Source of the DNA: Anaeramoeba flamelloides
Lineage: Eukaryota > Metamonada > Anaeramoebidae
Length of the DNA: 64,000 nucleotides
Assembly (NCBI GenBank): GCA_027625915.1
Contig: JANTQA010000015.1
Span: 3,997,001 to 4,061,000, forward strand
Direction: 5' to 3'
In this document: piece after piece, positions 1 to 64,000 of the stretch
How the letters are laid out: each line of letters begins with the position of its first letter
How positions within the stretch are numbered: the stretch's first letter is position 1
The notes under the pieces: generated by a model
The model's input: only the letters and a program-made list of their open reading frames with translations
What the model was told of the DNA's origin: nothing
Databases searched by the model: none
Made by a program: the position numbers and the translations under genes

Positions 1-2823
1 TTAAAAAATTTGATGAAATTTAGGTAAATCCGGGGTGCTAAGGGATATGTGTGTGATCTAATTATTTTTTATAAAAGCAAAAAAAAGTTAAATATTTGAA
101 GATACATATCTATTAAAGAGATAGATCCTTTTTTTTTTTTGTTATTTTTTTTTATCTGAATTAGCTCGTCATGCAATTAAAATCAGTGTGCAATTTTGAG
201 AAAAATTGGTTAATTAAAAAAACTTTTAAATTTTTTTGTTTAATATCTGTGTTTATTGGTTTGATTTGGAAATAATCACCTTGTTATATGACGAGTTTGG
301 CCTGGAAGAACGAAAAATATGATATTGTTCAAAGTGATATAAGATTATATTGTGGATTTCGAAGAACAACAATTAATATCATCTTTAGCACCAGAACAAT
401 CTCAATATTTTGAGTCTGGAAGGGAAATTCAAAACGAAGAATTATAAAAGGGGAATGTTGAACAAATGAAACAATATGAGTTGTTATTTAATTTTTTCAA
501 CTCAGGATCTAACTTGACAGAATAACAAACCAAAGAAAAACAAAAAAAAACAACTAATTTGTGTCTTTGTTAGGAAATTGAAAATAAAGTGAAAATGATT
601 ACCATTTATTATTTAAATACCAGTATTGATCAAATAATTTTGTCAAAGAACCAAATTATGTGTTCAAATAGATTTACAGTTGAGACGAGCCGTCTTTTGG
701 AATTTATGAGATTTACAACGTTGCAAAAAAATTAGTTAAAGTGTTCTAAAATAACTTTTAATAACATTTCTACAGTTTAATTTATTGGTAAAATACTTCT
801 TATTTCACCCAATTCAAATTCCAAAAAAGAAGATCAGAAGATTTTCAAACTTTGCCTAATAACTAAATGATTTCCCAAAATCTTTCTACATTAACTACAG
901 TACTATACTGAACTTTTTTGAGAAACAATCACTTTCTTATTTGTATTTATTCAAATTTATTTACCCAAATTTCCTCAAATAAGATGTTTGAGTTTGTAAA
1001 AAATATATAGCACTTTTATTGATGCTTTTGTTTTTTAAAATAAAATTTTGTCCTATAAAATAGACTAGAAATTTTAAAATGGGAAAAAATAAATTTTTTA
1101 TATGCATTCCCTTTATTATTTTTTTTTTCCTTATTAGTTTAAAAATATTTTCTATTTATTTTTCCTTTTTTTTGAAGGAAAAATAGGAAATTTACTTCTC
1201 TTAAAATAAAATCAATCAATCAATCAAAAATATTTTTTTCTAAATTAAACTGGTTTAACCAATAAAATTTATAATTAAAGATAATTGGTTATAATTATGA
1301 AAGTGTAAAAAAGCTTGAAATGTTTGGTTCAAATTTGTGTTTTTGATTGTAGTGTAAGGTGTTCTGAATAAAAATTGGATTTTTTTAATTTTAAGATTTA
1401 AAAATATTATAAAATTATAAAGGATCTTCAATAATTTAGATAAACTCCAAGAATTTTTCAGGATGTAATACCCATTTTAAACACCCTTTCATTTATTTTT
1501 CAAGAATTTATCTTGATTTATTGAAGAAGTATGTTGAAAATTTTCCAAATTTTTGGATTTAATTGTTTTAAATAGTTAGAATTTTTTTTCTTTAAAATTG
1601 TATCCAAAAGGATTCAACATTGTTAAAAAATTTATTTTTTTTTATTTTCAAAAAATAACAATTTTAGTATCAAAAGTTTTCATAATAAACAGAAATTTAC
1701 TTTCAAAAAGTTGGGTATTATTTTTGTGTTTGGGTCAAACATTGGGACATATTATTGAAAAAAAAAAACTTTTGAGAAAACCGAAAAAAAAAATCTACAA
1801 CTTTTAACTTTTATTGAAGAGAAACCCAGTTAGCTATTGTTATTTCAGGTGATTATTTTACTTAAAATTCATAATCAATCAAATTCCCTTGCAATTATTT
1901 CTCCAAATTCGGCAAATAAATTAATTTTTATTACCCCCAACATCAAATAATTCGATGTAGCCCTGAATGAGATCAAAAACACAAATAAAAAAAAATTTTT
2001 TTTTCAGTTGATGATAGATCATTGTAAACAAATTGGAAAAGTGTTGTTGTTTTAATGTTGAACAATGGTTTTATATACCAATAAGGAAAAAAATATTTGG
2101 TTGAGAGTTGTGAATGGATTGTATCTTTTTTCAGATTTTAAATTGAGAGAGATTTTTTGTTTTTCTAATAAATAAATTTTCTGTAAAGCTCTTTTTTTTT
2201 TTAAAAAAAAAGTTACAAAAAATTTTTTTAATCTTTTGAAAAGTTTTAGTAAGATAAATATTTATTACACTGATGATATAAATGATTGATATGTGTCGTT
2301 AAAAATAAAAAATTATTCTCTGAAAATAAATCACATAAATCAAATTTTGTTTGTACGTCTTGTTTACAAATTCGTTGCAAACTCAATTTATTTTTAAATT
2401 ACCCAAAAAAATTATCATTTATTATTTTATTAGATGATTTTACAATCCAAATATCATAATTATTGAGAGAAATTCATTGAATTCAAAATTGAAAAAAACT
2501 AATTTTTTTCTTAATTTTTTTTGGTTTTATTTGATACTTTAATTAACTAAATTATGAGTTGTTTTGTAACGACCTATGATTTTTTTATACAATTTTTGTT
2601 TTTAAAAAATCATTATTTTTTTTTAATTGCTGAACAAAGTTTTTGAAATAACAAAAAAAAACGTAATTTGGTTAGAAATATCGATCATTATTCATATTAA
2701 TTTTAAATAGGAAAATTAACCTTATTGACCACTAACTTGTATACTCAATTCTTGGAATAAATATTTTCATCATAAAAGTTCCTGCTAATTGCTCATGGTA
2801 ATTAATTTTTCCAGTATTAAGAC
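1..2823. other. Left-edge stretch without a confident gene
   Basis: This is low-complexity, A+T-rich DNA with no long reading frame on either strand. It could be the next long intron of the minus-strand cullin gene that starts near 5.9 kb, because introns of 2-3 kb are common in this window. A short reading around 344-447 is discussed under findings. Nothing else here is supportable. Confidence 0.5.
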
Positions 2824-3355
2824 TAAACCCCATTCCAAAAATTTGGACACACCCAAAATCAAAACAAAAAAAAAAAACTCAATTTATTATATTTTTTCAA
2901 ATGTAATATAAAACCACATTTAAGTTACCCCAGTATTAATGTTTTTATAAGTAATCTTTTTTCATCCAAATAAAAGAAAAAAATATTAAACGAAAGAAAA
3001 AAAAATTAGTGTGTCCAAAATAATGAAACGAGTTGAACAAAAAATATTGGTAAATTTGTTGAAATTTCACCAACAATTGTTGATCGATCAAATGATAAGA
3101 TAGCATCGACTAATTGTGGTGATTTTTCAATTTAACAAACTCAACACTAACCTTCTATCAACCTTTGAAAAAAAAATTCCAGATCTAACGAAACAGATTA
3201 CGTAACTGGAAAAAAGGAAATGAAAACAAAACAAAAAAGACAAAAAATGAAATAGTTTGCAAAATCAAATATTATTTCCAAATTGAATGTAAAGTGTCGT
3301 ATTGTTATCCATTCAACGGTTTAAACTGTGTCCAATTTTTTGGGAATTTAGTTTA
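2824..3355. mobile_element. MITE family A, diverged copy (about 530 bp)
   Basis: The left end begins TAAACCCCATTCC and the right end, read in reverse, begins TAAACTAAATTCCC. These are imperfect terminal inverted repeats of about 30 bp with TA at each outer edge. The interior shares an ordered set of motifs with the copies at about 23.96, 25.43 and 42.07 kb, including TTGGTAAATTTGTTGAAAT followed by TTGATCGATCAAA. No coding capacity is visible. This is the most diverged of the four full-length copies, so probably the oldest. Confidence 0.7.
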
Positions 3356-3555
3356 TTTTTGAGATATTTATTAATTTTCTAATTATAAAAAATTTTACAA
3401 AATCGGGAAAATTAGGGGTATTGAATCGTAAATTGAAATATTACTAATTTATATTTTTGCAAATTCTCACTATTTTTGGATAGGTAACAAATTGGATTTT
3501 ACAAATAGTAGTTAAATGAAAATTAGTATCATTTTTGTTTTTTTCTAGTGTCAGA

Positions 3556-3581
3556 AGATTAAAAGCATATGCTTTTAATCT
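3556..3581. repeat. Perfect 26-bp palindrome
   Basis: The sequence reads identically on both strands, with arms AGATTAAAAG meeting at CATATG. It is followed by a long T run. It could be a cruciform or hairpin site, a footprint, or chance. No function can be assigned. Confidence 0.6.
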
Positions 3582-3768
3582 CCGTTTTTTTTTTTTTTTT
3601 TTGAAAATTATAAAAAGCTTTTTGTTACTTATTTTAATATTGATAAGTGTCCCCTTGGAATTAAGAGCATATTACCCAAATATTATCAAAATTTTGGACA
3701 TTTTGATTTATAATTATTTTGTATTAGATTTTTTCAAAAAAATAAAAATAAAAATCCAAAAGGAATCT

Positions 3769-3831
3769 GATTTTTGTGATTTTTGTGATTTTTGTGATTT
3801 CTGTGATTTCTGTGATTTCTGTGATTTCTGT
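3769..3831. repeat. 9-bp tandem repeat, seven units
   Basis: There are seven head-to-tail copies of GATTTTTGT or GATTTCTGT. The first three units are the T variant and the last four the C variant, which suggests stepwise expansion after one base change. The array is open in several frames but does not lie in a recognisable gene. Confidence 0.9.
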
Positions 3832-4081
3832 AATTTAAATGATTTGTATTTAGTTTTGTGTACAAAAAAAAACTAATAAAATTTTCTTTGAATGCTTTTT
3901 TTTTAATATTAAATAAAGGGCATTTCAAATATTTCATTTCTGTTATCCAATAACTTTCTTATTAAAAAAACTATTTTATGAAAATCATTTTTAAAATTTG
4001 ATAAAGAGGATTTTCCATTAGAACAATAAATTAGAATTTTGGAGAAAAAAAAAGAAAAAAAAACTCACGAAAAATGATTGA

Positions 4082-4125
4082 CTAGTATTTGATAATAAAT
4101 TGAAAAAAATTTCACTTCATCTCCG
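4082..4125. repeat. MITE family B, left-end fragment
   Basis: TAGTATTTGATAATAAATTG followed by AAATTTCACTTCATCTCC matches the left terminus of family B seen at 60655. No partner terminus was found nearby, so this looks like a broken copy. Confidence 0.4.
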
Positions 4126-4581
4126 ATATTTTTATTGTTAAATTTTAACTTTAAAAAATTTAATTTGATCTAAAAAGATTTAAAAATAAGGAAGAGGTAA
4201 ATTAATAAAGACAATTTTCGTTTTTAATTGATTTGTGAAGATCTTTTTTTTTTTCTCTAATAAATTATTGTTGTGATGCAAAAGACAGTTTTGGGGAATT
4301 GAAATAAAAACTTTTCATTTATTAATTGGAAAATGAAAGGTATTATATTTTGAAAAGAACCAACAAACACAATTTTAATGATCCCATTTTCTTTGAATAA
4401 AACCCTTTTTTGAAAAGTTAATATAAGTTCATTGTTTTTAGTATCCAGTTCAAAATTATACATCGTGAAAGTAACTGAATAAAAAAGAAAATGAAAAGGA
4501 AATGAAAATTTTGTTCCTCTTTTAACATTCAACAGCCAAAAAAAAGAAAAAAAAAAGAAAAAAAAGGATTGCAAAACTTAC

Positions 4582-5886
4582 TTTTCGACAATATTGGCCA
4601 ATTTTATAGCTTTTGAGAAGAACTGAACTTAAGAGTTTATAGTGCTTTGAGGTTTGATCGAGAAAAGGAATTTCAAACCATTGCTCATAAATTTCATTAT
4701 TTTCAGAAAGCTTAACAAACATATTCAATAATTCTTCAATTGTTTCATCATCTTTGCACTTTGATCCCTTTCGATCGCTTTGGATTGTTTCAATAATTTT
4801 TGAAATTAATTTATTCTTAATCCCTAGTTTTAATGATTCTTCTCCTTCAAAGATTGTTTTTCTCCATAATTCAATCCCTATTCGATAAAGTGGTTTTAAA
4901 TTGTTTTTTTTGAGAAACTTTTCTTCCTAATTTATTTGAATGATTTAATAGGAGGTTGGATTAAACAAAAAAAAAAAATAAAAAAAAAAAGAAGAAATTT
5001 TTAAGAAAAGAGGATTTCATAAAAAGGAAATGTTTTTGTTTTCTCATATTTTTGAAAATTACAAATAAAAACAATACAACCAATAGAAAAATCTTTAATA
5101 GATCAGAAATTTTCCAACATTCAAGAAGGTTTTGTTTTTTTACAGGTGTTTGGAACAATTTAAAAACAAAGATTCGATTAAGAGTAATTTTACAAAAGTG
5201 TTTTAATAAAATTTACAAAAGTATCAACAAAAATAGATACTGAACTTTAGTAGACATATTATTAATACTTTTGGATTGAAATTTTAGTAACAATTATTTA
5301 AAAGAACCCATTTAACACTGAGTTTTTTTTTTTTTGGTTTGTTTTTCTTTAAAAAAACGATTTGTCTTGAACAAGCCGAATTAAACAAAAAAATAATCGT
5401 CTTATTGTGCTGAGTATTTCTGAAAACGGCTTTTTTGAATTGTATGGTAAAAGGTAGTTGTAGTATTTTTTTTTTTTAACATTGTTCTTTGAGAAGAAAA
5501 AGTATAACACGAAGAAAAAGAAGAATAAAATTTTTTTTTGTTTTTTCCTTTTTCTTTGTTATTAAATTAAAACAAAAAAAAAAATTAAAAAAAGATTTTA
5601 CTAAAACTGTAAACATTTGTTTGATTGTTTCAAGCTTGTCTTGTTGAATTTTCCAATTTTTTTTGATGATCTGTAAAATATTTCCATTCTCAATTTCCTT
5701 GAAAAAAACTAATTCTTTTGTATATTTTTCAATTAATTGTTTCGAAAAATCATAAAGCTCTTTTTCTTTCTTGAATCTAATAAAGGAATAAATTGTTGAG
5801 TATTGTTTGTAGTATGTTAAATTTGATGTCTTGTTCTGAAAGATTGCTTGCAGAAGACTTGAAACTGTCTCTAATTTTGAAGTCAT
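4582..5886 (-). CDS. Cullin N-terminal region (partial gene, two exons seen)
   Basis: Cullins are the scaffold of cullin-RING ubiquitin ligases; this part binds the adaptor. Exon 1 is 5886 down to 5602 (95 codons, ATG at 5886). A GTAAAA donor and a TTAG acceptor join it in phase to exon 2 at 4926 down to 4582 (115 codons), ending at a GTAAGT donor. The intron is 675 bp. The 210 residues align without gaps to the cullin-repeat region of CUL3 as I recall it, including LYRIGIELWR (CUL3: VYNLGLIIFRD) and PFLDQTSKHYKLL (cullin: PFLxQTSKHYR). A possible third exon near 4395-4474 (residues around ELILTFQKRV) is in the wrong phase for the strong donor. The rest of the protein, with the cullin-homology domain and neddylation site, is not visible down to position 1. 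The gene either continues past the left edge through a long intron or is truncated. The family call is fairly secure; the subtype is not. Confidence 0.72.
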
Positions 5887-6538
5887 AGTCAGAAAAAAAA
5901 AAAAAAAAATCAAAAAAAAATGAATCTTCAAAGTTTGAACTGGATTATATTTTTGATTCCGATTTGTCTTTAAGACCAAAGACTCCAAAAAAATAATTAA
6001 CTTTAGATTGCTACTTGACTTGGACTTTTTTGGATTCAATTCTAATATTTTAGAAACCCATATAATGATAAAAATAAGGCAAAATATTGATGTTTCATTT
6101 TCCAAATTTTTCTTTTATAAAGAAAGTTCTAAATGAAGGAGACTGTAATTTAACAGCTCTTTTTGAAAAAGGAAATTGATAATGAAGTCAAAATTTTTCC
6201 CATTTGTAATTCAAATAGCATATATTAAAAATAATAAGGCAAAAATTTTCAACAAGAAAAATACCCCAAAAAGTTAAAATTTATGTAAAAATGCACTGTG
6301 TTTTTAAACTTTTGTAAAGACTTCCACACCAATTCAAAATACTTAATGTTAATATTTTTCTTGAATCTTTTTGAGGTCTTGGTAGAAAATATTTGGATCG
6401 AAATAGAAAAGAGAATTTAAAGAATCAATAAAATGGAATAATTCTCTTGGAAAAATTGGATACCAAAAAAATTGTTCAAAGTGTATTTTTGATCCTTTCA
6501 GAATTTCATTTTTTCATTCTTTTATTGTTTTTTCAAAA
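5887..6538. other. Shared upstream region of two divergent genes
   Basis: This 650-bp gap separates the cullin ATG (minus strand) from the membrane-protein ATG (plus strand), so it must hold both promoters. It also contains a family B MITE. I recognise no defined promoter motif in it. Confidence 0.5.
6058..6220. mobile_element. MITE family B copy (about 160 bp)
   Basis: The interior TTTCATTTTCC, then TTTTTCTTTTAT, then GACTGTAATTT, and the right arm AATGAAGTCAAAATTTTTCC plus CATTTG, follow the order of the intact copy at 60655-60826. The left terminus is eroded. It lies in the cullin/membrane-protein intergenic region. Confidence 0.5.
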
Positions 6539-6916
6539 ATGGCTTTTGTTTCAAATATTTTAAAACACAAATTGGAATTAATTTTCCATTCTCTAAATTT
6601 TATTGGTTGGATAATTAGTATTGCTGGTATAAATAGCTATGGATCTGATATTAAAAAATTTTGGGGTGGCTATTTATTCTTTATGGTTCTAGGCTTTTTC
6701 TATTCAATTGCAAGCCTCGTTTTATATGCACTTGATAAATATAGCAAAAAAGTTAGAACAATATTTAACCACGGGCTTACATTAATTATACCTTTAATAC
6801 TTCTTGGAGGCGAAACTGTCAATAATGCAAGATGCCTAGCATTGGACAAATGTGAAGGAAAAGCAAGAGGTATTGTTTTTGGTGTCGTGTTACAATTCAT
6901 TGGACTGGTTTGTTAA
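6539..6916 (+). CDS. Small four-span membrane protein, unknown
   Basis: The frame opens at an ATG in an AAAATGG context and gives 125 residues. Four hydrophobic segments are visible at about residues 11-31, 42-66, 78-92 and 108-124. Short polar loops carry two cysteines near residues 98 and 104 (ARCLALDKC). The tetraspan layout resembles MARVEL-type proteins, but I see no diagnostic motif and do not name it. The apparent end, VC then TAA, may be false. GGACTG is followed by GTTTGTTAAT, nearly identical to the donor used in VPS26C intron 1, and a good acceptor ends at 7245. That splice would replace the last two residues with DRYQN and stop at 7261-7263. Codon use is less biased than in the flanking DNA, which supports a real gene. 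Confidence 0.6.
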   Translation: MAFVSNILKHKLELIFHSLNFIGWIISIAGINSYGSDIKKFWGGYLFFMVLGFFYSIASLVLYALDKYSKKVRTIFNHGLTLIIPLILLGGETVNNARCLALDKCEGKARGIVFGVVLQFIGLVC

Positions 6917-7548
6917 TCTGTTTTTTTTTCTTGTTTTTTTTTTTTTTTAACAATTCTGTTTGATAAATTGCATTTTTTTTTTGGGTTTGTATTGGGATCT
7001 TTGAAAGAATTTTTGTTTATTTCCAAGTAACATAAAGTTTTTTTGGAAGACTAATTATGGTAATACTTTAACCATTAGAAGAACAAATGAAAAATTAATT
7101 TGAAAAATAATAAAACATTTATTGAAATTGAAAAAAAAAGAAAAAATATTAAATTAAAAAAGAAATTTTAAAAAAAAGAACTGAGTGACTTATGAAAAGA
7201 AACAATAATAAACCAAAAACTCAAAAAAAAAAATACATCTTACAGGATCGTTATCAGAATTAAATCGAATTAACAATGAACGATTAAGCAAAAAGCAAAA
7301 CAAAATCAGCACAATCTAAACATAACAATAATTTATCATTTTGGATCTTAAATAAAGCCTTCCAGAAAGCAAAAAAGAAATAAGCTTTAGGGATCGAATC
7401 ATATTAACGAAAAAAAAAAATTATGTCTCTGTCTGTTTGATTGTGTGAGGTCTCTCAAATAATCAAGTTAGAAAAAAGTAATTCTATTTTTTGCTCTTTA
7501 ATCAGAAAAAAATTATTATCCTTTTCTGAATAATAATGATTACATAAA

Positions 7549-7709
7549 TTAAGGTTGGAGGTAACAAATGAATTCGTGATCTACAACACAAATGCCAACT
7601 ATTTATGATGTTTTAATTCTTCAATAGCAGTGTGTAATAACTAAAACTAACAGAAATAGTTATCGTTTGTGTTGTAGATCACGAATTCATTTGATACTCC
7701 CACCCTAAA
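7549..7709. mobile_element. Foldback MITE with ~54-bp inverted arms
   Basis: The left arm from 7549 and the right arm ending at 7709 are inverted copies. A near-perfect core of about 29 bp contains GAATTCGTGATCTACAACAC, and the arms extend imperfectly on both sides. About 50 bp separates them. I see no second copy in the window and no coding capacity. Confidence 0.8.
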
Positions 7710-7849
7710 TATTTGCCAGATTTAAACTGGATCAGTTCAAATTGTTCATAATGCAAATAAAATTCAAAAAAAAAACTTAAAAAGGTGATAAATTCTTAAA
7801 AAGTTATTTTTCTACTTTGTCAGCTTTGTTAAAAAATTTTTTTTTTCAA

Positions 7850-7893
7850 AAATTGAATTTTGGTGAGTTAAAAATTTTGAATTGGAGTTTAGG
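7850..7893. repeat. Isolated terminus of MITE family A
   Basis: GAATTTTGGTGAGTTAAAAA followed by TTTTGAATTGGAGTTTA matches the right terminus of the inverted copy at 42065-42600. The rest of the element is absent or unrecognisable. Confidence 0.55.
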
Positions 7894-10029
7894 TGTTGTT
7901 ATTAATATTTTGATGGGGTTCTTTAAAATTTTATAATACTTTCAACATTTATAACACCACTATATTACATACATATCATGCTATATAATTTTTTTTTGTT
8001 TGGGACTATTTACCAAAAAAGAAAAACAAAAATCGAAAAATTATTTTCAAGAATTTTTTAGTATTTATCAAAATGAATTCATGAAAATTGTGTGAAAAAC
8101 AAATAATTTCCATAGTTTCAACATTTACTTTTAAAAATATAGTACTTTACTTCTATAAAATTCTTTCATTTTATTTGGAGTTATTCAAAACCCAATTTTG
8201 AAATTTTTAAAAATGATCTAGAATGTTTTTTTAGTGAATTCCAAATAAAATGAAAATATACATCAGTACTACAAGAGTAAAATTTTATTTAAGAAAAATA
8301 TTCAATATATCTATTTAAAGGGGTATTTTGAGTATAAAAAGAAAAAATCCTGATTTTGAAATTCATTTTTTTTTAAAAGTCGTTTTTCAAATATGAAAAA
8401 ACATTAATCTATGTTAAGAAGCAAATGGCTCAAATGCTTGGAGAATTAAAGAGGGGTGTTATTAATGGGAAACAATTCATCATTGCAAGATTTACGAATG
8501 GAAGAATTTTTCAAACGCAATACAACGCAAGTTGTAATTTTTTTAAAAAGAAAAGAAAGAAATAAATTTTAGTTCATAAATGAAAAATTAAAGAACAAAT
8601 TTTTTTGGCAACTAAATTGAATGACACGAATGTGTTAAGCAACTATAGGCCTTTCAATAAAACAAAATTCAAAAACAATTACGTAACAAAAATAAATCGA
8701 AAAAAATCAAAGAACAAAAGTGTGGAAAAATACTATTTTTTATTGTCTGGCTCAAGATCTAATTTACTTGGAATTTCAAGGGTTTATTATTCCATTCCAA
8801 GTAACTTTTGTTTTGTCATTGAGATCTTTCAATGAAATTTTTTTCTTTATTTGTTTTTTTTTTTTTCCAAATTTTTTTTGGAAAAAAATTGGAAAAGAAC
8901 TTTTCAAAAAAGTGAAACTAAAAAAAAAATGTAAAAATCCGGAGTTTTTTCCTTTTATACCGACAGTAGTGCTTTAAATATGCTTTTCTCTTATTAGATT
9001 TTTTTTTTTTTTTTGTTGAAAATTTTGTTGCAAAAAAATAAAGAACATAAATAATAATAACACAATAACAGAATTATTTTTTTTATAATATTACAATTTG
9101 ATCAAAAAAATATTATCATTTTTTTTTTTTTTTTTTGGGAACATTACCTATCTTCTTCTTTTCCTTCATCATCATCATCCCCTGAGGGTTAAATATTCCT
9201 TCAGAGATTACAAATATATTCAATAATAATTTTTTTTATTAATTTCATATTTTTTTTATTTTATTTTTATTCCTATTATTACCTACTTTTCTACCTACAT
9301 ATTTCTTGTTTTTAATATCTTAGATTTCACTTTTATTGATCAATCTCATTCGCTACGACTCCCAACAATCCTCAACATAAGATTATAATTACCAACCACA
9401 AACAAATAATATTTCAAAAATTTATGATCCAAAAAGAGATGAATTATCTTCAAAATCAGATTAAAATAATCTTCTATTTGGATTAGGATTTTTGATTACA
9501 ATCAGAGAATAAATGGACAAATATATTTAAAATTTTTATTTTGAAAAAAAGAATACATCAAAATTAAATCAAGAAACCAAAATTTTAAAATAAAAAATTC
9601 ATAAAAAGAAATTTAAAACATTATTTTTTTATTGTTTCTTTTTTTCTTTTATAATTTATTCTTTGTTAAATTTACATACGAATTAAAAAAAAATTGAATT
9701 TACCAAAATTTAATTGCAGAATCTAAGTGAATTCTTTTCATTTTTAAAATTTTAATTGCGTCATATCTGAGCAAATTTTTTAGTTTTTTTTTTTGTATCA
9801 AACAAGATTAGGAAAAAACGAAAAATTATATTTAAATTTTGGAGATTAGATGTACTTTTTTTAATTTAAATATTTAACTTCAAAATTAAATTAATTTATA
9901 AAGGGGTAGAGTTGTGTTGATTCTTATTCAAAGGTTTTCAAAGTTGGTTTATTTTTTGGTAGAGGATCAAAATTTGCAAATTTTTTCGCAAAAAGAAAAT
10001 TTCTATTGTATCAATTAAAAAAAAATAGG

Positions 10030-10450
10030 GAAATTTACTTGAGGACTATGGAAACAGACTCAGATGATGTTGAGTTATTGTGCTATTTTACATTTACTTC
10101 TCAAAAAGAATTTTCGATATGAAGTAATTGATCAAAAAATGACTAATTTCGAAGTTAAAAAAATTATTAAAAAAAAAACAAAAATATTTAGAATATATTT
10201 TTGAAATGAATATTTATTAAAAAGAGAAATGGCCATCAAGGGTTTTTAAGTACTAATTCAAATTGTAAAACTTTTCAAACTTTAAAAGAAATTGGTAAAA
10301 ATATTTCGAAATTTTTTTAAGAATTTTTTTATGCGTATAGATTTGAATAGTAAATTATGAAATTGGAAATTCAAGTTTTGGTAGGATCTTTGAATTGTGG
10401 AATTTTGTTACTTTCCCTTTTTTTATTTGAAAGCAAATTCCAATGCATGA
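10030..10450. repeat. Interspersed repeat D, copy 1
   Basis: Ordered matches link this to 19500-19925: TTGTGCTATTTTACA, CTCAAAAAGAATTTTC, AAACTTTTCAAACTT, GATTTGAATAGT and TTTTGGTAGGATC. The copies are diverged and no terminal repeats were recognised. Confidence 0.5.
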
Positions 10451-11899
10451 TAGCAAAAACGAGACGAATTTGGGGCTATTTTAGAGGGTACTCTGAGGAA
10501 AATAAAATGAAATTTGATTGAAAGTCAATTGATTGTTTGAAATGAAATTTTAATGATCAGTCATTGAAATAATCAATGGGACTTAATAATTAATTATAAG
10601 GTTATTTTTATCACAATTTTGGCAATTAAATGAAAAATGTCGAAATACAAAATAGAAAATTATATGAAAAATTATTGAAAATTCAAAAGAGATTTATTTT
10701 TCGATTGTTATAAGTGAAAAAACGATACATTATCCAAAAAAAAAATAAAAAAAACAACAAAAACAATTAAAAGAAATGTGACATTAAAAATTTTACAATA
10801 TAGAAATACTGTAAGGACTTTGGCGTCATTTTTACCTTATTTTTAACTTTTTGAAATGATCAAAATTATTTTGATACAGGGTTGATTCTATTTATTATTT
10901 TAACCTGGAGTTTAGCGATCCTTTTATATTTATAGGTTTTTTTTTATATAAGAAAAAGAAAAAAAAAATAAACTAAAATTTTAAGACATATGTTAAATTT
11001 CTATTTTGTATTTATACTAAGTCAAAAAAAAAAAAATCCCAAAAATAAAAAGTAAAAAAATAACAAAATGAAAATCTTAATAAAATTTTCTAGATATTAT
11101 GGTATATGATAAAGAAAATTCAAAAAGAAGTAATGTATAAAAATGAGTGATTTGCCTTAATTGTTAAGATGAAAAAAATTATTTTTATAATTAATAAAAA
11201 TGTAGAAATTATTATAGAACGATTAACTTATTTTATTGAGGGTGTTGATTTTTTTTTATTTTAGATCTATTTTTGTACTTGGAATACTGGAAAATGTGTT
11301 AAAAATAATCAATATTCTAAAGAATTATAAATGATAATTGTATAAAAATTTCTAATATCAAAACCTTTAATTAATTTTATTACAATTTATGTCTTTTTTA
11401 GAGGAGCTATTCATACTAGTAAATTTTATTGAAATTTCAAATCAAATTTCTATTATGAAATGACTAAAAATTGAATGTAAAATTCAATAATTTCATATTA
11501 TTTACACCCCTTTGCAGAGCTAAAATATTACTGAGATCTTAGAACATACCCAAAAGCGTTTTTATAAAAGAATTTCCGAGTTTTTAACTTGAACATTCAT
11601 GCCATAATGAAATTATTATGAAAATTTCGAAAAAATTAATCATTCTTTCTTCAGAAATTATCTATTTCTTAAATATATATGATAACAATTCAAATATTCG
11701 ATATACAATTTTTCAACTGTTTCTTATTTACCCAATTTTGATTGCTATGAAAAATTTTGACAAATTATCTCTTTGATAGCATAAAAGATTTAGTTTTTTA
11801 TTAAGGGGCTAGTAAACTAAAATAAATTTTAATTAAAATTAATTACAAATAAAAAAAAAAAATTCTACCACATGGAAATTGAAAAACAAAGGTAAAAAT

Positions 11900-12725
11900 T
11901 ATTAATATAATGAAAAAATTGCTTTTATTGCAATTATTCGAAATGAAATCATAGTTTTTAAAAAGAAAAATCAATTTTTTCTCGTTTTTGAAAAGTTCAA
12001 AATCTAACATATTTCTGAATTATTTAAAAAAATAATTTAATATTGGAAGATTTAAGAAAAAATATTATCTTTGAAAGGGTCTGTACAAAAATCCACTTTA
12101 AAAATATAAACACCAGGTTTTTTAATTATTCAAAATAGATTATCTACTTAATTTCCAAAAAATTACAATACTTTTTCAAAACTTGAAAAAAAATATAATT
12201 TTTTGATTCGAAAAATAGTTTAAATCAATTTTTTCTTTTTGTCGAACAATAAAAAAAATCCGAGAAAAAGAACCAAATAATCAAATTAAAAATTCTCCCA
12301 AAATGCTTTTTAAAAACCTGCAAAATTCAGCTTATAACCTAAAGAAATATTTTTTCATTTGATTATATTTGATCAATAATTAATCAACTGTTCCTGATTA
12401 TTTCAATAGGTTAGTAATTAATAACTCAATGATTAAACAGTATTAATAGTGCGTGATTTTTTTTTTCTTCAATTTTTTAAAGATTGTTCTACAAACAAAT
12501 AGAATATATTCAAACTTATAAATCTAATCAAAAAAAACAAAAAAAAAAAATTAGATATTATCAAATAACTGATTTTAATACACACCATTCCTTTTTTATA
12601 CTCTTGAATATTTGAAAAAGTATATTACCGAATATTTGAAATTTCAAGAAATTTTTGAAATATTTGCGAATAAAATACATCATCAAGGATTTCTGATAGT
12701 CTAGAATTCAATATTTGATTTATTT
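11900..12725 (-). repeat. Repeat family C, inverted copy
   Basis: Read on the minus strand, this shares ordered blocks with the direct copies at 21.8 and 38.6 kb. Examples are TTTCTTTAGGTTATAAGCTG, GGGAGAATTTTTAATTTGAT, AAAGAAAAAATTGATTT and GAAATTAAGTAGATAATCTA. The ends are approximate. There are no reading frames and the class is unknown. Confidence 0.6.
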
Positions 12726-13116
12726 TTTTTGTATTTTTAAAATTAGAATATGGTAACAAATTTATTTGTTCAGAAAAACACTAAGAAATTCCTAAAAGTG
12801 AGATTTATTCAAAATAAAAACGGTTTGACAAATTTTTCTTTTTTTCTATAATGAAATCCAAAAATCCAAAAAAATTATAAGTATCTTTTTACTGAAAATT
12901 TGACTGGGAAAAATAAACTTTTTGAAAAATGATAACTTATTTCTCGAAAGTTGTTGATAAGTGAGCTTTTTTATTGAACTTAATTGAATTCTAGTGTAAA
13001 TAATTACTCTATTAGCTTTGGGGAAAAAAATGAGAATTACATATCCCTTAAAATAATAGTTTTCAAATATTCCATTTTTCTTATTTTTGTTCATCTTTCT
13101 ACTTTTCTTTTTCATT

Positions 13117-15457
13117 ATGGAACATATTGCGATTAGACTCAAAAGATGGAATAAAACTTATCGTCTTGGTGTTTGTTAATTGTCCTTTATTTAATCTCAT
13201 TTCTTCGATCCCTTCTCTTCTGTTATAAAAAAAAACAAAAAGTGAACCAATCTTTATTTTTGGATTCTAAAAGATGAAAAAAATATTTGGTATTTTAAAG
13301 TATTTATAAAGACAGGGATAAGGGGTTTGAAAGAAAGCCTTAAAAACTTTTCACCAAACTAGATTTTTTTTTTTTCTTTTTTTTTTCTTTTTTAAATAAT
13401 TATCACCATGGAACAAAATCATTAGGAAACTGTTTATGGCGTTTGTGTTGTCAATATTCCAAAACCAATCTCACACAATGGTATCAGGTTGTCCGTCGAG
13501 GGGAGTGTAGCACTTCGATCTTCCGCAAAGAATGTTGGTGTCTTTGATTCTCTCTATAATACAATAGAACCATTGAAAATTTTAAGTATCAATTACCCAC
13601 TTCTTAAACCAGGAAAGTTGTAAGTTAAATCATTATAATTCCCATAAAGAAGCAAAGAAATTTATTTCTCTACTAACTCTTTTTTTTTTTTTCTTTCTTT
13701 TTTTTTCCTTTTTTTAAAATTCAACAAAATCTTTTGATTTTCGATCGTAAATTGTCATTCATTTATTTGTTTTGATCCCTTCCTTTCTTTTAAAAAAAGT
13801 CCCCAAGGAAAAACCGAGATACCATTTGAATTCCCATTTCAACCACTTGTAGAATCAAAATTAATCGAAACTTATCATGGCGTTTATGTAAATATTGCAT
13901 ATACAATGACGATTGTTCTTGCAAGAAAGGGTCTTTCAAAAAATTTTGAAGCCAAAGAAGAAATTTATGCAACAGTTCCTGTAAGTTCATTAACACATTT
14001 CAAACTCATTTTTTTTTTGTTTTACTTTTTGTCTTGTTCAGGGAATTATGAGCACCAATAATCAAAGGGACATAAAAACCAATTTTTAACAACAATTCTA
14101 TTATATTTGTACACAACACAACGCTTAAATCGGTGTTTGCTCTGGAGTGTAGATCTAATTGATTTTTTTAATTTTTTTGTTAGCAACTTGGGATCTTTTC
14201 TGTGCCTTAAATTTCGTTGAAAGTTTGTATCTAAAGATGGTTCTGATTGTATACCTTTCAAGTTTAAAACAATTTTATCAGTGTTTCTAATTTTTGAATT
14301 AGTTTGTCCATTAGATACAATATTTTCTTAAACTATTTCAAATTCAAGTCTAAATTTACAATAGTAAACTTATATTTTACTCGAAATAACATTTTTAATC
14401 CTAAATCAAATCAATCTAAATCAAATCAAATGGTAACAATAAAGTAAAAAATTAACAAGACTTGAGAATAACCTCTTTTTTAATGTGGATATCTTGGATA
14501 CTTCCAAACAAAATCCAAAATTCAAATGAAGAATCTTTCGAATTCATATAATATAATATTTTTCATTCGACATATCCTATATTATCCTTTTTAAAGTCTT
14601 TCCTAGTTAAAATTGTAAAAACTTCAAAATTGCACAAAAATTTTAAAAGAGTCATAAAATAACCTCTAAAACACCTTTTTGATTTAAAGAGAATGACCAT
14701 CACCATAGATTTCAATAAAACTCATTAGTATGAATAAACTTATTCTCGAGAAAGGAATTTTTGTTCTTAAATTTGATTTTTCAGGTAAAAAGAAAATTAC
14801 TTCAAAAATCAGTATAAAACGATTGTAAATAAGAAATATAAAAAAGTAAAAGATTTTTTTTTTAAAAAAAAAGAGAAATTAATCAAATTAAACATTGGTA
14901 AACTTTTTTAATGATTGTAAAATTTTTTTTAATTATTGTAAAAAAAAATCAACCACCTTTTGTAAGTATTCTTAAATTTAATTCCAATATTATTGGTGTT
15001 AGTAAAAAATATTATGTTAATATGAGAAATGTTTACAAAAGACATATTTTCCAAAGCACTATTTATAAAAATTACAAAAAAATTATGAATTCTAAACTCT
15101 TTTTCAAAAATTGTGACTCACTTGAAATAATAAATTGAAAAAAAAAATTATCCTTTAGTATTTAAGAACAATTAATAACTAAATATGATTTGTAATTCAC
15201 TTTTAAGTCATTCTAAATCTATAAAAGCCTGATATATTAAAAATTACAAAAAATAAAACCAAAAACTAAAAAAAAGTGAGTCACAATTTTTGAAATGAGC
15301 ATTATATATTTTTTATTACTGAACTTTCACTGAAAAAAAGTTGAACAACAAGATTTTTTATGAATAATTAAATCCATTTTCAAAGACATTACATAGTCTC
15401 AAATTTCTTAGTGATTATTTGTCTTTTCGAAGATCTCTTTTTTTTTTCCACATGATC

Positions 15458-15527
<70 letters not shown>

Positions 15528-17310
15528 AAAAGAAAAACAAAAATTTGAAAAAGCAAAACTAAAATTTGCAAAATTAGAAAAAATGATTCTGATCAAAAAT
15601 TTTGAAAATATTTTTTGTAAAGAATACTGAAATAAACCCTCAAAACAACTCCCATTAACATTATAAAGTGAGTCAAAATTTTTGAAAAATAGTTTACTAT
15701 AAAAATATGATCCTCTTTTTAAGAGCACAATATTAAACATATTTTGTTTTTTTGAAAATTTCAGATTAAATCCAATTTTTATTTTTATTTTTTATTTTAA
15801 ATTGATCATACAGCATTTAATTAGATATTTTTTTAAAAATAATTTTTTTTGTAAATTATTTGTTTTAAAAAAATTTCGAGTTCTTAAGGAATGTCAAAAT
15901 TTGGCGATCAATGAATGTTACTTTTTCATCTAACTTCATATTTATTAAATTTCAATAATTTCAGGTCAAGAGAAAATGTTAAACTTTTCCTTTCTTTTTT
16001 CAACTTTTCTAAAAATTATTTGTCTTTTAATGAACGAAAATGTTTTATTTTCTTCATAAATATTTTTTATTTTGATAAAATTTAAACCTAAAAATTTTTT
16101 TTTCGATCTTTTTGTTTTGATATCTGATATTCGAATTCCCCCTTTTCCGCTTTGTTTTAATTATTTGATGATATTGCATTTTATTTTTGTATTTCTATAA
16201 TTTAAAACTAATTAATTATTTTGAACTTTTTTAAAAAAAAGAAACTGAAATATTATACATGCATATATTATCATTATTATTTTAAGCAATAAGGAAGATA
16301 TACAAACAAAAATAACTCGATTTTTGAAACATATTTTTTACAATTGTTTTTAATTAAACCTCCATTTTAATCTTGAATAGTTAAATATCAAGATGATTGT
16401 TGTCAAATGCTATAAAAATCAGGAAATTTTTATTTTTTAAAAAAAAGAAAAAAAGAAATAAACTAAAAAAAAAAAAAAATCTAGTTTGGTGAAAAGTTTT
16501 TAAGTCTTTCTTTCAAAACCCCTTAGTCCTGACTTAGTACATATTTTAAAATATCAAATATTTTTTTCATCTTTGAGAATCCAAAAATAAAGATCTAGGT
16601 TTTTTCAACGAGAAGAATAATAATAAATTGATTACAGCTCTCAAATTATTTTTTTAAAACTATTTTGTATGAATATAATAATATCATTAATAAATTTTTA
16701 ATCGCAATATTTCAATTTTTTTTTTTTTCATATTATTTTCATTTTTAATCGCAATTATTCGTTATATAAATATTTAACAAAAAAAAAAAATTAAAATTAC
16801 ATACTTATTTTTTAATCTGTCTTATTTAATTTTTAATAGCCAAAAAAAACATTTTCATTAGTTGCCAAAGATTTTATGATAACACCCGATTCGCTAAAAA
16901 ATGTCTCAAAAAAAATGATTTCAAAAGTACCAAATTTTTCAATATCGGGAAAAATTGATAGCTTAGTTTGCCCAATTTCCGAACCTTTTACTGGACATAT
17001 CAAAGTTGATAAGAGTTCATCGTTAATTGGGTCGATTGAAGTCCAATTAATAAGAATTGAAAGTTGTGGTTCAAAAAAAGATGGATTTGTTAGAGAAACA
17101 ACAGAAATCCAAAATTTGCAAATAGTTGATGGCAATGTTTCAAATGAATTAGAAATCCCTATTTATGTAACTTTTCCAAAATTATTTTGTTGTCCATCTT
17201 TATTAACGAAAAATTATCGTATTGAATTTGAAATTAATATTTTAGTCCTTTTCACAAATAATGCTGTTGTTAGCGAAAATTTCCCTATACAAGTTATTCG
17301 AACAAACTAA
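13117..17310 (+). CDS. VPS26C: VPS26C / DSCR3-like retriever subunit, four exons
   Basis: VPS26C is the arrestin-fold subunit of Retriever, which acts with the CCC complex in endosome-to-surface recycling. Exons are 13117-13170, 13426-13619, 13800-13980 and 16840-17310. All junctions are GT-AG and in phase, giving 299 residues, essentially the length of animal DSCR3. Matching signatures as I recall the family are SAKNVGVF, PGKF|PQGKTEIPFEFP across junction 2, ETYHGVYVNI, PVDF-like KDFMITPDSL at the start of exon 4, TEIQNLQI, IPIYVTFPKLF and the C-terminal ENFPIQVIR. The family match at both ends of each exon fixes the gene model. Intron 1 uses a GTTTGT donor. Intron 3 is 2859 bp and full of repeats. 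An ATG inside intron 1 at 13408 runs straight into a TAG that forms the acceptor, so it is not the start. Confidence 0.93.
13251..13375 (+). repeat. Inverted repeat, left arm (VPS26C intron 1)
   Basis: About 125 bp, beginning TCTTTATTTTTGGATTCT and ending ACCAAACTAGATTT plus a T run, recurs inverted at 16466-16592 with only scattered differences. The inner end grades into the pyrimidine tract of the intron 1 acceptor. Confidence 0.85.
14190..14260 (+). repeat. MITE family E fragment
   Basis: CTGTGCCTTAAATTTCGTTG followed by AAAGTTTGTATCTAAAGATG matches the right half of the intact family E element at 56300-56496. The left terminus was not recognised. It lies in VPS26C intron 3. Confidence 0.5.
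15095..15305. mobile_element. Hairpin repeat sharing GTGACTCAC ends
   Basis: CTCTTTTTCAAAAATTGTGA plus CTCACTT on the left is answered in inverse by GTGAGTCACAATTTTTGAAA plus TGAGC on the right. The enclosed sequence includes an inverted match to a segment near 33.97-34.05 kb. A third, looser match lies at 15665-15690. The structure fits a small foldback element or a rearranged copy of repeat family F. Confidence 0.45.
15464..15525 (+). repeat. Uninterrupted run of 62 A
   Basis: A pure A homopolymer in VPS26C intron 3, far longer than any other in the window. It could be the remnant tail of a retroposed copy, a mononucleotide microsatellite, or a length error in assembly. Confidence 0.9.
16466..16592 (-). 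repeat. Inverted repeat, right arm (VPS26C intron 3)
   Basis: This is the reverse-complement partner of 13251-13375. Together they enclose exons 2 and 3. Anchors include AATCTAGTTTGGTGAAAAGT and TTTTTTTCATCTTTGAGAAT. Confidence 0.85.
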
Positions 17311-18210
17311 TTATTTTTATTAAAAATTTTTTTAATTTATCTTTTTTTTTTTTTTCATAAAAACATTATAATAATTTTTTCAAGATCATATTTTTCTTTC
17401 GTTTTTGGTTTTTGATTTTTTTTAAATAATTTTTCAAATTATTCATTGAAATTAAATTTAATAAAGAAATTATTTTAACTAATTTTTCAATAGTATTATT
17501 CTCTTTTATTCTAGAATTTTTTTTTTGAATTTTCTTGTTGTTATAAGAACGTGAAAAAATTTCAAAAACACAAGAACATTAAATGAAAAAATATCTGATA
17601 CCATATTTTTATTTCTTTTTTTTTATAATTTTTTTCCCTTTCAATAAATTATTGTTTTTTTTTTTTCAAAATCAGAAAAAGAATTTAAGAAAATGTTCTT
17701 CATTGTAATAAGTTTGATTTCCTGTTTTTGGATTACTCTTAGTGTTCTGGTTGTTAAATTCATTATTATTTGTTAGTTTATAAATCATGCCTATATTAAG
17801 CTTCTTTATAAACTTATTTAATATAAATTATTTTTCAATATAAAGAACACTTCAAGTAAATTGTAGAATAAATCAAATTATAATAAACTCCATTTCACTT
17901 AAAGTGGCCCAGTTGTAATTGGAGAAACACATATGTTTAAAGTCTTTGCATGGATATTAGAAGAAAAAATTCATTTTGGAAATTTTCAAAATTGAAATTT
18001 TTTTTTCACATTTTTGTTTTTTTTTTGGTTTTTTTTTTTCTATTTTTTTTTGAAAAAATATAATTCAGTTGTAAAAATTTTTTTTAATACAAGATCAATA
18101 ATCATTCTGTAAAACGGTTTAATTCTAAGGCTTTTGAAATCATGTGGAAATGATTGTTGAGAAATCAAATTGATTCCTATTGGAATTTTATTCAATCTTT
18201 GATCTCCTAC

Positions 18211-18372
18211 TGATATTTGATTAATAACTGTGAAAAATTTTCACTTTATTTTCATCCCCCTTTTCAAATATATACCACAAATACTAACATACTTCGTTTG
18301 GAGACTTGATTCCTAAATGAAAAGTAAGGAAAATGAAGTGAAAATTGTTTCCTATTTATTATTCAAATAATG
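18211..18372. mobile_element. MITE family B copy
   Basis: The left arm TGATATTTGATTAATAACTG followed by TGAAAAATTTTCACTTTATT is answered inverted on the right by AATGAAGTGAAAATTG and TATTCAAATAATGA. The termini match the other family B elements at 55140 and 60655. Confidence 0.6.
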
Positions 18373-19499
18373 ATAGAAGATCAAAACAAACATTGTTGTT
18401 TTTCTCAATAGGAGCAATAAGAATTTGAATTTTTCAATCTGTTAGATAATTTATTGATTAATTAGTTTTCTTTCAGACAGATACCAACATTTTTTTAATG
18501 TTTATTATTTTGCTTTTTTCCTATTTGTTCTTCAAAGATCAATTATATAAAATAATTGATATTTGAAAAAAAATTGGGATCCTTGGATTGGAACAGAGTT
18601 TATATTAATGTATATTTTTTATCAACCTTATTATCCAGTGTAATATTTTTATTAACAAATGAAAGAAAATTAGAGTTTTTTTCATCTTTTTTTTTAATTG
18701 TAGAATCAATTATAAATAGAACAACTTTGAAAACACTAATTATAAGATTCAAAAAAAAATTGATATATTTAAAATCTTAACAAAATTAATTATTACCTTA
18801 AACCTTAATAATCTCAAAATAATTTTTATTCAACAAATTACGTATTGATATGAAATAGTTTATGCTATAAATAGATTTTTTCTTGAACAAAGACTTTAAT
18901 GGTTTTTTTTTAACAGTATTTGTAATTATTTATTTTAAAGAGTGTAAGTTCTCAATGTATTCTTCAATATATCACTACACATTAGATTCTTTAATTTTGG
19001 TAAAGGAGAATACGATTTTTTTTGTAAAAATATCAAAACGGAATATTTTTCAAAAAAATTAAGTTTATAAGAATTTTTATTACAGTTTAAATTTTATCTA
19101 CTTCAAAAAAATCACTTATGAATCCTGTAAAAATACTTTTAATAAGTTATTTATCTAACTTGTTTTTAATTTCAGCCAGTTGTTTTTTTCTTTTGTACTA
19201 ATATTTTAATAAAATTCAACAATTTACTTGCTTTCGAAAATATTTTTCACTACGAATATGGGTGAAATAGGTTTTTAAATTAGAACAAAATTAATAGCTA
19301 CAAAAAGAGATTTTCGTTTAGAGAAATGATTTATTGTAATATTTTGAGAAAAGAATATATAAAATTTGCCAAATTCAAATAAACAAATTTGGGGTGATAT
19401 ATTAAAGAATTCCTAAAGAACCCCTCCACTATAAAAGAATACACTGATAAAATTGTGTAAAAAAAAAGTGTTTACAAGTCCTTGGGGTGGATTATGTTG

Positions 19500-19925
19500 T
19501 ATAATTTCATTAAGGGCCATTTTCCCATCTTGGAGAGTGTTTTACTATTGTGTTATTTTACACTCACTCCACAAAAAGAATTTTCATTGTGAAGAAATCG
19601 TAAGAAAAAATTACTCTTTGTGAAGGAAAAAATCAACACAAACAAAAAAAAAAATAATCAAAAAGAATTTGGGAAATTGAAAATTTTTTAAAAAACAAAA
19701 AATAACTTTAAGGGATTTTCAAGTTCAAATTTGAAAACATTTCAAACTTGTAAAAGTAACTGTAAAAAATGTATTAGAACATCTTAAAAAATTGTTTTGT
19801 GTTTATTGATTTGAATGGTTATAATGAAATTTTCAAATAAAATTTTGGTCGGATCGAAGAAACGTTTTAATTGTCAAAATTGTTAATATTTGTATTTTTT
19901 TTTGAAAAAGAAATTCTCAATGGTT
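19500..19925. repeat. Interspersed repeat D, copy 2
   Basis: This is the partner of 10030-10450. Shared blocks include TTGTGTTATTTTACA, CACAAAAAGAATTTTC, CATTTCAAACTTG, GATTTGAATGGT and TTTTGGTCGGATCG. It is diverged and without coding capacity. Confidence 0.5.
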
Positions 19926-20322
19926 ATAATCAACTGAGATTATGGAACTTTTTCAAGAGTCTTTTTACAGTCATAATTTCACCGTTTTCAGCTGAAACTG
20001 TAGTATTAAGTTTCGAAGTTGGTATATTTCAATTAAATATTTGTCTTAGAATAATGCTTTCCAAATAAAGACAATAAAAGAAAATCTAAGAACTCTAATT
20101 CATGATTGTTACATAAAAAAATATTTTCAAAAAGATCTAATTTCTTTAGAGCAAAACAGTTATTTTGAAGATTTTTTATTAAAATATGAAATAATGTAAG
20201 GTTTTATTTAATAATAAAAATAAATGTGATTCAGGAAATTGTATTTAGAGTCCAAAAATATCAAAATCATCGAAAAGAGAAAAAGAAAGATTTGGGTGTG
20301 TTTGTTTTCTTGATCGTTTCGA

Positions 20323-21039
20323 TTAGTTTTGGTGATCTTTTTCTTTTTTTTTATGGTGGTGGTGTTTTGAACTTTTAGATTTGTGGCTGTGTGAATGACT
20401 TTTCTTTTTATTCTTACGTCTTTTTTTTGTTGTCATTTTGTCTTTTTGGATTTCTTTATCTTTGTTTTTGTGTTTTTTCTTTTTCTTTTTGTGTTTTCTT
20501 TTAAGTTTTTCTTTTTCTTTTTCTTTTTCCTTTTCCTTGTTTTTGTGTTTTTTCTTTTTCTTTTTGTGTTTTTTTTTTTTATTTTTTTTTGATTTATCTT
20601 TTCTCTTTCGGGAGTGTTTGTCATCCTTACTAAATCGGTCAAAAAGTGAAGCTTCACCTTTAAGGCTTCCACTCTTTTCTTTTGAACTATAGCCAAGGCC
20701 TAAAGCGGATGTCAGTAAATTCTGGATAGTCGAAGATCCGTTGGTGCTTTGGTTACTATCTTGCTGTTCTGTAGTTTCTTTTAATAAGTTCTCTTGATCA
20801 ATCTCTTCTTGTGTTTTAATTCCCAAGAGCACTAGCCTTGCCTGCTCTTCTTTGTTTCTCACGTCTTGTAATTCCTTTTTAATTTGTTTTTTTTTTTTTG
20901 TTTCTTTCTTGTGTTTTTTATCATACCATGTCTCATTTAAAAATGCTGTATGTGCAAAATAATATGACGTTAACACTTTGTCACCTTTAATATTGTCCCA
21001 CGAAAATTGATCTCTTCCTCCTCTTACTGGTCTTTCCAT
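20323..21039 (-). CDS. MMTAG2-like Lys-rich protein
   Basis: This single-exon gene encodes 238 residues. The N-terminus, RPVRGGRDQFSWDNIKGDK followed by a Tyr-rich stretch and TWYDKK near residues 37-42, matches the conserved head of MMTAG2 (multiple myeloma tumor-associated protein 2 family), where a GGxDQFxWxxVKxDK signature precedes a WY motif. A Lys/Glu coiled region (about 45-75) follows, then a Ser/Thr-rich stretch (90-120) and a very basic KKHKKKKKKHKNK-type tail with a His/Ser-rich end. The head motif supports the family call; the tail is low complexity and uninformative. Molecular function in the family is poorly known. A basic tail of this kind suggests a nuclear, RNA-associated protein, which is inference. 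The start is the first ATG of the frame and begins the conserved motif. The A-purine strand asymmetry of the tail generates spurious frames on the opposite strand. Confidence 0.8.
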   Translation of the reverse strand: MERPVRGGRDQFSWDNIKGDKVLTSYYFAHTAFLNETWYDKKHKKETKKKKQIKKELQDVRNKEEQARLVLLGIKTQEEIDQENLLKETTEQQDSNQSTNGSSTIQNLLTSALGLGYSSKEKSGSLKGEASLFDRFSKDDKHSRKRKDKSKKNKKKKHKKKKKKHKNKEKEKEKEKEKLKRKHKKKKKKHKNKDKEIQKDKMTTKKRRKNKKKSHSHSHKSKSSKHHHHKKKEKDHQN

Positions 21040-21809
21040 AATAAGTAATTTTAGTAAAGAAAAAGAAAGAAAAATAAAACTTCTTCCTTATTTTTATCAA
21101 AAAGGGCTTTGTAATAACATCAAAATTCTGATATTTCTTGTCACTTAAAGTACAATAGAAGCTGATAAATTGAGATTCTTTAACAGTGTAACCCTGAACA
21201 ACCTTTAATTTTTTTTTAAGGTGCTCTTTATGTGTTTTATCGATTGATATTCCAAAAATAGTTTTTACCTGAGAAATTTTTTCTGTGATCTATTATCAAT
21301 TGTAATTTATGAAATAGCAGAATATATACCATACATCTTTCTGTTTATTATTCGTTGAGTTAATATTCTCATAGCAAGAGATAAACACAAACAAATAAAC
21401 TTTTTTTTGGTTTTTTGTTTCGGATCTTGAATTGTTTTTTTATCCAAAGAATCAGAAATAAATTTGTACCTCCCCTGTTATTTAAATATTAATTTACCTG
21501 TAAACTGATCTTGTATAAAAAAATAATTCAAATTTGACTCAATAATATCATAAGAAAATTCAAATTGTTTGTTTTTGGTAATTCGTAACTCTGTTTTTTT
21601 TTTACAGTAAAAGGGATAGAATACTTATCTGACCTCGAAGCGAATATTAATTGATTTTAAAAAAAAATTCATCAAATTTAGAGAATCAAATTATTATATT
21701 TAAAAGAATTAATTTTTAACAAGTTAAGTTTTATAAAACAGTTCTTAAACTTTTTTTAATAGAATTTTTGGAATATTAATAAAAAAGGAAAATAGATAAC
21801 ATTTTTTTT

Positions 21810-22800
21810 TTTGAAGAAATCTCGATTTTAGTAATTTCTAATAGCTTGTATTATCAAAAAAACATGACAAATTTAAGCTTTTTTTAAAAAATAAACCAAA
21901 TAATAAATCAAATATTGAATGCTTGAAGATCTAAAAAAATTGATCATTTATTTTATTTGCTTATATTTATTTAATAATCTTGAAATTTTTATAGATAAGG
22001 CGGTATTTCTTTTTCAAAAATTATTCAAAGTATAAAAAAAAATTTAAAATGAAATTAAGATTTTTAAATTTTAAATTATTTTTTGTTTAATAAGAATTAT
22101 TAATTTGGATTTATTGTATTTATTTAAAATATTGAAAAAATTGTGAAATAAAAATAAAGTCTTGTGATACTAGTAATTGTCGTGTTATTATTAGTCCACT
22201 TAAAGAATTAAAATTATGTTATTAATTATTTATTAAAAATAATCAAATTATAAGATATTTTTTTTTTAGTTTTAACCTGAATTTTCTAGCTTTCAAAAAA
22301 AGTATTTTGGGAGATTTTTTAATTTGATTGTTTGGTTATTTTTTTTTGATTTTTTTGTTCACTAAAAGAAAAAATTGATTTGAACAGTTGTTTGAATCTA
22401 ATAATTACATTTTATTAAAGTTTAAAATAATTATTGTAATTTTTTTAAAATAAAGTTTATTTTCTATAAATTAGATGATTGTGTTTTAATTCAAAATTTA
22501 TTCGTTTTAATTTTTAATTTCATTATTATACATTCTATATTACCAATAAAATTCTTTGTTCAATAAAAAATTATTTTTCAAAATATTTTAAATATATATC
22601 AGATTTCGAACTTTTCAAAAATAAGAAATTGAATCTAACTTTTAAAAACAATAATTAATTTTGGAAAATAGCATAAAAGTAGGTTTGATATGATGGTCTT
22701 ATAGTAATCAAATTTTTACTTGGTTTTTACATTCCAAGATGTCGAAAAAAGTGTTTTTCTGTGTTTTCTATTAAATTTAATGTAATAGTTTTTTTTTATT
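21810..22800 (+). repeat. Repeat family C, direct copy 1
   Basis: About 1 kb, shared in order with 38590-39600 and inverted with 11900-12725. Anchors are TTGAATGCTTGAAGATC, TTGATCATTTATTTT, GAAAAAATTGATTTGAAC and AATAATTATTGTAATTTTTT. No termini or reading frame were recognised. Confidence 0.65.
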
Positions 22801-23960
22801 CTTAATGAGTTCAAGTAGACCGAAGAGAGGTTAAAAATTAATTTTGAATTATTTTTTGTTAATTATATTGGGACTCATTGTTAAAATATTTGATAAAAAA
22901 TATGAATTAAAATGGCTATACAGGATGATAAAATCATAAAATAATGATTATTTTATTCATAAAAAAACCAAAAATCAAAAAAAAATCTTCATTTCAAGAC
23001 AAATTTGAATAATAATAATTCATATTCAGACTTTAAAGTTGAAAATAAATTTCTTAAATTAACCTGGTAAATATAGATTAGGGTCTAATAAAGTTGGTTT
23101 TTTACACAAATATTAAATAATTCATCCAAGATATTATTTTTAATAAAATTTTTCTATATTGAAAATAAATTCCTTAAAAAAGGGCGGCTATGTTTTCTTT
23201 TGTTAAGGATTTTTTTTTAAAAAATAGAAATCTAAATTTTGATAGAATACAGTTTAAATTGCCACTTAATACCCTATTTAGTCGAAAATATCCTCAAGAT
23301 TCCTTTGTATAAAAATTAAAAAAAAATAAAAATCCTTTTAAATTTTTTATATTCAATTATGTTAAAATAAATTCCTTTTAAAGATAATTCAAAGTGAAAA
23401 AATAAATTTATTTGTTTTTTTGAAAGAATTTACACAAAGAAGGAAAAAAAATATTTTTTATTTTAAAAAAGAAATTTCATATGAATTGTTTTCCTGAAAT
23501 AACACAATTTCTTTTTTTTTCTGTAACCTTGAGAAACCTAACATTTATTCGGAAAGAGGTACCCAACACTGTTTCAAAATATCAAATATTTTTTATAAAT
23601 AACCTTTGACAAATAAAAAAGAAATAAATTCAAGAATCCATCTCAAAGAATAGTTGATAACTGTCGGGAATAAAACTAAGAAATCAATAAATTTTCGAAA
23701 AAATCAAAAAATTAAAATTCTTAAGGAAATCCCTATTGAGAAAAAAAAGAATGTTCATTTTGATCTATATTGGAGATTCAACCAAAAAGTTCAATAGAAA
23801 TAAATATTAATATTTTGAGGATCATTATTACTGTTTTATTAACATCAAAATAACACACTTTTATATATTTAATATCAATCACACAATAAAATTAAAATTT
23901 GTAAATTCATATTGTGTCAAAAAAATAATTAAAAAAAAAAATCAATAAAATGTGAAAAAA

Positions 23961-24496
23961 TAAACCCAAATTCAAAATTTTTAACACACCAAAATTCGAT
24001 TTGTGAAAACAAAAACTTCTTTAATCAATTCAAGAAGATTTACCAAATTAAAATCATTCACTAATTGAAATGTTAAAATTTTTTTATAAATTACAATACC
24101 CAAAAAACAATAAATAAATAATTATCAATACAAATAAATCACGGTTGTGTTAAATTTTTTGGAGAAAGCAAAACAAAAAAATACATTGGTAAATTTGTTT
24201 AAATTCTATTAGGAATTATTCGTCGATCAAATGGTTAGTTATTACTACCTAATTTTATTTGATTTCTTCTATTTGGAACAACTCAACTTTAACATAATAT
24301 CAATTGTTCAAAAAAAATTTGATCGAACGAAACAAATTACGTAATTCAAGCAATAAAATAAAAACAAAAACTAAAATATGAAAAAATGATTTTCATATTT
24401 TACAAAAATCAAAATTATTTCCAATTTGAATGAAATTGTATTATTGTGATTGTTTGGAACGTTTTAGCTCTGTGGAAAATTTTGAATTTTAGTTTA
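23961..24496 (+). mobile_element. MITE family A copy (536 bp)
   Basis: The element runs from TAAACCCAAATTCAAAATTT to its inverse AAATTTTGAATTTTAGTTTA at the other end. TIRs are about 30 bp and the edges fit a TA target duplication. It matches 25432-25976 in the same orientation and 42065-42600 inverted. It is noncoding, which fits a non-autonomous Tc1/mariner-type passenger. Its termini differ from those of the Tc1 element at 34.1 kb. Confidence 0.8.
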
Positions 24497-24654
24497 GTTT
24501 TTTTTTTCAAATTTATAAAAAATAATTTTTGTTCTATAAAAAAATCAAACACTTTAAATAAGTGTAATTTATGGTTCACAGTTATCACTTTTGATTGGAA
24601 AAATATTTATAACACCAAAAAAACAAAAAAAAATAATACCTAAATGAAAAGGAA

Positions 24655-25205
24655 ACTATTCATTCATTTAAGTAAGGAATTAACTTGGATTTTTTTACCC
24701 TTTCTTATATTCAATGAATAAAAAAAAAGATAAAATCTAACTACAACAAAACATTCAAGTGTCCAATAAATGTCTTTATTCCGAGAATATTGTAATTTTT
24801 TCAAACTTATTTGGAAATAATTAATCTCAAAAAGTAAATTTCATTAATGAAAATGAGTATCCAATATCCGATTTCGATTAAAGATTTAATTTTTTGGTTA
24901 AATTTTGTCTTAAAAAAAAACATAAATACTGTTTCTCTAGACATATAATAAATAAGGTTTTTATTCTTAAGAATTCAAAATCTTAAAAAATAATATATAA
25001 TAAAAAAAAAATTAATCCAAAAAAAAAAATAGATTCTTATGTTTATTAAAATTGTAGTATTTCATTGTAGTTCAGTTTTCAAAATAGACATATTTTTTGA
25101 TAAATCTCGTATGATCAAAAAAAAAAAGATTAAAGATTCTTATTTAACCTTTTAAAATTTGAATTTCGATTATTAATCTTCATTCGATTTCAAATTAATC
25201 AATTT
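24655..25205 (+). repeat. Repeat family G, copy 1
   Basis: Ordered matches to 60125-60655 include AAAGATAAAATCTAA, TAATCTCAAAAAGTAAAT, CATTAATGAAAATGAGTA, ATTAAAGATTTAATT and AATTGTAGTATTTCA. The sequence ends with TAATCTTCATTCRATT in both copies. Confidence 0.65.
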
Positions 25206-25431
25206 TCAACAATTTATCAAAAATAAATTATAATTGATTATTTTTATTATGTTTGGTATTTTTTTTCTTAGTCAGTGTATATTTCAATATTCGCATTCAT
25301 TTTTAATATTCGAATAAGTGTAAAAATTATTTTTGGTGTCTGTTTACAGAAATTAGAAAAAGAAACAATACTGTAGTTTTAGCGAAAGGTGGATTGATAA
25401 AATAAATAGCTTTAATAAAAGAAAACAAAAA

Positions 25432-25976
25432 TAAACCCCAATTCAAACTTTTTAACACAACAAAATTCAATTTTTGAAAAAAAAAACCTTGTTTAATCAA
25501 TTATCAAAGAAATACCAAATTAGAACCATTCGCTAATTGAAATTTTAACAATTGTTTTTTAAATTACAATACCCACAAAGCAAAAACTAAATAATTATTA
25601 ATTACAATAAATCAAGGGTGTATTAAATTTTTTGGAGAGAGTAAAATAAAAAAATATATTGGTAAATTTGTTGAAATTCTATTAGGAATATTGATCGATC
25701 AAAAGGTTAGATACTACCAACTAATTTGATTTAGGTTCCTCTGTTTGGAAGAACTCAACTTTATCATAATATCAATTCGTTTGAAAAAAAAATAGGAATT
25801 AACGAAATCAAGTTTAAGTTATTCAAAATATGAAATGATAACAAAAAACGAAAAGATGAAAAAATGATTTTTATATTTTACAAAAATTAAAATATTACCA
25901 ATTTAAAGGAAATTGTATTCTTTTCATTGTTTACGCTATTTCAACTGTGTGGAAAAAATTGAATTGTTGTATATTT
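25432..25976 (+). mobile_element. MITE family A copy (about 545 bp)
   Basis: This is a direct copy of 23961-24496. The left terminus TAAACCCCAATTCAAACTTT is well kept and the right terminus is degenerate. The interior ATTGATCGATCAAAAGGTTA block is preserved. It lies about 930 bp upstream of the HECT gene. Confidence 0.72.
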
Positions 25977-26906
25977 AATCTTTTGGTTTTTTCTGTTGAT
26001 GATTATTGGGCGAATCTTTAAAATTAAAAAAATATTTAGGTAGTTACATTAAGTATGTTCTAGTTAGGAATTTTTTGAGACTGGAATACTATTATTTTTT
26101 GTTTCTATTTTGAGATTTGGAAAAAGATATTGATAAAATCCTTCCGAAAATGATATTTTATAATTGTGATCATTAGTAAAAAATTTAAAATTTTATTATG
26201 TAATAATTTTTATTATTAGATTTTTTCAAGGTAAAGAAACTATTAGAACCATGTAACACGGAATATTTTTTACTACACAATTACAACATCTTTTAATTGC
26301 TCTAGAATAAAGGGTTGACGATATTCCTTAAGTACCTTAAAAAGTAATTTTTATATTAATTCGCTTCGTCTTTATTTAATTCCCAATATTATTTAAATTG
26401 TCTTAAAAAGAAAACAAAAATAATTCTTATATTCTCCTTTCCAAAGAATAAATGTTTTCTAATAAAAGAAGATATGTAACAAGTTTTGGAAAAGATTAGA
26501 TTTTTTTTTTTAGTTCCAAACTGAAAAAAGAATAAAAACCAAAGTCCAACTTGTAAAAAAAAAATAATTTTGAATTTACTACAATTGTCTACATTCTAAA
26601 AAGGCCAGTTCCAAATTTAAAAAATCTTAAAAAAATTTTAATAAAAAGAAAAAATTCCTACATCAAGTAAAAAGTCTGCAAAAAGAATGAAAAATATTTA
26701 ACAAATAAGGTACACCAAAAATTTGTCTCTGAGCAAAACCATTTTTTAATCGTCAAAAAAATTTTCATTTTTTTTTTAATTTCTTTTTTTTCCTTATTCT
26801 TCAAGTAATTACAAAAAATAAAAAAAAAAAGGTTTGATCAAAAAGAAAAGAAATCGAACTAATTTTTGGAAGGCTATTAAACTTTTTTAATCTACAAAAC
26901 AACAAA

Positions 26907-29900
26907 ATGGAACGGTTCCTCAAATTTCTAAAAATAAAACAAGACGATCAAACAAGGATTGATCTTCTTAAGGATATGTCTCAAATAATTTTAATCTCTG
27001 GCGAACAATTTGTCTCAAGCAGATACCTACGGGAATTTGTATTTGCTTTAGAAAGGATTATCAAGGAATCTACTACACCAGAAGTTACATCACTCTCTCT
27101 ACGTTGCCTTCAGAATTTGATTCAGTCAAAGTCCAGTTGCTCAAGGATTGTTTGTCAAGTCTCAAATACCATAATTTGCAAATTGGATCGCCGTGAATAT
27201 ATTGATGTGATCGAAGTTTCAATTAATCTTTTGGAATTGCTAACACATGATCACAACCAACAGTTGTTAAAAGAGGGCGCACTGAACAAGGCGCTCTCTA
27301 TTTTCAGCGATTGTCCGCAGAATTCACAACAAAAAATTGCCGAAATTGCTGCCAACATGCTCAGGTCCATCCCATATAGGTGCGTACAAATTGCCCAAAC
27401 TTCGATCCCAAGTCTTTTAAAACTCTTTAATAGCAAGAACCCAAGAGTATTGGACTTGTCGTCTTTAGCCTTAGTTCGGATCGTGAACAATCTACTGAAT
27501 TATTTAAAAATCCGTAAAAAGATCCCCAGCGTATTACAATCTGGAACGTTCTTTTCAACAATTATCAATTTGCTAAAACACAAAAAAAGAAAAGTGCTAA
27601 GCCCTTTTACCATCACTGGGTTAATTAAATTAATTGGCAATATAATTTCGGCTTCAAGAAGTTTTATAGTCAAAGTAGTTATTCAAGAAGGCTTGATCGA
27701 TTTATTGGCAGAGTTAATGGATTTGGATTCTGGAATCAACATTGATGCAAGGTGTTCATTAATGTTTGTTGTTGACTCCTTGTTGCCATCAATTCGGAAT
27801 AAATTCAAAAACAAACAAAATCTGGATCAAAAAAGGTATGGCTTGTACAGAAAGAAACAGTACCCATTGAACAAAGATTATCAGGTAATCAAGAGAAATA
27901 CTCCTCCTTCATCATTATTTTTTAAAAGAAAAACTTTAAAAGAAAAGATTCAGAACAAGAACGAAAGAATTAGTAATAATATTTCAAACAGTCTTCTTAA
28001 AAACAATTGGCGTCTTCACCATTCTCAGAGTACACTTCCTAATAGTAATAGTTCTCAAACTTTTAATGAAACAAATCCAAAAAATACAACTAACGGAGTT
28101 AATTATGTTAACCAAAGTAATAATATGTTCCAAGGCAATTTGAAAAGTTTTCCTTCTCCTCTTACTCCAATGATAAGAACTCCTAATTACTTTAATTTCA
28201 ATCCACGCAGCAATTTTTTTATGAATAGCTCGAGCCCAATGAATTTTTTTGATCCAAATATTTATACATTGACTAAAAATAAATTCAATTACAAACCTTC
28301 TCTTCAATTTAAAAATAACCCAAATAAATTTATGAATAATTATAGTCAGAATCCTTTTTTTCATAATAACAATGATAGTATAATTAATAATTATTATAAT
28401 AATGGCAATGGTAATGGTAATCTGAACACAAACAATACAACTTCCTCAAACATAAATATCAACAACACCAGTAACGGTGGTTTCAGCAGCTACGGCAACA
28501 GAACCGACGTAAAAAATAATAATAATTCTAATGAAAATCCGAATAATAGTAAAATTAATAATATTAATAGCAATTATATAAATGGCGGAATGAATCCTTT
28601 TGATAACCTGTATAATGATCAAAATAATTCCCAAAGTTTGAACAAAGATAAAAAAAACCCTTTTAATATAGATCCATTTGATTCAACAAATAAAATTAAA
28701 AGGCCTTCAAAAAAAAATTCAGAATTTAAAGAAATTCAAAATAAAAATAATGATTTAGAACTTGATTTATTTGATCCTCTATCATTTGAAGATTTTTCCA
28801 AAACCAAATTTGATTTAATTAATACAAAAAAGGAATTAACAAAAAAATCTAATCTAAGCAAAAAGGAATTTATTATTGATTATGAAAATTTTAATGATAA
28901 TGAAAATAATAATCACGGTTTAGGCTTTGATTTTGAAAATGAGCGTTTTCGTCTATTAGAATTCGAAAATTTACAAAGAAATATAAACGAAAATAAAAAA
29001 ATTTTTGAAAAAAATAAAATTCAAAATCAAGAAGAAACAAAAAAAGAATTTATACAAAGTAACAACAACAAGAAGATCTTCATGATAGAAGAGGAGGAGG
29101 AAGAAGAAGAACAGGAGTATGAGGGAGAGAAGGAGAAAGAACAAGAACAAAAACAAGAAAAGGAGAAGGAGAAGGAGAAAGATATACAAAAACAAGTACA
29201 ACAACAAATACAAAATGAAACTTATGATCAACAACAACCACAAAGAGTAGCAAAAAGGGACGAAACCAAAAAATATTTGGATCTTTATAAAAAAAAATAT
29301 ATTTTTCAAAAAATGCTAAGAGAAGGACGAAGAAATAAAAAACTTGGTTTATTTAAAAAAAAAAAGAAATTTGTACAAAATAGAAAAAGAATAAATTTAG
29401 AAAAAAAATTTGAAAACATTATTATTTATACCAAATTTCTGATTGAAGATTATGAAAAATCCAAGTTACCGGATTGGATTATTAGTGAACCAGGAAAAAA
29501 AGAATTCAAAAATCTAATTCAAAAATTATTTGCACTTGTTTTAAATTGGTTTAGAATTTCTATAAAAATTTCAATAAAAAAAAGGTGTTTATTCTTTATT
29601 TTAAAAATATTGACATTTTCTCAAGGAAATGAAATGATAAATTTTGTAGAAAATATTTTAATAAAAAATAATTTTATTGACTTTGTTTGCAATTTGCTTT
29701 TCGGTGAAAATATTGGATATATTAAAACGGGTTTACTAATCACTAAACTTTTATTAGACAAATACAATGAATGTTTTAAACAGTTATTAATTAAAGATGG
29801 CTTATTAGATCAATTAATTTTTTTATCTACTTATTTAACCAATTCAAAGAAATCATATACAGAACAAAGACATGATTTTTATGTTGATTTAAAAAACAAA

Positions 29901-32135
29901 CAATTACCAATCGAAAATGAGAAAATAAAAATAAATATATTTGATGATGATGAGAATGATATAAATAATGAAAACAACAACAACAATAATAACAACAATA
30001 GTGATGATAAGAAAATTGAATTAGAAGAAAATTTAAAAAAAATTACAAAATCAAAACCAATCCAATTAGAAAATCAAAAAAAAATTGTTAATAATAGTGA
30101 TTCAACTAATAACCAGATTAAACATAATCAATATAATAATTTTATGATAAAAAATCATTTGAATGATCTTATTGAAATGTCAAATAAATTAAAAAATAAG
30201 CATTTTGACACAATTGGAATTCCATTAATGAAATCAAATAATAATGACAATGATATTAATAAAACTAAAAATAAAAATAAAATTTACAATTTCAAAAAAA
30301 TATTAAATAATTTAGAAAGAAAAAATTCTTTACATAAATTAAAAAAATATTTATTAAAATATAAATATAGTATTTATGAAATTCAAAAGATAGATTTTAT
30401 TTCACATTTAATCAATTATTTGAAAACAATTGATAATTTAAAAAATTTTTATAATTATTTTTTTACTAATAAGAAAAACTCAAACAACATCAATAACAAT
30501 ATAGAAACGAATAAAAAACATGATGAGAATAAAATTTTTCTCAAAAAATTAATAAAAATACTATTTTCATATTTGGAAAGAATTGAAAATTTTGACATCA
30601 AAGATAAAAAAAAGATAATAAAAACAGATGATCCATTTAATTTTTTAAATATTGAAATGAAAGGAAATTTTTTGCAAACCACAGAAGAAAATACATTAAA
30701 AAAATATTTTTCTATATTGGTAACCTTGGATTATAAAATGTCTATGAATACCATTGAACGGATTGTTTGGAAAAAAGTCAAAAACAATAGAGAATCAACC
30801 TTGCCTGGAAATCAAAGAGACTTTTTAAAATCTTTTAAGTCTTGTAATTATAATTCAAATATGGAAGAATTCAGTGAAACGGTTAATGAAATCAATCAAA
30901 ATAAAATTGTCTATTCAAAAATTTTGAATAAAAAAGAAAATGATCATTCTCTAATTTTTTATTTAAATGATGAATTAATGAATTACCAATCAACCCCTAT
31001 TCAAGAAATTAAAAGAATTTTAAAGAAACAAAAAAACGATACGCAAAATTATAATAATTCATATGATAATAGCAGAAAAATTGAAATTTATTATGAAAGA
31101 ATTCGTAACAAACATTTTAATTTAAGTAAATTGAATAAAAATAATTATAATTTATATAAAAATAAATCTTATTTTTATAATAATACAAAGATCAAAAAAA
31201 AAGGGAATAGGAAAAGGAAAAGAAAAAAGGATATTGTTGATATATTGGAAAATCAAACAGATCTGTTTTTTCAAAAATTATTAAATTTGAATTCATTTGT
31301 TAATTTTAAATTTAAAAATTTACAAGATTTTAAAAACAATGAATTAATTAATATTTTCATTCTATTAAGAATAATTTTTTTAATGAATGATCAAAATAAT
31401 GATTACAATTATAATAATAATTTACATATACCATTGGAAAATTTTATTAATAAAAGATTGTCATCTATAATAAATCGGCAGTTGGATTCGAATAAGACAA
31501 TTTGTTGGGATTTATTACCAAATTGGATACATAAATTAATGTTAAGTGATTTTAAATTTTTGTTTGATTTCCAAACTAGGCTCAAATATTTTAAAAGAAC
31601 GGGCTTGGGGCTTGGGCGCACAGTTAAAGAGATGGAAAAACGTGTTGACAGGCATGTGGAAAGGCATAGGAATATAATTTCAACAAGATTGCCTCGATTT
31701 AAAGTTCGAATAAATCGAGAAGAAAATTTATTAAATCAAGCAATGCTAATAATGAAAATGCCGCAAATTAAGGAAAGTTCGATGTTAGAAGTTCAATATT
31801 ATAATGAAGTTGGTACAGGAAGCGGACCAACAAACGAATTTTTTACTTTGATTTCAAAGGAAATTTGTTCAAGAAAAAACGACAAAGCACAGATTTGGTA
31901 TGATACCTTTTCAGACGAAAACGATGTTTATGTTCGTGCGCCAAACGGGCTGTGGCCTTTGCCTTTAAATTCAAGTTTCAGCTACCACCAAAAAAAATAC
32001 ATTTTAATGATCTTTGAATTTATTGGTTCATTTGTTGCTAAAGCAATTTTAGATAAAAAAACAATTCAAATACCTTTTTGCTCAATTTTTTGGAAATATT
32101 TATTAAATGATGATCATAATGTTAATGCTGAACCA

Positions 32136-32174
<39 letters not shown>

Positions 32175-32990
32175 TTGGATGTTGGTAAAGAGGAGAAGGA
32201 GAATTATGATGATGATATTTTTGATAGCAAATTTACAGCTGAAAAATTAGATGACCTGAGATTAATTGTACCTAATTTTTATAAATTTTTAACAGAATGT
32301 AAATCAATAATTCAAGAAAAAAAAATTAATATTAAACATAAAATATATAAAAAAAATATTAAATATCATGGGATGGATCTTAAGGATTTATGTTTAAATT
32401 TTACTTTGCCAGGTTATCCTGATATCGAATTAATTAAAAATGGTAAAAATAAAATTGTAAATATTAATAACCTTGAAAAATATTTAAATTTAATTGTAGA
32501 TTGCTTCTTAAATTCGGGTATCAAGCAGCAATTAAATGCTTTCCAAAAGGGGTTCAATAAAATAATGCCAATAAAACATTTGAAATGCTTTTCACCCTTT
32601 GAAGTAAATAATTTAATAAACGGCGAAATGGAAAAATGGTCATTCGAATTATTATTAAATTCAATAATTTGTGATCATGGTTATAGCAAAGAAAGCGAAA
32701 TAGTAGCCTGGTTATTAAATGTTTTATCTAATTTCAATAATAAAGAAAAAAGTGATTTTTTAAAATTCTGTACAGGAACACCAAGATTACCCATAGGCGG
32801 AATCGCGAATTTAAATCCAAAATTGACTATTGTAAAAAGTGATCGATTCAACAATACAGATTCTAGATTGCCCACATGTATGACCTGTGTTAATTTCTTG
32901 AAAATTCCTCCTTATTCTTCAAAAAATATTTTGAAAGAAAAATTATTAATTGCAATTAACGAAGGCCAAGATAGTTTCCATCTTTCTTAA
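26907..32990 (+). CDS. HECT E3 ubiquitin ligase, TRIP12/UFD4-like
   Basis: HECT ligases accept ubiquitin on a cysteine and pass it to substrates. The single exon gives 2027 residues, starting at an ATG in CAAAATGG. Residues about 1-310 are helical ARM/HEAT-type repeats like the N-terminus of TRIP12, UFD4 and plant UPL3. Residues about 320-800 are Asn/Ser-rich, then Glu/Lys/Gln-rich low complexity. Poorly conserved helical sequence follows to about 1590, and the HECT domain covers about 1600-2027. Signatures are GTGSGPTNEFF, GLWPLP, FEFIGSFVAKAILD, TLPGYPDIEL, TGTPRLPIGG and LPTCMTCVNFLKIPPYSS. The catalytic cysteine is C1994 by family alignment. The C-terminus EGQDSFHLS is the classic end of this subfamily. 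A poly-Asn insert from AAT repeats (about 32137-32174) lies inside the HECT N-lobe. A 6-kb intronless gene contrasts with its multi-exon neighbours. Likely substrates are ubiquitin-fusion or N-degron proteins, by family only. Confidence 0.95.
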
Positions 32991-33589
32991 TTTATTCTAG
33001 ATTTCTTTTTATTTAATTTTATTAAATTAATAATAAAAAAAAATACCAAAAAATTTGCAATTCATTATATAAACGAAACCTTTTTATATTCTTTTAAAAG
33101 AAACCGATAAAAGTCTATTTTTTTCAAAGATTTTTCATTTTTTTATTATTTTTATTTTTTTTTTTTTTTTAATTATTCGTAATTATTTTGAACTTGTTTA
33201 GAAAGGATTTCTATTTGCAACCCACATTTTTCTTAATGAAATTTTTTCTTTTTATTTTTAAAAAAAATCTAAACAAAAATTATCAAACCTTTAATTTATA
33301 AATTTTACCGAAATAATTTTTAAAAATTCAGTACAAATTTAACTCTAAAAAAACGAAATAGTTTTTAATTTGATTATTTCCAAATTATAATCAATAACAT
33401 AAACTCATTATTTAAATTTGTTCATAATTGTCCAAAAATTCGAATAATAGATAGATTATATTATTATTTCTCAATTGTTTTGAATATTTTGAAACAAATA
33501 AAACCTATTCGACATAATTTTTATAATAATAAAAAAGGATGAATCAATTTAATTATTTTTCAAAAATGTTTACTTACTTTATAATGTTA

Positions 33590-34119
33590 TTGGAAGGCAG
33601 TTATGTGTCAGATTCTTTTCAAAAAAATATTTTCAAATTTTTGGATAAGAATTATTTTTTCTAATTTTATCTATTTTTAGATCATAAAAATCATTATTTT
33701 TAATTTTGTAAATTTTTGTTTTTCTTTTCTTTTTTCTTTTTTTATAATTTCTTCAAAATTACCATTTTCTTTTTGTTTTTCTTTTTCTTTTTTTTTTTTT
33801 TAATAAAAACCAAGTCGAAAAAAAAAAAGATCATCAAAAATACCAAATGAACATTAAGAAATTTGAGACTATTTAAATATTTTAAAATTCATTTAATTAT
33901 TGGAAAAAAATCTTCTTATTGTCAAACCTTTTTTCATTGAAAGTTCATTAATAAAAAATCCGTCATGCTCATTTCAAATATTATGATTCACTTTTTTTTT
34001 AGGTTTTGGTTTTATTTTTTATAATTTTTAATATATAGAGTCTTTTATGTGTTAATAATGATTTAATAGTGAATTATCAACCCTTTAAATATCATTTGAT
34101 CTTGAATAGTAAGAATATA
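33590..34119 (+). repeat. Repeat family F, part left of the Tc1 insertion
   Basis: It aligns by eye with 47760-48215: TTTTTGGATAAGAATTATTT against TTTTTGGATCAGAATCATTT, then GAAAGTTCATTAATAAAAAA, ATTATGATTCACTTTTTTTT and TAGAGTCTTT. The match resumes at 35421 beyond the Tc1 element. Confidence 0.5.
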
Positions 34120-35420
34120 TAGTCTACGACAAAAAAAATTTCTCACAAACGTTATCAATACAAAATCATACATTATATGTTGAAAATTTTCAATTTGTAT
34201 TTTTAATTTTCAAAGTCGTATCATTTTCGAAACAAGTTTCAAATGTTGAATTCCCCACCATTTTCTAGGATTTTAGGAATGATTTTGTCAAGGTGTTTAA
34301 TCTGGGCTCTAATTTTTTTTGTGGAAATTTTTTTCCAATTTTTTTTTGATTGAATTTTTTCAGTTCTTCTTGGGTTTCGGCAGATTCTTCTTCGATCATG
34401 TTTTTTTAAATCATTCCATATCTTTTCAATTGGATTCAAATCGGGTGATTTGGTAGGGAAAGACACTAATTTAATTGAATTTTCTTTGAACCAATTCATT
34501 GAAAGTTTTGATTTCTGAATGGGTGCATTGTCCTGAAGAAATTCAAAATCATCGCAGTCATATTTATTTTTAATAAAAGGAAGTAATGCTTGTTCAAGTA
34601 TTCGAGTATAAATTTCTGAATTCATTAGTGATTTTGAATTTTTGCAAAAATCTTTTGAAAAAAAAAATTTCAGTTTTTTACTTCCAAGAAATTCCAGCCC
34701 AAATCATAACTGAAATTCTTTTATTATCTTTTTCTTTTGTGGGTCTTTTCTCGCCTTTCTTGATATAAACATAAGATGTATTTCGAAATAACTCTATTTT
34801 TGATTCATCGCCAAAATTCACCCTTTTCCAGTTCTAATTGTAGTGGAGTCTACAATGCATCTTTTTTTTCCTTATCTTTTTGCAAAAGTTTTGGAATTTT
34901 GATGGGTTAAACGCAATTATAATCATTATTTTTTCGATATCTTTGTATAGTTCTTATAGATAAAGATACATTGAGTTTTTTTTTGGTCTAAGGTTTCAAT
35001 TTTATTGAACTTTTCTCACGATTTTCATTGAATATTTCTTCCTTTTTTTGAGTTGTTCATTATTTAACAAACTTTTTAGACCACTAACTTCTTTCCATAT
35101 ATGTGATCCTAGAAGGGATTTTTTATCCCAGTTTCGAATAGTTTTTGTTGTAATATTATTATTTTTTGCTAGTTTTTTAATGGGTATACCTTCTTTCAAT
35201 TTTAACAGAATTTGGTATTTTGTTTCAAGTGAGGTTTTTTGTTTTTTGTTCATTTTATAAATAAATTTATTGTAAATAAAAGTCGAATATTGAATAAAAA
35301 AATAAAAAATTAAAAATGACAAATATCATAGTTTCAATTTTTCAAAAAAAAAATCATTGAAAATGACAGATCAAAAAAAATAATTGATGGTTTGAGGGAA
35401 ATTTTTTTTGTCGTAGACTA
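34120..35420 (-). mobile_element. Tc1-like DNA transposon (about 1.3 kb)
   Basis: Terminal inverted repeats of about 30 bp read TAGTCTACGACAAAAAAAAT from each end and continue T(C/T)(C/T)CACAAAC with small differences. TA dinucleotides flank both ends, as expected for Tc1/mariner. The length is typical of the superfamily. A transposase lies inside on the minus strand. The TIRs are nearly identical, so the insertion is not very old, yet the gene is out of frame. Confidence 0.92.
34239..35253 (-). pseudogene. Tc1 transposase, frame-disrupted
   Basis: Reading starts at the ATG at 35253. The N-terminal part (to about 35002) has a helix-turn-helix, IKKLAKNNNITTKTIRNW. The C-terminal part (34625 down to 34239) has the catalytic block LQDNAPIQKS and SPDLNPIEKIW. 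The second Asp and the Glu are separated by 34 residues, the DD34E spacing of Tc1. A middle segment carries VNFGDESKIELF with the first Asp, then an ISVMIWAGIS block. The N- and C-terminal parts are in different frames, so at least one frameshift separates them and the copy is presumably inactive. All three catalytic acids survive. The start is supported by its position just inside the TIR. Confidence 0.85.
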
Positions 35421-35480
35421 TAAATTTTTCAATTTGACATTTTAAAGAAGTCAAAATTTTGGAAATCAACTTATTGAATA
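35421..35480 (+). repeat. Repeat family F, part right of the Tc1 insertion
   Basis: The match to the copy at 48.2 kb resumes here: TTTTTCAATTTGACATTTTA against TTTTTCAATTTATTATTTCA, then CAAAATTTTGGAAAT against CCAATTTTGAAATTGG. It may extend further at lower similarity. Confidence 0.4.
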
Positions 35481-36690
35481 ATAATCTTTCTTTTTTTATA
35501 CTATTTGTATTTGTAAAAAAAATACTATATTGTTTTAATTTTAAAGAGATTGTGTAAATTTTTGAGAATAAAACAATAACAAAATATTGATATAATTATT
35601 CTTCTATTAATTTACGAATAAATATATTATTACTTTTTTGTTTATTTTTAAAAATAAGACCACATTTTCAAAGTTCCTTTGTTCACAGAAACTTGTTAAA
35701 TTACTAAAATCCAAATTTCATTAAACAGAATAAATTTTAATCTATTTTTTCCCTCTTTTATTAATGAAAAAAATTAAACCAAATGACAAGATTTTTATAA
35801 CTGAAAATTTAAAAGAAGGATTTCTTTGAAAAAGAATAATACTGATAAATTGTAATTTATGTTTGGAAATTTTTACTTGATTTTCCTTTTTGAAATTTTT
35901 ATGATCAACTTTGAATAATGCATTTTATGAAATCAAGTGTTAAGAAACTCTCTAAAATTAGTTGTTCTTCACAATATTCTTTGTCCTGGACTGTTTGATA
36001 AGAAACAGTTCGAAGATTTATAAAAATGGAAATCGAAATAAAAATTTTTTGAAATTTATTAGAATTTATCAGTATATAAAACTAAATTGATAAATTTGTT
36101 TATTTATCAAGTTTGGTTTAATATTTAAAATAATAATAACCTCAAGATCGTCTTTGGCAAAACTTCAAATAATAATTACTAATCTCCTAATTTAAAATCT
36201 TTTTTCATTTGAAAAATGTATAATCGGTATGCACACTCACATATATTCATTAAAATGGAAATAACAAAATGAACAAGCAGTGACAATAATTATGAAATCA
36301 GGGGATACTTTACAATCAAGATAGTAATAATTTTTGTGACAAACTTTTCACTTTATTCTTGGTTTTCTTTTGTCGGAATCAATTTCCAAAGATATGTCTC
36401 CTCGTTTTTTATCAGGATTCTTTTATTTTTGTTCTTTTTTTATCACTGACTTGATATTTTTTGGGTAAACAAACAATTCATAAAGGAAAAAATTTTAAGA
36501 AATTGATAAAAGAAAAATATCAAAAATTTTTCCCTTTTAAATCTCAAAAATCATTTGATAATATTATTAATAATGTTTTTAAAAACAAAAATAGACTAGA
36601 AAACTCAATATTGCTTACTCAAAACAAATCATTAAATGTATTTTATAATCAAAATTTATCCATTTTTTTTAATTAAGAATTAATTTCTTC

Positions 36691-39600
36691 ATGTCTCAAA
36701 ATTTTAAAATTGGAACTGAAGTTTTTGTTTTTGGAGAACGGGGAATTGTAAAATTTATTGGTGATACAGAATTTTCACCAGGAACTTGGGTTGGAGTTGA
36801 ATATAATAAAAAAAGTAATTCAAAAACTTTGAAAAAACAAATAAAGAAAAATCTATTGATCCTTAAAAAACAATGAAATAATTTTTTTTTTTAACTTTAT
36901 TTAATTAATAGTTGGAAGGAATAATGGATCTGTTCAGGGTAAAGAATACTTCAAATGTGAACCCAAGCATGGTGTTTTTGTTCGTGCTTCACAAGTCTTT
37001 TTAGATAAACATGAATTCAAAGAAGATAATGATTTTTGTAAATTTTTTTTTCTTTTTTATTTCTTTTTTCTTTCTTTTGGATGGTTACAATTAAACAATT
37101 TAATTACAACTTTTTAACCATCACTATTTGTTCAAAAAAAGTTTTTCTTTACAAACACAGTTGAATTCAAAGTTCCCTTTGATCTCTATATTTCAAGACA
37201 ATCCTTTTTTTTTTTCAAAAAAAAAATAAATAAAAAAACAAAAAAAAAACAAAAAAAAAAAAATCTGAAATAAAATGATGGAAAACAAAAGAACGGTGAA
37301 ATTGTTTTTCCAAGATATTTATAAACAGATCTTATCCAACCAAAACTTTGAATTACAATTAACATTTTTTTTTTCCATTTGGACAATTTTTTTAACTTTA
37401 AAATCAAACACATTCTCATTCTTAATAAATAATTACTACAAAAAGTTAATGAAAACTCAACCGAGATGGAATCATTTCTTTCTCATAAGAGGCTAATTGA
37501 ATTTTTATATGAAGAGCATCAGTCGTTACAAAAAAGAGCCAAGCTGTTAAAAGACGGAAACAAATTAACAAAAAAAGAAAACAAAAAAAAAAAGGAACAA
37601 TACTTAAAAAAACAAAACCTTGCAGCCAAAAAAAAAAGAATCCAAGAATTAAAAGAAAAAATCAAAAAACAAAAAAGAATGGCCCAATTAAAAAAGCAAA
37701 TTCAAGGAGAATTACAAAAAAGAATTGGTGAACTCCAAAGAAGGGTAGGATTTAGAGATAACAAACATCACAAGAGGATTATTAAATTATTAAAAGAAAA
37801 TTCTGGGAATAATAGGAAAAAAACTGAAATTGAAAGAAATAAACACCAAAAAATGGAAGAAGAAAATATTGATCTTATGATTAAAATTAAAGTCGAAAGA
37901 GGAATTGTTGAAAATAAGTCAGGTAAGTTGTTTTTGTTATTAGATTAAATTTTTTCTTTTTTATTTTTTTGTCTTTTTTTGTTCTTCAAAAAATTAAAAA
38001 AAAAAGAAAACAAAAGAGGAATGGTTTTTGTTGAAAAAAACGAGAAAACTGTTGTTAACCACAAAAACTGAAAAAATCCTCTGATAAAAAATATTAAATT
38101 CACAGGAGAGTAATTGGGCTTTCTTGAGGAAGTGTCGAAGGGCAGTTCTTTATTTTATCCATAATAAGAAAATATGAGAAAATTTATCAGCAACTTTTTG
38201 AAATAACCATTTCGTCATAAAGCCGAGTCATTAAAAAAAAAATAGTATCACGATGAAATTTGTTTTCATTTTTGGAATTGTTTGATGAGTAAAATGAAAT
38301 TTTATGAATGATCATTTATTGAAAAAGTAATACGCTTTTAAAAAAAAATATTAAGTGATTAGTAACTCTTATTTCTTTTTTCTTTTCCTAAAAGGTAATG
38401 GAGTAATTGTTTGTCCAAGGATTCAATTAAACTTGATGAACAAACTTCATTTATCGACTTTAGAGAAATGAGTTATCATTTTTAAAAGAATTCATTTTTT
38501 TACAAATCAAATTTTCAGTAAAAAGATGTAATCCTTTTTGTTTGGATTTTTGGATCCAAAATTAGAAAAAGAAAAATTTGTAGAAAAGAATTTTATTTGA
38601 AAAAAATTCCCCTCCTAGTAATTTCTGATAGTTTGATAAGAACAAATAATATTGAAACTTTAATCTTAATTTAATAAAATACAAGAAAAACTAAATAAAT
38701 TTATTGAATGCTTGAAGATATTTGAAAAAATTGATCATTTATTTTCAATTCACAAATATTTATTAAATTTCTTGAAATTTAAAAGATTAGTGTAATATTC
38801 TTTTTCAAATATTCAGAATATATACAACAAACTGTTATTATTTAAATAAGTTACTTGAATAATAAATATCTATATTTTTTTTTCATTATTAGAATTATTA
38901 ATTTGAATTCTTTTTAATTTGTTGGAAAATCTTTAAAAAATTTGGGAAATAAAAATAAAGTATATTAATACTTTTTAATCTTTGAATTGATACGAATGCA
39001 ATGGAAATAATTAGGATTTTTATAAGAAATTGGATAAAAATAATCAAATTAAAAAGTATTTCTTTAGGTTTTAAGTTGATTTTTCTAGGTTTTGAAAAAA
39101 GTGTTTTGAGAGAATTTTTAATTTAACTGTTTGGTTTTTTTTCTCTTATTTTTTTTTTCAATAAAAAGAAAAAATTGATTTGAACTGTTCTTTTGAATCA
39201 AGAAATTAATATTTTTTACAAGTTTTGAATAATTATTGTAATTTTTTTGAAATTAAGTAGATTTTTTATATTGAATTATATAAAAACTTGGTGATTTTAT
39301 TTTTAAAAGTGTATTTTTGTATATTTCTCTTTTCAGAAGCTAATAAGAGTTTTTTCTCCTTCAACGAAAACATTTTTTAGACAATAAAATTTAGAAAATA
39401 TATTGGATTTTGAAATTTTCAAAAAATAAGAAAAAATGGGATCAAATTTTTTAAAAACAATAAGTCATTTTTGAAAAAATAGAATTTAAAAATAAGTTTG
39501 GAATTATAGAGTAAACAGATTTTTACTTCATTTTTCAATTTCAAGATACGGTAAAATTATCTTTGATTTTTCTATATAAATTTACTAGATTATTTTTTTT

Positions 39601-42600
39601 TTTGTTTTACTATTGCTTTAACTAACTTGAAAAATATATTATTAAATTTTAATTTTTTATTTTTTATTTTAATATTTTTTTTTGTTAAGAGAGAAATCAA
39701 AGATCTTATTATATTTGTTAGGTTTTTTTTTAAATTTTTAGAAATAAAAACAAAATTACTTTAGCTTTTCTAGATTTTCAGTTTTGATTAGAAAATCAAT
39801 ATATTTTGGGAATAAAGAGAAAACTTTGAAACTTGATAGTACTTGAATGTAATCGATTTCACTTCCCTGATTACGAATGGTAAATTAGTAATTTTGATAA
39901 GTAAGAAAAAATCGAGTTATTTTTGAACTTGGAAATTTCCAAGTTTTTTATTGGTTAAAAAAAGAAAAAGCAAAAAAAAAATTCAAAACAAAAAAAATTA
40001 ATAAAAACAGTTTATTCTGAGACGCTATGAATAATAATTACTATTCAAATCAATTTATTAGTAAACCATAAATATTTAAAAAAAAATTATTACTTTGTTA
40101 AAATTCAAATTTTTATTACATTCTTTTATAACATTTACTTTATCAACACATCTTCTTTTTTCTATAGTAAAATTACGTAGGATACTAAATAAGCAAGCAG
40201 AAGAAGTATTGCAAATTGAAGAACAAACAAAAAGATTATTAAAGCAATATGGGGAATCCGAATCTGTTTCATATCAAAGTATCACAGAGCGAAAGGAAAA
40301 ACTTCATGAACACCAACAGCGATTTAAACAATTAAGAAAGACGATTTCTGAAACAAAGGTTAACAAATCGAAAAAGGAAATTGAAATGCAAAAAAGTAAT
40401 ATAACTATTTTTTTATTTAAAATTTTTATATTTGATCGTCTTTATTAAAACTAAAATATAATTACTTAATTTTAAACAAATTCTTAAACTTTTCTCGATT
40501 TCACTTTATTCCAATCAACATTCATATCTTTTTCTCTATTAAAATAGTTTTATTACCTGAAGATCAAATTGATCGAAATAAATGGAAAGAAAGAATTTTT
40601 TCTATCCGACGAGAATTTCTTGAAATGTATGAAAGGATAAACCCTCATAAGCGTATAATTAATTTTGCAAGATTATATAGCCCTGGAAAAAATTATATTA
40701 CCTTATCCTTGAAAAAACAAGACATCAATCGATTAATTCTTCAATATTTTTATATGGAAGGGAGACCTGATATTGTCAATTATATTGAAGAGAATACTTC
40801 ATATCAATGTAAATATTCTTTTTATTTATTTATATTTATATTAATTTTAAGTTTTCTATAAAGCTAATTTTTGTAATTCTTCTTGGTAGAGATCCTTAAC
40901 GAAAAAGAGTCTTATATTTTTTTTTTATATATTTTAGTTTATCAAATTAAAAAGTTAAGAAAATGATTTGTGATAAAAGTATATTTTTGTTTTTCTTTAA
41001 AAAAACCCATTTCACTTTTTTCATTATTTCGGCAATTTATATGATTTTTGTGAACAAGTTTAAATCAGATTATAAATTATTTATTTCATTTAATTTCTCC
41101 AAAATCAATACAATCTATAAAAACTATTAATTTTTTAAAAATTCAAAAAAAATATTTTATTTTTTTTTTTGTAATTGAATTGATATATTTCTGAACACTG
41201 TAGAAATAAGTAATTATAACCAAAATGATCAAAGTTAAAACACATATCATTTAGAGTTTAATTAAATTTTTCTTTAATTATAAATGCAATTGATTTTAAT
41301 GAAAGTGTTTTGAAAAGATTCCTTAAGGACTATCTTTCTTTTATGTTCTGTGAAAACTGAAATCCAATATTGTAAATAGAAATAATAGTTTCCAAAACTA
41401 CCTGTTAAAGTAAAGTCAAAAAAATTATTACAAATTTTAGGTTTTTTTTAGGAATTTTGATGAAAATTAAAAGAAAACTTTTTTTGATCAAAAATTTTTC
41501 TAATTTCTCGAACAAAAACAAGATAAATTTAAAAAGTAATTTTTTTTACCATAATACAAACTTCATTTACTTTCTACTTTATCTTCAAGTATATTTATAC
41601 CATTTCCCTCAAATCTAGAATATTTTGAAACTTAAGCGGAAAGTAAGAGTAGTAAGAGGATTTTAAGTTTGGAAATCTTTTCAAAGTTATAAATTTGGAA
41701 TTTGGATTATCTGAAAATAATTTTCCCCAAAATGATCAATATTTTTAAAAAAAAACCGAAAATTTTAAACATAAAAAGATCTCTTGAATCAACATTCTCG
41801 ATAAATCAATAAATGTGTTTTTAGGAATAACAGTTCTATCCGCTGAACATAAAATACAGATAGACACTAATAATAAAAAATACTAAAATTTAAAAATTTT
41901 GTCATATATTTACAAATTTTTTTCATGTAATTTGTAGGAATATTATTCAACGTGAAAATAATTTCAGTACAATTAAAAAATAATTACAAACAAGAAAGAT
42001 TTCATACAAGTAATAACAAATTACTCTTCAAAGTTTATTTATTTTTTTTTTTTGATTTATTTAATAAACTAAAATTCAAAATTTTCCACACAGCTAAAAC
42101 GTTCCAAACAATCACAATAATACAATTTCATTGAAATTGGAGATAATTTTGATTTTTGTGAAATATGAAAATCATTTTTTCATCTTTTAGTTTTTCTTTT
42201 CATTTCATTGTTTGAATTATGTAATTTGTTTCGTTGGATCAAAATTTTTTTGAACAATTGATATTATGTTAAAGTCAAGTTGTTCCAAATAGAAGAACTC
42301 AAATAAAATTAGTTGGTAGTATCTAACCTTTGATCGATCAATATTCCTAATAGAATTTAAACAAATTTACCAATGTATTTTTTTGTTTTGCTCTCTCCAA
42401 AATTTTTAACACACCCATGATTTATTTGTATTGATAATTATTTATATATTGTTTTGTGAGTATTGTAATTTATAAACAAGTGTTAACATTTCAATTAGTG
42501 AATGGTTCTAATTTGGTAAATCTTCTTGAATTGATTAAATAAGTTTTTTTCTTCACAAATTGAATTTTGGTGTGTTAAAAATTTTGAATTGGGGTTTATA

Positions 42601-44934
42601 CTGATAAAAATAAACTTGATTTGAAAAGGGGGAAATATTTTGAGAGATTTTAAAATTTACAAAATACCAAAATTATTCAATTTTTACAGGTTGCTTAAAA
42701 ACAACATTACTTGATTTAAAAATGAAAATATCAAAAATCACTTTAAATCGAAATTTTATCTATGATTTTTATTTCAAAAATCAAGAAATAAATCGAATCA
42801 TATTTAAATTTTTAAAAGGAATAGAGATTTATTTAATTCCCTTTATGGAATATTTCTAAATTTTCTTTATCATAATAATTTCTTTTCAACTTTACAGTAT
42901 TTTTTATATTGACAATACAACAAACTTTCATTTTATGCAAATATTTCAATCAACATATTTTGAAATAAATACTTTAGTAATTGATTCAATTAGTATTAAT
43001 CTTTCACTTTAATTGAGTATTGTCAATTAATGAATAGCTCCACTAACAAAGATGATTTTTTCTGAAATATAAAAAAAAATCCCCACTTTTTCGGAAATAC
43101 CTTATATATTACAAATAGCTATTACATAAGGAATTATTATAATTTTATAAATAAACAATAACACCATTTAGAATCTTTAATTCTCATTTTTTGAATAAAT
43201 AAATCATAACATATTAAAAAAAAAATTTTTTTTTCCATTTAACTATTTATAGTTGATAATCCACAATTGTCAGATAACAGGTTGCTAAGCTTATTATCAA
43301 TTGGATTTAACGATATTGATTCCTTAATGGATCTTTCATTAAGCCCAATAAAAAGAGAGTTAATAGCACTTCAAAAACAAGAAACCTCAAAAGAAAATCA
43401 AAAAGAAAAAGAAAGTGACAAAGAAAAAAATAAAGAAGAAGAAATTGAAAAAGAAAAAGAAAAAGAAAAGGAAAAGGAAATTGAAATCGAAAAGGAAAAT
43501 GAAGAAAAAGAAGAAAAAGAAGAAAAAGAAGAAAAAGAAGAATTAGATGAGGAATCAAAACTACAGATAAAAGAAAGAATTGAAACGTTCTCAGATTTGG
43601 CGGGAGAGATAGGGCTTCGATTTCATATTAAAAATGATGTCAATATTTGGAAGGAATTGCCTGATGGGCACACAAACATTAGGTATAAAGAAGAAAAGGA
43701 TTTAGGAGAAAATTCCAAGAAATTGGAATTAATAGATCGGCTTGATTGTGCAAATTTCAATAAGCTTGTAGAAAAATTAACAGATCAAAAGGCCAGTCAT
43801 CCAAATTTTTCAAATGCATTTTTTATGACTTATCCATCTTTTATCAAAGGAGAACATTTATTAGAAAAATTAATTCAAAGATACCATGTGCCAAAATTTC
43901 GAGACGAAGATGAAAATTTAGCAAATGTAAGAAAGCAAAAAATCCAATTAAAAGTGATCACTGCGCTAAGTAAATGGGTAAAATCAGCCAAGACGCTAGA
44001 TCCGATGATCATATGCGATATCGAGGTTTTTGTTGAAAAGGTTTTATTAAGGGACCATGAAAGGCCAGCCCAGCAATTGCAGGCAAATATCGAGAAATTG
44101 AAAAATGGTTCAAATGTTGAGACAACTGTAACATTTAGCGAACCGCCACCAAAGCCAAGAATACCGAAGCAGTTATTTAGTCAACAAAAATTCAATTTGT
44201 CGCATTTGGACGAAATCGAATTTGCAAGGCAATTAACGATCTACCAATTCAATACCTTTAAAAAAATTGAGCCTTCAGAATTGTTAACGCAGGCCTGGAG
44301 TAAAGAAAAGCAAAAGCATCGCGCGCCAAACGTATTGGCATTGATTCGCAAATTTGACCAATATAATGCCTATATAAAAACTCAGATCATCATGCCGGAA
44401 TCGGCAAGGGCGCGGACAAAGCAAATACAACGATTCTTGAAAATTTCAGAGCATTTACGTTCTTTAAACAACTTTGATATGCTATTAGCTAACGTTACTG
44501 CGCTAAACGCCAAAATCGTTTCGAGATTAAAATTCTCGATTAACGAAGTGCCAAGACATTTTTGGAAATCATTTGAAGAATTCGAAAAGTTGCTCGACCA
44601 TAACGAATCCTATAAAAATTATCGTAAAATTTTAACAGAAACCCCTCATCCAATATTGCCCTATCTTGGAATGTATTTGACTGATATTACCTTTATATCG
44701 GAGGCCTCTTTGGATAATATAGATGGCTTGGTCAACTTTGCTAAAAGGAAAATGCTCTTTAGAACAATAGAAAAAATTATCGAGTTTCAAAGATCCAGTT
44801 ATAATTTAGTTCCAATCGTTCAAGTTCAAGGTATGCTGGACACAGATTTATCAGGCAAAAAGGATATGGAATTAATGAAAGTTAGTTTCAAAAGAGAGCC
44901 AAGAAATTGCAAAAAAGCTGATTTAAAATGGTAG
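36691..44934 (+). CDS. CAP-Gly / coiled-coil / LisH / RasGEF fusion, six exons
   Basis: This is a predicted exchange factor for a Ras-type GTPase with microtubule-binding parts. Exons are 36691-36814, 36912-37037, 37446-37922, 40168-40395, 40548-40808 and 43253-44934. All introns are GT-AG and every junction is in phase, giving 965 residues. Domains: CAP-Gly at about 5-75, split by intron 1 (GTWVGVEYNKK then IGRNNGSVQG, PKHGVFVRASQV); Lys/Glu coiled coil at about 90-320; LisH at about 377-404 (INRLILQYFYMEGRPDIVNY); a Glu/Lys run; RasGEF_N at about 564-680 (NAFFMTYPSF); RasGEF at about 725-960, with EFARQLTIYQFNTFKKIEPS, NALIRKF-like VLALIRKF and PILPYLGMYLTDITFISE. The catalytic domain looks complete. 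Introns 3 (2245 bp) and 5 (2444 bp) hold repeats. Intron 2 (408 bp) could hide another small exon. The domain calls are secure; that all six exons form one transcript is strongly supported by phase. Confidence 0.88.
38590..39600 (+). repeat. Repeat family C, direct copy 2 (RasGEF intron 3)
   Basis: It aligns along about 1 kb with 21810-22800. Shared blocks are TAGTAATTTCTGATAG, TTGAATGCTTGAAGAT, AGAAAAAATTGATTTGAACT and TTGAATAATTATTGTAATTT. It fills nearly half of the intron. Confidence 0.65.
41300..41520 (+). repeat. Repeat family H, copy 1 (RasGEF intron 5)
   Basis: Ordered matches to about 61490-61690 include TTTTATGTTCTGTGAAAACT, GAAATCCAATATTGTAAATA, AAAGTCAAA and ATTTTAGGTTTTT. No terminal repeats were recognised. 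Confidence 0.5.
42065..42600 (-). mobile_element. MITE family A copy, inverted (RasGEF intron 5)
   Basis: This is the reverse complement of the 23961-24496 element, from TAAACTAAAATTCAAAATTT to the far end ATTTTGAATTGGGGTTTA. Both TIRs are well kept and the interior TTTGATCGATCAATATTCCT block is present. It is the best-preserved copy, so probably the youngest of the four. Confidence 0.82.
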
Positions 44935-45449
44935 TTTTATTTAGTTGTCTATGAATTCCTTGGTTTATCTTTGATTTTTTTTTTATCTTTTTTTTTTTTT
45001 TTTTTTTTTTCTGACTTTTTTCTTTTTGTTTTATTTTATTTGGATTAATCAAATAATTTTTTTTTTCTTTTTAGAAATTAATTCATTTTTATTCAAAAAT
45101 GAATGAATTATCTATAAACACCCAAAAATAATAATATTACTTTAATAATATTTCCAAATTCACGGAATTTCTTATTTATGATTCTTCTTTTGTTTTTAAA
45201 TATATAGTATTGAAAAAAATAACGTACATGAAAATAACACCTGACAAGATTGTTTCATTGTTAATATTCGCAAAATAGTTGTGTAATTTCTTTTATTTGA
45301 TATCAAATCCTTTTTATAATTAAACAAATTTTTTATGAACTCAGTAATAAGACTACCTAGAGGTCATTAAAATGGTTGGTATCTATCGAATACTCTTTTA
45401 ATTGTTTGAATAACTAAAATAGATCTTATTTAAATTCTGAAAAAATAAT

Positions 45450-45800
45450 TGGGTTTTTCATAGGTTTTCTGGAGGTTTTCTGTTTTATTCTGTAAGTGTT
45501 CTAGGTTTTTTTTAAGGTTTTCTATTTTATTTGTGAAGTGTTCTAGGTTTTCTTTACTTTTTGAAATAAACTGAAAATTTATTAAAATTTTCTGTTTATT
45601 TCAAAAAGTAAAGAAAACCTATTGATTTTCCAAATAAATAGAAAACTCAAAAAAAACCTAAGGAAAATTTCTACTTATTTTACAAACAAATAGAGTACTC
45701 AAGAAAAGATTATGATAATTTTCGAGAATTCAAATTAAATTGTAGTAAAATATAAGATTCTACTTGAATCTTTTAAATTCTGGAAAACCTAACAGCTTTT
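45450..45800. mobile_element. Foldback repeat family R, palindromic modules
   Basis: The core at 45545-45620 is a 76-bp near-perfect palindrome with arms AGGTTTTCTTTACTTTTTGA plus AATAAAC. Further copies of AGGTTTTCT and TATTTTATTTGTGAAGTGTT lie outside it on the left, and their inverses (AATAAATAGAAAACTC, AAAAAACCTA) lie on the right, so the whole forms a nested hairpin. Related modules occur at 50.3, 56.7 and 63.6-64.0 kb. Confidence 0.75.
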
Positions 45801-46068
45801 GTTTTAAAACAAGAAATAAACAGAAAATTAAATAAATTATCGGTTTATTTCAAAAATTAAAAAAAAAAAACTAACTGCAACTTTCCAGGATTTGAAAGAA
45901 TCGACAAGAATCCAAGTTTTTATAGTATTCTTTTAATATAATGGAAAGATGAAAGTTGTTTACTTGTGGTTTTTTTTTTATTCAAAAAAAGGATAAATTG
46001 GTAAAAAAAAAAAAAAAATCAAATTGGTAATATTTTTCACTTTAATCTTAAAAAAAAAAAATGTTTCT

Positions 46069-47260
46069 CTTTTTTTTTTTTTTATATAGATGAGGAAGTG
46101 TAAAATTACACTATCGGTGTACTTTTACTTACATCCCCTTTCAGGAATTTAAACGTAAAATCATAGATTCTACGATTATTAATTAATGAAAATAATTTTA
46201 AGCTGTCTTGACTTAAAATTATTTCATTAAAATGTAATTCTTTTAATTTATTTTGAAATATCAATCTATCTTTTGTATAGGAAGAACATACCTCATAAAA
46301 AGTGATCAATGTATTCTATTATCTCTTTATGTTCATATTTTAAACATAAAGGACAAAATTTATTTGAGTTTTTATTCATTACATAGTAATATCATTTTAA
46401 GCAGTTAGTCAATGTTCTGAATTTTCGAATTGTTGAGCTTGATGGATAACTTAAATATCTTTGATTAATAAATAATTTTTTTTGGTTTTTAATTATTACG
46501 AAATATTTTTGTACCTTCCAACTGGTAGAATTCAACAACTCATTATAATTATAAATTTCTTTTTTAAGAAGGTTTAAACTCTCCGACTTCCAGTTAATTT
46601 TATTGTTAATTCTTTGATTAACTTTTATTAGTTTATCCAGATAGGGTAGAGATAATTTTTTCATTTATTTTTGAGAAATTTTGAATTTCTTTTTATTAAT
46701 TGATATTACCAAATTTTCGAATTTAAATTCTATTTTAGAGATAAGAACTGGCGTATTTCTGTTTATTTTGCATATTTCGGTAATACAGGTATTAATCCAT
46801 GAATTTAAATAATTTATCTTTGCAATTTTATAATTATATATTTCTAAACCATACGTCAATTGACTTAATATAAACGATTTAAATAATCTAATTTTTAAAT
46901 TATTTGTTAATAAATTGTTATTAAATAATTGTTTAGAATTGTTATAAGTTTCTTTTGCCTTTTTCAGATTATATATTAAATGTGAAATTTTTTCTAAAAA
47001 AATTCCCAAATATTTAATCTTAGATAAATCTTGTAATATATCTGTTTTGTCTTTATTAGGTTTTAACCCAAATTGAATAATTATTTGATTTTTTAATATT
47101 AATTTTCTATTTATTTGATTTATATTTCCTGTTATAATTAAAATTAAATCATCTGCAAACATTTGACAAAGATTAGTTAATGTTATTATTTTTAATAAAA
47201 GAAAGTGTGAAATAATGGCAAATATTATAGAAAAATGTTTCTCTTTATTGTTAAAAGAAT
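46069..47260 (-). mobile_element. 5'-truncated LINE (non-LTR retrotransposon) relic
   Basis: On the minus strand the fragment reads from the reverse-transcriptase active site to a 3' tail. MFADDLILI is the (F/Y)xDD box, followed by KTDILQDLSKIKYLGI and a thumb-like LSQLTYGLEIYN stretch. A C-terminal region has a CPLC...H cysteine cluster (FCPLCLKYEHKE) of the kind found at the ends of non-LTR ORF2 proteins. Downstream of the last stop, within about 25 bp, is a run of about 14-15 A, the expected LINE tail. The frame carries one in-frame stop after FKISQK and changes of frame near the cysteine cluster, so it is dead. The palm domain upstream of FADD, the endonuclease and any ORF1 are missing, as in typical 5' truncation. 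Confidence 0.82.
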
Positions 47261-47759
47261 AAAATCAGATATTCTTTATCCTGGAAAATTTGAAAATTGG
47301 TATTCTTTTAAAAATAACCTAACTTTTACAAGTTTAGATTATTTATCAACAAAAGTATATTTCTTGATAGATTCTGTTAATTTTGATATTTAATATTAAA
47401 TATAAAAAAAAAAAAATTTTTTCTAAAAAAGTAAATTAGTTATAGAAAATAATAATTAATTTACATGATACATTACCCTTTATAAACTTTATTAATTTCT
47501 GATCTAATAAATTGTAAAAAAAAATCAAAAATTGAAAAAAAAATTCTGATATTTATAACTATTTGGATCAAAGAAAAAAAATAAAAAAAAAAAACAAACG
47601 TTACTCCAACCAAATTTGAAAAAAAACTCGATAAAGGTATAAGAATAATTTTAAAAAAAATCAATAGAAAATCTTATTGATTTTAACAAAAATAGATCAA
47701 GTATAGTTGGTTGCATCTAACTATTTTTTAAAATTGTTGAACCACTAGGTAATGTAATT

Positions 47760-48270
47760 TGGAGTAGCTTTATCATATATTTCTATCAAAAAAATTTTTC
47801 AATTTTTGGATCAGAATCATTTTTTCAATTTTTTTGTTTTCCTTTTTCTTCATTTTTTTTTTCTTTTTCTTTTTTTTAATCTGTTTTTTTTTTAAAAAAG
47901 ATCATACTGAGAATAAAAATATTATTAGAAATACAAATAATCACATTTAAAAAAATTGTGAATATGTAATGTTTTTTAAAATAAAGATAATTAATAGCAA
48001 AAAATCTTTGTGTTAACTTTATTCCAGTGAAAGTTCAATAAACAAAAAATTAGTAACACTCTTTTCAAAAATTGTGAATCACTTTTTTTTATATTTTACT
48101 TTTTTTTTTTAGATTATAAAATATCAGAGTCTTTATACATTTAGAAATACAATTAAAAGTGAATGATTAATGAGGTTTAATTATTAGTTTTTCTTGAATA
48201 CTAAAGAATATTTTTTTTTTTTTCAATTTATTATTTCAGACAAATCCCAATTTTGAAATTGGATTTTATT
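47760..48270 (+). repeat. Repeat family F, uninterrupted copy
   Basis: This matches the two halves of repeat F that flank the Tc1 at 34.1-35.4 kb and lacks the transposon, so it serves as a related empty site. It includes AAAGTTCAATAAACAAAAAA, TTGTGAATCACTTTTTTTTA and AGAGTCTTTATACATTTAG. Confidence 0.5.
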
Positions 48271-48844
48271 TTCAAAACTTTTTTATCATAATTTGTTAAA
48301 ATAGAAAAGTTTGTACAATTGATTGATGGTAATTTTGGTAGATTTTTGTAGATTCTCAACATTTTTAGATTTTTCCAGGGAGGTAATTTGACTCTAAAAC
48401 ACCTGGTCTAACCTAGGTTCGATTATCAGTAAGTCTATTTATTTTTTGAGAAAATTAATGAAAAATTAAAAATAATATACATTTGCTTTGCAAATATCAA
48501 CCATTTTCAATCAAGACTAAAAATAAGTCATAATAAATGAAGTGCCTCACTTCACACAAACAATATTTATCATTTTCAGCTGACTGTGAAAAAAAATTGT
48601 CTACAAATGTCGATGTTCTACAAATATCTACATTTTACAAAAATCCCTGTACAATTCATTGAAAATCATATCAAAAAAATATTGGTGTTTACAGTAAGAT
48701 CATATTTTAAATTTTTTTTTGTTTGTTTATTTGTTTTTATGTTTGTTTCAAATATTAAAAAAAAAAATTTTTATAAGGTGTGTATTTATAAAAACGTATA
48801 TTAAATTATTATTTTATCAATGAATTGTAATAAAAAAAAAACAA

Positions 48845-51800
48845 TTATTTTTTAATTTCATCGTTTGAATTGATATTGGATGTATTCGAGTCACTGGATG
48901 AACTGGTTGAGCTGGATGTACTTGTAGAGATAGATAGGAGTTCGTTAATGAATTTTTTATTTTTAGACTTTTGCTCTGTATATTTATTTTCGGTATTATC
49001 TTCTGCTAATAAACCTTGTTTTTGATTTTCTACCAAATATTCCTGATTAATTTGATTTTGGTTTTGTTTATTCGCGTTTTCACGCTTTTCTTTGAGATAA
49101 TTTTTGTATTCTGTTCTCAGCCTTGGCTTGTTTTTGACACATTCTTTTAAATATTCAATTTCGTTTTCTGTTGGGTGCTGTGAATAACTAAAATGTTTTG
49201 GAGGTATTTTTGTAAAAAATACTTCTTTCCAATTACCTAAACAACCTAAATCATATGGATTTTTCGTATCCAAAATTCCTTTCATGTATTCTCTTGTTGT
49301 CATATTTTTTGAAATTAATTTTATGTGAAAGACAAATAAGCTTCTTACTAGCAATAATGAAACCACAGAGATAAATGCTATCAAGATTGAATGTATTGCA
49401 CCTTTAAAAGATTCATCAATGGTTTCGTTATCAGTTTTGGTATATTTAAATTGATAAACTATATCAATAGCAGAGCAAGTTAAGAGGTATAAGCATGTTA
49501 TAACAACAGTTAATAAATAACTAAAAAAAAATCGATAATTTCTTAATCCAATGTCAGAGCCAACCTTTTGAGAAGGTATGAATATGATAAACAAGGGTAG
49601 ACAAAAATAAAACACAGATTAAGAATAAAATTTTAAATGAAAAAATTTGAAATAAAAATAAGATAGTTTTTTAAAAAAAGTTACAAACCCATGGACCTAT
49701 AATAATAATAATATAAATATATATATAGAGAGAGATATATAAATATATAAATAAAAAAAATGATTTAATTATATTGATCATTAATTTGAGTTTTAGATAT
49801 TTATCATAAATAAATAAATTTTAATTATTATTTCAAATTCTTTTTAGTTCTATTTTCTTGACAATTATATTATAATATCCTCGTTATAATTCTATTAAAA
49901 AATTTTGTTTTTTTAACTTTAATTAGTTACAAAACACTAGTATGAGAAAATAAAATTAAAAATTACAAGTTAGACAAAACTATTACTTCAATTTCCATTG
50001 CATCCTATGTTAATAAAGTTTATTCAAAACATAACCAAAATTCCAAAACTTAATTCATGAGGCTGTTGTGTTTATTGGTGTTAATAGTACTACGATTTTT
50101 AAAAGTCTCTAGTCAAAGAAAAAAAGGTCTATTTTGGAGGAGAAAATTTTAAATGGATGTTACAATGAATTTTAGTTAAATTCTACTTTATGATATTTTT
50201 TTGAATAGATAATAACTAATAGTTTTGAAAATACTCTACTCATCTAAAAAAACTTAATTAAGGAAAAAAAATAACTGATGATAAATATTCCGTTTCCTAG
50301 TGTTTTTTTTTACTTTTTGGAATAAACCGAAAATTTATTAAATTTTCTGTTTATTGCAAAAATTAAAAAAAAACCTAACGAAAGTTTCCGTCAAGTGCCG
50401 TAGGGTGCCTAGGTTTTCCAGAATTCAAAAGAATTGAGAAAAATCTTTGATTTTACTCTATTCTTTTAAATTCTGGATAACCTAACGAAAAGTGTCCTAG
50501 GTTTTTTTTACTGTTTGAAATAAACCTAACGGAAAATCAAAAAAAAAATATTTTTTTCAATTTAAATAAACAAATAATTCTATATTAGTCCAAATAATTG
50601 ATTACAATTTGAAAGAGGTCCATTGGATTTAAAATACTTTTAAAATATAATAAAATGACCTTTTAACGAGAAGCAAAAAAATTTTTAAATTTTTTTACTA
50701 TTAAATTGAAAAAAAATCTTAATAGAACCTGTACAATTGAATTTTCTAAATTAAATTATAAAATATCGATGAAAATATTTTTTGATCAAAGATCTTTTTA
50801 TTAATCAATATTGTTTATTATAATTGGAGTTATTAAAAACAAGGGTAAAATTCGCAAATATTTAATTTTTTTTTGAAAAAATTTTTTCATGATCGTGTAG
50901 TATTGTTGGAGTAAAAAATATTTAATATTAGTTTTTTAAAAAATCGGGAAATTTTTTTATGAATAATTTCATGACGCTTTTCACTCTTCAAAGGGCGTTG
51001 TATATGAATTAATTGGTTTTTTAAATGATAAATTATCCCCTAAACATGCATTTAATTCTGTAAAGGCTTGCCTGATTAGTACAATATTTGAAGTATCTTC
51101 TTGTATTTTTTAGTATTGACAAATAAACTTTTTTCTTCAAGTTAGCATGATCAAAGATGAACTCATCTAAGAAAATTACTTCTCTCTACTTCTTTACTGC
51201 CCAATAGTAATACAATGTTTTGAATTGTTTTCTTTTTTTAACTGTGATTTCTTTTTAAGTTAGTTTCTTGTATCATCGTGGGGTAGGTTAGATCCAAAGA
51301 AATTCACTTAGATCTAAAAATTTACTTCAAGATAAAGAACTTTCAACCTGTCTGTTTTGGAGAATGCGGTAATCTCAATAAAAGGATCTTTACATCACTA
51401 CAATGAAAATTTAAACACCAAAAATTAAAGTTAGCCAAAAGTATACATTGGATTTCAGTTATACTTCTTTTATAAATTATTTTTTCAAAGTTATCATAAT
51501 TTTATGTAATAAAAAAAGGATAGCTTTTAAACTCATGAAAATCCGAATACCCCCCTTTTCAAAAATACCGACTTTTGAAAAAAACACATATTTTTGGGGT
51601 ATTTTTTTAATGAAAAAAGTTGAAATGGATTAATTTTTGATTGAAAATTAAGAGTGGAAAAAGAATAAATGTTAAAACAATTTGCAGAAAGCAATCAGGG
51701 AATGTATATAAAAACTCAAACATGGAAAAAAATAAAATGATAAAAAATATTCCAAAAACAGAAAACAAATCAGTTTTTCAATTTAATTTAGCGATTTTAT

Positions 51801-53238
51801 TTTAAATTGCAAAAAATATTTGATTTTATTTTAAAATTGAATAATATGATTCTTTTTTGACTATTAAAAATATAAATGATTGAAAATTATCTCTCTACCA
51901 AACCAATTAAAAAATTCAAAAATTTTATAATTAAAAATGAAAAAAATATTACTGAAAAATTTTATTTTTTTTTCAATTCCTATTAATATCTATTAAAGTT
52001 GTAAACTTTTTTGAAAATTGTTATGTATAATAATGTTTATTATATGTGTGTATTTCAAAAATACATAATTTAGAGATTTTTTTTTGAAAAAATTTTCCTT
52101 GTCTTGATATAAAAGAAATTATTCAACTTCTTTTCAGAATATTTATTGTTTAATTTTTTCCTTTGTAAATATGATTATTACATGTATTGTATGAATTCCA
52201 TTGTATTAGTAATCCGGACCCAGTTTGTAGTTTACAGGGTATTCGAACAATTCTCTCTTCTTGTTTAAGACCCAGTTATTAAACTTGATGAACACTTTTT
52301 TTTCATTCATTATTTTTCAACCAATAATAAATTCAATTCATTTAAATTACAAGAAAAAAAAAATGAAAATGTTGGCATATTCAAAATCATGGGTATAGTT
52401 TTTTTTAGAGATGTTTATTAGAAAGATTAAAATCCCAATACCAAACATTATCAATCTTGGTTGTTGTTGGTGATTTTCTCAAATATTAATGTTTTGTGGT
52501 TTGGTTCACAATGACAATAAAGTGTTAAATAAATACGAATTATTTTGGAATCATAAAAATGCTTAGAAAAAAAATGTGAACTTACAATGATGATCAAATC
52601 TCATAACACAATTGTTACATTTCCTGCAATGCGACGCTCTTGGTGATCTGAACACTTGACAAGTTTCTTTTGGTAAGAAGGTTATAAAATTAGGTTTGGA
52701 AGGTCGAGTGAGAAAATAGAGAAAGAAAAAAAAAAAAAAAAAGATCCTTGTGGCGAAAAAATAACTTACTACAATAGTTCAAGGTAAAAACGTAATTTCG
52801 AAACTCTACTCGTTTTTTTGAGATGAGAGAGTCAGCTTTTTTCTTATTAATTTGTTGGTTTTCAACAATCCTATTGAAAGGAAATCGTTTGATTATACCA
52901 GGGTTTACAAAAGCAGTTAAAAAAAAAAACAGGTTTGTAACAAGATCAATTGCTAAGCCAACAAACCACAAACTTGAGGAGATCTTGATTAAATTTTTGG
53001 CAGTCGTTAAAAGAAAATACACTAAGGGCGCATTATAAACAAAAAATGATTGGATTAGAACCAAATAATCTGGACCTGTTGTTAAGTGCCCACAACAGCA
53101 GACAACATTTTCTCCTGGAACATAATTATAATAATGTGAAGTGCTTATTTCAGAAGGATCTTCAATGTCGGGCAACACAACATGTTGCTCAAGTTCTTTA
53201 TTAACCAAAAATTTCTTCAAACTCTTTTTTTTTGACAT
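48845..53238 (-). CDS. DHHC palmitoyltransferase, four exons with an 8-nt microexon
   Basis: DHHC enzymes attach palmitate to cysteines of membrane proteins. Exons on the minus strand are 53238-52770, 52666-52586, 49696-49689 (8 nt) and 49564-48845. All sites are GT-AG and the phases close, giving 425 residues. Two membrane spans lie near residues 75-130. The cysteine-rich domain (about 152-195) reads [35 protein letters not shown], with catalytic C184. Exon 2 ends inside the C184 codon; the microexon supplies GT CCA TGG, completing Cys-Pro-Trp; exon 4 starts with Val-Gly. Two more spans follow, then a TTRE motif (the family TTxE), [11 protein letters not shown] and a Ser/Thr/Asn-rich tail. 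Where most relatives have an Asn-Cys after WVG, this has Ser-Asp ([14 protein letters not shown]), replacing a residue that ligates zinc in DHHC20. Intron 2 is 2889 bp and carries repeats. Confidence 0.9.
49689..49696 (-). other. 8-nt microexon of the DHHC gene
   Basis: On the minus strand the eight bases GTCCATGG are preceded by ATTATAG and followed by GTTTGTAA. They complete the split catalytic Cys codon and add Pro-Trp of the invariant DHHC-x-W motif. Without them exon 2 cannot join exon 4 in frame. The donor GTTTGT is also the one used by VPS26C intron 1. Confidence 0.85.
49930..50960 (+). mobile_element. Composite foldback repeat R, copy in DHHC intron 2
   Basis: A left segment of about 350 bp is shared with 55970 and 63195 (ATTACAAGTTAGACAAAACT, AAAAGTCTCTAGTCAAAGAA, GATAATAACTAATAGTTTTG). 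It is followed by a palindrome (about 50309-50385), a GTCAAGTGCCGTAGGGTGCC linker, a second palindrome (50418-50476, CCAGAATTCAAAAGAAT arms) and a right segment shared with 56.9-57.3 kb. No reading frame was recognised. Confidence 0.6.
51090..51250 (-). pseudogene. Possible DNA-transposase relic
   Basis: On the minus strand one frame reads [20 protein letters not shown], which resembles the first-Asp region of Tc1/IS630-type transposases (VIFxDESxF). It has an in-frame stop just upstream. No second catalytic block or TIR was found. This is a weak resemblance only. Confidence 0.2.
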
Positions 53239-54939
53239 ATTTAAAGAAATGGAAAAATAAAATTCAAAAAATGATTTTCATATGATTGGACAATCATTTT
53301 TCAGATTTTGTTTGATCTTTCGCAAGTTGGTGTATATAGTAAATTTATCTTGACAAGATTCAATTTGTTGAAAGATACTTTTAAAACTTGGTTTTTATCT
53401 GTGACTTTCTTTTTGTTTCATATTTTTACCTTATTAAGGTATAAGTTGGAGAAGTTTATTATTGGTGCCTGTGGCTACTGAAGTTAAATTTCATTAGTGC
53501 GTCATGGTTCTAATATCTTGGAACAATTGATTAGTATAATATTATATTGGTTGATAAAACCAATAAAAAATGATCCATTTATTAGCAAAAAACACGAGAA
53601 TTTCTGAAAAAAACTAAATTTTCCCACAGATTTAAATGTTGAATTATCAATATTCAGACCCCAAAATCGCAAAATATCTTTCTGAAATTTATTTCGAGAA
53701 ATAAAAATTAATTGTTAAAAAATTCAATTTTTTTTAAAAAAATATAATTTATCAATAAATTTTTTTGATAATTTATTTCTCAAATCATGCAAATATATTG
53801 GTGTTACAATTAATTTTTGGAAAGGAAACAAAATTAATCATTCTTTGGGTTTTTATCTTAATGATCATTGAGTTAATCTTTGAAATTAAAAAATTAAAAA
53901 AATAGTTACTTTTGGCAGTTCTAAATCTGTTTTATTATATAATACCAGAATACTGTATTTTGGGTTTCTATTTTTAGATTTGAAAAAGAAATTAAAAAAG
54001 TCATTCATCAAAAATGAAAATTATTTAATATTGATACATTAGTAAAAAATGTAATTATTTCTTGTGTAATAATATTTATAATAAGATTTTTTTTGGAGTT
54101 CTTTGAAAATAAAAAAATCATGTGAGCCCTGGTGAACTATTAATTATTCCTTTAAACTGAAGAATATTTTGATTATAGATAAATTTATGGTGATACTGAT
54201 CCCAAAAAACAAATAAAATTCCATAAAATTGTTATCTATTTTTATTATTGGTATATCAGAAATTCAAATTTTTAATTCTGTCAGATTAAAAATATTGGAA
54301 GTCGATTAAACAAGGTTAATGTAAAAACAAGGTTGTTTTATTTTATATCTGGATTTTGTTTGTTCTAAAATTTATTTTATAAAAAGATTATTTGTTGATG
54401 TTAACAATTAATTTCCATATACAGAAGTTAGATGGGTTGTATTTATTACTTTGGGGTAATTAAAGAACCTGTATAATTTGTTGGTACTGTTAATTTAAGA
54501 AATAATAAAATTTAGTTCTTGAAAGGTGCTGAAAACAAATACTCTGATCAACAACAATCTTTCAAACGAATTCTACTGGAAAAGTGTGTTAAATATAGTA
54601 TATTTTCATTTTTTAAAGAATATTAAAAACATCAGTGTTTTTAATCAAAAAAATTTTGAACACTTACAGAAAAGGGTAAAATTATAATCGATTTTGTCGG
54701 CTTTTAACTGATCTTATTTTCAATTATACAAGAAAGTATATTTGTAACGTTGCTCAATATAAATTATAATTCGAAATTATAGGTTTTAGCTCGACTGGTA
54801 GTGTTATTTTGAAACCCCTTCTTTTTTTCAACTGTATAATGTTAACTTTGGATAGCTTCAAAGGTTTTCCAAAGTGGCAAAAATTTATAAAAAGATTATT
54901 AAAACTAATAGTTATTCTTTAGTAAAAATACTTGCAGTA

Positions 54940-55131
54940 TTTTCCATTTTTGGGGTACATACTTTGAACTAAATTTAAAGTATAAAAAAATTGCAAATTA
55001 ATTTAAAAAATTCTAATTCTAATAATTTAAAGTTTTTAAAAAATAATTCAAAAAAATGTGTCTTAATTTGAGATAATTTAATTATGTTAAATTTGGTTGA
55101 AAGTTCGTGTCTTAATGGAACTGCCGATATC
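54940..55131. mobile_element. MITE family E, diverged copy
   Basis: The right end GGTTGAAAGTTCGTGTCTTA followed by ATGGAACTGCCGATAT matches the right end of the element at 56300-56496. The left end TTCCATTTTTGGGGTACATA matches its left end. It abuts a family B element at 55140. Confidence 0.5.
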
Positions 55132-55139
55132 ATTAGTTT

Positions 55140-55383
55140 TACTGGTATTTGAATTATAAATGTAGAAAAAAAAATTACTTCCTTTTCCTATTTTCCTTTT
55201 TCTTTGTCAAATCGGGGCTTTGAATAAATAGATTGTAATTTGTGTCTTTTTTTGGTTTGTTTGTCTTTTTTTTATGGTATTTTATATTGTATATTGGAAT
55301 TTATTGAGGAAAAGGAATACTTTATAGTGAATGATGAAGAAAACTAACTTGAATTTTATTTCATTTATATTTTAATACCAGTA
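55140..55383. mobile_element. MITE family B copy, longer form
   Basis: The termini TACTGGTATTTGAATTATAA and, inverted on the right, ATATTTTAATACCAGTA are clear TIRs with TA at the edges. The interior GATTGTAATTTGTGTCTTT matches the copy at 60655. It is about 70 bp longer than the other copies. Confidence 0.65.
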
Positions 55384-55969
55384 ATAATTTTTCCGAAATT
55401 ATTTTTTACTATCCAAAATTTCTAATTTCTTTTTGATTTTATATCTTCTTTTGTAAATTGAGGATCTGAATTTATCGAATTGTGTTTCGATTTTCAAAAC
55501 TATTCTTGGAGAATCATGATATATTTTTAAATTTTTATTAAAATACCTTACTGTTACTGAAATAATCTGTATATACCTGGTAAAACGTGTATTTCAAAAT
55601 AAAATTCAGCATTTATCTATCTTTTAAGTTTATACATTGAATTGTTAATAATATCAAAAGTGAAAGATAAGTATATACCACTTGATTTCCAAAATTTTCT
55701 ACCATTAAAAAAGTTATTCTAAAAATATACGATAATATAGAAAATATTTTGAAAAAAATAGTGTTAATTTCAGATAAATTATAAAAAAAAATAATATTAA
55801 AATAAATTGAATGTTACAAAAAAATTCAACAAATTCAATTGATAATTGAAACTTTCTCAAAATATTAAAAATTTGCCTGAAAAATATATATTTTAATAAG
55901 GATATACCATTTAATCTTAACTGTGTGTTATATCAAAGCAATACTGGAGATAAGTATATATGTTATTTA

Positions 55970-57300
55970 GGATACCACCAGTATGAAATAATAAAAATGA
56001 AAAATTACAACTTAAACAAAACTGCAACTGTCATAAACTTTCCATCATTAAAGAATAAATTTATTCAAAATATAACCAAAATCAAAGAACTTCAAATACA
56101 TGAGACTATTTTATTTATTGTTTTTTAGTGATATTGCCTTTTTTAAGAGTCAGGGGTCAACAAAATAGATAATTTCCAGGCAAAAAAATTAAAAAATGGA
56201 TGGATGGATTTTAGTTTAATTCAACTTTTTGGGATTTACTTTGATAGAGAATATCTCAAAATTTTAAATATTATCTTCAAAAAAAAAAAAAAACTAATAC
56301 GGTCAGTTCCACTTTCAAGGTACATAATGCTAATACATTTAAGGCACAAAAAAAAATCTCAAATTAAGGCACAAATTTCAGATTCTAGTAAAAACAATTG
56401 TAAAAAAGAAAATTACGAAATTTTGAGTATTAATTTGGGATTTTTTTGTGCCTTAAATGTCGTTGAAAGTTTGTGCCTTCAAAGTGGAACTGACTATATA
56501 AAAAAAAATATTAAGATAATTTTATGTTTCAGATGATTTTGGGATTCCAATGCAAGGTAAGTGAAACCCTTGATTTTTGTTATATTCTTTTGAATTATTG
56601 AAAGAATGACAAACATTTCCTCGTTTTTTTTGGGTTTCAATTGAATTATGTAAAATCAGACCGATTTTTCTCTATTGGTAAAAATTCTGGAAAATAACAG
56701 AAGTGTTTATCAAATGCCACAATGTGACTAGTTTTTCCAAAATTCAAAGAAATAAAGAAAAATCTTTGGGTTTTACTCAATTCTTTTGAATTTTGGAAAA
56801 TTTAACAGATTTTTTCTTTAATTTTATAAATAAAAATGTACTTTAATAAATTTTGTGTTTATTTCAAAAATTAAAAAAAAACTGAATAGAAAACTCAAAA
56901 AAAAATCAAAAAAATAATATTTTTTCGAATTAAAATTAATAAACTATTCTTAATAAATCAAAATAATTGATTATCGGTTTAAAAGATATTTATTAAATTT
57001 AGATTGTTTTTAAAATTATAAATTTTTTTTCACCGTTAAGACGTCATTTATTTATATTTTAAACTATGAAATTTGAAAAAAGATCTTTATAAAAAATTAA
57101 AAATTGGATTTTTCAACTTAATTTGTTAAATGTCTTTAAAAATTATTTTTGATACAAGATCTTTTATTTGCCAATCATATTTCTTTTAAGGAAAGTTATC
57201 AAAAATTAGCAAATGTTTAATATTTATTTGAAAGAATTTATACATGATAGTGTATACTTGGCAAAAAGTGAAAGAGGAAAAAAAAGTTCAAAAAGGATTT
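55970..57300 (+). mobile_element. Composite foldback repeat R, interrupted copy
   Basis: The left segment (ATTACAACTTAAACAAAACT, CAAAATATAACCAAAATC) and the right segment (AATAATTGATTA, GATACAAGATCTTTTATT) match 49930-50960. The palindromic modules near 56735-56880 are degraded (CCAAAATTCAAAGAAATAAA facing TTCTTTTGAATTTTGG). A family E MITE sits inside at 56300-56496. Confidence 0.55.
56300..56496. mobile_element. MITE family E, intact copy (197 bp)
   Basis: The TIRs read GGTCAGTTCCACTTTCAAGG plus TACA on the left and, inverted on the right, AGTCAGTTCCACTTTGAAGG plus CACA. TA flanks both sides. The interior has further inverted matches (ATTTAAGGCACAAAAAAAAA). It is nested in a foldback R copy, so it is younger than that copy. 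Confidence 0.82.
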
Positions 57301-58777
57301 TTAAAGGAAACTTAACTCCTGACATAAAGTAAAGTCAGTTAATTAAAGAAATCAATTAATTTTGAGGGACAATGGGTCCACTCTTTTCCAACAAACCATC
57401 AAAAAAAAAAATTTAAATCTGCCTTTTTTATCGAGATTCTTAAGTGATTTTGCCAGTCCCTCAAAAAGTCTTGTTTTTAACAAATGTTGATAATTGGTGA
57501 ACCAAAGAAAACCCCAGTACCAAAAGGTAGTATTAAAAAAACTGTTAGTCTATTGAATTCTCCATTTTGTGATTCATTATTGGTTTTTTCTCTTTAAAAT
57601 TGAATTTTCTTTTCATTTTTTCAGGTTCCACTTTAAAATTTCCAATTAAAAAGTACTGTGAAACTTTTTTTGGGTGTTTGACTTTTTTTCTGAATAGGAG
57701 TGCATTGAAAAAAATACACAAGATGAAAGCAATCCCTGACAAGCTTTTTAATTGTTAATATTTTGGAAAATTGTCAAATAATTGTAAATATTTAAGAAGC
57801 AAAGTATTTAAAATATAACTCATCACTTATTAAAATTATTAGTAAAAGAACCCAACAACACCACAGGGGAAATAAATAAACTTATTTTAGTTTACTTTAA
57901 GCTCTTGTTGATTGGTATGAGTGATTAATTTTTAAATCAAGAAAAGTTTATTTTTTTTATATCTCCTTACTTTTTTATTCTCTTTTTCACTTTGTAAATT
58001 TTCAAAAGGAACAAATAATGAAATTTTGAAAGAGTTAAAATTAAGTCTAAATTCCTAACAAGTCCTCAGAAAATAAATAATTTTTTCTTAATTAAAAAAT
58101 TTTGAATTCTGAACAGTTTCACCGATGTGCGTTGGTTCTTCCTTTTTTGATCAAGAAATTTAACTTTTGTTAGTTGGCAAAAAGTGCACAAAAATCCAGT
58201 AAATAGAAGAAAAAAACAAAAGTATTTGACTCTAAACAAAATAAGGTTTCTTTGTTCTTCAATAAAAATCTTCTGAAGGGTATACCTTGAAGAATAAGTG
58301 TTGTACTACGAATTAAATTTGATTTACTAAAGTCCCAAAGTGATTGTAAAAATAAATTTGTCAAAAGACATGAAAAACATTGGAGATTTGTGAAAACTTA
58401 TTTTATATTTCTTCTTTCAAAATGAGAAAGGGTTTTCTATTCAACTCAGAGGCTAAGAAAAGGAAAATATATAAAAAAAAGTGTGTGGAAATTTTTGTTT
58501 TGGGAATCCAATTTTTCCAAGAACAATGGTTTAAAACACAAATTACCATTCGGTGTTCAAACTTTTTTCTTTTCAAAAGGTAAAAAGATTTTTAATATAA
58601 AGATTTGTAAAAAGTTTTTATTGTGAAAACCGATTCAAAATTTTGCAAAACATGGATTGTAATTGAACCAATTTACTATCACAATTTTGAAAATGGATAT
58701 TTTTCAGCAAAATAACAAAACATTTTTCTCATTCAATATTTTTTGCATTTTTTTTGTTTTCAAAATAATTTTTTGTG

Positions 58778-61700
58778 ATGAATAAGAGTGTTCTTTTCAT
58801 AGCATTAATATTATTTTTGTTTATCACAAGTATCCGATCTGATTTCAATTCGATAAATGAAGAGTTTGTTGCCGAGCAAAGTTTTACAAAGGAAAGGGTG
58901 CCTTTTGATACTGACGAACCAAATTTGCCACTGTAAATTTTCGAATTTTTTTTTTTTTTGTCAAATTCCCTTTATCGACAACACGAGTTAGAAATTAACA
59001 AAACCAACTTTTCTTTCTTGTTTTTCGACAAAATTTTCACAATAACAATTTGAAAAATAAAATAACAAATTACCACTCTTTTTGCCAACCCACTTCAAGG
59101 AATTTTTGAAATAAAACGGATTTTTCATAATTTCTATTACACGCAACAAAAAAAAATCTTTAGAAATAAAGACACCTGTTTTGATTAAGTATAAGTCAAG
59201 TCGGAACAGAAAATGCTTTTAAAAAAAACAAAATATATTCCTCAATTTTTTAAGATCTGATTTTTTTATCGAAATTTTTGAGGTAATTTGTGTTAGATCT
59301 TTTCTTTTAGGTAGTGTGTCTTAAATAATGTGTATACCGTTATTTTCCAATTAATACGTGAAAATTTTTATTTCAATTCTTAGAATGTCTATTAATTATT
59401 ATTGTTACAATCTAATTAACATAATGAAAATTTGGTCTTAGAGGTAACCAAGGTAGCTTAATTTAAATGTCTACAAATATCATTTTTAAACCATGTTGTA
59501 AAGATCTTTGGATTTTCTTCAACTTTAATTTTATAATTTTTTTCTATTTAAAAAAAATAAAATTAATCTCAAATACTCCAAAATAAAGAGATTCAAATTA
59601 ATAAAACTCAAAATTATCATGGCCAAATGATCTTGAGAAGACCTAGCTTTTTTTTGACAATTAAGAGAATAGATGGATAAATATTTGAGAATGTGAAATA
59701 AAAATTTTTCAATTTTAATTGGAAAATGACCGTAATGTTTTTTTTAAAGAATTTGTTTTAATGAATATACACATCTAAATTTAAATTAGAACATTGTGAA
59801 TCTCAGCTCTTGATTCACTATTTTGGTTCGACAAACTTCCAGAATCTTTTGCTAAAAACCGAAAAAAAATAAAAATGATTTTTCAACGTTTTATAATTTT
59901 TTAGTTACTGAAAATAAATTACTTTAAAGATCAGTCTAAATAGGGTGTGGAATATACTAGCTTTTCTCCTTGAGAATTTGAAATAAATCAAGAAAACCAT
60001 TTTTATTTTTTTTAAAAATTGAAATTTTATTTGAATTTTTATTCTTAACAAAATACAACTCCCTTTTTTCTGTTCCTAACAAGCCAACAAAACAAAACAA
60101 TTTTAAAACCAAAATTGAAATTAAACTATTCTTTCTCTGAGTTGAGAAAACAAATTTCTCTTATTTGTTATTTTCTACAAGCAAAAAAAGATAAAATCTA
60201 ATTACTACCAATCATTCAAGTTATAAACGGTTTTATTTCTCGTGTGTATTTGTAATTTTTAAAATCCACAAAGTAATAAATAATCTCAAAAAGTAAATCC
60301 CATTAATGAAAATGAGTACCAAATCCTCGGTGTCTATTAAAGATTTAATTGCTTGGATTGAAAATTTTACTTTTAAAAAAAGCAATTAAACACTGTTTTC
60401 CAGTCTCGATAGAACTAAATAAATCGTTTAAACTTTAGAATTTGAAATTGTAATAGTGGTTTTCCAAAAAATTATTCCAAAAACAATAAAATACTATCTT
60501 ATATTTCAAAAAATTGTAGTATTTCAAGGCATTTAGTTTTTTAATATAAATCTATTTTAGATAAATCGCTAATGATCAAAAAAGCTGAGTAACTAAACTT
60601 TTTTAACCTTGTAAAGTTCAAATTTCGACAAGTAATCTTCATTCAATTCCTAATTACTGGTATTTCGATTATAAATGGGAAAAAAATGTCACTTCATTTT
60701 CCAGATTTTTCTTTTATTTATAAATTGGAATTTTCAAAGAAATAAACTGTAATTTGTGGCTTTATGTGTGAAAAGGAATATTAAAAATGAAGTGAAATTT
60801 TTTTCCCATTTAAAAGTCAAATACTAAATATATTAATTGATGTCGATCTGAAAAATATAGCATCACTTTTTATATTTTAATATTTTTACTCGAGAAAAAT
60901 AACAGTATTAAATTTCAATAAAAAAATATAATTGTGTTCTTTTGGTTGGCTCCTTTTCGACTAAATTGAAGTAATTTTCAAAAATTGTGGAAAAAAACAG
61001 TTGATAATTAACCAAACCTATTTTCAGACTGCAAAAAAAAAAAAAAAAATTGTTAACATTCTTAAAGATTGGCTCGCCCACTTTTTGAGAATTGAAATTT
61101 TTCTAAAGAATGATTTTAAAAAGAAGATTAGCAAAAACAAAATTTGTCTTGAAGTGTAAAAAAAGGAAAAACTGAACAATATTTGCTTTTTAGTTTTTCA
61201 TGGAAAAATAAATCCTTTCTTAAAAGATCTTTGTTTTAACTAAAATTATACACTGGTGTTAATGCGTGTTTTTGAAGTTCTGTTGTTCTGTTTTTTTTCC
61301 AATTAATAAATAAAAATTTTGGTTTTTAATCCCAAAATTATTTTTCAACATCGAATATTGTTGTTTTTGTGTGATTCTACGATACTGTAATTTTACAAGT
61401 AATAAATGAAAATTTTTTTACAATCTCTTGAATATTTTTCTAATTATTTAGAGAAGAAAAACCAAAAACTTGACAAAATTAATTGAAGATGAAAATAATC
61501 AGAGAACTAATTTGGATCTTTCTTATTAAAGGACTATTTTTATTTTATGCTTTGTGAGAACTGAAATTCAATGTTCAAAATAGAAAAAATGGTTTTCAGA
61601 GGAACTTTGGAAAAGGAAAGTCAAATTTTAGGTTTTTGATGGAACTTTTGAGACAAAATTTAAAAATATTATTTTAAAAAATAGCAGTATTAGTGATCTA

Positions 61701-62929
61701 TGGCTCAAATACCTCTAAAAAATTTCCATTTGTAAAAAAGTAAAAACAAATTGCTTTAATTAATGGGCTATCACCAGACATTTGTCATAAAAGTAAAGTA
61801 GATCATAATTGAAAGTAAATTAGATCAGTGCTCTATTGACAACCTGTTTCCGAAAATTCGTTTGTAAAAAAGTATAAAGCCGGTCTGACACAATCTAAAG
61901 AAAAAGATACATCCCGCAGTAAAAAAATTAAAGAATTTCATAAAATAAACACAATTTCTGAAGATTTTTGCAATAACAATGCAGATTTCTAATCTTCCGT
62001 CTTCTTGCAAAAATAGCAATTACCCTTTTTTTAATTTAAGAAACCAATTGTTTTTTTTTTTTTTTATTTTACCGACTTTATTAAATTTCGAATACAAACA
62101 ATTTTAATACTTATTACAAAAATCAATTGATTACTCTTTCAAATTATTCAACATTTTTTATTGTATTTATATAATTATGATTATTTTTATTTTTATTTTT
62201 TTTTCAAACTTTCTAAAAAAATAAAAAGCTACATTGATATAAAGAGTTTACCAAGCTATATCTATGAAAATTTTGGCCAAAGTGATGAAAAAGTAAAATA
62301 TATTTGCCATATTCCATTTCAAGGCCATTTCCTATTTACCGACGAAAAGTCCATTGTATACACCACTAACAAACATTGGGCATCTTTTGAAGTAGAAAAC
62401 GCACAAATGAATGACCTTAAAGCGAATGATGAATTAAAATCCAAAGTCCATTATTATCATGCAAAATTACGGAAATCTAATTTAAAAAATTATCAAAGCC
62501 TATTATATAAAAATATTTTTAATGGAGTTGATTTAGAATTTATAACTGGGCCAAATAATATGGTCAAATCTTCATTTTATTTACAAAGGGGAAGTGATAT
62601 TGATTTAATCAAATTAAATTATGAATTTGATAATGATTTAACAATGTCAATTGAAGAGGATGGCACCCTATTATTTTTAACGAACACCACACAAGAGCCA
62701 CTCTTAAGAGAATCAAAACCAATTTTTTTTCAAAATGGAAAAGAATTAAACGGTGAATATCAATTAGATCAAGAAAAATTTCAAATCACCTTTCGCATTA
62801 CTGATCCAAATTTTGATCCAAACAAACAACTTATAATAGACCCAAATTATTCTACTTATATCGCAGGATCGGGTGAAGATGTAAGCCGATATGGAAACAC
62901 AGATTCAAACCATTGTGGAATAATTGGAG
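58778..62929 (+). CDS. Secreted SBBP / beta-propeller-type protein, 5' part (runs off window)
   Basis: Exon 1 (58778-58932) starts at an ATG and encodes a signal peptide: NKS then the hydrophobic VLFIALILFLFITS, ending near residue 20. Exon 2 (62229-62929) joins in phase across a 3296-bp intron to read PNLPLYIDIKSLPSYIYENF. The roughly 280 visible residues match the long N-terminal domain that precedes SBBP repeats. Signatures are FLFTDEKSIVY, a YHAKLRKS/YQSLLYKNIFNGVDL block, a SFYLQRGSDIDLIKLNYEFD block, EEDGTLLFLTN and LIIDPNYSTYIAGSGEDV, the usual lead-in to the first propeller repeat. Exon 2 ends at a GTAAAT donor after GIIGG, so more exons lie past 64000. The role is probably extracellular or surface binding. 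This architecture is best known from bacteria, so distant lateral origin is possible, but spliceosomal introns and A+T-rich codons show it is settled in this genome. Confidence 0.8.
60125..60655 (+). repeat. Repeat family G, copy 2 (SBBP-gene intron 1)
   Basis: This is the partner of 24655-25205, with shared AAAAGATAAAATCTAATTAC, AATAATCTCAAAAAGTAAAT and TTAATGAAAATGAGTACC. It ends where a family B MITE begins at 60655, while the other copy continues without a MITE. Confidence 0.65.
60655..60826. mobile_element. MITE family B, best-preserved copy (about 172 bp)
   Basis: The left arm TACTGGTATTTCGATTATAA plus ATGGGAAAAAAATGTCACTT is answered inverted on the right by AAGTGAAATTTTTTTCCCAT plus TTAAAAGTCAAATACT. 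TIRs are about 40 bp. No coding capacity. Confidence 0.75.
61490..61690 (+). repeat. Repeat family H, copy 2 (SBBP-gene intron 1)
   Basis: This is the partner of 41300-41520: TTTTATGCTTTGTGAGAACT, GAAATTCAATGTTCAAAATA, GAAAGTCAAATTTTAGG. It is diverged. Confidence 0.5.
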
Positions 62930-63194
62930 GTAAATAATTTTCATCTATATTTGTATGTCTTTATATATTGATACATTTGATACACCCATAATTTTAGATG
63001 TTGTCTCATTTGAAAATAAAAAATAATTGCAATGTGAGTTTAAATTAAACTTATAATAAAAAAAAAAATCAATTTATTTCTCAAATATACTGAAAACTTA
63101 CTGAAAAAATAAAATAATTTTTCGGTTTGTTTGCTATTGGAGAAAAAAAAACTCGAAAAAAAAAAAAATTGAAAATAATTTGATTTTAATTTTA

Positions 63195-64000
63195 AAGTTC
63201 ACTATTATGGAAAAAGAAAATTGAAAATTGAAAATTACAAGTCAAAAAAAACTATTACTTTCTGAAATTACTGTTTCATCATCAATAATAAAGTTTATTG
63301 ATAATATATTCAACATCCCAGAACTCCAACATTCTTGTTTCCTATTGTATTTATTGCTGTCAACAGTACTACAGTTTTTAAAAGTCTTGGGTCAAAGAAA
63401 AAAAGGTATATTTTGTAAATAGAAAATTGTAAAACGATGTACAAATGAATTTGAGTTGAATTCAACTTTGAGATATTTATTTTACTTGAATAGATAATAA
63501 CCAATAGTTTTAAAAATGGTGTAAGCACCAATGAAAATTCAAATATCGAAAAAAAATAACTAATGATAAATATTCCATGTTTTTCAGGTGCCATAGAGCG
63601 CCGCCAAGTGTCTCAGTTTTCCAGAATTCAAGAGAATAGAGTAAAATATTTTGTGTTTGAGGTTTTCCTCTGTTCTTTTAAACACTGAAAAACAGAAAGA
63701 AAGTATATTCATTTTTTTCAGGATTCAAAAGAATGTGGCAAAATCATATAGATTTTACTCTATTCTTTTAAATTCTGCAAAACTTAACGAAAGTGTCCGC
63801 TGAGTGTCACCAAGTGCCGTAGAGTGCCGTCAAGTGCCTAGGTTTTCTTGAGGTTTTCTGTTTTATTTCGAAAATCTATTGATTTTCGTTAGGTTTTTTT
63901 TACTTTTGAAATAAACAGAAAATTTTAATAAATTTTCGGTTTATTTCTAAAGTAAAAAAAAACCTAGAACACTTCAGAAATAAAATAGAAAACCTCAAAA
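63195..64000 (+). mobile_element. Composite foldback repeat R, copy at right edge
   Basis: The left segment (ATTACAAGTCAAAAAAAACT, AAAAGTCTTGGGTCAAAGAA, GATAATAACCAATAGTTTTA) matches 49930 onward. It is followed by AATTC-type palindromic modules, then GTGCCGTAGAGTGCCGTCAA plus GTGCC linkers, then a 77-bp near-perfect palindrome at 63890-63966. That palindrome is nested in outer arms GAGGTTTTCTGTTTTATTTC facing GAAATAAAATAGAAAACCTC. It runs off the window and lies in the second intron of the SBBP-type gene. Confidence 0.7.

Follow-up and report, generated by a model that had tools for sequence, protein, structure and literature searches.

Does a single gene of the metamonad Anaeramoeba flamelloides join a CAP-Gly domain to a complete Ras exchange factor, and what might such a protein do? 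What sets one exchange factor apart from another is the set of domains that position it and switch it, and a CAP-Gly domain ahead of a RasGEF domain would couple microtubules directly to Ras. The locus lies in the 64,000-nucleotide stretch analyzed here (contig JANTQA010000015.1, positions 3,997,001 to 4,061,000; hereafter the window), and coordinates are counted from its first letter. All features described are on the forward strand.

Gene structure and domain order

Six exons at 36691 to 44934 form a single frame of 965 residues, as had been predicted from the open reading frames: every intron runs GT...AG, introns 1 to 5 are all in phase 1, all junctions are in frame, and a stop codon closes the frame at 44934. 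Splice-aware alignment of the 965-aa protein back onto the window returned identical exons, which is more a test of the tool than an independent confirmation. Exon 1 (36691 to 36814) contains the start codon and the first part of the CAP-Gly domain (36733 to 36997; residues 15 to 70), which is split by intron 1 and completed, with its GRNNG motif, in exon 2 (36912 to 37037). A basic, fast-evolving helical stretch is encoded in exon 3 (37446 to 37922), a helical segment in exon 4 (40168 to 40395), and a conserved module ending in a LisH-like motif (40709 to 40807; residues 373 to 405) in exon 5 (40548 to 40808). Exon 6 (43253 to 44934) supplies an acidic K/E linker, RasGEF_N (43744 to 43986; residues 570 to 650), the CDC25-type RasGEF catalytic domain (44218 to 44748; residues 728 to 904), and the stop codon. 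The predicted order in one protein is CAP-Gly, basic helix, LisH, RasGEF_N, RasGEF. Three of its domains, likewise part of the original prediction, all score far above their Pfam cut-offs: CAP_GLY with 80.3 bits (cut-off 26.5; E = 1e-22), RasGEF_N with 62.6 bits (cut-off 28.3; E = 4.5e-17), and RasGEF with 168.8 bits (cut-off 23.1; E = 1.4e-49).

A family of linked loci

Long introns of about 2.2 kb and 2.4 kb lie between the CAP-Gly part and the LisH-RasGEF part, and the model could for that reason be thought to fuse two neighbors, a CAP-Gly gene and a LisH-RasGEF gene. Against this, the pairing recurs: of 67 CAP-Gly loci in the window's genome, 50 are followed on their own strand, at a distance of no more than 15.4 kb, by a RasGEF locus; 1,000 control shifts gave a mean of 0.64 and a maximum of 10 (7 of the 111 CAP-Gly matches fall below the Pfam cut-off, and the linked locus C24:12972787 depends on one such match alone). 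The exon-4/5 module lies between the two parts at 42 of the 50 linked loci, and exon lengths are each retained in six of seven close paralogue models (124 bp for exon 1, 228 bp for exon 4, and 261 bp for exon 5).

Domain order is retained in paralogues under purifying selection, with dN/dS values, computed on four paralogue pairs and not on the window gene itself, of 0.12 to 0.26 for CAP-Gly, 0.02 to 0.14 for exon 5, and 0.02 to 0.06 for RasGEF. Exon 3 evolves faster (0.36 to 0.54 in four pairs, of which the value of 0.41 for the pair C48/C33 is unsure, the exon being modeled differently in each gene). The splice-aware paralogue models are unreliable in fast-evolving stretches and include spurious small exons; segment 406 to 440 of C48/C33 (dN 0.92, dS 2.43) was dropped as a modeling error, and the paralogue tree leaves out C20u and C13u, whose models reach past the end of the DNA analyzed. 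In all four pairs, dS is lower for the CAP-Gly part than for the RasGEF part (ratio of 0.34 to 0.62), so that the two ends have diverged at unequal rates. Such a difference is on the side of two genes and counts against the explanation we prefer below, although the shortness of the segments, gene conversion, or a swapped 5′ end could account for it. Given the linkage, the in-frame junctions, the kept exon lengths, and the selection, we judge two separate genes very unlikely, and the claim of one fused gene stands.

The genome holds a real, large protein family of about fifty members and not a gene-model error. As the CAP-Gly-linked loci amount to 50 of the 173 RasGEF loci found, CAP-Gly with RasGEF is a common RasGEF architecture of this genome and not a single oddity. 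That the window gene belongs to a large family could not have been known from the window alone. A search of IMG/VR and GTDB contigs with the RasGEF part as the query returned no relative; these collections were not built for eukaryote genomes, and the result is therefore silent on other protists.

The predicted exchange factor half

The catalytic domain and the RasGEF_N upstream of it, both above curated cut-offs, place the protein among CDC25-type RasGEFs. Matches to the Ras superfamily number at least 151 in this genome. Its best PDB matches are SOS2 and SOS1 (E = 1.1e-35 for SOS2 to about 1e-34), extending over RasGEF_N plus the catalytic domain, and the alignment retains the "RL...E" stretch that we take to be the catalytic hairpin. 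It is improbable that the RasGEF part is catalytically dead and acts as a Ras-binding scaffold. Inactive members are frequent in large protein families, and in the distant paralogue C61u the hairpin differs, reading RLKATWGQ; still, the Pfam match is nearly full length (1 to 180 of 181), the alignment with SOS2 holds, and catalytic-domain dN/dS, as computed on paralogues of the window gene, is low.

The LisH-like module and the helical stretches

The original prediction placed a LisH dimerization motif at the end of exon 5 and a long coiled coil before it, and each claim held in part. Pfam LisH has no match in the whole protein at E values up to 1, nor in exon 5 alone at E values up to 10. Among relatives, Pfam gives LisH_TPL for 3 of 20 members (E = 0.014), no better than DUF6837 (0.016) or a cytochrome family (0.02), and among distant members LisH at E = 0.025 in one of three, no better than the unrelated families listed. 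Searched as a profile against the PDB, exon 5 matched no LisH structure (two unrelated chains, best E = 0.12), and the single-sequence model has two helices at low confidence (mean pLDDT 57.6). Profile-profile comparison is what speaks for LisH. The exon-5 family profile (an alignment of 20 rows) matched nine LisH rows from the same genome with an hhalign probability of 96.4 in a first test that included six extra distant members, three of them picked partly for their LisH-like look, and of 95.6 once those six were removed. Four of the nine LisH rows are marginal Pfam matches upstream of RasGEF loci; hence, the comparison was rerun with the five best rows only, giving a weaker match that still holds (92.6 and 88.2). 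The negative controls gave 0.1 and, for the five-row comparison, 0.04. Residues 373 to 405 are best described as LisH-like and are probably homologous to LisH; that Pfam LisH stays below the reporting threshold in the window protein counts against our preferred explanation.

As for the coiled coil, helices are predicted from the single sequence over exon 3 (mean pLDDT 86.4), and the stretch is basic (47 K+R versus 22 D+E among 156 residues). Heptad periodicity is slight: of six stretches, exon 4 alone gave a signal (P = 0.022, uncorrected for six tests), and residues 87 to 320 as a whole gave none (P = 0.59). A coiled coil is weakly indicated, and the scarcity of heptad signal is a further point against the preferred explanation. 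So is the charge of the close paralogues C48 and C33, which are net negative after CAP-Gly, whereas residues 72 to 160 are net positive in the window protein and in five of seven close paralogues.

The CAP-Gly domain and its candidate ligands

The best PDB match of the CAP-Gly domain is that of CLIP-170 (Restin; E = 1.5e-18). Where CLIP-170 has GKNDG, the window protein reads GRNNG, a variant of the same glycine-rich motif two substitutions away; subfamilies differ here (GRNNG, GRNDG, GVHDG, and GENNG). CAP-Gly ligands of CLIP-170 and p150Glued end in EEY/F (PMC3303835, PMC10404244), and CLIP-170 binding requires the terminal Tyr (PMC3303835). All three canonical alpha-tubulin tails found end in Ile (EEDEEI, EEDEEI, and EEDEDI), and none in EEY/F. 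A fourth, divergent alpha-like tubulin ends in FEN, and a divergent beta-like tubulin (C9:2172746-2173054) ends in SEEYSEEYSEEY, i.e., in EEY; the survey of tails covered 7 of the genome's 20 tubulin matches. The Ile ends, set beside the need of CLIP-170 for a terminal Tyr, count against docking on microtubules and put the ligand of these CAP-Gly domains in question. One expectation of a plus-end or dynein/kinesin adaptor reading fails for the canonical alpha-tubulins found. With the canonical tails ending in Ile, the identity of the ligand is also an easily tested question.

A CH-domain query of the genome found one EB1-type locus (E = 3e-20); the genome has no match to the Pfam EB1 C-terminal family. 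A real fusion whose CAP-Gly has been repurposed for another ligand is a less likely reading. Candidate ligands include the EEY-ended beta-like tubulin, an EB protein, and other proteins whose C terminus is acidic; any of these would link Ras signaling to some special structure instead of to microtubules at large. The lack of a terminal aromatic residue in the three canonical alpha-tubulins, the existence of the other candidates, and the varying motif all favor it; however, in other respects the domain is canonical, purifying selection acts on it, and acidic tails with another large hydrophobic end residue might still bind. More speculative, and in our view doubtful, is that a whole Ras branch of fifty or so exchange factors is wired to microtubules, its CAP-Gly domains reading tubulin isotype (the EEY-ended variant tubulin or the isoleucine-ended alpha tail) and not alpha-tubulin tyrosination. 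If true, distinct microtubule populations would switch on distinct Ras GTPases.

A putative microtubule-associated Ras exchange factor

We consider it probable (about 0.6) that the protein works as a dimer, associates with microtubules, and serves as a Ras exchange factor through an SOS-type C-terminal half. Gene structure, domain order, family, and purifying selection are read from sequence, whereas exchange activity, dimerization, microtubule docking, and an influence of docking on exchange are inferred. The C-terminal half would act on a Ras-family GTPase. Formation of a dimer or oligomer would fall to the LisH-like module, possibly together with the helix, and the N-terminal CAP-Gly, aided by the basic helical stretch, would dock the protein either on microtubules or on some ligand associated with them. 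Ras exchange would in this way be placed, held, or released by the state of microtubules.

One version of this explanation, whose odds overlap with it and which by itself seems rather unlikely, is sequestration on the plan of GEF-H1: inactive on microtubules, Ras-active upon depolymerization, and hence the reverse of local plus-end activation. The LisH module is flanked by a basic stretch (residues 72 to 242, net +21) and the acidic linker (residues 441 to 560, net −17), which could permit masking, but linker charge is inconstant over the seven close paralogues (−16, −14, −6, −7, −3, +3, and 0).

Comparison with known systems

The comparison of the window protein with GEF-H1 (ARHGEF2) is one of manner of working, an exchange factor under microtubule control, and not of homology: GEF-H1 is a Rho exchange factor and belongs to another class, DH-PH. 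It is reported to be freed by microtubule destabilization. CLIP-170 and dynactin p150Glued, which have the nearest solved CAP-Gly domains, likewise carry CAP-Gly followed by a helical stretch; to our knowledge, they have no RasGEF, and their EEY/F-ended ligands differ from the Ile-ended canonical alpha-tubulins found here. SOS1 and SOS2 have RasGEF_N and the CDC25-type catalytic domain in common with the window protein, but SOS carries DH and PH domains (PMC1273635), which Pfam did not find in the window protein and in whose stead stand CAP-Gly and LisH-like parts.

A close parallel is in Dictyostelium, also a protist with a RasGEF expansion, where LisH adjoins RasGEF in known proteins and is the sole further domain in 5 of 25 RasGEFs (PMC1273635). 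The window protein combines LisH, RasGEF_N, and RasGEF in the same way, given the profile-level LisH match. Dictyostelium has 25 RasGEF genes in total, versus 50 CAP-Gly-linked RasGEF loci in the window's genome, and the term CAP-Gly is absent from the main text of that paper. Our literature search found no paper with both Anaeramoeba and RasGEF and no description of CAP-Gly joined to RasGEF, in keeping with the earlier impression of an unfamiliar domain order.

Gene structure and domain content

The gene lies on the + strand and comprises six exons (36691–36814, 36912–37037, 37446–37922, 40168–40395, 40548–40808, and 43253–44934), which, as the original prediction held, join in phase into a single frame: all five introns are GT–AG and phase 1, and 965 codons run to a stop at 44934. 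Splice-aware alignment of the predicted protein to the window recovers the same six exons. The claimed CAP-Gly domain (CAP_GLY, E = 1e-22) and RasGEF_N/RasGEF pair (E = 4.5e-17 and 1.4e-49) all exceed Pfam's curated cut-offs, and, as far as sequence can tell, the anatomy proposed for the protein is correct. The nearest solved structures are the CLIP-170 CAP-Gly domain for the N-terminus and SOS2/SOS1 for the C-terminus, and the predicted catalytic half conforms to the standard SOS-like arrangement.

The gene is flanked on one side by a DDE_3 transposase fragment (34242–34703, − strand, E = 2.2e-12) and on the other by a reverse transcriptase fragment (46668–47264, − strand, below Pfam's cut-off). 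Elsewhere, the window contains an uninterrupted 2,050-aa frame (26838–32990, + strand) with a HECT ubiquitin ligase domain in its C-terminal part (E = 2.8e-76), a DUF7948 domain (62131–62934, + strand, E = 3.9e-26), and matches to the Vps26 family (16840–17307, + strand, E = 6.4e-14) and to DHHC palmitoyltransferases (48848–49618, − strand, E = 7.7e-16).

The stretch following CAP-Gly had been described as a long coiled coil. Long helices are indeed predicted (two in exon 3, mean pLDDT 86.4), but a heptad period is not detected over residues 87–320 taken whole (P = 0.59) and appears in exon 4 alone (P = 0.022, uncorrected for the six stretches tested). Exon 3 holds 47 K+R versus 22 D+E in 156 residues, and residues 72–160 carry a net charge of +10; among close paralogues, the charge after CAP-Gly is positive in five of seven and negative in two. 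"Basic helix" is the better description.

A CAP-Gly–RasGEF family of about fifty loci

The finding is larger than the single gene originally noted: there are about fifty copies in one genome. A six-frame search of the window's own 254-Mb genome returned 111 matches to CAP-Gly with E ≤ 0.01 (104 above Pfam's cut-off); these merge into 67 loci. Two sets of RasGEF matches combine into at least 173 loci, a lower bound, 150 of 304 candidates having been scored in one set and 93 of 425 in the other. Among the RasGEF loci listed, 50 of the 67 CAP-Gly loci have one downstream on the same strand, 3.4 to 15.4 kb away, and every partner is distinct; a RasGEF within 25 kb in any other arrangement occurs at one CAP-Gly locus, itself also linked. 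Under 1,000 circular shifts of the RasGEF positions, linked loci averaged 0.64 and never exceeded 10, which makes it very unlikely that the gene model wrongly joins two adjacent genes. In 42 of the 50, a match to the exon-4/5 module (helical exon 4 plus conserved exon 5, which ends in a LisH-like motif at residues 373–405) lies between the two domains. This module also lies downstream of CAP-Gly in 7 of the 17 loci lacking a listed RasGEF; four of the seven were aligned, and all four contain RasGEF_N. The catalytic domain is present in two of them, C57u and the highly divergent C61u; the models of the other two are not usable over that domain. The remaining 10 CAP-Gly loci have neither a listed RasGEF nor the module nearby.

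Exon lengths are conserved in six of the seven closest paralogues for each of exons 1, 4, and 5 (124, 228, and 261 bp). Models were built for 15 paralogous loci, the CAP-Gly-to-exon-4 stretch and linker surroundings being poorly modelled. Across four pairs of paralogues, named by contig (C48/C33, with segment 406–440 dropped for a modelling error, C70/C64, C70/C24, and C64/C24), dN/dS was 0.12–0.26 for CAP-Gly, 0.36–0.54 for exon 3, 0.04–0.27 for exon 4, 0.02–0.14 for exon 5, 0.02–0.16 for RasGEF_N, and 0.02–0.06 for RasGEF, low values indicating that selection maintains all domains. One observation complicates this: the CAP-Gly part has a lower dS than the RasGEF part in every pair (0.124/0.365, 0.268/0.537, 0.393/0.635, and 0.456/1.043). 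The two ends therefore lack a common divergence, perhaps owing to the shortness of the segments, to gene conversion, or to swapping of 5′ ends.

In an unrooted tree of RasGEF domains from this genome, one branch (100/98) separates 14 CAP-Gly-linked sequences from 8 unlinked ones (the eight best RasGEF matches; two paralogue models out of 15 were omitted). The tree leaves 7 of its 19 inner branches open, and several rows sit on long branches. The topology is compatible with one fusion, without demonstrating one. Some RasGEFs close to the window gene have no CAP-Gly nearby, such as C1:9783255 (43% identity; no CAP-Gly match at E up to 0.01 within 25 kb), which could reflect loss of CAP-Gly or missed exons.

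A degenerate LisH-like motif

The predicted LisH motif fares less simply. Pfam reports no LisH in the 965-codon protein, nor in exon 5 with the threshold relaxed to E = 10; LisH_TPL matches 3 of 20 family members (best E = 0.014) but does not stand out from unrelated families in that list. Profile comparison nevertheless favors it: against nine LisH motifs from the same genome (of ten LisH matches found there), an 18-row exon-5 alignment (17 relatives added) gave a probability of 96.4 over 36 columns and a 20-row alignment of close relatives 95.6. Four of the nine rows are marginal matches situated upstream of RasGEF loci, so the comparison was rerun with the five best, yielding 92.6 and 88.2; the exon-4 helix, as a negative control, scored 0.1 and 0.04. 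A single-sequence structure model places two helices at the site with low confidence. Since the matches hold with the five best rows and the controls are low, a LisH motif is likely present, though degenerate, in the window protein.

Four LisH matches (C26:4844982, C9:8152104, C26:4356256, and C48:7351416) precede same-strand RasGEF loci by 6 to 9 kb and form a second LisH–RasGEF group, with which no CAP-Gly was found. At C30:3796503–3796811, an exon-5-like match is broken by 10 stop codons, either a decayed copy or read-through into an intron.

Tubulin tails and a possible mechanism

LisH domains mediate dimerization. The LisH-like module would accordingly suggest a dimer and CAP-Gly docking on microtubules, and we favor, at a probability of roughly 0.6, a mechanism in which microtubules place or hold a RasGEF dimer. 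GEF-H1-like sequestration, a main rival, overlaps this reading. The genome encodes an EB1-type CH protein and at least 151 Ras-superfamily matches (1,782 first-look candidates).

CAP-Gly domains read C-terminal EEY/F, and CLIP-170 binding is abolished once the tyrosine is removed, according to PMC3303835 and PMC10404244. Tubulin tails were read to a stop codon in 7 of 20 matches, with alpha and beta assigned by eye. All three canonical alpha-tubulins found (loci L063–L065; C75:1552310, C75:1670340, and C29:5795052) end in isoleucine without a terminal aromatic (EEDEEI, EEDEEI, and EEDEDI), so the textbook ligand is absent from those found. The other tails end in FEN (divergent alpha-like, C34), QKQF (divergent beta-like, C26), FFTL (beta-tubulin, C61), and, in a divergent beta-like tubulin (L071, C9:2172746–2173054), SEEYSEEYSEEY, which contains the usual CAP-Gly ligand motif three times. 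Three beta-tubulin tails (L074, L078, and L083) are very long, consisting chiefly of Glu along with Tyr, Asp, and Gly; two extend past the DNA examined. Recognition of a non-standard ligand by CAP-Gly is the other main rival, and it too overlaps placement of a dimeric RasGEF by microtubules; binding of the window protein to microtubules is plausible.

Comparison with known systems

No description of CAP-Gly joined to RasGEF was found in the titles and abstract openings returned from 5.39 million open papers, where the papers that pair the two terms are cancer reviews; eukaryote protein databases may contain an entry that has gone unremarked. RasGEF and CAP-Gly are absent from the main text of an Anaeramoeba paper (PMC11550330). 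For Dictyostelium, PMC1273635 describes proteins that pair LisH with RasGEF, as the present family does; its main text makes no mention of CAP-Gly. The family here comprises some fifty RasGEFs of a single genome, bearing a combination of placing domains for which no description was found.
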